Positions 1-32,948 of a stretch of DNA of 32,948 bases are shown one piece after another. The stretch's first letter is position 1; each line of letters begins with the position of its first letter. A model generated the notes under the pieces. It saw only the letters and a program-made list of their open reading frames with translations, was not told where the DNA came from and ran no database searches. The DNA comes from Muribaculaceae bacterium Zag1 (lineage in GTDB: Bacteria; Bacteroidota; Bacteroidia; Bacteroidales; Muribaculaceae): assembly GCA_002633115.1 (NCBI GenBank), contig NWBJ01000007.1, positions 1 through 32,948 of the forward strand, given 5' to 3'. The translations under genes were made by a program, and so were the position numbers.

Positions 1-199
1 TGGGCGGGAATGCTCCGTTTTGTGCCATCGCTTTTCATCGGCGACCTCCTTTTCTTGTGCCGTATTTGTTCTCTGAATCACTATGGTCAGAGTAGAATTA
101 GAAAGTAAGAACCTTTTGAAAAGGAGTTCTCCAAGGATACACCGTTGCCTTTTGTTTTCGACTGGATTAGATTTTTAAAGAGAAGGGAACCAATGGCTA

Positions 200-240
200 A
201 AAAACAACCCCGATAGCTTGACGAATCAGAGGCTACGGGG
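200..240 (-). terminator. Intrinsic terminator of the minus-strand nuclease gene
   Basis: An inverted repeat pairs CCCCG (208-212) with CGGGG (236-240) and TAGC (214-217) with GCTA (232-235), with one bulged A. On the minus strand it is followed by a T-rich run, read on the plus strand as the A-rich stretch at 199-207. It lies about 45 bp past the stop codon of the DUF1016 gene. Bases 1-200 hold no gene I can support. Confidence 0.6.
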
Positions 241-283
241 AATAAACAGTGCAAAGCTAATAAAAAATTTTTAAACTACATTT

Positions 284-1360
284 CTATTTGTCTTCAGAAG
301 ATAATTTCTCAAGATTACTCTCAATTTCTTCAATGGTTGGTAAGGCAGATTTGAAGTCAGCAGGATATAATTGTGATAGCTGATACTCGGATATTCCAAT
401 GGGTGCCGTTGTTGTTTCTAAGGCATATTGAGCTACTATATTATCCTTGTCACGACAAATTAGCAGACCTATAGTTGGATTGTCATATTCACCTCTCAAC
501 TGATGATTAATTGCCGAAACGTAGAAGCTCAATTGGCCCAAATACTCTGGCTTAAAGGTCGTAACTTTCAGTTCCACAACGCAATACGCCCTAATGCGAG
601 TATTGTAAAAGAGTAAATCGGGAAAGAATTCTTGAGAACCTACTGGAAGATGGAGCTGTCGTCCCATAAAGGCAAATCCGGTGCCGAGAGCAAGAAGAAA
701 TTTGGTAACATTGGCAACAAGGGCATCTTCCAACTCTCGCTCAACATATCCATCACGCATGGCTAAGAAATTAAAAAGGTAAGAATCCTTAGTCATTTGT
801 TGAGCTAAATCCCCCTGTGGAGGAGGAAGAACCTTTTGAAAATTAGTTACAGCCTTACCATGATTTTCATACAGAGAAGTTTTTAAATAATTGGCCAGTA
901 CGTCTCGGCTCCAACTGCTATCCAACGTCTGACGTACAAAGAAGATCGCTTTGTCGGGATTCTTCTTGCATTTGTCGATTATAATTCTTTGATGATACCA
1001 TGGAATTGAGCAAATCAAGGCCAATAATTCAAAATCGTCCACACCCTGTGGACGATTTTCTACTCGCTGATTATAAAGCGAATAGAAGTAGTACATATAT
1101 TTTATATTGGTAACTGAGAACCCTTTGTCATCAGGAAGCTCCATTTGCATATCTCTGCTTAAGGTCTCGTAAAATTTGGAGCCATAAGTATTGGAATATT
1201 GCTTTTGAGCAATGTCACGGCCCACGCTCCAATAATATTCTAATAGAATTCGGTTCGATTCGACAGTTGCTTTAAGACGTGCCGAAAGATACCTTTGCTT
1301 GAGTTCTTTTACCCAAGCACGATAGGATTTATCTTGAGAAAGAGTAATATTAGTTTCCAT
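284..1360 (-). CDS. DUF1016/YhcG-family PD-(D/E)XK nuclease domain protein
   Basis: A 358-residue protein with the two-part layout of the DUF1016 (YhcG) family. The N-terminal half (about 15-175) is the helical DUF1016_N region, including YYWSVGRDI near 42-50. The C-terminal half (about 185-345) carries a PD-(D/E)XK nuclease core: E211, D248 in FFPDLL, E263-x-K265 in VVELK, and Q276 in YLGQLSFY. All core residues are present, so the fold is probably active. Family members are often seen near restriction-modification and other defence genes, but the substrate is not established. The ATG at 1360 is well placed. A TTG-initiated ORF ends 17 bp upstream on the same strand and could be co-transcribed. 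A terminator follows the gene. The family call is firm; the biological role is open. Confidence 0.85.
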   Translation of the reverse strand: METNITLSQDKSYRAWVKELKQRYLSARLKATVESNRILLEYYWSVGRDIAQKQYSNTYGSKFYETLSRDMQMELPDDKGFSVTNIKYMYYFYSLYNQRVENRPQGVDDFELLALICSIPWYHQRIIIDKCKKNPDKAIFFVRQTLDSSWSRDVLANYLKTSLYENHGKAVTNFQKVLPPPQGDLAQQMTKDSYLFNFLAMRDGYVERELEDALVANVTKFLLALGTGFAFMGRQLHLPVGSQEFFPDLLFYNTRIRAYCVVELKVTTFKPEYLGQLSFYVSAINHQLRGEYDNPTIGLLICRDKDNIVAQYALETTTAPIGISEYQLSQLYPADFKSALPTIEEIESNLEKLSSEDK

Positions 1361-1377
1361 ATTGCGAAGTTACGAAA

Positions 1378-1902
1378 TTATTTTGAATCTTCAATAATTT
1401 TCAAGTCCTTATCCACTTTATAAAGCGGTTGGGCAAAGGCAACGCACATTAGGGCGAAGATGTCGCCAAGTTCGAGCATGGTGTAACGATGTATGGCTTC
1501 GCTGCCTACCTTGTGTAAACCCGATATATATTGGTTGATTTGAACCTTATTCATCATATCTTCATGGGTGGCACGGCATAGTTTATTGCAGCCATATTCA
1601 TAGAGAGGTTTATAGACATTATCGCTGATAGAGGCATCGAATTCCTTTACCTTGCGGTCGATGGCGCAGTGCTTAAGCAACTGGCGTATCTTTACATTAT
1701 AACCGCTCTTACCACTCGGATACTTGATAATGGTAAAGTTGAATGGTCGTTTCTTTATAATGTCAAAGGCGAACTTGACGATAGGGGTATGAATCTCTTC
1801 CTTGCGGATGTTCTCGCGCAATTTGCACAACAAAATCAAATATTTGCACAACAATTTTCTAATAGTATTTAAGTTAGTCTTTAATAAGTCGTTGTAAGTC
1901 AA
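1378..1902 (-). CDS. Hypothetical protein, possibly a gene remnant
   Basis: An open frame of 174 codons whose first possible start is TTG at 1902; the first ATG in frame comes only around residue 116. I recognise no domain. The N-terminal part is rich in Leu, Lys and Cys and contains a seven-residue repeat (LLCK...LLCK). That repeat is encoded by two copies of the 13-mer ATTTGCACAACAA on the plus strand (1821-1833 and 1842-1854). The second half reads like ordinary protein. No Bacteroidetes -7 box was found upstream. The stop is 17 bp before the DUF1016 gene on the same strand. It may be a genuine small gene with a TTG start, or the 3' part of a decayed gene. Confidence 0.4.
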   Translation of the reverse strand: MTYNDLLKTNLNTIRKLLCKYLILLCKLRENIRKEEIHTPIVKFAFDIIKKRPFNFTIIKYPSGKSGYNVKIRQLLKHCAIDRKVKEFDASISDNVYKPLYEYGCNKLCRATHEDMMNKVQINQYISGLHKVGSEAIHRYTMLELGDIFALMCVAFAQPLYKVDKDLKIIEDSK

Positions 1903-1968
1903 TAAATACTATTAAATTTATGCTACATAATATTTAAAATAAGGAGTCCCATTCGCGGCTCCCCTCAA

Positions 1969-2009
1969 AGAGGTAAGTTTCTGATTAGAAACTTGTCTCT
2001 TTTTATTTT
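1969..2009 (+). terminator. Orphan intrinsic terminator-like hairpin
   Basis: The arms AAGTTTCT (1975-1982) and AGAAACTT (1987-1994) flank a GATT loop. The stem is extended outward by AGAG/CTCT pairing and followed by a T-rich tract (2000-2009). It reads as a plus-strand terminator, but no plus-strand gene ends just before it. Confidence 0.5.
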
Positions 2010-2033
2010 ACCGAATATTTTGGATCTCCAAAT

Positions 2034-2052
2034 CTCCCCCAGATTGGGGGAG
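2034..2052. repeat. Short GC-rich palindrome
   Basis: CTCCCCCA and TGGGGGAG form a perfect 8-bp stem around the three-base loop GAT. It lies between the orphan terminator and the next gene. It resembles a REP-type hairpin but could belong to the leader of the gene at 2131. Confidence 0.45.
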
Positions 2053-2130
2053 GAAGAATCCGTAGGAGATGAGAACCAAAATAATGGCTGAATCGTTGAG
2101 AGTATAGGAACCACTAAAAACGGATGTACT

Positions 2131-2643
2131 ATGAAAAGAATACTGTTTACATTGATTGTGGGCTTGGCTGCGATGCTGAGCGCATCGGCCTTGACATTTC
2201 AGGAGGCGTTTGACGAGGTTAAGGCTCTGCCCGACGGGAAAGGGATGACCACCGAGGATGTCATCAATAAGACCTTAAAGTCTGTGAGCTTTCCTATCCA
2301 AAACCTAGCCTGCTGTGTCAAAAGCGGCCAATCAGCCGAAGACACCGAGTATTATGGAAATTCCCTCTTCTCCATCATGGACCATATAGATCCTGCTACT
2401 CTTGTTAAGGCATACGGAGATGACCAGGTACTGTTCTCAATTTTCGCTCAAGAGTCACAGAGCAAAGGCCAATATGACATACTGGTGCTCTATGACAATG
2501 CTGAGAAGGGATTTTGTGTAGCGATGCTTGGGCAAATCACAGCCGCACAGTACCAATTGCTGCAGCAAGGTTGCATCATAGCCTACGATAAGAATACTAA
2601 CATCTGCCTATATATCGAAGCCTTCGGCTTTGGCGGTGATTAA
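2131..2643 (+). CDS. Small exported protein of unknown function
   Basis: A 170-residue protein with a clear signal peptide: basic start MKR, hydrophobic core to about residue 16, and an ASA cleavage site near residue 20. The mature part is about 150 residues and has a predicted alternating strand/helix pattern. The segment YDILVLYDNAEKGFCVAML with the following helix faintly recalls DUF4252-type Bacteroidetes proteins, but the match is too weak to assign. No lipobox is present, so the product is probably periplasmic or secreted. A very strong terminator lies 20 bp after the stop, and the gene appears to be transcribed alone. No canonical -7 box was found upstream. Function unknown. Confidence 0.75.
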   Translation: MKRILFTLIVGLAAMLSASALTFQEAFDEVKALPDGKGMTTEDVINKTLKSVSFPIQNLACCVKSGQSAEDTEYYGNSLFSIMDHIDPATLVKAYGDDQVLFSIFAQESQSKGQYDILVLYDNAEKGFCVAMLGQITAAQYQLLQQGCIIAYDKNTNICLYIEAFGFGGD

Positions 2644-2663
2644 TGGCTGCTATCGATATTACT

Positions 2664-2705
2664 AAACCATAAGAGGGGCTCGACAAGGAGCCCCTCTTAT
2701 GGTTT
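2664..2705 (+). terminator. Strong intrinsic terminator
   Basis: A perfect 18-bp stem (2664-2681 with 2688-2705) and a six-base loop GACAAG, followed by TATTTATT. It closes the exported-protein gene. It also shows that an ATG at 2699, which lies inside the stem, is not the start of the next gene. Confidence 0.85.
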
Positions 2706-2742
2706 ATTTATTGGGGATTTTGGCCATAAAAAACCAATATAA

Positions 2743-2774
2743 TTTGAGTAGGTGGGAGAAATTCGCTAAATTTG
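2743..2774 (+). promoter_or_regulatory. Bacteroidetes-type promoter
   Basis: TTTG at 2743-2746, a 20-nt spacer, then TAAATTTG at 2767-2774: a full match to the -33/-7 consensus of the Bacteroidetes housekeeping sigma factor. Transcription should start around 2780, which places the start codon of the next gene at 2798. Confidence 0.75.
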
Positions 2775-2797
2775 CCATCGATAAAAAACGATGTGCC

Positions 2798-3751
2798 ATG
2801 AAGAAGAACCATCACGATTATAGCGAGCCAGGGTTATTTTGGATAGCCATAGAGAGCGGCGATGCGCTCGGACTGTTCGACAAAGAACTATGCGAAGTGA
2901 TGGTATCTCAACTTGGACAAGAAGTATGCCGAATCGCCCAGAAGCGTCTGCCAACTCGATACCCCAACCTATCAATCCCTTACATAAACATAGCGCCCAC
3001 GGCGCTCAACATAATCGTGAGCGTGGAGAAGCCATTTCGCGAGGGCGAACATTTGGGCAAAGTAATTACCAGTCTGCGCAAATGGTGCAACAAGGCTTAT
3101 TGGGGCCAATACGCCTATCACGGCGAGCAACTGTTTGGCAAGGGCTACCGCGACCAACCACTCGCTGAGGCCCACCTTGGGGCTTGGATTGATTACATAG
3201 ATAAAGAACTGCAACGCTTCTGGATGCATGCCAGATATCCCGAGCTTAATACAACAATCAACACCGTAAGCATTTCGGGCCAGGATTTTATGGCAGTTGG
3301 TTCGCCTTTCCTGCTTGACATCCCATACAAAGAAGCGGTAATTGCATCCGATGCCGAGAGTACTGCCTCATTCAAGCAGATATTCAGCCGCTGGGCAGAA
3401 TGCGCGCAGAACGGAGGAGTATTGGTAAGCGCGGCCACCACCAATCGCGAGAGATGGGTGATGACCGAGGGTATGAAGAACGAATGGAACCTTGTCTGGG
3501 TATGCCAGACTGACCATGCGCCACGATACATTAGACACGCCAGTCCTCACGTGGCATGCAAGGCTGGCAAGCTGCTAATTCTCAGTCGGCTGCATGAGGC
3601 AGAGGACGGAATACCCTCCCTGCCCCACGAGTCGATGGTGCGATTAATCGAGAGCCTGGCTCAGGCCGCTCCTTGCGAATACTCTTTGACTATTGGACAA
3701 GATAGCGGATTCGTGAGCGTACCTCCCAAACAGTTGATCACTTATGAGTGA
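2798..3751 (+). CDS. REP-associated transposase-like (RAYT-like) protein, HUH motif degenerate
   Basis: A 317-residue protein from the ATG at 2798, chosen because an upstream in-frame ATG (2699) lies inside a terminator and before the promoter. The N-terminus (HHDYSEPGLFWIAI) matches the opening of Bacteroidales REP-associated Y1 transposases. So do the region LGKVITSLRKWCNKAYWGQY and the later FGKGYRDQ...YIDKELQRFW. The catalytic HUH segment, usually MPNHxHLL, is replaced here by APTALNII, so both metal-binding histidines are missing. The C-terminal half (from FLLDIPYKEAVIAS to RHASPHVACKAGKLLILSR) matches the extra domain that often follows the transposase in these proteins. I infer a domesticated or inactive derivative. 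It runs convergently with the AAA+ gene, with 5 bp between the two stop codons. Confidence 0.72.
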   Translation: MKKNHHDYSEPGLFWIAIESGDALGLFDKELCEVMVSQLGQEVCRIAQKRLPTRYPNLSIPYINIAPTALNIIVSVEKPFREGEHLGKVITSLRKWCNKAYWGQYAYHGEQLFGKGYRDQPLAEAHLGAWIDYIDKELQRFWMHARYPELNTTINTVSISGQDFMAVGSPFLLDIPYKEAVIASDAESTASFKQIFSRWAECAQNGGVLVSAATTNRERWVMTEGMKNEWNLVWVCQTDHAPRYIRHASPHVACKAGKLLILSRLHEAEDGIPSLPHESMVRLIESLAQAAPCEYSLTIGQDSGFVSVPPKQLITYE

Positions 3752-3756
3752 TGGGG

Positions 3757-5556
3757 TCAAGCTCTGAAACCCATTGGCTGTCGCATTGGCTTGGCAGCGG
3801 AGGGCGTTGGAGCCGGAATGTCGGCCTCCAATACCATGCTTAGGTCATTGGCCGTAGGCGATGCCATGGTGGCGATGCGATTGGCCATATTGGGGATGAT
3901 TTGGGTCTCGATGATGTTCATCACATGCCGCGCATTGCCAAATTCTTTGTCGCGATGCTCATAATCGTGGTCGAGCAATTGGGATAGAGCCACTTGCGCA
4001 CCATCAGTGAGGATGTAGCTGTTGGCGCAGAAGTAATTCTGGGCAATCTCCATCAGTTCGTCAGGCCCATAATCCTCAAATCGATAGATGTTTGACGATG
4101 GGATGCGCGAGCGCAATCCCGGATTGGCGTCAAACATCTTGAGCATCGGCTCGGTGTAGCCAGCCATGATGAGCATCCAGTCGCGCCGTTCGGGGTCGGC
4201 GAGGGCCGTGAGCAGATAATTGATCACATCGCGTCCCGGGTCTTTGGGGTCGGACTCGACATACAGCTGATAGGCCTCGTCGATGAATAGGATTCCGCCC
4301 TCGGCCTCCTCCAGGGCCTTTGTCACCTTTTCGGCCGGTGAGCCATAGTAGATGCCGAGCAATTGCGAGCGCTCGGTGACCACTACATGGCCCTTTGAGA
4401 GCACTCCTGCCTTGCGCAGTTCCTCGCCCATGATTTTGGCAACTGTGGTTTTGCCAGTGCCGGGCGAACCGAGAAACATCGAGTGGAGCGGCGGAATGAC
4501 AGTAGGCAGGCACTGCTCGCGCCTGAGCTTGAAAAAGTGCATGAGAGCCATGTAATTCTTGACCTTGCTCTTCACCTCATCAAGGCCGACCATGCGGTCG
4601 AGGCGGCTTTGTGGCTGCTCTTGCAGAAACTTATCGACCAGTTGGTCAAATTCTTTTGAGGTCTCCTCCATTTTCTTCAAGCGCTCCTCCACCATCACGC
4701 AGCCTAAGGCTGGGATATAGTCGCGGATGCGCTCGATGCCCCCGCCACAGAATATGCCGTACTCCACATCGTCGGTGCCAAACACTATTCCGGCCACTCC
4801 GTAGCCAAAAATCTGGAGCTCAGCGTAAATTGGACCAGTGATATCCTTGGCACTGTCGACAGTGCAGTGCGCCTCGATTTGTTTGAGAGTCTCATGGTCA
4901 TCTTCATACACGCTAAGCAGGCGGCATCGTTGGCTCCATCGCTCGCCATACGCATTGGTGAATTGCATCCACATTTCGGGGAGGGTCTTTGGGGTCGAGG
5001 GGAGAGGATCAAGCAAGAAGATTACCGTATATTCTCTGTCATCGTCATAGATTACCGATTTGTATTCGAGGGTGGGTTCTTCCTTGTCGCGCAGCCAAGC
5101 CTGGATGGGTTGCGCCACTCGGTAGGGGGTCATCGGGGTCAGGAAGCTGAGCTCCTTCATATCCAAAAGTTCTTCTTTGCCTTTTGGCCCGTATTTGATC
5201 AGCACAGAATAGGAGCCAACGCTAAGGGTGCCTCGCTTCAGCCATAGGTCTACGCGGGGCTGTATCGGCCCATCCCATGGGTTGACTCTTACGGTGAGTT
5301 GTTCCCAAGCCAGGGCCTGGGAGGGGTCGTCCAGCTTGACCAGCTCGACCTTCAGTTTTATCAGGCCTCCATCGTCGCCCCACCCATCGGGGGAGTGGAG
5401 GGTGAACGTCACATCTACCCATTCGGTGTTGCCGAGCAGGGGGAAGTCGGTGCGGTCATCAAAATGATTGTAACCAGGAAATTCATGGGAAATGATGCTC
5501 GTAGCATCAGCTGGGCGCACCTTAAGGTCGGTGCACCTAAGATTCATTTTTTTCAT
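3757..5556 (-). CDS. CbxX/SpoVK-type AAA+ ATPase with long unassigned N-terminal region
   Basis: A 599-residue protein. The AAA+ module (about 320-570) is of the CbbX/CfqX/SpoVK type: Walker A GSPGTGKTT at 363-371, Walker B ILFIDEAY at 422-429, arginine finger region GLRSRIP at about 480-486, and a sensor-2-like GNARHV at 540-545. Such ATPases remodel protein or nucleoprotein complexes. Residues 1-280 are rich in beta-strand pattern and look like two sandwich domains, perhaps for substrate recognition; I know no family for them. A Pro/Ala-rich tail ends the protein. There is no signal peptide, so it should be cytoplasmic. The promoter lies about 480 bp upstream, giving an unusually long leader with a 20-bp inverted repeat. 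No partner gene shares its strand nearby, so the substrate is unknown. Confidence 0.85.
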   Translation of the reverse strand: MKKMNLRCTDLKVRPADATSIISHEFPGYNHFDDRTDFPLLGNTEWVDVTFTLHSPDGWGDDGGLIKLKVELVKLDDPSQALAWEQLTVRVNPWDGPIQPRVDLWLKRGTLSVGSYSVLIKYGPKGKEELLDMKELSFLTPMTPYRVAQPIQAWLRDKEEPTLEYKSVIYDDDREYTVIFLLDPLPSTPKTLPEMWMQFTNAYGERWSQRCRLLSVYEDDHETLKQIEAHCTVDSAKDITGPIYAELQIFGYGVAGIVFGTDDVEYGIFCGGGIERIRDYIPALGCVMVEERLKKMEETSKEFDQLVDKFLQEQPQSRLDRMVGLDEVKSKVKNYMALMHFFKLRREQCLPTVIPPLHSMFLGSPGTGKTTVAKIMGEELRKAGVLSKGHVVVTERSQLLGIYYGSPAEKVTKALEEAEGGILFIDEAYQLYVESDPKDPGRDVINYLLTALADPERRDWMLIMAGYTEPMLKMFDANPGLRSRIPSSNIYRFEDYGPDELMEIAQNYFCANSYILTDGAQVALSQLLDHDYEHRDKEFGNARHVMNIIETQIIPNMANRIATMASPTANDLSMVLEADIPAPTPSAAKPMRQPMGFRA

Positions 5557-5576
5557 AAACCAAGTAAAGTGTAAAG

Positions 5577-5693
5577 TATAAGTGATAAGTGATAAGTGAT
5601 AAGTTAACCATCCGGATGGTATTGTAGGTTAAGGCATAAGTTATTAATGATGATGGCCAATCCGGATGGCTACCTTATCACTTATCACTTATA
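5577..5693. repeat. Inverted repeat cluster in the AAA+ gene leader
   Basis: The 20-mer TATAAGTGATAAGTGATAAG at 5577-5596 is repeated in perfect inversion at 5674-5693. The left arm continues the TGATAAG unit. Between the arms lie a perfect 14-bp palindrome, ACCATCCGGATGGT (607-620 of this kilobase), and a second ATCCGGATGG core at 660-669. The rest of the 5557-6109 gap holds a short GCACCG/CGGTGC hairpin (5725-5739) and no gene. Confidence 0.8.
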
Positions 5694-6032
5694 CCTTATC
5701 CCTTTCTCCAGCATGTCAAAGAGCGCACCGATTCGGTGCCCGGGCCGTTGGCGTCAGAGCATAGCAATGACGCAAGCGGGGCGAATCGCTCGGAATCGGA
5801 TTGTCGATGCTGGTGGTTGGCTTATGCCTATAGGTCAAGCCCTCGCCGTCGCAGCGAGCAATCGATTGATTGATTTGACTTGTCTATCAGCATATTGCTA
5901 TAGGTTTAGGTGTAAGTGATAAGTGAATAGGTGGCCTCTAGGCCTTCCCTATCAACTTCCTTTTTTTCTCTTTCTTGGTTTAACCTTTAACTTTTTACTT
6001 TTAACTTTATTGGTTTGATTCATAATCTGTCG

Positions 6033-6064
6033 CAAAGTTAATTCTTTTTCCCCAATTTTCCAAA
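6033..6064 (-). promoter_or_regulatory. Promoter of the CbxX-type ATPase gene
   Basis: On the minus strand, TTTG (6061-6064), a 20-nt spacer, and TAACTTTG (6033-6040). It sits between the end of the RloB-like gene and the AAA+ gene and predicts a transcript start near 6027, hence a leader of roughly 470 nt. Confidence 0.65.
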
Positions 6065-6109
6065 AAAAAATTTCATCTACCAAGAACTGTGAAACTGAGA
6101 GTTTTTCTA

Positions 6110-6727
6110 TCATATTTCCGGGAGTTCTCCTATCAGTTGTGATAACATGGAGCCAATTTCAGAGTAGGTGTGCATTCTTCCCTCTTTAGATTTGCTAATT
6201 AAAGATTTATGGGCATTCTTTATAGCTTTCGATAAGTCTCCACCGTTCTTTATAAAATGGGAATGCAATGGATTTTTCTTAAAGAAGTCTTGAGTTTTCT
6301 CATAACTACAGTAATGACGCAATACTTCCACTATTTTTTCGCATGAGTCAAATACCGCTGTGGTATACTGAAAATAATAAAGGAAGAAGAGTTCGGTGCA
6401 TCGCTCTGTTTCGATTATGTATACTCGGCAGTCAATTCCTTTCTTTGGATTCTTATGATGGCGATTGTATTTAGTCTTGAAAAGACTGTATTTTTTGGCC
6501 TCGGTCTTATTGTTCTTGTTGTCCATATCAATGAGGCAGTATACTTGAGAGTAACCTCCATCAATGGCTCTGTCTATCATCTTCGCCATCTCATCCAAAC
6601 TACTATGCTTAGGGAGCCTTGGCTGCATATTAAGGATTTGGGGAAAATGATTCTTGAGGGAGGCCATGTAATAATACTCCGTTTCCCCTTCGCCAATTAC
6701 CATAATGGCTTCACGCTGAGTGCCCAT
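6110..6727 (-). CDS. RloB-like TOPRIM-family protein (AbiLii type)
   Basis: A 205-residue protein with the RloB/TOPRIM signature. GEGETEYYY at 12-20 holds the conserved glutamate motif after a beta strand, LIDMDN at 65-70 supplies the acidic DxD motif, and ETERCTELFFLYYF at 106-119 matches the RloB segment normally of the form NPxFExWLLLHF. TOPRIM domains of this kind bind metal and act on nucleic acids in OLD-like nucleases. The gene starts one base after the stop of the ATPase gene, the same arrangement as RloA-RloB and AbiLi-AbiLii abortive-infection pairs. I therefore read the two as one anti-phage cassette. Assignment to the family is good; defence activity here is inferred. Confidence 0.82.
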   Translation of the reverse strand: MGTQREAIMVIGEGETEYYYMASLKNHFPQILNMQPRLPKHSSLDEMAKMIDRAIDGGYSQVYCLIDMDNKNNKTEAKKYSLFKTKYNRHHKNPKKGIDCRVYIIETERCTELFFLYYFQYTTAVFDSCEKIVEVLRHYCSYEKTQDFFKKNPLHSHFIKNGGDLSKAIKNAHKSLISKSKEGRMHTYSEIGSMLSQLIGELPEI

Positions 6728-6728
6728 A

Positions 6729-8006
6729 CTATGATTCGATTAAGGTAGATTTCAACATGGGGCGACATCCAATGCGGCCTGCCCTATAGGCTTTGTATAG
6801 AGATAAATTTTTGTGGATGCCGAAACTGTCGGCGCGTTGATAGAGGGAAGAAGCTGTGTCTGAATCCTTCTCCACAAACCATACAGTATATCGATTCTCA
6901 TCTATGAAATCTTCGTCCAAGAGTTGCAACTCTTGAGATGTGAAAATCAGTTGCGACTGTTCCGAATTGGTCAAGAAGAAAATAAGATAGAAGACCAAGA
7001 GCTCATAATGTAGATTTTGCTCAATCTCATCGAGCATATACACATGGGAGCCATTTATGAGTCGGTATAGGAATTTCAATTCGCCTAAGAAACTAAGGGT
7101 GCCCGCAGATTGCTCCGAAAGAGGAATCTCAAATTCTCCGCTTGAGGAACTATGGGTGAAGATTATGTCCTCTATCTTTTCCGAAAGCAATTGCATCTTC
7201 AAGGGCTCTGACAGAGTAGGATCGTTCTCAATCTTCTTCCTCATTTGAGGTGAAATCTCTCGCACTTGCTCTCGCACCTCAAATCCGAGAATGTTCACAT
7301 CGGCCTTGTCCAGCATCTGCTTGAAGAAGGCATAAGACCGAGCATCTTCCCGAATGTCTTTAAGATATTTGACCAAGGAGAAATCCCTTTCGTCCCCGTC
7401 AACTTGATGAACATGCGCCTCAATCCATTTATACAGATTCCTTAATGCCGTGGGTTGAGCCATGGGATTGAGTTTACCCAAAGTTGAAAGTACGGTGTGA
7501 TTATTCAAAGTGTTGTCTATCAAGGAAGTTTTCTCCTTGGAAGTTAGCTTTAAACTCTGCCCAAAGATAATTGAAGCGGCCTCGTTGCCTCCCACAAATT
7601 TTCTGTCGTAAATAACCGACTTATGGCCATTGGGAAAATAAAGGAGCTCTTCGCGCAGTATGACATCTGGGGTAAAACTGACTTCATAATCATATCGTAT
7701 GCCGTCGGCATAGAAAGAAACCCCCAGCCGCATGGGCAGATTTGATGCCAAGGCAAAAGGCTTACGGGCCCTCACTTTCTCCCCCAATTTAAGACAGGGC
7801 CTGTAAAGGAGATCAAACACGTTTTCTAATGCAAAGAGCATATTGCTCTTGCCCGATGCGTTTGGTCCATATAGGATGCCAAGCTTACTAATTCGCTCCT
7901 TCCCTATGGATACGGTCAATGAGGGTTCACCGCTTCGCGTCACAAACGACATGCCTTGGCGACCCTTAATCGATAAATAGTTCTCAACCCAAAATTCACG
8001 TATCAT
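6729..8006 (-). CDS. AAA15/ABC-type ATPase, RloA/AbiLi-like
   Basis: A 425-residue ATPase of the SMC/ABC-like AAA15/AAA21 group. It opens with the family's MIREFWVENYLSIKG start. It has Walker A GPNASGKS at 47-54, an ABC-signature-like segment LSEQSAGT at 296-303, and Walker B VYMLDEIEQNLH at 322-333, followed by FTSQELQLLD where a switch histidine is often found. This family partners with RloB proteins in RloAB and AbiL phage-defence systems and with other toxic effectors elsewhere. The RloB-like gene follows after a one-base gap, so translation is probably coupled. The promoter lies at 8051-8082. Its -33 region lies inside one arm of a 51-bp inverted repeat, so this cassette borders the rearrangement-prone segment to its right. 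Confidence 0.85.
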   Translation of the reverse strand: MIREFWVENYLSIKGRQGMSFVTRSGEPSLTVSIGKERISKLGILYGPNASGKSNMLFALENVFDLLYRPCLKLGEKVRARKPFALASNLPMRLGVSFYADGIRYDYEVSFTPDVILREELLYFPNGHKSVIYDRKFVGGNEAASIIFGQSLKLTSKEKTSLIDNTLNNHTVLSTLGKLNPMAQPTALRNLYKWIEAHVHQVDGDERDFSLVKYLKDIREDARSYAFFKQMLDKADVNILGFEVREQVREISPQMRKKIENDPTLSEPLKMQLLSEKIEDIIFTHSSSSGEFEIPLSEQSAGTLSFLGELKFLYRLINGSHVYMLDEIEQNLHYELLVFYLIFFLTNSEQSQLIFTSQELQLLDEDFIDENRYTVWFVEKDSDTASSLYQRADSFGIHKNLSLYKAYRAGRIGCRPMLKSTLIES

Positions 8007-8050
8007 AGACCAAAATCAGTAATTTTGAGGGTATTTTCGTAATTTTATTA

Positions 8051-8082
8051 CAAAATTACATCAAAAATTCGACATTTCCAAG
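8051..8082 (-). promoter_or_regulatory. Promoter of the ATPase-RloB pair
   Basis: Minus-strand TAATTTTG at 8051-8058 and CTTG (one off TTTG) at 8079-8082 with a 20-nt spacer, about 45 bp before the start codon. The -33 element lies in the 51-bp repeat arm. Confidence 0.55.
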
Positions 8083-8111
8083 AATTTTCGTGAATTCTTC
8101 CCATAGGGCAT
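8061..8111. repeat. Left arm of a 51-bp inverted repeat
   Basis: This stretch recurs in inverted orientation at 12284-12334 with 50 of 51 bases identical. Inside each arm, AAGAATT and AATTCTT can pair, so each copy is also a small hairpin. Confidence 0.9.
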
Positions 8112-8145
8112 GATCATTTTAGAATCCATAGAAATAATGTATGAA

Positions 8146-8817
8146 TTATTTTACAGAGAAGTTGTAACCGATGCTAAAGAGAACCGTGTCCAGATTTACC
8201 GTGTACCCTCCGCCGTCTTTGATCAAGTTGAGCATACCGCCAGTTGCGTGCATCCCCACATAAAAGTTGTCAATGTTAAAGCCGATGTCAAACACTGTGG
8301 CCAAGTCGAAGCGGTTGCAAATGCCATCGCTGCCGTATTCGCTGCCTGATACTGAAGCTCCGCTATACTTAACATGGCAATTGCATACCAGCCCAACTCG
8401 CGGCTCCAATCCCATAGAAACGTGGAATGACTGGCGCTCCTTGATAAAGGCTCTAAAGCCAAAGGACACTTGCGCCCCTACGCCAAAGTTGCGAAATGAA
8501 TTGCTGAGAGGAATATAGCTCGCGGTTTCGGCTAACACTCCCACATCCCAGCTCCAAGTGTTGTAGTAGAGGCTAATAGCTGGCTCGATATACCAATGGC
8601 CATTGTCTGCGGTAGTGTAATTGCGAATTACGCGTAAGTCAGTGGAGAACTTACCCTGGAAGAGCTTTTCGTCAGAGTTTTCGATGAATGCGGTTCCTCC
8701 CACTCCAGCACGGAGGCCCCAATACGGGGCATTTTCTGGATTGAGGCTGCGGGTTTGGGCCAAAACCCCCATTGCAACCCCTAACGCTATTGCCATAGCA
8801 AGAAATATACGTTTCAT
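8146..8817 (-). CDS. Outer-membrane beta-barrel protein
   Basis: A 223-residue protein with a classic signal peptide (MKRIFLAMAIALGVAMGVLAQ, cleavage near 20-21). The mature part alternates polar and aromatic residues in strand-length blocks such as WYIEPAISLYYNTWSW, and it ends with a strand (VLFSIGYNFSVK) typical of small barrels of the PorT/OmpW-like outer-membrane type. Glycine-rich turns separate the strands. It is probably an 8-strand barrel; the ligand is unknown. A minus-strand -7 box (TACCTTTG, 8845-8852) lies 28 bp upstream of the ATG. The gene lies inside the segment bounded by the 51-bp inverted repeats. Confidence 0.75.
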   Translation of the reverse strand: MKRIFLAMAIALGVAMGVLAQTRSLNPENAPYWGLRAGVGGTAFIENSDEKLFQGKFSTDLRVIRNYTTADNGHWYIEPAISLYYNTWSWDVGVLAETASYIPLSNSFRNFGVGAQVSFGFRAFIKERQSFHVSMGLEPRVGLVCNCHVKYSGASVSGSEYGSDGICNRFDLATVFDIGFNIDNFYVGMHATGGMLNLIKDGGGYTVNLDTVLFSIGYNFSVK

Positions 8818-8844
8818 GGTTCATTAAGTTGATATGTGACATCG

Positions 8845-8852
8845 CAAAGGTA
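8845..8852 (-). promoter_or_regulatory. -7 promoter element of the barrel-protein gene
   Basis: TACCTTTG on the minus strand, at a normal distance from the ATG at 8817. No good TTTG element is seen at the expected spacing. Confidence 0.5.
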
Positions 8853-8932
8853 GCAACAATTTTTCACATATCTTCAATTTTGTACAAATTTTTCTAAAGT
8901 TAGTGGTTGTTTTTCTCTTTTCTTGTGCTATC

Positions 8933-8983
8933 TTACGAATCCATTTGTAAAAATCGCCGAAAATTTACAAATAGATTCGTAAA
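8933..8983. repeat. Orphan operator-like inverted repeat pair
   Basis: TTACGAATCCATTTGTAAA (8933-8951) is followed by its near-perfect inverse, with AGA in place of GGA, at 8964-8982. The same 20-bp unit occurs in front of the truncated DUF4143 gene (11470-11547). Here no gene follows. The 8818-9266 gap otherwise holds only the promoter element, a chance-looking 50-codon frame, and the terminator at its right end. Confidence 0.75.
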
Positions 8984-9205
8984 ATTTGGTAGGTTAGGGC
9001 AATCCAGTAATTCATCACGATGCAAGTCGAGCCATTCATATACCATAGTAATAACACGTCTATACAACGTACCTTTTATTTTGCCAGTTTTCTTTTAGAC
9101 AAATTGTTTACATCACAAAGGGACGGATTAAAATCCGAACTACCAAATTCAAAATTCTCCTTAACACCTATTTTTTGATTATTCCTTTTAGGGAGTTGCG
9201 AAACC

Positions 9206-9241
9206 ACTAAAAATGGCCATCCCAGTCCGAGATGGCCATTT
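9206..9241 (-). terminator. Terminator of the repeat-protein gene
   Basis: The stem AAATGGCCATC (9211-9221) / GATGGCCATTT (9231-9241), 11 bp with a nine-base loop, is followed on the minus strand by a short T run. It lies 25 bp after the stop codon. Confidence 0.75.
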
Positions 9242-9266
9242 GATTTGTTATTGAGAGTAATGTTTT

Positions 9267-11153
9267 TTATTTGATAACAACCTTGGTTGAGGCCGCGGCG
9301 GTGCGGACGATGTAGAGACCTGGCTCGGCGATGGTGAGAGCGTCGCCGTTGCTGCGGGCTACCAGGCGACCGCTAAGGTCGTAGACCATGACTGCTTCAC
9401 CCGAAGTCAGGATGGTGCGTCCAGAAACAGTGAGGGCCGAGCTCTGCTCTGCTGAGGATATTCCGCTGGATGGATTGCGTGAGAAATAACAGTATACATA
9501 CTCGCCTGTCTCTGTTCCAGTGGAATCATAGGTCGTAGTGGTGAAGGTCAATGCCTCCTCGTCAAAAACGCCTTTCTGATAGATACCCCTTACCCAATCA
9601 TTGTCAACCCAGTCATAGCTGGTGTACAGCCTTAGCCTTGCAGCGTACCAACAGGCTGCCCACTCGCCATAATCAAATTCATTCTTGTATGATGCCTCCC
9701 AATCATTGGTTGCAAATGACCATACATAATGGATGTATAAGATCTGATTGCCATACTCATCATAGGCATCCTCATGCATGTAGTTGCCTACCCAGCCATT
9801 ACTAGAGGCCAACCACCAATAAGAAGCTGTCAGTATACGCTTGCCATTCTCATCATAGGCGTATTCACTCTTGGTAGAACCTACCCAGTCGTTAGCATCG
9901 CTCGACCAATTGTATGAGGCATAGAGGGTCTGATACCCAGCCTCGTCATAGGCATACTCATATTTCGTCGTGGGCACCCATACATTCGATTCGCCATTCC
10001 ACACGTAGGTAATGCTCTTGGTTTGCCATCCTTCAGTCCATTCATATTCGGTCTTGCTTCGGTTGATCCATTTTCCTTCATCAGAAGACCAAACATAATA
10101 CATGTAGGAGGTCATATTATTATCGGCATCATACTCATATTCCTGTCTCCCGATTGGCACTAACTCGTTTAAACTGTAATCCAACCACCAGCTTTCATCT
10201 GATATCTTATTGGCGTTTTGATCATAGGCATATACTGCCTTAGTGTTCAGGATCAAGCTATCAGTCTCTGCCGACCAATAATAGTATAGGTACATGACTT
10301 CGTTGCCATCAGCATCATAGACGTATTCTGTCTTTGACATTTCTTTCCAGACATTTAGCGTGGAGTTCCAAATATAGTCTGTGATAATGATCTGGTTGCC
10401 ATCGGCATCATAAACATATTCATACTTAGTGGCTTCCACCCAATCGTTGAGAGTGGCCGACCACTCATATCTCACGCTTAGGATTTTGTGTCCCTCTGCA
10501 TCGTATGCAAATTCATTCTTGACATAGGCTTCCAAGCCATTGATTGCATCCGACCAATGGCTAAACACTACTGATGATAGATTGCCATTGGCGTCATACG
10601 TGGATTCTTCCTTGTAGCCCTCTACCCAATCATTGATGGCTTCTGACCAATTATACGACAAGTAAACTGTTATGCGGTCTGATGAATCAAAGTAGTATTC
10701 CACTTTTCTAGACCCAACCCAATCATTGACCGAGGTAGACCAATTGTAATATTCATCTAGAATTATGTGACCATTTGTGTCATAATCAGACTCATACTTA
10801 TAGGAGCCAACCCAACCGTTGGTCTCGGTTGAGAACTCATAACTCACACCTCCGTCTGAGGCTATCTCGCCTGAGTCATAGTAGGTATAGTAAGATATCT
10901 GCTTAGTGGTAGCATTTACCACTACCACGCTGTCCATGCGCAAATCGGCAGCAGCCACAGTGCGCAGTGGTTGAGTGTGCAGCGCTTGGGCTCGCAACAT
11001 AGACTCGGCATAGGCGACCTCCCCTTGAAGCATCTCAGCCGATTGTTCTTGCAAGTCCCCATCAAAAGCTTCTGGAAGTTGAGGGACAGTTGCCCATCCT
11101 TTCCCAAAGCCCAAGAGGCCTACAGCAAGGGTCAAAAGTAAATATTTTTTCAT
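9267..11153 (-). CDS. Secreted 31-residue-repeat protein with T9SS type A sorting domain
   Basis: A 628-residue protein from the ATG at 11153. A longer frame to 11288 exists, but the -7 box at 11277-11284 lies inside it, and residues from 11153 form a proper signal peptide (MKKYLLLTLAVGLLGFGKGWA). After a short spacer come about thirteen tandem units of 31 residues, with the pattern N-D-W-V...K-x-E-Y-x-Y-D-x-x-G-N...Y-x-W-S. They resemble YD-type and DUF3836-like repeats of Bacteroidales surface proteins and probably form a beta-rich rod or solenoid. One unit (near 10,000-10,100) is shorter. The last 50 residues (GRTILTSG...VYDLSGRLV...GLYIVRT...KVVIK) are a standard type A C-terminal sorting domain, which directs export through T9SS and attachment to the cell surface. 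Ligand unknown. Confidence 0.85.
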   Translation of the reverse strand: MKKYLLLTLAVGLLGFGKGWATVPQLPEAFDGDLQEQSAEMLQGEVAYAESMLRAQALHTQPLRTVAAADLRMDSVVVVNATTKQISYYTYYDSGEIASDGGVSYEFSTETNGWVGSYKYESDYDTNGHIILDEYYNWSTSVNDWVGSRKVEYYFDSSDRITVYLSYNWSEAINDWVEGYKEESTYDANGNLSSVVFSHWSDAINGLEAYVKNEFAYDAEGHKILSVRYEWSATLNDWVEATKYEYVYDADGNQIIITDYIWNSTLNVWKEMSKTEYVYDADGNEVMYLYYYWSAETDSLILNTKAVYAYDQNANKISDESWWLDYSLNELVPIGRQEYEYDADNNMTSYMYYVWSSDEGKWINRSKTEYEWTEGWQTKSITYVWNGESNVWVPTTKYEYAYDEAGYQTLYASYNWSSDANDWVGSTKSEYAYDENGKRILTASYWWLASSNGWVGNYMHEDAYDEYGNQILYIHYVWSFATNDWEASYKNEFDYGEWAACWYAARLRLYTSYDWVDNDWVRGIYQKGVFDEEALTFTTTTYDSTGTETGEYVYCYFSRNPSSGISSAEQSSALTVSGRTILTSGEAVMVYDLSGRLVARSNGDALTIAEPGLYIVRTAAASTKVVIK

Positions 11154-11276
11154 ACAGTCAATTTCACCTCTGCAAATCGCTGAAAACCAAGGCAGAAATA
11201 AGGTAAGTGAAACAAATGATTGGATGCGGTCCAGCGCCAGCGATTTTATCGCGCCATTCCACACTGCAAAGTTAAA

Positions 11277-11284
11277 ACATATTT
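11277..11284 (-). promoter_or_regulatory. -7 element of the repeat-protein gene
   Basis: Minus-strand TAACTTTG, predicting a start near 11270 and a leader of about 115 nt before the ATG at 11153. The -33 region (CAAT on the plus strand near 11302) is weak and falls beside a run of nine C. Confidence 0.5.
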
Positions 11285-11391
11285 TCAAAATTACCCCCCC
11301 CCAATTAGTTAATTTAAATTAATTTTATTTAATAACCTTTACTAAAATTTAGGTGATCACCCAGACAGCACCCCGTAAGGATGGCCATTTT

Positions 11392-11447
11392 TTGTAGTAT
11401 CAACACTACAATTTTGGTCGTAAATTGTAGTGCTCTAACTACAATTT
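11392..11447. promoter_or_regulatory. Two operator-like inverted repeats of the TTGTAGT type
   Basis: TTGTAGT/ACTACAA (11392-11398 with 11405-11411) is followed by the perfect 10-bp pair AAATTGTAGT/ACTACAATTT (11422-11431 with 11438-11447). The same family of sites stands in front of the full-length DUF4143 ATPase gene (15912-16002). Confidence 0.75.
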
Positions 11448-11469
11448 CCTCTTATACAGCCAAACTTAT

Positions 11470-11547
11470 GAATCCATTTGAAAAAACGTCCAGACGTTAC
11501 AAATGGATTCGTAAAAATCTGGCAAAATTTACAAATGGATTCGTAAA
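11470..11547. promoter_or_regulatory. Operator-like repeats of the CAAATGGATTC type
   Basis: GAATCCATTTG (11470-11480) and CAAATGGATTC (11500-11510) are perfect inverses around a 19-bp spacer containing ACGTCCAGACGT. A third copy with full flanks, TTTACAAATGGATTCGTAAA, lies at 11528-11547 and ends 7 bp before the -7 box, where it could block RNA polymerase. Confidence 0.75.
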
Positions 11548-11554
11548 TTCTTTG

Positions 11555-11562
11555 TATCTTTG
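11555..11562 (+). promoter_or_regulatory. -7 element of the truncated DUF4143 gene
   Basis: TATCTTTG, 31 bp before the ATG at 11594. The expected -33 position lies within the 20-bp operator-like repeat and does not match TTTG. Confidence 0.55.
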
Positions 11563-11593
11563 CATCATAAATCCCAAAAGATCATGGATTGCC

Positions 11594-12250
11594 ATGGACA
11601 TCACTTCCAAGATCAAGGTGTTGCCGCAATTTGAGAAGTACCAGCAGCGCGGATATTATCCTTTCTATAAAGAGGCTGGAGCCGAGTACTGGTCGCGTCT
11701 GCAAGAGGTAGTGAAGATTATAATTGAAGTGGATCTGCCCGCAGTGACCGAGATTTCTTTTCCAACCATGGAGAAGACCAAGCAATTGCTGATGTATATC
11801 GCCCAGAGTAAGCCGCTCGAAGTGAAACTCCGCACTCTCTTCTCGGCTATTGAGACTTCTCGAGAGACCGGTCTCTTCCTTCTCAACATGCTCGAAAAGG
11901 CTGATTTGCTGATGCTCTTCTCCACAAAGAAGCCCAATTACAAAAATCTCAAGATACCTGAGAAGATTTATCTCCAGAATGCCAATCTGATGCAAGCCCT
12001 GACCAAGACTGCCGATGTTGGAACTGCCCGCGAGACTTTCTTCCTCAACCAGCTCAACGTTAGCCACTCTGTGCTTATGCCCAAGACAGGCGATTTCAAG
12101 GTGGATGACAAATGGCTATTCGAGGTAGGTGGCGCCAACAAGACTTTTGACCAAATCGCCAATCTCCCCGACAGCTATCTGGCCGTAGACAATATCGACA
12201 TGGGCTACGGCCACCGCATTCCCCTATGGATGTTCGGTCTCCTATACTAA
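11594..12250 (+). CDS. DUF4143 domain protein lacking its ATPase domain (truncated paralogue)
   Basis: A 218-residue protein read from the ATG at 11594, which follows the -7 box; the same frame is open back to 11381 but runs through operator-like repeats. The whole protein aligns with residues 181-396 of the ATPase encoded at 14683-15873: IKVLPQFEKYQQRGYYPFY with IKILPLFEEYVQFGYYPFY, DDKWLFEVGG with DNKWLFEVGG, and the identical end MFGLLY. The N-terminal AAA domain with Walker A and B is absent, while the promoter region and its repeats are kept. That suggests an internal deletion rather than loss from one end. It may still be translated as a stand-alone DUF4143 domain, perhaps interfering with the full-length protein, or it may be a pseudogene. 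Confidence 0.75.
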   Translation: MDITSKIKVLPQFEKYQQRGYYPFYKEAGAEYWSRLQEVVKIIIEVDLPAVTEISFPTMEKTKQLLMYIAQSKPLEVKLRTLFSAIETSRETGLFLLNMLEKADLLMLFSTKKPNYKNLKIPEKIYLQNANLMQALTKTADVGTARETFFLNQLNVSHSVLMPKTGDFKVDDKWLFEVGGANKTFDQIANLPDSYLAVDNIDMGYGHRIPLWMFGLLY

Positions 12251-12251
12251 A

Positions 12252-12289
12252 TATGATAATGGTTATGCCCTATGATAATGGTTATGCCC
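12252..12289. repeat. 19-bp direct repeat, two copies
   Basis: TATGATAATGGTTATGCCC occurs twice in tandem at 12252-12270 and 12271-12289, directly after the DUF4143 stop codon. It runs into the right arm of the 51-bp inverted repeat, whose first bases lie in the second copy. Confidence 0.85.
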
Positions 12290-12334
12290 TATGGGAAGAA
12301 TTCATGAAAATTCTTGGAAATGTCGAATTTTTGA
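12284..12334. repeat. Right arm of the 51-bp inverted repeat
   Basis: Inverted copy of 8061-8111, with one mismatch. The two arms bound 4.2 kb carrying the barrel protein, the T9SS repeat protein and the truncated DUF4143 gene. Confidence 0.9.
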
Positions 12335-12552
12335 CCTAAGTAAGTGAGCTGTCAATATAAAATTATATTAAAACACGGTGAGTATCCGGATGGCCTTCGT
12401 GGCCTTCACTAAGCCTTGCGCCTTCGTGGCCTTGCGCTCCTCCAGAACGCAAGATGAGAGAGGCAGAAAAACCTTCGTGAATTCTTCGTGTCCTTCGTGG
12501 TTAAGCTTCATTATCATATTTAAATTTTAAATTGGCCCCTTACTTACTTAGG
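12335..12552. mobile_element. Possible small MITE-like or composite repeat element
   Basis: CCTAAGTAAGT (12335-12345) and ACTTACTTAGG (12542-12552) are perfect 11-bp inverted ends around 218 bp without a gene. Inside are repeated CCTTCGTGG words (12394-12406, 12421-12433, 12492-12500), an ATCCGGATGG core also found near 5.6 kb, and a CTTGCG/CGCAAG hairpin. No target-site duplication is obvious, so mobility is a guess. Confidence 0.35.
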
Positions 12553-12579
12553 GGCTTCCGAGAGAAAAATCGCATTTTA

Positions 12580-12611
12580 TTTGACTGGAACGAATAAATT
12601 CACTATCTTTG
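12580..12611 (+). promoter_or_regulatory. Bacteroidetes-type promoter
   Basis: TTTG at 12580-12583, a 20-nt spacer and TATCTTTG at 12604-12611: a full consensus match. The ATG of the ATPase gene follows at 12635. Confidence 0.75.
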
Positions 12612-12634
12612 TAGTCAAATATAAGGCATAAAGC

Positions 12635-14077
12635 ATGAGCGCAATCATAGGCAGAGCGAAGCAAATCGCAGAGATACAGAGGCTGTACGGCAGCGGCAAG
12701 GCCGAACTACTGGCCGTATACGGGCGCAGGCGCATCGGCAAGACGTTCCTCGTCGATGAGTCGCTGAAAGGCAAAATCACTTTTCGCCATGCCGGCTTGT
12801 CGCCCATAGAGAAGGGTAGCAAGAAGGTGGGCCTCAAGGAGCAGCTAAAGCATTTCCACATTTCACTAAAGCTTCACGGATACCAAGGCAAGCAGGCCCC
12901 TAAGTCATGGCTCGACGCCTTCTATATGCTTGAAGAACTCCTTCAGCAAAAGGACAACGGCGAACGCCAAGTGGTGTTTCTTGACGAGCTGCCATGGCTT
13001 GACACCCAGCGCTCAGGTTTCCTTACAGCCTTCGAGGGGTTCTGGAACACCTGGGGATGTCATCGCGACAATCTTATGCTCGTGGTGTGCGGCAGCGCAA
13101 ACTCATGGATCCTCGACAATCTGATTGACAGCCATGGCGGTCTCTACGGCCGCACGACCTATGAGATACGGCTCTCTCCGTTCACGCTGGGCGAGTGCCG
13201 GGAATTCCATCAATCCCGAGGGATAGAGATGTCTGACTATGACACCGTGCAGAGTTACATGGCTTTGGGAGGCATCCCATACTATCTGGGGTACATTGAG
13301 CGCGACCTCAGCATAGCCCAGAATATCGACCAGCTCTTCTGGAGCCGGGATGCGAGGCTAAGAAATGAGTTTGACCGTCTGTTTGAATCAGCCTTCGATG
13401 CGCCAGATGTCATAAAAAAGATAGTCAAAAAACTGGCAACGCGCCATCGCGGCTTCACGCGAAAGGAGATTGTAGAGGCTGGCATAGCCCCCGACTGCGG
13501 TCAGTTGAGCCGCAGGCTCAAGGCGCTTGTCGCAAGCGACTTCGTCACCGAATACGTGCCATTTGGTTGCGGTAAGAAAGATCTGCATTATAAGCTGTCT
13601 GACCCATTCTGCCTTTTCTATCTCCATTTTGTGGCCGACACCCCGGCCAAGGAGGGCTATTGGCTCAGCCATCTTGATGCGCAATCCACCATCAGCTGGC
13701 GTGGATTGGCGTTTGAGGACGTTTGCTTCCAACATATCCCTCAGATCAAGGCAGCCATTGGCATCAGCGATGTCGATACCGACGAATCGGCCTGGGCCGT
13801 GAAGGGTACTCCCGATGAAAAGGGAGCCCAAATCGACCTCTTGATTGTCCGCAAGGACAATGTAGTGAATATGTGCGAGATGAAATTCTACAGCGATGAA
13901 TTCACGGTCGACAAGGATTATGACCTGACCATCCGCCATCGCCAGCGGCTCCTTTCAGAGCAGCTCCCCAAGAAATTCTCGGTCCACCCTACCCTTATCT
14001 CCACCTTCGGCATCCGCCATGGGGCCTATTCCACTGTCTTCCTTAAGCAGCTCACCATCTCCGATTTATTCAGATGA
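12635..14077 (+). CDS. Archaeal-type AAA ATPase with C-terminal DUF234-like nuclease domain
   Basis: A 480-residue protein of the archaeal ATPase family (PF01637 type). It has Walker A GRRRIGKT at 30-37, Walker B VVFLDELPWLD at 113-123, and the sensor segment CGSANSWI at 152-159, followed by GGLYGRTTYEIRLSPFTLGE, a very conserved stretch in this family. A winged-helix region (about 255-325) follows. The C-terminus (about 355-450) matches the DUF234/PD-(D/E)XK fold, with E361, D401 in QIDLLI and E415-x-K417 in CEMKF. These proteins are common in Bacteroidales, and their substrate is not known. It has its own consensus promoter. A tandem 32-bp repeat begins 18 bp after the stop codon. Confidence 0.85.
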   Translation: MSAIIGRAKQIAEIQRLYGSGKAELLAVYGRRRIGKTFLVDESLKGKITFRHAGLSPIEKGSKKVGLKEQLKHFHISLKLHGYQGKQAPKSWLDAFYMLEELLQQKDNGERQVVFLDELPWLDTQRSGFLTAFEGFWNTWGCHRDNLMLVVCGSANSWILDNLIDSHGGLYGRTTYEIRLSPFTLGECREFHQSRGIEMSDYDTVQSYMALGGIPYYLGYIERDLSIAQNIDQLFWSRDARLRNEFDRLFESAFDAPDVIKKIVKKLATRHRGFTRKEIVEAGIAPDCGQLSRRLKALVASDFVTEYVPFGCGKKDLHYKLSDPFCLFYLHFVADTPAKEGYWLSHLDAQSTISWRGLAFEDVCFQHIPQIKAAIGISDVDTDESAWAVKGTPDEKGAQIDLLIVRKDNVVNMCEMKFYSDEFTVDKDYDLTIRHRQRLLSEQLPKKFSVHPTLISTFGIRHGAYSTVFLKQLTISDLFR

Positions 14078-14094
14078 AAGTAAGGGGCGGCAAC

Positions 14095-14212
14095 GTTTCT
14101 AAAACTCTAAAACGTGGGAAACGGCCGTTTCTAAAACTCTAAAACGTGGGAAATGGCCGTTTCTAAAACTCTAAAACGTGGGAAATGGCCGTTTCTAAAA
14201 CTCTAAAACGTG
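14095..14212. repeat. 32-bp tandem repeat, 3.7 copies
   Basis: A unit starting GTTTCTAAAACTCTAAAACG and ending GGGAAAYGGCC repeats at 14095, 14127, 14159 and 14191, the last copy cut after 22 bases. The only difference seen is C or T in the AAAYGGCC part. Adjacent units create AAAYGGCCGTTT palindromes at each junction. There are no spacers, so it is not a CRISPR array. Confidence 0.9.
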
Positions 14213-14281
14213 ATTTTTTATTTGTAAAGGATTGATTATCAAAAATGTTTTATATTCTAACCAAAAAGTGGATTTTTTTGA

Positions 14282-14479
14282 GAAGAAAAATCTACGATAA
14301 AATGCTCAAATGGAAGACTGCTAATTGAGACTCTGCATTGGTATTCCCATGCTTCGCTCAACAGATTTATAAATAAGTATGAGCCAAAACTCTCCACCCC
14401 TTATGTCCTCCATACAAAAGATGTCGAGCAAAAAGAAGGCATCCTCTATCTCCCCCTCTATATGGCCCCCTTGCTATAA
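14282..14479 (+). pseudogene. Remnant of an ATPase C-terminus
   Basis: An open frame of about 65 codons ending in TAA at 14477-14479, with no start codon of its own. It reads ...ETLHWYSHASLNRFINKYEP and then PYVLHTKDV...GILYLPLYMAPLL. This is the shape of the last segment of DUF4143 and related ATPases (SL-x2-F-x2-KY-P ... PLY). It is not from the same subfamily as the neighbour on the minus strand, which ends in MFGLLY. The rest of the gene is missing, so I call it debris of a third ATPase. The match rests on pattern memory only. Confidence 0.5.
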
Positions 14480-14509
14480 AGGCCTTGGAGTCGGTATAAA
14501 ATGCTCTTT

Positions 14510-14665
14510 TTAGCTGATCACCACTTTAGTAGAGGCTGAGGGGGTGAGGATGATGTAGAGGCCTGGCTCGGCGATGGTGAGAGCTTCGCCGTTGGTGCGA
14601 CCAATGAGGGGGCCGCTGAGGTCATAGACTGAGGCGGCTTCCCCAGCGGTCAGTATGGTGCGGCC
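14510..14665 (-). pseudogene. Orphan T9SS type A sorting-domain remnant
   Basis: About 51 codons encode GRTILTAGEAASVYDLSG...EPGLYIILT...STKVVIS and end in a stop. It is about three-quarters identical to the sorting domain of the repeat protein ending at 9267 and lies on the same strand. There is no secreted protein in front of it: upstream, after 17 bp, comes the stop codon of the DUF4143 ATPase gene. It is the severed 3' end of a former surface-protein gene. Confidence 0.75.
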
Positions 14666-14682
14666 GTTATATTTATCAAATT

Positions 14683-15873
14683 TTAGTATAGGAGGCCAAA
14701 CATCCAAATGGGAATTTTGTTACCGAAGCCATACTCTATTTGGTCTGCGACTACGTAGCTGTTTTCGATGTCGGCTATTTGCTTGTACCCTTTCTTTTTG
14801 CCCCCTACCTCAAAGAGCCACTTGTTATCAATCAACATATCGCCTTTATTCGGAATTATCACCTCATGGTCATGGCTCAGCTGCGATGCAAAGAATGTCT
14901 CCCTCACCGTACCGCTTTCCGGGTTTGGCGACAAAGCATACATCAGGGTGGAATTGTCAAACAGAATCTTCTCGGGCTTTGCCATGCGTTTGTAGCCATT
15001 GGCCGAATAAAGGCTTCTGACAAGACATGCGCTGTTCATCAGCTTGAATAATTTCAAAATCACATCACGTGAGATTCCCGTATCTTTTGACAACAGGCTT
15101 AGGTTCAGAGTATATGGTGACTGTTCAGCCAGAACTGAGAGCAACTGCCTCATTTTGTAGACAGATGAATACTCGATTCCGCTGATAGATGGAATTTCTT
15201 GTTCCAAGATAGTATCCACCATGCGACCTATGCGATCATAAAGGCCATCGCCTTCTTCCAAATAGAAAGGATAATATCCGAATTGAACGTACTCTTCAAA
15301 CAGAGGCAGTATTTTAATCTTTTGACAAATGTCCCCAGCAATATCTACGTGGAGCTCTAATACGGAATCCAAATCAAGGATAGGCAAGGAGAGCCCTTGG
15401 CTCAACTCCAGGAATTCCCGGAAAGAGAGGCCTTCCATAGTGTAAAGACGAGTCCGGCGAGACAAGTCTCCAATAGCCGAAGAGGTGAGCTGCAGCATCG
15501 ATGAACCGGTGATAACTAATTTGAATCCAGGGTATGAATCATAAATATTCTTCACTTCCTGTCGCCAATTGGGGTACTTGTGCACTTCGTCTAAAAATAC
15601 AGCTTTGACTCCGTGGGTATAGAGATATTCCACCAACTCTATAAGGGTATGGGAGCCAAACCATATATTATCAAGCGATGCGTACATGGCTTCATTCGGA
15701 TTGGCATAAGTCTTCTTGATGTGTTGGAATATCAATGTTGTCTTTCCTACCCCTTTGGCTCCACGAATGATTATCAATCTGTTGTCCCAATTGATTTGCG
15801 GATACAGGTAGCGAGTAAAAGCCATTGGAGTTTCTGCCAACAATCTTCGGTATATGGTAAACAAGGTATTCAT
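14683..15873 (-). CDS. AAA ATPase with DUF4143 domain, full length
   Basis: A 396-residue ATPase of the AAA_14/DUF4143 family. It has Walker A GAKGVGKTT at 38-46, Walker B AVFLDEVHKYPNW at 91-103, a sensor segment VITGSSM at 120-126, and LSRRTRLYTMEGLSFREFLEL at 137-157. The DUF4143 domain (about 190-396) includes KPEKILFDN, GTVRETFFASQL and NKWLFEVGGKKKGY, a PD-(D/E)XK-like segment. These are widespread in Bacteroidales, often in many copies, with unknown function. The ATG at 15873 lies 27 bp after a -7 box. Three operator-like inverted repeats cover the promoter. The stop codon is 17 bp from an orphan sorting domain, which suggests the gene inserted beside or replaced part of a surface-protein gene. 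Confidence 0.88.
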   Translation of the reverse strand: MNTLFTIYRRLLAETPMAFTRYLYPQINWDNRLIIIRGAKGVGKTTLIFQHIKKTYANPNEAMYASLDNIWFGSHTLIELVEYLYTHGVKAVFLDEVHKYPNWRQEVKNIYDSYPGFKLVITGSSMLQLTSSAIGDLSRRTRLYTMEGLSFREFLELSQGLSLPILDLDSVLELHVDIAGDICQKIKILPLFEEYVQFGYYPFYLEEGDGLYDRIGRMVDTILEQEIPSISGIEYSSVYKMRQLLSVLAEQSPYTLNLSLLSKDTGISRDVILKLFKLMNSACLVRSLYSANGYKRMAKPEKILFDNSTLMYALSPNPESGTVRETFFASQLSHDHEVIIPNKGDMLIDNKWLFEVGGKKKGYKQIADIENSYVVADQIEYGFGNKIPIWMFGLLY

Positions 15874-15900
15874 AGTGAGGCATATCCATTAAATTCACCG

Positions 15901-15908
15901 CAAAGTTA
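15901..15908 (-). promoter_or_regulatory. -7 element of the DUF4143 ATPase gene
   Basis: Minus-strand TAACTTTG. At the ideal 20-nt spacing the -33 position (15929-15932, GTTG on the minus strand) falls exactly in an arm of the first operator-like repeat. Confidence 0.6.
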
Positions 15909-15911
15909 AGA

Positions 15912-16002
15912 AAATTGTTGGAAACTCACAACAATTTATCCACAAAATTGTAGTGAGCACACTACAATTTATGGGCAATTTTGTAGTGTACTCACAACAA
16001 TT
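15912..16002. promoter_or_regulatory. Three operator-like inverted repeats at the ATPase promoter
   Basis: AAATTGTTG/CAACAATTT (15912-15920 with 15929-15937, perfect); AAATTGTAGTG/CACTACAATTT (15945-15955 with 15960-15970, perfect 11 bp); TTGTAGTG/CACAACAA (about 15981-16000, one mismatch). The first overlaps the -33 region. The same TTGTAGT core precedes the truncated paralogue at 11392-11447. Confidence 0.75.
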
Positions 16003-16012
16003 ACACGACTCC

Positions 16013-16849
16013 CTACCAGATGGATTCGGCGAGGGTGAAGGCGACGCCTGCGGATTGGAAGGCGGGGGCGAGGGATGGGTCGACCACGTCGGGAGGGAGG
16101 ATGACCTCGACCACCTCGCGGCCAAGACGGAGAGGGCCATGGAATTGGAGCTCAAAGCTGTCGAAGGCCGGAGAGCGGTCGCCTATCAACTCGCTGATGC
16201 GCCAGAAATTCTTCTCATTGATGGCTTCCGAGGCTATCGCCTCAAAGAACATGAAGTATTGCGCACCCATCTTGTGCATCACCTCAGCCTCGCGGATGCC
16301 ATGCTTAGGCCCAGGCAGGCAGGTGGCTCGCACCTGGCTCGTAAGGGTAGGTGTCAAGAAATCACTCACTCCGAAATTTAGCGACGAGCCGATGGTGAGC
16401 GTAGTGCGCCCCAGCAACTGCTTCTTATCCATGCGGAGCAGCGCATCGCCATAATGCCACGCCATATCGGCATTCATCAACGCATCAATCTTGGCATCTG
16501 CTGTCGACAGATACCCGAACTTGGGATAGTCAGAATCCTTAAGGTCATCAGCCCTGCAGCCAAAGAGCATCTCAGTGCTCTTGCGCCTCACCTCGGCACC
16601 ACCCATAGTGGCACTTGTGCCCGTCTCCATCACATTTTTGATGCGCCCCGATTCCAAGATGGGCGCTAAGCGGTCGGGGCGCACTCTCATATAGAATTCT
16701 CCCTTATCTATGATGCGCCTCAAAAAGTCTTCTATCTTTGGAGCCACCATCGAATATCCCGGGATGCGCTCAAGCAGCTTGAGGTATTTCTGCTGCCACT
16801 GATGATGTTGGGCCAACGAGGCCGGTATCTGTTGCTGATTCATGGTCAT
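16013..16849 (-). CDS. DUF3626-like protein, possible ADP-ribosyltransferase fold
   Basis: A 278-residue cytoplasmic protein. In order it shows a helical N-terminus; YMRVRPDRLAPILESGRIKN (about 53-72); METGTS (74-79); MLFG (94-97); YPKFGYLS (108-115); RTTLTIGSS (148-156); and ELQFHGPLRLGREV (233-246). This matches the order of DUF3626 proteins, whose usual motifs are an R/H-x-D start, FETGTSNGG, FGG, PKYGALN, a T-F-x-x-GDS strand and a late xQxHGP. The R...ETGTS...E layout recalls ADP-ribosyltransferase-like folds, but that link is inference. ATG at 16849 or 16843. The leader includes nine 9-bp tandem repeats. It diverges from the KtrA-like gene. Confidence 0.65.
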   Translation of the reverse strand: MTMNQQQIPASLAQHHQWQQKYLKLLERIPGYSMVAPKIEDFLRRIIDKGEFYMRVRPDRLAPILESGRIKNVMETGTSATMGGAEVRRKSTEMLFGCRADDLKDSDYPKFGYLSTADAKIDALMNADMAWHYGDALLRMDKKQLLGRTTLTIGSSLNFGVSDFLTPTLTSQVRATCLPGPKHGIREAEVMHKMGAQYFMFFEAIASEAINEKNFWRISELIGDRSPAFDSFELQFHGPLRLGREVVEVILPPDVVDPSLAPAFQSAGVAFTLAESIW

Positions 16850-16864
16850 AATGGTTTGATCGGT

Positions 16865-16945
16865 TTAGGAATCTTAGGAATCTTAAGAATCTTAGGAATC
16901 CTAGGATTCTTGGGAGTCTTAGGAGTCTTAGGAATCCTAAGATTC
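16865..16945. repeat. 9-bp tandem repeat, nine units
   Basis: Nine consecutive 9-bp units of the form TTAGGAATC (variants TTAAGAATC, CTAGGATTC, TTGGGAGTC, TTAGGAGTC, CTAAGATTC). They lie in the predicted leader of the DUF3626-like gene. The 12-mer AGGAATCCTAGG (16894-16905) recurs at 27610 and 31370. Confidence 0.85.
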
Positions 16946-16986
16946 CTACGGCCTTATGGTTTTATGTCCTTATGGTTTTATGGTCG

Positions 16987-17033
16987 CAAAATTACACATT
17001 ATTCCCCAATTTCAAAAAAATTTCCTAACTTTG
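16987..17033. promoter_or_regulatory. Back-to-back divergent promoters
   Basis: Minus strand: TAATTTTG (16987-16994) with TTTG at 17013-17016, an 18-nt spacer, serving the DUF3626-like gene. Plus strand: TAACTTTG (17026-17033), serving the KtrA-like gene, whose -33 position would overlap the minus promoter. The two may compete for polymerase. Confidence 0.55.
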
Positions 17034-17075
17034 CACTATCAACTATTCACTATTCACTCTTAACTCTTACCCATC

Positions 17076-17774
17076 TTGCGCTATCTGATATTAGGATTAG
17101 GAATATATGGCTCCAATCTGGCTCGCGACCTTACCGATGCCGGAGCCGAGGTGATAGGCGTCGACAATTGCCAAGCAAATATCGAGGCCGTCAAGGATTA
17201 TATCTCGACAGTATATCTCATCGATGTCACCGAGGAGAGCGCCCTCACCATGCTCCCCCTCAACAATGTCGACCTGGTGATAGTGACAATCGGCGAAAAT
17301 TTTGGCGCCAGCATCAAGGTGGTGGCCATGCTCAAAAAACTAAAAGTCAAGCACATCTACGCTCGTGCCATCGACACCATCCATGAGGCAATCCTCGAGG
17401 GATTCCATATCGACCGCATCATCACCCCAGAGCAACGAGCTGCTCGCGACCTGACATTCGAGCTCGGCCTTGGCACCCACGTGCAGACCCTCGCCATCGA
17501 CCCCGACACCTACGTGCTCAAATTCGCCGCGCCCAAGGGCATCTGGGGCAACCGCTATGCCGAAATACCATTTCAGAAAGATTATGGCCTAACCCTTATC
17601 ACCATCACCCATACCATATATAAGCGCAACCTGCTTGGCATCAAGCAACCAACCAGCGAAACGGCCACCACCATCGACCCAGGCCTCACAGCCCAAGAAG
17701 GCGATCAGCTCGTTTGCCTTGGTTCGCGCTCCAGCTTCTTCTCATTCTTCAAAGCCCTTAATGAAGGCATTTAG
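17076..17774 (+). CDS. KtrA/TrkA-type potassium uptake regulatory (RCK) protein
   Basis: A 232-residue RCK protein. The Rossmann fold starts at once, MRYLILGLGIYG, with the nucleotide-binding G7-x-G9-x2-G12 and the acidic D30 at the end of the second strand (VIGVD). The RCK_N domain runs to about 125. The RCK_C domain (about 140-225) contains the GLTAQEGDQLVCLGS strand-turn typical of the family. Such proteins bind nucleotides and gate a KtrB/TrkH-type potassium channel at the inner membrane. The start is TTG at 17076: no ATG or GTG lies between the -7 box (17026-17033) and the Rossmann strand. No membrane subunit is encoded in the window, so the partner must be elsewhere. Confidence 0.85.
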   Translation: MRYLILGLGIYGSNLARDLTDAGAEVIGVDNCQANIEAVKDYISTVYLIDVTEESALTMLPLNNVDLVIVTIGENFGASIKVVAMLKKLKVKHIYARAIDTIHEAILEGFHIDRIITPEQRAARDLTFELGLGTHVQTLAIDPDTYVLKFAAPKGIWGNRYAEIPFQKDYGLTLITITHTIYKRNLLGIKQPTSETATTIDPGLTAQEGDQLVCLGSRSSFFSFFKALNEGI

Positions 17775-17845
17775 TCTTTAGCTTTTGGTGTTTGGAAACA
17801 AATGATTGGAATCCATGACGCTTATATTTCCAAAAGCCAAAGACT
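17773..17845. repeat. 16-bp imperfect inverted repeat
   Basis: AGTCTTTAGCTTTTGG (17773-17788) pairs with CCAAAAGCCAAAGACT (17830-17845), 15 of 16 bases. It sits in the 92-bp gap between the KtrA-like and MoxR genes and has no T tract, so it is a weak terminator at best. Confidence 0.6.
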
Positions 17846-17866
17846 TAAAACCAAAAACTTAACATT

Positions 17867-18934
17867 ATGAATATCAAGATAGACATAGCGCAACTGCTGC
17901 GCATCCTGCACGATACCCCAGCCGACCAGAACATAATGCTATCTGGCGCCCACGGCATCGGCAAGTCAGAAATCGTCACCCAATATTTCACCGAGCACGG
18001 CAAGCGAGTAGTCACCCTATTCCTTGGCCAGATGAGCGACCCAGGCGATCTGATCGGTCTCCCCGACAAATCGGAAGGGCGCACTGTCTTTCTCCCACCC
18101 TATTGGTGGCCCATCGATGGCGAACCGATAGTGCTATTCCTCGACGAACTCAATCGCGCTCGTCCCGAGTTGCTGCAGACAGTGATGGACCTCACCCTCA
18201 ACCGCAAGCTGGCTGGTCGTCCCTTGCCAGCTGGCAGCCAAGTGATTGCCGCAATCAACGAGGGCGACCAATACCAACTCACCGACCTTGACCCAGCCCT
18301 GGTGTCGCGATTCAACATCTACCGCTTTGAGCCATCGCCCGAGGAATGGATAATATGGGCAAAAAAGAATGAGCTCGACGACCGCGTAGTGGAATTCATC
18401 GCCAACAACAAAGCTTGGCTCGATTGCAACCCCAAAAACAAGGTCATCGACACCGGCATCGACAAGCAGCCCGATCGCCGCGCTTGGAAGCGAGTATCCG
18501 ACATGCTCAAAGGCAAGCCTAACCTGGAGAAAGAAGACACTCGCCTGCTCGCCGGAGTGGTGGGCATTGCCGCAGCCCACAAATTCATGGAAGAACTCCC
18601 CAATGGCAAGAAAATATCAGGAGCTGACTTGCTCAACAACTACGACTGGTACATCATCCAAGCCATCGCTCTCCCAATCCACGAGAGCTCGATGCTCAAC
18701 GAAGACATATTCCAATACCTCCAGACCACCAACATCACCAATCCAGCCACAATCGGTCACAACCTCTCGGCTTATGTAAAAGAACTCGCCTCCAACAACA
18801 AAGGCGAAGCCTTGGCATCGTTCGCCTCAAATGTCACCAGCGGATACTACAAAAAAGCCATTACCTTCATCACGGCTTTCGCTCCCGACATCCTGCCTCT
18901 GCTGATGAAATACATTTCGAGCTTCAAGAAATGA
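17867..18934 (+). CDS. MoxR-family AAA+ ATPase
   Basis: A 355-residue AAA+ ATPase of the MoxR/AAA_5 type. It has Walker A GAHGIGKSE at 27-35, the family segment SDPGDLIGLPD at about 57-67, Walker B LFLDELNRA at 90-98, sensor 1 in AAINEGDQY at 128-136, and an arginine finger in LVSRF at 145-149. The rest (about 155-355) is helical. MoxR ATPases work as chaperones with von Willebrand A (VWA) proteins. Here the next gene encodes one, and the two overlap by four bases (ATGA at 18931-18934), so they are translated together and probably act as one complex in the cytoplasm. The target is unknown. Confidence 0.88.
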   Translation: MNIKIDIAQLLRILHDTPADQNIMLSGAHGIGKSEIVTQYFTEHGKRVVTLFLGQMSDPGDLIGLPDKSEGRTVFLPPYWWPIDGEPIVLFLDELNRARPELLQTVMDLTLNRKLAGRPLPAGSQVIAAINEGDQYQLTDLDPALVSRFNIYRFEPSPEEWIIWAKKNELDDRVVEFIANNKAWLDCNPKNKVIDTGIDKQPDRRAWKRVSDMLKGKPNLEKEDTRLLAGVVGIAAAHKFMEELPNGKKISGADLLNNYDWYIIQAIALPIHESSMLNEDIFQYLQTTNITNPATIGHNLSAYVKELASNNKGEALASFASNVTSGYYKKAITFITAFAPDILPLLMKYISSFKK

Positions 18935-20040
18935 AAAACCGCATCAACAAAATCATAGAGAGTTGGTACATCTACGATTATCCCTTCTTCGCCACTGCCA
19001 TCTCCCATACCATCGCGCCCAACAGCACGATGGCATGCTCTGTGCGCTGCGGAGCCGGAAAGATAGAGTATAATCCCAAAAGACTTGAATCAAAATCGGA
19101 TGCCCTGATTGAGGAATTGCTGAAAGTGGAATGCATACGCATCCTTTTGGAGCATCCCTACACCCGCTTGCCCAAGGATTGCCCCAAATGGGCATGCGCC
19201 CTGGCCAGCACATTGGTGGTGGCTGACAATTACAAGTTCAAGACCCTGGTGCTCCCCTCTCCGGCAGACTTCTCACTGCCTAAGGGCGAGAGCTATGAAT
19301 GGTACGCCCATCACCTGCCCGACAATGTCACATTCAAGCCCGTGCCTGCTGGCCAAGACATGGAAAATCTTGAAAGTCTCACTGATGCCAGTGCCAATTG
19401 GGGTGAAGACGAATTCATGGGTCTCGACATAGCTAAGCTGAAGAGCGATATCCAAAATGCCAATAAATGGGGGACACTCCCTGCCGGTCTCAAGGAGAAA
19501 ATCATGGAGGCCGACCATGGATCAATCGATTATCGCAAGGTCTTAGCCGGATTCAGAGCAAGCGTGCTGTCATCGCGCCGCTCCCTCACTCGCATGCGTC
19601 CCAACCGCCGCCTGGGCTGGGAGGCCATGGGCTCAAAGCGCGAGTTCACATCTTCGCTCCTCATAGCTGTTGATGCCAGCGGCTCGGTATCGAGCCAGGA
19701 GCTGAGCGTATTCTTGAGGGTGGTCAATCAAGCCTTCAAATACGGCATAGAGCAGCTTGACGTTATGCCTTTCGATTCTCAAGTATATGATATCATACCC
19801 ATGCGGCGAGCCGCCAAGGAGTTGGAGATTACAGGCCGAGGAGGCACAGACTTCCAGCCAGTCATCGACTACGCAGCCCAGCAAAGATATGACGGACTGC
19901 TGATATTCACCGATGGCATGGCCCCAGCCCCGACTCTGCCCGACCCATGCCATTTCAGCCTGCTATGGGTCTATACCTCCCAGGAGGCTTACGACCACCG
20001 CGTCCACGATCTGCCGGGGCGCTCATGCTACATATCTTGA
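18931..20040 (+). CDS. VWA-like metallopeptidase-type protein (DUF2201), MoxR partner
   Basis: A 369-residue protein of the DUF2201 type. The C-terminal VWA domain (about 240-369) has the metal-binding MIDAS residues DASGS at 248-252, T306 in GGTDF, and FTDG at 326-329, and is preceded by the conserved RMRPNRRLG (221-229). The N-terminal domain in this family usually carries an HExxH zinc motif. Here the matching helix reads KVECIRILLEHP (65-76), which lacks the first histidine, so peptidase activity is doubtful. It overlaps the MoxR gene by four bases. Its 3' end overlaps the end of the helicase gene on the other strand by 13 bp, with no terminator between them. Confidence 0.85.
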   Translation: MKNRINKIIESWYIYDYPFFATAISHTIAPNSTMACSVRCGAGKIEYNPKRLESKSDALIEELLKVECIRILLEHPYTRLPKDCPKWACALASTLVVADNYKFKTLVLPSPADFSLPKGESYEWYAHHLPDNVTFKPVPAGQDMENLESLTDASANWGEDEFMGLDIAKLKSDIQNANKWGTLPAGLKEKIMEADHGSIDYRKVLAGFRASVLSSRRSLTRMRPNRRLGWEAMGSKREFTSSLLIAVDASGSVSSQELSVFLRVVNQAFKYGIEQLDVMPFDSQVYDIIPMRRAAKELEITGRGGTDFQPVIDYAAQQRYDGLLIFTDGMAPAPTLPDPCHFSLLWVYTSQEAYDHRVHDLPGRSCYIS

Positions 20041-21992
20041 GGACTATACATCTTCTCGATTTGCAATATCAGGTCAATCTTAGGGCGGTCAATCTCTTGC
20101 ATCTGACTGGTCAAGGATTTGAGATAGGGGCTCAGATGATTGGCATAAATCAGGCATAGCTGCTTGCGCGCCCTTGACATAGCCACATATAGCAGCCGTG
20201 CGCTCTCGGCTCGGCCCCACTCGCTGGTGCGCTCCATCCAATTGGGAAAATCCTCGGCCTTGGCTACCACCACGCGGTCAAACTGCAACCCCTTAGCCTT
20301 GTGCACTGTCATCAGATGCACATGCTCTTGCACAATGCCGTTGTCATAGAAATCCCCCTCGTTGTAGGTACGCACCTCATACACCGCTTGCTTGAGCAAT
20401 TCGGCAGGCGAACCCTCAGCATTTCTCAGCAGCGTCTTTTCCAGCAGTGTCTTGACATAAGGCCACCGTTTGACAGGCTTAATCCAGCGGTCAGCCACCA
20501 TCTCTTTGTACACCCAATCCATCTCAGCCACTAATGCCTGGGCAGTCAGCACTGGTTGCTGCAAAAGTTGCAAGGTATGGGCATAATATTTGTCACCATA
20601 TTGCTGGGAGAATTTCTTAGCCGTCTTGTTGAGAGCTGGCCCAAGATTAGGGACATTGTCCCTAACCAAATCCTCTCCGGTGAGGCCGTAGTTGCGCAAT
20701 GCATGCGTAAGCTCTACCGCGTGTCCCATGGTCGATGCCGACTTGCTCTGGTATAACAGGCGCTCCCATTCAGTCCAACTCTGAGCATCGGCCATCACGG
20801 CGAAATGGCTTACAACCGTCTTGAAGTCAACCCGCTTGAATAGGTCCTTGCGGCTTAACTTCATGTGGTTTACCTTATGGGCCTCAAGCATTTCGGATAT
20901 CACATCAAGCATCTTGTTGGTGCGTCCGAGCACTGCCACCGTCTCATCAGGATGAAAGGTCGACAATTGTCGAGCCAAGGCAGATACTATCATCTCTGTC
21001 TCTTGGTATCGATCTTCTACCTGGTAGAGCTCTATTGGTTCGCCATCTTCGCTGGCCGATGACACCATCAATCCCTGCTTGTCCTCAATCCCGAAATTGG
21101 CTACAGCGTAGCTATTGAGAAAATTCACCAAGGCGCGAGGCGAACGGAAATTGGTATCAAAATTTATTATACGCATCCCCTGGCTGAGCTTGGTGATATT
21201 GTCGGCCCGAGCCCCTATAAACGAAAATATGCTCTGTCGCTCATCGCCAAAGCAAACGAGCGTACCCTGAGAATTGGTCAATTTTCCTATGATAGCCATT
21301 TGCAAAGGATTAAGGTCTTGCACCTCATCCACCTCAATCCAAGCATAGTCGCTGTATTTCAAGCGTTTGTATCCTGGCAGCTCCATGTGGTAATACGCAT
21401 GGTTGAGCAAATCGTCAAAGTCGAGCAGTCGATGCTCCTCCTTGTAATCTATATATAGGGCCGCAATGTCTTCGAGGCGGTGGCGCAAAGCCGGGTCACG
21501 CATCTTAAAGGAAAAATGCGGCTGCCTGTTGAGTGCCTCCGGAAATCCCTTCCTGGCTCTCCACAGCCAGCTGGCTACAGATGGGATATCAGCATCGTAG
21601 CGCAGATTGGGGTCTGACAGGATTTGAGGGGCTATGGTTTTTAGGATTTCCTCTTGATCGAGTTCATCAATCAGCGCAGCGCCCGGGGGCACCAATTCAT
21701 TTTCAATCAAAAACCGAGCACAGAATCGATGTATATTCCCTACAAACAAATCCTCAGGACTCTCGCCCAAGGTCTGCTCAACGCGCTCGCGCATATTGCG
21801 TGACGCGCGGTTGGTGAATGTCAGGCATAGCATCTGCTTATACGGCACGCCGTAATCGCGGCGTGCCTTTACTATGCGTCGGCTCAGCACATCTGTCTTG
21901 CCGCAACCTGGAGGGGCGAGCACCATTGCTCGCCCTCCGATGAAGTCGATTGCCTCTTGCTGGGCTGGATGGGGGATGAATTGATCTGCCAT
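20028..21992 (-). CDS. UvrD/Rep-family superfamily 1 DNA helicase
   Basis: A 654-residue SF1A helicase. Motifs: Q-motif region HPAQQEAID at 8-16; Walker A APPGCGKT at 26-33; Ia LTFTNRASRNMRERV at 57-71; Ib GNIHRFCA at 85-92; II VDEVQDLNPLQ at 221-231; III FGDERQSIFSF at 248-258; IV NFRSP at 281-285; V MTVHKAKGLQFD at 561-572; VI LLYVAMSRARKQL at 600-612. All are intact. It is slightly shorter than UvrD/PcrA and lacks their C-terminal extension. It unwinds DNA 3' to 5' in repair or replication-restart roles. The gene starts 6 bp after the peroxiredoxin stop codon and is probably transcribed from that gene's promoter. Confidence 0.9.
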   Translation of the reverse strand: MADQFIPHPAQQEAIDFIGGRAMVLAPPGCGKTDVLSRRIVKARRDYGVPYKQMLCLTFTNRASRNMRERVEQTLGESPEDLFVGNIHRFCARFLIENELVPPGAALIDELDQEEILKTIAPQILSDPNLRYDADIPSVASWLWRARKGFPEALNRQPHFSFKMRDPALRHRLEDIAALYIDYKEEHRLLDFDDLLNHAYYHMELPGYKRLKYSDYAWIEVDEVQDLNPLQMAIIGKLTNSQGTLVCFGDERQSIFSFIGARADNITKLSQGMRIINFDTNFRSPRALVNFLNSYAVANFGIEDKQGLMVSSASEDGEPIELYQVEDRYQETEMIVSALARQLSTFHPDETVAVLGRTNKMLDVISEMLEAHKVNHMKLSRKDLFKRVDFKTVVSHFAVMADAQSWTEWERLLYQSKSASTMGHAVELTHALRNYGLTGEDLVRDNVPNLGPALNKTAKKFSQQYGDKYYAHTLQLLQQPVLTAQALVAEMDWVYKEMVADRWIKPVKRWPYVKTLLEKTLLRNAEGSPAELLKQAVYEVRTYNEGDFYDNGIVQEHVHLMTVHKAKGLQFDRVVVAKAEDFPNWMERTSEWGRAESARLLYVAMSRARKQLCLIYANHLSPYLKSLTSQMQEIDRPKIDLILQIEKMYSPQDM

Positions 21993-21998
21993 GCGGGA

Positions 21999-22460
21999 TC
22001 AGCCCTTCACTATATCGAGTATTTGCTGAGCGTGCTCCTTGGTCTTGATTTGCTTAGGCTGGAAGATGTGGGTGATCACGCCATTCTCGTCGACCAGATA
22101 GGTTGTGCGCAGAGTGCCCATAGTCTTCTTGCCATAGTTGTTTTTCTCGCCCCAGGCTCCGAGGGCTTGCAGCAGCGCGGTATCGGTGTCAGCGATGAGC
22201 GGGAAGTTAAGCTCATGCTTCTCGATAAATTTCTTGTGGCTGGCAGCAGAGTCTTTGCTCACGCCCAACACCTCGTATCCGGCCTCGCGTAGGGCCTCGA
22301 TATTGTCGCGCATCGACTGTGCCTCAGCGGTGCACCCCGGGGTATTGTCCTTGGGATACACATACAGCACCAACTTCTTGCCAGCGTAGTCGCTGGCCTT
22401 AATCTCGCGTCCGTCTTGGTCTAAGCCCAGTACCTCGGGCAGTTTGTCTCCTATTTCCAT
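21999..22460 (-). CDS. bcp: Bcp/PrxQ-type peroxiredoxin, apparently 1-Cys
   Basis: A 153-residue protein from the ATG at 22460; an upstream in-frame ATG at 22496 lies before the -7 box (22484-22491) and is rejected. It is a complete thioredoxin-fold peroxiredoxin of the AhpC/TSA class: YPKDNTPGCTAEAQ at 35-48 holds the peroxidatic Cys43 with its Thr/Pro partners, and LRTTYLVDENGVI follows. The usual resolving cysteine of PrxQ/Bcp, five residues later, is Gln48, and no other cysteine exists in the protein. It must therefore be recycled by an outside thiol. It reduces hydrogen peroxide and organic hydroperoxides in the cytoplasm. It heads a two-gene operon with the helicase. Confidence 0.9.
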   Translation of the reverse strand: MEIGDKLPEVLGLDQDGREIKASDYAGKKLVLYVYPKDNTPGCTAEAQSMRDNIEALREAGYEVLGVSKDSAASHKKFIEKHELNFPLIADTDTALLQALGAWGEKNNYGKKTMGTLRTTYLVDENGVITHIFQPKQIKTKEHAQQILDIVKG

Positions 22461-22483
22461 ATTCAGTTTTTTTCGTGAAGTTG

Positions 22484-22491
22484 CAAATTTA
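22484..22491 (-). promoter_or_regulatory. -7 element of the peroxiredoxin-helicase operon
   Basis: Minus-strand TAAATTTG, 23 bp before the ATG at 22460. No TTTG element is found at the expected spacing. Confidence 0.5.
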
Positions 22492-22635
22492 CACAAAATC
22501 TTTTACATTCCACACCCCTCCCCCAATAAAAAATTTCATATAGCGAGAGACACCCTGAGGGTAATGAAGTGTCATTTTATCAAAATCACCACAGAAATAG
22601 ATAAAATAGTATCATTAAATTCTCTATTTTAGCCT

Positions 22636-22643
22636 TAACTTTG
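22636..22643 (+). promoter_or_regulatory. -7 element of the PUL
   Basis: TAACTTTG, 51 bp before the first gene of the PUL. There is no TTTG at the -33 position, as expected if an activator is needed. The PUL genes that follow are all on the plus strand with short gaps and probably form one operon. Confidence 0.55.
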
Positions 22644-22694
22644 TATCGTACAAAAAATATCCAAAACTAATCTACATATCACAATTAAATCTGC

Positions 22695-24071
22695 ATGGAA
22701 CTCTTACGAATCCTTAAATCTCGATTCTGGTTGCTGACAGTCATGCTCCTGTGGGCCCTGTCGGCTGCCGCGCAGTCGACAGTCACCGGCACCGTGTTCG
22801 ACCCTACGGGCGAACCTGTGATTGGTGCCTCAGTGACCGAGAAAGGCCAGACCATGGGTGTCCCCACCGACATCGATGGCCGTTTCACTATCAAAGTCTC
22901 AAATCTCAAATCAGCCGTGCTCGTAGTCAGATATGTAGGCATGGACACCAAGGAGGTGCCAGTCAATGGCAAAACCTCGATTGACATCACTCTCTCAGAC
23001 TCAAGCGTTGCCCTCGATGAGGTTGTGGTCGTTGGCTACGGCACACAGAAACGCTCTGACATCACCGGCTCGGTGGCCTCGCTCTCTGAGGATCAGATGC
23101 GCCAAACCATCGTGACCAACGCCGACCAGATGCTGCAAGGCAAGGTGGCCGGCGTGCAAGTAACCCAAAACTCTGGCGCACCGGGCGGCGCAACATCAGT
23201 GCGCATCCGTGGCGCAAGTTCGCTCAATTCATCAAACGAACCCCTCTACATCATCGACGGCGTACCTATGTCGGGCAACAATGAGATCGGAGGTTTTGAC
23301 TGGATGGGTGGCACCAACGGCCAGACCACAGTCAACCCTCTCGCCGCTATCGCCCCCTCCGACATCGTGAGCATCGACGTGCTCAAGGATGCCTCGGCCT
23401 GCGCAATCTATGGTGCTGCTGGCGCCAACGGCGTGGTGATGGTTACTACTCGCCGTGGTTCGGCTGGTCAGAGCAATATCACTTATGACGGCTACGTGGC
23501 CTGGCAGACTACAGCCAAGCGCCTTGACATGATGAACCTGCGCCAATACGCTCAATATCAGCAGCAACTGCTGAGCGAGGGCATCCTCAACAGCACCACC
23601 TTCGATACAACTTATGCCGATGCTTCACTGCTCGGCGAAGGCACCGACTGGCAAGACGAAGTGTTCCGCACCGCGTTCATGCAGAGCCACCAAGTGGGCG
23701 TATCGGGCGGTAACGACAAGACCACCTACGCCATCTCGGGCGGCTGGATGGAGCAAGAGGGTATTATCATCGGGTCAGACTTCACCCGATTCAACACCCG
23801 ATTCAACATCGACAACAATTTCAACAAATACATCAAAATCGGCGGTTCGCTCGCCTATACTCGCACCGATGAGACTATCACCCGCAACGACGGCTCTGAC
23901 GGCGTAATCATGCAAGCCATGACTATGATGCCATCTGTGCCGGTGCGCGACTTCGATGGCAACTGGGCCGGCCCCAGCACTGTCAACGGTTCATCGACCT
24001 GGAACCCCGTAGCCCTGGCCCTGCAGACCAACAACACTCTCTTGACAACACTCTCTTGCGCCAACGCATAA
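22695..24071 (+). CDS. SusC-like TonB-dependent transporter, N-terminal part (frameshifted)
   Basis: The first 458 codons of a SusC-family outer-membrane transporter. A signal peptide (to about residue 26, ALSAAAQ) is followed by a carboxypeptidase-like regulatory domain (about 28-105), the SusC signature DEVVVVGYGTQKRSDITGSV (108-127) and the plug domain (QMLQGKVAGVQV, IRGASSLNSSNEPLYIIDGV). The barrel begins near 260. The frame then runs into a second copy of ACAACACTCTCTTG (24031-24058) and ends as TLSCANA plus stop. From 22695 to 25891 is 3197 bp; less one 14-bp copy this is 3183 bp, exactly 1061 codons including the stop. The expected fused sequence QTNNTLLRQRIMGNF is normal for SusC. 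The gene is disrupted as sequenced. Confidence 0.9.
   Translation: MELLRILKSRFWLLTVMLLWALSAAAQSTVTGTVFDPTGEPVIGASVTEKGQTMGVPTDIDGRFTIKVSNLKSAVLVVRYVGMDTKEVPVNGKTSIDITLSDSSVALDEVVVVGYGTQKRSDITGSVASLSEDQMRQTIVTNADQMLQGKVAGVQVTQNSGAPGGATSVRIRGASSLNSSNEPLYIIDGVPMSGNNEIGGFDWMGGTNGQTTVNPLAAIAPSDIVSIDVLKDASACAIYGAAGANGVVMVTTRRGSAGQSNITYDGYVAWQTTAKRLDMMNLRQYAQYQQQLLSEGILNSTTFDTTYADASLLGEGTDWQDEVFRTAFMQSHQVGVSGGNDKTTYAISGGWMEQEGIIIGSDFTRFNTRFNIDNNFNKYIKIGGSLAYTRTDETITRNDGSDGVIMQAMTMMPSVPVRDFDGNWAGPSTVNGSSTWNPVALALQTNNTLLTTLSCANA
24031..24058 (+). repeat. Exact 14-bp tandem duplication that frameshifts SusC
   Basis: ACAACACTCTCTTG at 24031-24044 and again at 24045-24058. Deleting either copy joins the two SusC reading frames. 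The stop created by the shift (TAA at 24069-24071) overlaps an ATG of the downstream frame (24071-24073). Confidence 0.95.
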
Positions 24072-25891
24072 TGGGCAATTTCTACCTCTCGGTCGATTTC
24101 CTCAAGCATTTCACTTTCCGTGCCGAATACGCATTTGACGCATCGCAGAATCAAAACAAGAGCTACATCCCCCGGTATGAGTTCGGCCTCGTCTCCAACG
24201 ACATCAACCAGATGATGCAGCGCGAAGACCACTCATTCTATTGGATGCAAAAGGATTATGTTACCTATCACCAGACATTCAACAAAGTCCACGATGTGAC
24301 CATCATGGCTGGTTTTGAGGCCTCAAAGTCAACCTGGAACGGCACCCAGCTGATCAAGAAGAATTTCACCACCGATGATATCTTTGTGCTTGGCGAGGAT
24401 GGCGAATTTGTGAGCAACTCAGGCTGGAAAGACGCTGCCTCCACCGCCTCGGTATTCGGGCGCCTCAACTACGGTTTCGATTCGCGCTACCTGCTCACCG
24501 CTACCCTGCGCGCCGACGGTTCATCAAAGTTCGGCCCGTCAAATAAATGGGGTTGTTTCCCATCAGCCGCTCTTGCTTGGCGCATCAGCGAGGAATCATT
24601 CGCGCGCAACGTCACCTGGCTCAACAACTTGAAGCTGCGCCTCGGCTACGGTCAAGTTGGTAATAGCAACATCGACACCTATCGCTACGCCTCAGCTATG
24701 ACCACAATGCTTACTCCCAACGGCACTGCTTATTTCCCTGAAAACCTCTCCAACCCCAAACTCAAATGGGAGGCCTCGGAGCAGTACAACGCCGGTATCG
24801 ACTTTTCAGCATTTGACAATCGCGTAGAGTTTACCGTCGATGTTTACAAAAAGCAGACCAAAGACCTGCTCATGCAAGTCTTCACCCCATCGCACATCTC
24901 CAACAACGAATGGGGCACAATCCAAAATCCCTATGCCAATATCGGCAAGACCGAAAACAAAGGTATTGACGTGCAAATCAACCTGCGTCCGGTGGTCACC
25001 AAGGATTTCTTCTGGCAATCAGCCATCACCCTCTCTCATAACAAAAACAAGGTTGTTGCCCTCAACGATGACACCCAGGTGCTGTACGGAGCTGTCGACT
25101 GGTACGCTTCATTCCAGACTGTGTCAATGTTCAAGGTCGGCGAGGCTATGGGCGTATTCTACGGCTATGAAACCGAAGGCCTGTTTGAAAACGAAGCCGA
25201 CATCCTCAGCCATGCTACTCAGACTGGCGGTTCGACCCCCTACGCCAACAAGATTGACAAAGACTCAGGCGCTTGGGTTGGCGACATCAAATTCAAGGAC
25301 CAAAACGGCGACGGCGTGATCGACGAGAGCGACCAAGTGGTGATTGGCGACCCCAACCCCGACTTGACATTCGGCTGGACTAACACCTTCACCTACAAAG
25401 GCTGGGAACTCAACATCGGCCTGACCGGAGTGATCGGAGGCGACATCCTCAACTGGGCACGCTACCGCACCGAGGGCCTCTGCTCAATCTGGGACAACCA
25501 AGCCACCAGCGTGCTCAACCGTGCTCAACTCGGATATTTCAATCCCGAGGGCTCGACCTCTGATATCAGCAATGTTTACCTGGCTTGCTTCTCATCGCTC
25601 GACGGCAACGGCAACAACCGCATGAGCGACCGCTGGATTGAAGATGGCTCTTACTTGCGTATCCAAAACATTTCGCTTGCCTACAACTTCCCCACCAAGT
25701 GGCTCAAGAAATGCTATCTGCAGCGCGCCAAGCTGTATGTCAATGTGCAAAACGTGTACACATTCACCAAATACTCGGGCTATGACCCCGAAATCGGCGC
25801 ATACAACCAGAGCGCTCTGCTCCAAAACATCGACCGAGGCCGCTACCCCACCCCTCGCACCTACACCCTGGGTCTCAACCTCGCTTTCTAA
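24056..25891 (+). CDS. SusC-like transporter, C-terminal barrel part (frameshifted)
   Basis: The remaining 611 codons of the SusC gene, comprising most of the 22-strand barrel, with typical segments such as GFEASKSTWNGTQLI, ATLRADGSSKFG, RLGYGQVGNSNID and WNDN-like IGDPNPDLTFGWTNTF. It ends with the terminal strand TYTLGLNLAF, whose final Phe is the usual outer-membrane assembly signal. The nominal start is TTG at 24056; the first ATG is at 24071 and overlaps the stop of the upstream frame. This half has no signal peptide, so even if translated by coupling it should not reach the outer membrane. It is best read as the second half of a single gene. Confidence 0.88.
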   Translation: MRQRIMGNFYLSVDFLKHFTFRAEYAFDASQNQNKSYIPRYEFGLVSNDINQMMQREDHSFYWMQKDYVTYHQTFNKVHDVTIMAGFEASKSTWNGTQLIKKNFTTDDIFVLGEDGEFVSNSGWKDAASTASVFGRLNYGFDSRYLLTATLRADGSSKFGPSNKWGCFPSAALAWRISEESFARNVTWLNNLKLRLGYGQVGNSNIDTYRYASAMTTMLTPNGTAYFPENLSNPKLKWEASEQYNAGIDFSAFDNRVEFTVDVYKKQTKDLLMQVFTPSHISNNEWGTIQNPYANIGKTENKGIDVQINLRPVVTKDFFWQSAITLSHNKNKVVALNDDTQVLYGAVDWYASFQTVSMFKVGEAMGVFYGYETEGLFENEADILSHATQTGGSTPYANKIDKDSGAWVGDIKFKDQNGDGVIDESDQVVIGDPNPDLTFGWTNTFTYKGWELNIGLTGVIGGDILNWARYRTEGLCSIWDNQATSVLNRAQLGYFNPEGSTSDISNVYLACFSSLDGNGNNRMSDRWIEDGSYLRIQNISLAYNFPTKWLKKCYLQRAKLYVNVQNVYTFTKYSGYDPEIGAYNQSALLQNIDRGRYPTPRTYTLGLNLAF

Positions 25892-25898
25892 CATGAAA

Positions 25899-25918
25899 AA
25901 TGAAAAGTGAAAAATGAA
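25899..25918 (+). repeat. Copy of the AATGAAAAGTG repeat at the SusD start
   Basis: These 20 bases are identical to 32838-32857, past the end of the GH26 gene. The ATG of the SusD gene (25914-25916) lies inside the repeat. Confidence 0.85.
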
Positions 25919-27602
25919 AAATTCCAAGATATATAAGATTATGGGGATTGGAGCAGCCTTGGCTTTCGGCTTGAGCAGCTGCAACGATTTCCTCACCATC
26001 GGCCCTGAGGACCAGCTGGTGCAAGACACCTACTATTCCTCGGCCGAAATGCTCCGAAACAACACCATGGTGCTCTACGCATCCAAGGCTTGGAGCAATT
26101 TCCACATGAATTTCCAGTGGAAACTCGATATGATCAACGGCGACATGTTTTACACCTACGATGCCGAGGGCCAATGGTTCTTTGGCTCGTACACTCCCCT
26201 CAACACCTACATCAACGAGGGCTGGAAGGGCCTCTACAACGTGATTGCCTTCGCCAACTCAGTCATCAACGATATGCCTGGCAACTGCACCGGCACTGTC
26301 ACCCAAGACGATATCGACAAGGCTATCGCCGAGGCTCGTTGCGTGCGCGGATTCTGCTATTACATGATAGCCGAAATATGGCATGACGCCCCCATCGTGT
26401 ACAACAACACCGAAAACATCACCAACAACGACATCGACCTGCCTCGCAATACCCAGAAGAGCATCTACCAATTTGCCCTCGAGGATCTCAACTACGCTGA
26501 GGAATACCTGCCAGAGACCGATACCGACAGCTACCGCTGCACCAAGCAGACTGCTCGCGCATTTCGCGCAAAGCTGCTCCTGACCATGGCCTCGCATAGT
26601 GACTACGGCTATGACCGAGCCTCGCTATACCAGCAAGCAGCCGATGATGCCATGGCTGTGATGGATGCCAACAATTGGCTCACCGACAATAACTTCTCTA
26701 CCCTATTTGATGTAGAGAGCAACAATGGTCCCGAATCAATCTTCGCCATCCAGTGCGCCGTGCAGGGCTACAGTTACGGCAACGCTCGCAATGTGGCATG
26801 GAGCCGTTCGTCAGTAATTGCCGACCAGACCTGGGGAGCCGGCAAGGGCCCGACAATCGCCTTGCAGAAACTGTATGACCCGACTGACAAGCGCCGCATG
26901 TGGACATATATGACCAATGGCGACTATTATCCCAATCTCGCCAAGGCCGATGGCGGGTACACCTACTATTACATCAATCGTGCCGACGATGGCACAGTCA
27001 TCGAGGACCGCAACGAGATGAACGCCCATATCAAGAAATACATCATCGGCAAGAGCGCTGACTGCAACGGCAACGTGGGCCTGAACCAAGACGCTGCCAA
27101 CAATATCTACCTGATGCGTCTCGCCGACATGTACCTCACCTATGCCGAGGCTGTGATGGGCACTGCCAACTCTACCAGCGACCCTACTGCCATCCAACGC
27201 TACAATGCTGTGCGCGATCGCGCCGGACTCACCCAAGTGTCATCAATAACCTACGAGGATTTGATGAAAGAGAGGCTCAGAGAGTTTGCATTTGAGAGCC
27301 AGTCATGGTTTGACACTCAGCGCCTGCGTTATCGCGAAGGCGACCAAATGGCCCTCAATTGGATCAACACCGGTTACGGCACTGGCTACAACCGCGCTTC
27401 GCAATACAACCAAATCTACGGCACCGACCAAGCTGATGAGAACAAGGAGAGCTCTTACCAGATCGTGCAAAGCAAGGCCGAATACGCCCAGTATGATCCC
27501 ATCATCCTCACTGCCGACGCATTTGTCTGCCCCATCCCGGCAGCAGTGTCGACATCATCGCCAAAGCTCTCAGAGGATCCAGTGGATTTTTACTCAGAAT
27601 AG
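25914..27602 (+). CDS. SusD/RagB-family glycan-binding lipoprotein
   Basis: A 562-residue SusD-family protein. The signal peptide ends in the lipobox GLSSC with Cys23 as the lipid anchor, followed by NDFLTIGPEDQ, the usual SusD mature start. The middle is rich in TPR-like helices (QSKYQFALEDLNYAEEYLP-type segments). The C-terminal part has the hallmark IYLMRLADMYLTYAEAV and RERLREFAFESQSWFDTQRLR (approximate), which pack against SusC. It sits at the cell surface as the lid of the SusC transporter and binds the incoming glycan. It starts 22 bp after the SusC stop, inside a repeat copy. If SusC is really off, this protein would lack its partner. Confidence 0.92.
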   Translation: MKNSKIYKIMGIGAALAFGLSSCNDFLTIGPEDQLVQDTYYSSAEMLRNNTMVLYASKAWSNFHMNFQWKLDMINGDMFYTYDAEGQWFFGSYTPLNTYINEGWKGLYNVIAFANSVINDMPGNCTGTVTQDDIDKAIAEARCVRGFCYYMIAEIWHDAPIVYNNTENITNNDIDLPRNTQKSIYQFALEDLNYAEEYLPETDTDSYRCTKQTARAFRAKLLLTMASHSDYGYDRASLYQQAADDAMAVMDANNWLTDNNFSTLFDVESNNGPESIFAIQCAVQGYSYGNARNVAWSRSSVIADQTWGAGKGPTIALQKLYDPTDKRRMWTYMTNGDYYPNLAKADGGYTYYYINRADDGTVIEDRNEMNAHIKKYIIGKSADCNGNVGLNQDAANNIYLMRLADMYLTYAEAVMGTANSTSDPTAIQRYNAVRDRAGLTQVSSITYEDLMKERLREFAFESQSWFDTQRLRYREGDQMALNWINTGYGTGYNRASQYNQIYGTDQADENKESSYQIVQSKAEYAQYDPIILTADAFVCPIPAAVSTSSPKLSEDPVDFYSE

Positions 27603-27641
27603 GATAGATAGGAATCCTAGGATGCCTAGGAATCCTATCCT
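27601..27641. repeat. REP-like AGGAATCCTAGG palindrome after SusD
   Basis: AGGAATCCTAGG (27610-27621) and CCTAGGAATCCT (27625-27636) face each other with one mismatch across ATG, and outer AGGATAG/CTATCCT pairing extends the hairpin. The same element lies at 31370-31396. Confidence 0.75.
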
Positions 27642-27676
27642 AAAAAAATTGCTAATACCTTTTATAATTTCTGACA

Positions 27677-29002
27677 ATGAAGATATTCAAATATATAAGC
27701 CTGGGCTTGGTGGTGGCTGGAGCAATGGCAGTGGCCAGTTGCTCAGACGAGACCGATGCCAAGGCCGACCGCGGGGCTACCCCCGAAATCAAATATGTGC
27801 GCGACTGCGACCCGGCTAAGTCTGACTCGCTGATCGTAAAAGCCTCGCTCGGCTCGCATATATGCTTTGTGGGCAATAATCTGGGCGACGTACAGCAGGT
27901 ATGGTTCAACGACCAGAAGTGCAAACTCAACCCCACGATGGTGACAAGCCATACAATCATCTGCGATATACCCTCGGTGATTCCCGGCGAGGTCAGCAAC
28001 GTGGCTCGCTTCATCACCAGCACTGGCATCGAGGTAGAATATCCATTTGAGGTAGTAGTGCCAGGGCCCAGAATCGACCAGATGTCGCTCGAGTATGCAC
28101 CAGTGGGTTCGACCGTCACTTTCACTGGCGCTTATTTTGTCGATGATCCCAATGTGCCTTTCGTGGTAGAGTTCACCGGCGGCGCTGAGGCTGAGTTCAA
28201 GAATCTGACCCAAACCTCGTTTGATGCCGTAGTGCCCGAGGGCGCACAACCTGGTCCCATCACTGTGACCACCATCTACGGCTCTACAACCTCTACACTT
28301 GAATATATGGATACTCGCGGCCTGATGTTCGACTTTGATGGTGTCACTGGCCTGGGCAACCACGGCTGGCACGATGCTCCTATCGAGACCGACGAAACCG
28401 CTATCTCAGGCAACTTCGTTCGCCTTGGCGCTGATGGCGTCACCATGAGCGCTGACGGCAGTTGGGATGATAGCCACTTCGCATTTGAATATTGGGCTGG
28501 CTCCTGGAATTCTCCCACCGACTATCCCGAGCGCGAAGGCATCCGCCTCTTCGACCTCGTTGATTTCACCAACTGGAAAGAGATGGGCCTCAAATTCGAG
28601 TTGTGTGTGCCATCATCCAATCCCTGGCAAGCCGGAGCGATGCAAGTAATCTTTGCCGGTACTAACCTGGTATCGATGGGCTACGAGGGCAAAGACATCT
28701 ATGGCAACTCAGTGGCTGGATGCAACAACACCTTCTTCCAAAACGACTCCAATCCCGGCTATCCTCGCGGCATCTACCGTCCTTGGTCAGCCTCAACAGC
28801 TTTTGACACTGGCGATGAATGGATCACAGTGACTATGCCGTTCACCGAGTTCCTCTACGATATGGATGGTGCCAATGCTACCCAGGGCCTTACCGTCGAC
28901 AGTTTCGCCTCGCTCACAATATTTGTGGTAAGCGGCGGTGTGACCGGTGTTGACTGCCAGCCTATCATCAAGATTGACAATATACGCGCAGTTAAACTTT
29001 AA
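27677..29002 (+). CDS. Surface glycan-binding lipoprotein (SGBP-B-like)
   Basis: A 441-residue lipoprotein: signal peptide with lipobox AVASC, Cys22 as anchor. Two IPT/TIG-like beta-sandwich domains follow (about 35-120 and 125-210; for example PRIDQMSLEYAPVGSTVTFTG with a closing TVTTIYG strand). The C-terminal domain (about 215-441) contains GLMFDFDG, GNHGWH, REGIRLFDLVDFTNWKEM and FASLTIFVVSG...IKIDNIRAVKL. It is of the kind found at the C-terminus of surface glycan-binding proteins from hemicellulose PULs. It should bind polysaccharide outside the cell and pass it to the neighbouring enzyme and SusCD. It lies 74 bp after SusD and 18 bp before the next lipoprotein gene. Confidence 0.8.
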   Translation: MKIFKYISLGLVVAGAMAVASCSDETDAKADRGATPEIKYVRDCDPAKSDSLIVKASLGSHICFVGNNLGDVQQVWFNDQKCKLNPTMVTSHTIICDIPSVIPGEVSNVARFITSTGIEVEYPFEVVVPGPRIDQMSLEYAPVGSTVTFTGAYFVDDPNVPFVVEFTGGAEAEFKNLTQTSFDAVVPEGAQPGPITVTTIYGSTTSTLEYMDTRGLMFDFDGVTGLGNHGWHDAPIETDETAISGNFVRLGADGVTMSADGSWDDSHFAFEYWAGSWNSPTDYPEREGIRLFDLVDFTNWKEMGLKFELCVPSSNPWQAGAMQVIFAGTNLVSMGYEGKDIYGNSVAGCNNTFFQNDSNPGYPRGIYRPWSASTAFDTGDEWITVTMPFTEFLYDMDGANATQGLTVDSFASLTIFVVSGGVTGVDCQPIIKIDNIRAVKL

Positions 29003-29020
29003 TCCTCAAGCTACTACACT

Positions 29021-31351
29021 ATGACACTCTATCATAATTTCCGCTCAATCGCCTACGCTGTGGCTCTGGGGATGATGTGCTCTGCCCCGGTAATGCTCAC
29101 ATCGTGCGATGACGACGACAATGAATTTGACACCAATCAATATCTCGGCGGCATCAACCTCAACTCATTCGGTCCAAGTCCCGTGGCTCGTGGCGGCGAA
29201 CTCCGTTTCCTCGGCAGCGGCATGGACCAAATCACCAAAATCAACATCCCCGGCTCAGCCGACATCACCGATATCCAGCGCATCAGCTCTGAGGAGATTC
29301 GCATCACCGTGCCTCAGGATGCTGAGGAGGGATACGTAACCCTCTATTACTCTGGCGGCACTATCACCACCAAGACACTGCTCACCTATAGCGAGCCAAT
29401 CTCAATCGAGGGTATCTCTCCGCTGAGCGTAAAGCCCGGAGCCACTATCACCATCTCGGGCGAATATCTCAACCTAATGTCGCAGGTTTGCTTCTCATTT
29501 ATCGAGGGAGGCGACAGCGTAAATGTCAATGCTGATGCCTTCATCACCCACGAGCGCAAGCAAATCGTCGTGGTTGTGCCCGAGGAGGCAGTAAGCGGTC
29601 CGGTTGCCGTGAGCGATGCCGCTGAGGTCCCCAATATGGTTGTCAGCGAGGAGGCGATTGCTGTAACATTGCCGTCGGTGACTGCTCCCGTTGACCTCAC
29701 TGATGCTATTCCAGGCTCAGCAATCAATATCACTGGTCAAGATTTCGATTTGGTACGCAACGTACGCATGCCCAATGGCGCTGATGTAGAATTTACCTAC
29801 ACCGTAGCCGGCGATACCGAGACCCTGACTTTCACCCTCCCCGAGGATGTAACCGATGGTGAAATCGTAGCTCTGCCAGCATCAGGGGTTGAAGTCATCA
29901 TCGCCACTATCGGCGTGGTAGTGCCTTCCAACATCTCCGCCACCCCTGCTGCTAACCTGCGCGCTGGCGATGTAATCGCTATCTCGGGCGAGAACATGGA
30001 TCAAGTGGTCAGCGTCACCTTCCCCAATGTCGAAGAGGCACAAGCCCTGATATCATCCTCAGCCACCAAGATTGAGGTAGCCTTCCCCGAGATGGCTCAG
30101 TCAGGTCAGGCAGTGCTTAACCTGCGCAGCGGCAAGTCAGTCGAAATATTTCTGACTACTGCCAAACCACTGGCCACTGGCTTCAGCGCCAATCCTGTTT
30201 CAGCTGCTGGCGAACTCACCATTGCTGGCGAAAACCTTGACCTGGTAGTATCAGTAGTGTTTGGAGGCGACTACACAGTTGAGGTTGAGAATGCCGAATC
30301 CGCGTCTCTGACACTGACGGTGCCAGCTACCGCTGAGAGCGGAGCCTTGACCCTCAACATGGCTAATGGCGAATACACGACCACCGAATCGCTGACCATC
30401 GAGAAACCAGCTTGCGCTTTCATTCCCGAGCTGCCCGATGGGCAATTCACCGCTGGCGACCTCTTTATCGTATCGTTAGAGAATGCCGATGTCCTCACCA
30501 ACGTGCTTGTCAATGGCAGTGCCGTACAATACATCATCAACAATGGCACTCTCTACATCTCCCTGCCATCGTCGTGCGGTTCTGGCACCGTGATAACCCT
30601 TGTATCATCTAATGGCGAGATTTCATACACCATTGATGTCATTCCGGCTACACACGTTGAGATTATCGCCTATAACGATGGTCCGCGCGACCTGGGCAGT
30701 TGGGCTGGCGAAAACGATGGAGGCGCATTCAGAATCTACAAGAGCGTCTTCGAGGGTGTGCCTTCTGGCTCGATGCTGATATTCCATGTGGCTCCTTATG
30801 GCGACTACTCGCAAATCCAGGTGAATGATGCCAACTGGGGACAATTCGAGATTCTCCAATTCGACACCTCATACACAACTGTTGAATGGGAACTCACAGC
30901 CGAGCGCCTCAACCATATCCTCACTACCAATGATGGCTGGAGCGAAACTGGCTTGGTAATCCAAGGCTGCAACACCATTATCAGCAAAGTCACTATCGAA
31001 TACGAGCAATCGGCCGAAGAGACTATTTGGAACGATGGCTGGACCTGTTCGGGCTGGAATGGCAATCAAGACTTGGCTTGGGGCGGCTATGACTGGAGCA
31101 GTTGCAAGGCCGGACAGACCCTGAGATTCTACATGACTCCGACTGTGGCCGATGGCGACTGGTGGTGCATCTCGCTGCGCCATGGCAACAACTGGGCCAA
31201 TATCCCCGGCATCCCCACTCAATATGACTCGCCCGAGGGCGGTCTGCTTGCGCTGGAGCTCACTGCCGATATCATCGCCGACCTGGTCGACAACGGAGGC
31301 TTGGTAATCACTGGCGACGGCTTTATCCTCAACAAGATTACCATCGAGTGA
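29021..31351 (+). CDS. Large IPT/TIG-repeat surface lipoprotein with two C-terminal carbohydrate-binding-like modules
   Basis: A 776-residue lipoprotein: signal peptide with lipobox VMLTSC, Cys29, followed by an acidic DDDDNEFD stretch that fits the surface-export signal of Bacteroidetes lipoproteins. Five or six IPT/TIG-like domains of about 80 residues run from about 50 to 540, each with a G-ITISGEYL/GQDFDL/GENMDQV-type motif. The last 230 residues form two modules of about 115 residues with a shared plan (start W/G-rich, LIFHV or LRFYM strand, AERLNHIL or TADIIADL helix, GLVIQG or GLVITG, then KVTIE or KITIE). Exposed tryptophans suggest sugar binding. I infer a rod that holds two binding modules away from the cell. 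Confidence 0.8.
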   Translation: MTLYHNFRSIAYAVALGMMCSAPVMLTSCDDDDNEFDTNQYLGGINLNSFGPSPVARGGELRFLGSGMDQITKINIPGSADITDIQRISSEEIRITVPQDAEEGYVTLYYSGGTITTKTLLTYSEPISIEGISPLSVKPGATITISGEYLNLMSQVCFSFIEGGDSVNVNADAFITHERKQIVVVVPEEAVSGPVAVSDAAEVPNMVVSEEAIAVTLPSVTAPVDLTDAIPGSAINITGQDFDLVRNVRMPNGADVEFTYTVAGDTETLTFTLPEDVTDGEIVALPASGVEVIIATIGVVVPSNISATPAANLRAGDVIAISGENMDQVVSVTFPNVEEAQALISSSATKIEVAFPEMAQSGQAVLNLRSGKSVEIFLTTAKPLATGFSANPVSAAGELTIAGENLDLVVSVVFGGDYTVEVENAESASLTLTVPATAESGALTLNMANGEYTTTESLTIEKPACAFIPELPDGQFTAGDLFIVSLENADVLTNVLVNGSAVQYIINNGTLYISLPSSCGSGTVITLVSSNGEISYTIDVIPATHVEIIAYNDGPRDLGSWAGENDGGAFRIYKSVFEGVPSGSMLIFHVAPYGDYSQIQVNDANWGQFEILQFDTSYTTVEWELTAERLNHILTTNDGWSETGLVIQGCNTIISKVTIEYEQSAEETIWNDGWTCSGWNGNQDLAWGGYDWSSCKAGQTLRFYMTPTVADGDWWCISLRHGNNWANIPGIPTQYDSPEGGLLALELTADIIADLVDNGGLVITGDGFILNKITIE

Positions 31352-31369
31352 CCACAAATCATCAACTAC

Positions 31370-31396
31370 AGGAATCCTAGGCAGCCTAGGATTCCT
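31370..31396. repeat. Perfect AGGAATCCTAGG hairpin before GH26
   Basis: AGGAATCCTAGG (31370-31381), loop CAG, CCTAGGATTCCT (31385-31396): a perfect 12-bp stem. No T run follows, so it is a REP-like element or an RNA processing/stability hairpin rather than a terminator. Confidence 0.85.
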
Positions 31397-31418
31397 AAAA
31401 CCCCAAATTTGACCATCA

Positions 31419-32831
31419 ATGAAAAATCATTATAAATATCTTTTCGCACTGCCAGCATTGGCCCTGATGATGGCAGCTTGCGACGACGATGAGCCAAAGA
31501 TCAACTTCGTTGAGACCTCGGGTATAGTAGCCAAAGTTACGGCTACCTCGATAGCCCAAGGCCAGGAAGTTGACTATGACGCAGTGACCTCGGTCACTAT
31601 CACCTATGATTCAGAGGTTGCTCTCAGCACCCTGGTCACCCCCACCCTCAATGGCGAAAGCGCATCTTGGGCTTATGCCACCGACACGGATGGCAATTCA
31701 GTGTTCTCACAAGCCGTGGTAGCGCTCTCGCTGAATCCGGGCTGCAGCTATGTCCTCTCGATTCCCGAGAGGGCTGCTGCAGGTGTCAACTCGGGCGTGT
31801 ATGCCGAGGCGTATACTCTCAACTTCACCACCAAGGCCAAAGCAACCACACCGACCAATATTCAAAGCTTGACCAACTCATCAGCCACTCAGGCCGCTCA
31901 AAACCTCTACTCCTATCTGGTAGACAATTACGGTTCTAAGATGCTGACTGGCACCATGGGTGCTGTGGCATGGGCTACCGACTACTACGACTTTATCACT
32001 GTCCAAGCCGGAGCCGCTCCCAAGGTAATCGGTTTTGACTATATCCATCTCGCCTCCTCGCCCGCCAACTGGATTGACTATGGCGACATCACCCCCGTGA
32101 AGAATGCTACCGATGCCGGAGCAATCGCCACTATGTCGTGGCACTGGAATGTGCCCACCGAGCAAGGCGGTTCCAATCTGGTGTACTCAACCGACTGCGG
32201 CGACTTCAGTCCGAGCAACGTATTGGTTTCTGGCACTTGGGAAAACGAAGTGGCCGAGGCTGACATTGCCAAACTTGCAAGTTATCTGCAGCTTCTCCAA
32301 GATGCTGGCATAGCAATACTCTGGCGCCCGATGCACGAGGCCGCTGGCGACTACACCTGGGGCCCATGGTTCTGGTGGGGCAAAGATGGAGTAGATGTAA
32401 CTAAGCAACTTTGGATTTATCTCCACGATAAGTTGGTCAATGACTACGGCCTGAACAACCTGATCTGGGTATGGACAATGCAAACCACCGATGCTGGCAA
32501 CCTGGCCACTGTGGCTCAACTGCAGAGCGCTTATCCTGGTGATGATTATGTCGATATCGTAGGCATAGACCTCTATCCCTCAGAGGCGCTCACCGACCAA
32601 TCAGCATCCTATCAGCTGGCCCACGAGGCAGTAGATGGCAAGAAGATGGTGGCTCTGAGCGAGTGCGGCAACCTCATCGACCCGGCCCAAGCCTATGCCA
32701 ACAGCGCTCTCTGGAGCTATTTCATGCAATGGTACGACCTTGACGACAACGGCACCTTCGGGTTCTACAACTACTCTGGCCCCGACCAGTGGCAGACTGT
32801 CGTCTCCAGCCCCTACGTAATTAATAGGTAA
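31419..32831 (+). CDS. GH26 endo-beta-1,4-mannanase lipoprotein
   Basis: A 470-residue lipoprotein: lipobox MMAAC with Cys21, then DDDEP, a likely surface-export signal. Residues about 30-138 form an Ig-like (Big_5-type) domain. The catalytic barrel (about 150-470) has the GH26 landmarks: MSWHWN at 239-244, WRPMHEA at 302-308 with acid/base Glu307, WVWTMQ at 350-355, DIVGIDLYP at 379-387, and ALSECGN at 412-418 with nucleophile Glu415. GH26 enzymes mainly cut beta-1,4-mannans with retention. With the surface location, the enzyme should release oligosaccharides for SusCD. It is the only glycoside hydrolase in the window; the others expected in a mannan locus may lie beyond the right edge. Confidence 0.92.
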   Translation: MKNHYKYLFALPALALMMAACDDDEPKINFVETSGIVAKVTATSIAQGQEVDYDAVTSVTITYDSEVALSTLVTPTLNGESASWAYATDTDGNSVFSQAVVALSLNPGCSYVLSIPERAAAGVNSGVYAEAYTLNFTTKAKATTPTNIQSLTNSSATQAAQNLYSYLVDNYGSKMLTGTMGAVAWATDYYDFITVQAGAAPKVIGFDYIHLASSPANWIDYGDITPVKNATDAGAIATMSWHWNVPTEQGGSNLVYSTDCGDFSPSNVLVSGTWENEVAEADIAKLASYLQLLQDAGIAILWRPMHEAAGDYTWGPWFWWGKDGVDVTKQLWIYLHDKLVNDYGLNNLIWVWTMQTTDAGNLATVAQLQSAYPGDDYVDIVGIDLYPSEALTDQSASYQLAHEAVDGKKMVALSECGNLIDPAQAYANSALWSYFMQWYDLDDNGTFGFYNYSGPDQWQTVVSSPYVINR

Positions 32832-32834
32832 ATG

Positions 32835-32926
32835 AAGAATGAAAAGTGAAAAATGAAGAGTGAAAAATTCCTCTCATTCTTCTCTATTCCATAATCAATA
32901 TTTTTCATTTTTCACTTTTCATTCTT
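32835..32926. repeat. 23-bp perfect inverted repeat after GH26
   Basis: The left arm (32835-32857, core AATGAAAAGTG) and the right arm (32904-32926, core CACTTTTCATT) are perfect inverses with a 46-bp spacer. The left arm shares 20 bases with the SusD start region. It could form a hairpin at the end of the transcript. No further gene starts before the window ends. Confidence 0.85.
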
Positions 32927-32948
32927 GAGTCCACTTTAAAAAGTGGCA

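Follow-up and report, generated by a model that had tools for sequence, protein, structure and literature searches.

A 14-base tandem duplication interrupts a susC gene in a predicted beta-mannan utilisation locus of Muribaculaceae bacterium Zag1

Contig NWBJ01000007.1 of Muribaculaceae bacterium Zag1 (assembly GCA_002633115.1), the whole 32,948 nucleotides of which were analysed (hereafter referred to as the window), carries a susC gene divided into two reading frames at a short tandem duplication. A first-pass annotation of the sequence had suggested that this duplication might be an on/off switch for mannan uptake, while noting that a simple mutation or an assembly error would explain it equally well. 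The question raised by this locus is whether the pair of repeats is a device for switching, an ordinary lesion or an artefact. The duplication is a real feature of the assembled sequence; a recent null mutation is the most likely explanation, an assembly error is possible, and there is no sign of an evolved switch, so that the two plainer explanations are judged better than the switch rather than equal to it.

The duplication and the divided gene

The 14-base unit ACAACACTCTCTTG is present on the forward strand in two exact adjoining copies, at positions 24031–24044 and 24045–24058. These positions bear out the first-pass annotation and were recovered independently by Tandem Repeats Finder (24031–24058, period 14, 2.0 copies, 100%). 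With up to two mismatches allowed, the unit matched just these two places in the whole window (shuffling expectation 0.17, and two matches in 0 of 100 shuffles), and no exact 14-base tandem pair appeared among 2000 shuffles of the SusC gene. A search of the whole genome found the exact unit nowhere else; its sole further match at no more than one mismatch was an inexact one on contig C1. When a duplication originates by simple slippage between short repeats that were already present, some bases are usually common to the unit and its flank; here the number of such bases was zero on the left and zero on the right. The site is plain coding sequence with no strong fold (z-score 0.32), and the gene contains no homopolymer of six or more bases and no di- or trinucleotide tract of four or more units. 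A transposon footprint, consisting of two target-site copies left by excision, would fit the lack of shared flanking bases, although neither an element nor a remnant of one was seen. Two other tandem pairs within the gene were rejected as lesions: a 12-base pair at 23783, which is in frame and identical in the sister genome, and a 10-base pair at 25510, which is the product of ordinary codons and at which the sister genome differs by two bases.

The N-terminal piece of the gene (22695–24071, forward strand, 458 amino acids) comprises a carboxypeptidase-regulatory-like domain, the plug and the start of the barrel, aligns with positions 2–406 of the 981 of TIGR04056, and terminates at a TAA shortly 3' of the duplication. 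The C-terminal piece (24056–25891, forward strand, 611 amino acids from a TTG) contains the TonB-dependent barrel and aligns with positions 412–981 of the same model. Both pieces scored above the curated TIGR04056 cut-off of 368 bits (425 and 502 bits, respectively), the SusC signature TIGR04057 was present in the N-terminal piece, and Pfam placed the plug in the first piece and the barrel in the second. The gene thus belongs to the SusC/RagA family of TonB-linked outer membrane proteins, but it is read in two frames with a premature TAA, rather than in a single uninterrupted one. These frames lie two bases apart, which is 14 modulo 3. The full length minus 14 is a multiple of three, corresponding to 1061 codons with the stop (by arithmetic, the sequence itself not having been built), in agreement with the earlier statement that removal of one copy gives a SusC frame of 1060 codons. 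The family sequence is normal on either side of the join, as had also been stated, according to both the alignment of orthologues and the TIGR04056 positions.

An ATG that is in frame with the C-terminal piece overlaps the premature stop (TAATG, 24069–24073, forward strand) and is a possible re-initiation site. The downstream frame is open back to a stop at 23897, so that a ribosomal frameshift within about 170 bases would be formally possible; no slippery heptamer for such a bypass was seen by eye (unscored). The search for copies of this gene on plasmids yielded none, the matches being four Hymenobacter records with 3–7% cover, and no relative was found in the viral contigs scanned.

Relatives, constraint and the age of the break

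The genus was represented by 49 genomes, including that of Zag1, 46 of which gave some match. The gene extended across the site in 12 genomes other than Zag1, with 67 to 91% DNA identity, the other listed matches being short stretches. In the alignment, all 12 of these orthologues had one copy of the unit and an open frame across the site. A wider scan of genome contigs covered 77 loci, obtained from the best 80 of 85 stretches encoding a relative. The two SusC pieces adjoin in 72 of these loci, always in the same frame across the join (72/72), and the remaining five have no N-terminal match. Several of the 77 loci are apparently the same as the 12 orthologues (e.g. L062 and L003), the distant ones, with less than about 45% identity, are more likely to be paralogues and count as weak evidence, and in one locus (L054) the site is followed by a run of N. 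Related genomes, to which the first-pass annotation had looked for a check of the copy number, thus all have a single copy among the orthologues and an uninterrupted frame at every testable locus.

The gene is intact in the sister species (G014, locus L003), which is 91% identical at the DNA level. Relative to window positions 25572–25586, the SusC gene of this species (L003/L142) contains 18 additional bases, inserted in frame. In the comparison with the sister species, dN/dS was 0.020 before the break (443 codons) and 0.031 after it (605 codons), and no further frame-breaking indel was found in the gene. Both pieces are therefore under strong purifying selection relative to this species. When the differences were polarised with the other orthologues, 15 nonsynonymous and 72 synonymous changes fell on the window branch and 8 and 79, respectively, on the sister branch, with 90 more differing sites not assignable to either. 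The nonsynonymous excess on the window branch had a P value of 0.18 for the whole gene; for the C-terminal piece, the nonsynonymous to synonymous counts were 13:45 on the window branch and 5:55 on the sister branch (P = 0.04, uncorrected). In a rough model of the age of the break, with an assumed neutral ratio of 3.0, a loss of constraint for at least 10% of the window branch was rejected (P = 0.005), and a loss for 5% was not. The low dN/dS values, the branch counts and the model together indicate that the break is recent relative to the species split, as the first-pass annotation had thought, and the model, rough as it is, places it in the last tenth of the separate history of this lineage.

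On this evidence, susC, in what is predicted to be a beta-mannan utilisation locus, has probably undergone a recent and ordinary loss-of-function mutation. A 14-base tandem duplication would have arisen in this strain and shifted the frame, with translation terminating a few codons further on. The truncated SusC would retain the plug but lack all except the beginning of the barrel, and is predicted to be a non-working transporter, with transport lost. The second piece would begin inside the mature protein and is predicted not to be exported. Expression of the downstream genes, which are intact, may continue: as the stop overlaps an ATG, ribosomes might re-start there, sparing these genes polar effects. 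Any tandem pair may drop one copy by slippage, and the allele is therefore probably revertible; both the occurrence and the rate of reversion are predictions here, and no published reversion rates for 14-base tandem pairs were found in the literature listings searched.

The surrounding locus and the possibility of an artefact

The genes 3' of susC, all on the forward strand, encode a SusD-family protein (25914–27602, 562 amino acids), a surface glycan-binding protein (27677–29002, 441 amino acids, SGBP_B_XBD and TIG domains), a protein of 776 amino acids with no Pfam match at E 0.001 (29021–31351) and a GH26 protein (31419–32831, 470 amino acids). The 776-residue protein shows a weak similarity to an SGBP-B from a locus for mixed-linkage glucan (PDB 6e57, E 0.00099) and is probably a second glycan-binding protein. 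The best solved relative of the GH26 protein was the GH26 protein 6hf2; the second and third were named aryl-phospho-beta-D-glucosidase BglC by their depositors and were followed by beta-mannanases. An alignment of 11.2 kb with the sister genome (21646–32833) supported the earlier view that the downstream genes of this polysaccharide utilisation locus (PUL) are intact: the duplication was the sole frame-breaking indel within the PUL genes, with the exception of a one-base gap at the last base of the 776-residue gene. Further out-of-frame indels were found outside the PUL, in a second alignment with the sister genome (85% identical). Several are in the UvrD gene, where they lie in divergent stretches and compensate one another, leaving ORFs of 654 and 653 amino acids in the two genomes. 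In an A run near the end of an AAA gene (18850–18856, indel at 18854), the window has six A residues and the sister contig (G014:C86) seven; the additional A fuses the AAA gene and a VWA-like gene into one frame of 738 codons in the sister genome, the two being separate overlapping genes in the window.

The window contig ends 117 bases 3' of the GH26 gene. The other GH26 gene of the genome lies on contig C75, where the order is GH94 (at the start), GH26, GH130, an MFS transporter and an epimerase. In one relative (L035), GH94 is located directly 3' of GH26, and C75 therefore probably continues the locus of the window, although the two contig ends have no exact overlap. The window ends (32830–32948) in A+T-rich short repeats and, by eye, a near reverse complement of the start of C75 (L172, 1–60); it looks as if a long hairpin separating GH26 from GH94 had broken the assembly, and the contig of the sister genome stops no more than about 130 bases away from this point. 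The gene content expected of a beta-mannan locus, namely a SusC/SusD pair together with GH26 and a mannooligosaccharide phosphorylase/epimerase, was recovered in this way, with SusD, the surface glycan-binding protein and GH26 in the window, and GH94, GH26, GH130, the MFS transporter and the epimerase on C75. It supports mannan as the predicted substrate and, to that extent, this part of the earlier proposal. At the other end of the window, genes for a YhcG-type nuclease (DUF1016), an AAA protein, RloB and an AAA_21 (AbiEii-like) protein lie near one another (284–8006), in what may be a defence region, judging from the family names.

It is possible, if unlikely, that the duplication is an artefact of assembly or sequencing, and that the strain itself carries a single copy in a functional gene, contigs or reads overlapping by 14 bases having been joined end to end. 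Such a join would leave no bases common to the duplication and its flanks, as found here, and would be in keeping with a draft genome of 137 contigs and a SusC gene that is otherwise well conserved. Against this, the site is plain coding sequence that does not fold strongly, the exact unit is absent from the rest of the genome, and the PUL genes have no other frame-breaking indel in the sister alignment apart from the gap at the last base of the 776-residue gene. Also against an artefact is the outcome of a crude scan for tandem pairs with units of 9–60 bases, which covered 20 stretches amounting to 400 kb, or 9% of the genome: seven exact tandem pairs were flagged as possible gene breaks, but six have 9-base units, which are unable to shift the frame, and the seventh, a 14-base pair at C70:57401, sits between two ORFs and splits no gene. 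In the same sample, the 9-base unit CACGGATTA or near variants, together with the reverse complement, formed short arrays in several contigs (e.g. C116 8254–8387, C117 40750–41890 and C45 18621–76131), and 7/14-base units such as TTGACTTTTGACTC and AATGAAAAATGAAT likewise recurred across the contigs.

Broken SusC genes, reversion and known systems

The Zag1 genome contains 31 SusC genes over the cut-off, two of which are broken: the gene at 22695–25891 and one on C21 with an in-frame TAG (L136 in G000:C21, a single codon around 3748–3750, minus strand). The metagenome-assembled genome (MAG) of the sister species contains 29, five of which are broken, those on C152, C2, C70 and C61 being split and that on C95 having a TAA (L171). 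In the C152 gene (L167, G014:C152:4500–8400), a run of G at about 1357–1377 has eight residues, versus six in the Zag1 orthologue L116; this is either a homopolymer of the phase-variation type or a sequencing error. The genes on C2 (L168), C70 (L169) and C61 (L170) have gained or lost single bases, one of these lesions lying within a stretch of about 30 bases that poorly matches the orthologue. Six other SusC genes of the two genomes have therefore been broken likewise, by other kinds of mutation. Four further genomes provided 60 SusC genes with two clearly broken (G045:C24 with a TGA, and G044:C7, split); G043:C33, without an N-terminal match, was not counted among the broken genes, and a single gene may have been entered twice as G044:C53 and C54, the scores of which are equal. 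The control genes were RND transporters (8 in Zag1 and 9 in the sister MAG), GH2 genes (14 and 14) and tRNA synthetases (PF00133; 4 and 4), with 24 additional RND transporters from the four further genomes. Only 1 of these 77 was broken, a GH2 gene of the sister MAG, in a count that could miss some lesions, because the GH2 and synthetase models matched only part of the protein. Fisher's tests gave P = 0.065 for Zag1 and the sister MAG (7/60 SusC genes versus 1/53 controls), P = 0.09 for all genomes (9/120 versus 1/77) and P = 0.11 for SusC versus RND transporters (9/120 versus 0/41). SusC loss may thus be commoner than loss of other long genes, on evidence that is suggestive but not significant, and errors in one MAG may lie behind the excess.

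These counts bear on a further explanation, in which loss of the transporter was favoured temporarily, through loss of a phage receptor or in the absence of mannan, with the tandem pair easing its return. We consider this improbable. A low long-term dN/dS combined with a fresh null allele is what an adaptive-reversion model for gut bacteria predicts, as set out in the available text of PMC11379459, and at least 10 independent reversions of a stop codon in an O-antigen gene of Burkholderia dolosa occurred in patients, according to the excerpt available from PMC12287342; the broken SusC genes listed above would also fit. However, the excess of broken genes is not significant, two of the three control families were matched over only part of the protein, and five of the nine broken SusC genes come from one fragmented MAG in which a one-base homopolymer difference also fuses two unrelated genes, as sequencing errors would. 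Also improbable is the boldest version of this idea, a natural instance of adaptive reversion in a gut commensal, in which the pair would be a readily reversed null allele of a glycan receptor, sweeping and reverting inside hosts, with one- and two-copy cells coexisting. No similar case appeared in the available portions of the literature on within-host evolution of SusC and on SusC as a phage receptor (including PMC8375218).

An evolved contingency locus, in which slippage between the two copies would toggle mannan uptake, is hardly credible, given the lack of any repeat at this position in the relatives examined. Two exact copies of an out-of-frame length do lie within coding sequence, and SusC/SusD genes of Bacteroidales are known to undergo phase variation through a different mechanism, DNA inversion, as described in the part of PMC12632263 available; nevertheless, all 12 orthologues are single-copy, all 72 testable loci are in frame, there are merely two copies, and the gene has no simple tract. 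No tract kept among relatives with a varying copy number was found, and none of the papers listed dealt, by title or abstract opening, with SusC phase variation by tandem repeat in Bacteroides. Inversion by an invertase, which calls for inverted repeats and a recombinase beside the gene, fares no better: positions 22400–24400 contain no inverted repeats other than an imperfect overlapping palindrome inside the gene (24296–24345), and no recombinase family was found by Pfam scan among 26 of the 52 listed ORFs of the window. Nothing suggests a selected switch. The proposed reversion by slippage holds to the extent that any tandem pair can lose a copy, but the mere possibility of back mutation does not amount to a switch. 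There is nothing unusual about the duplication if it is simply a null mutation or arose in assembly, and the gene would then be annotated as a pseudogene. If the allele is real and reverts, the site would be a cheap one at which to watch a gut community lose and regain a surface glycan transporter, as the adaptive-reversion model predicts.

The recent null mutation favoured here resembles other SusC-type null alleles of gut Bacteroidales in being a single fresh lesion in an otherwise conserved gene. It differs in kind from the other six broken genes of the two genomes, which have one two-base change in a G run, three single-base indels and two in-frame stops, the lesion in the window being a 14-base tandem duplication. 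As in slipped-strand phase variation at simple repeats, an out-of-frame change in copy number would toggle the protein. Contingency loci have many short units that are kept over time, whereas the 14-base unit is present twice in the window and once in the relatives examined. Such loci are defined in the accessible part of PMC7911514. The protein family of the window gene is also that of the invertase-driven SusC/SusD phase variation of Bacteroides fragilis. Nakayama-Imaohji reportedly described, in 2009, SusC/SusD phase variation by site-specific inversion in this species. In contrast, the window has only the imperfect palindrome at 24296–24345 and no recombinase among the 26 ORFs scanned. The closest likeness in gene content is with the beta-mannan PUL of Bacteroides ovatus (bacova_02087-97), which includes isomerase, symporter and mannosyl phosphorylase genes in the extract available from PMC5217682. 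The two share SusC, SusD, a surface binding protein, GH26 and the isomerase, symporter and phosphorylase functions, as found on C7 (the window contig) and C75, but the locus described here has no GH36 among the scanned genes, includes a GH94 and has a broken SusC.
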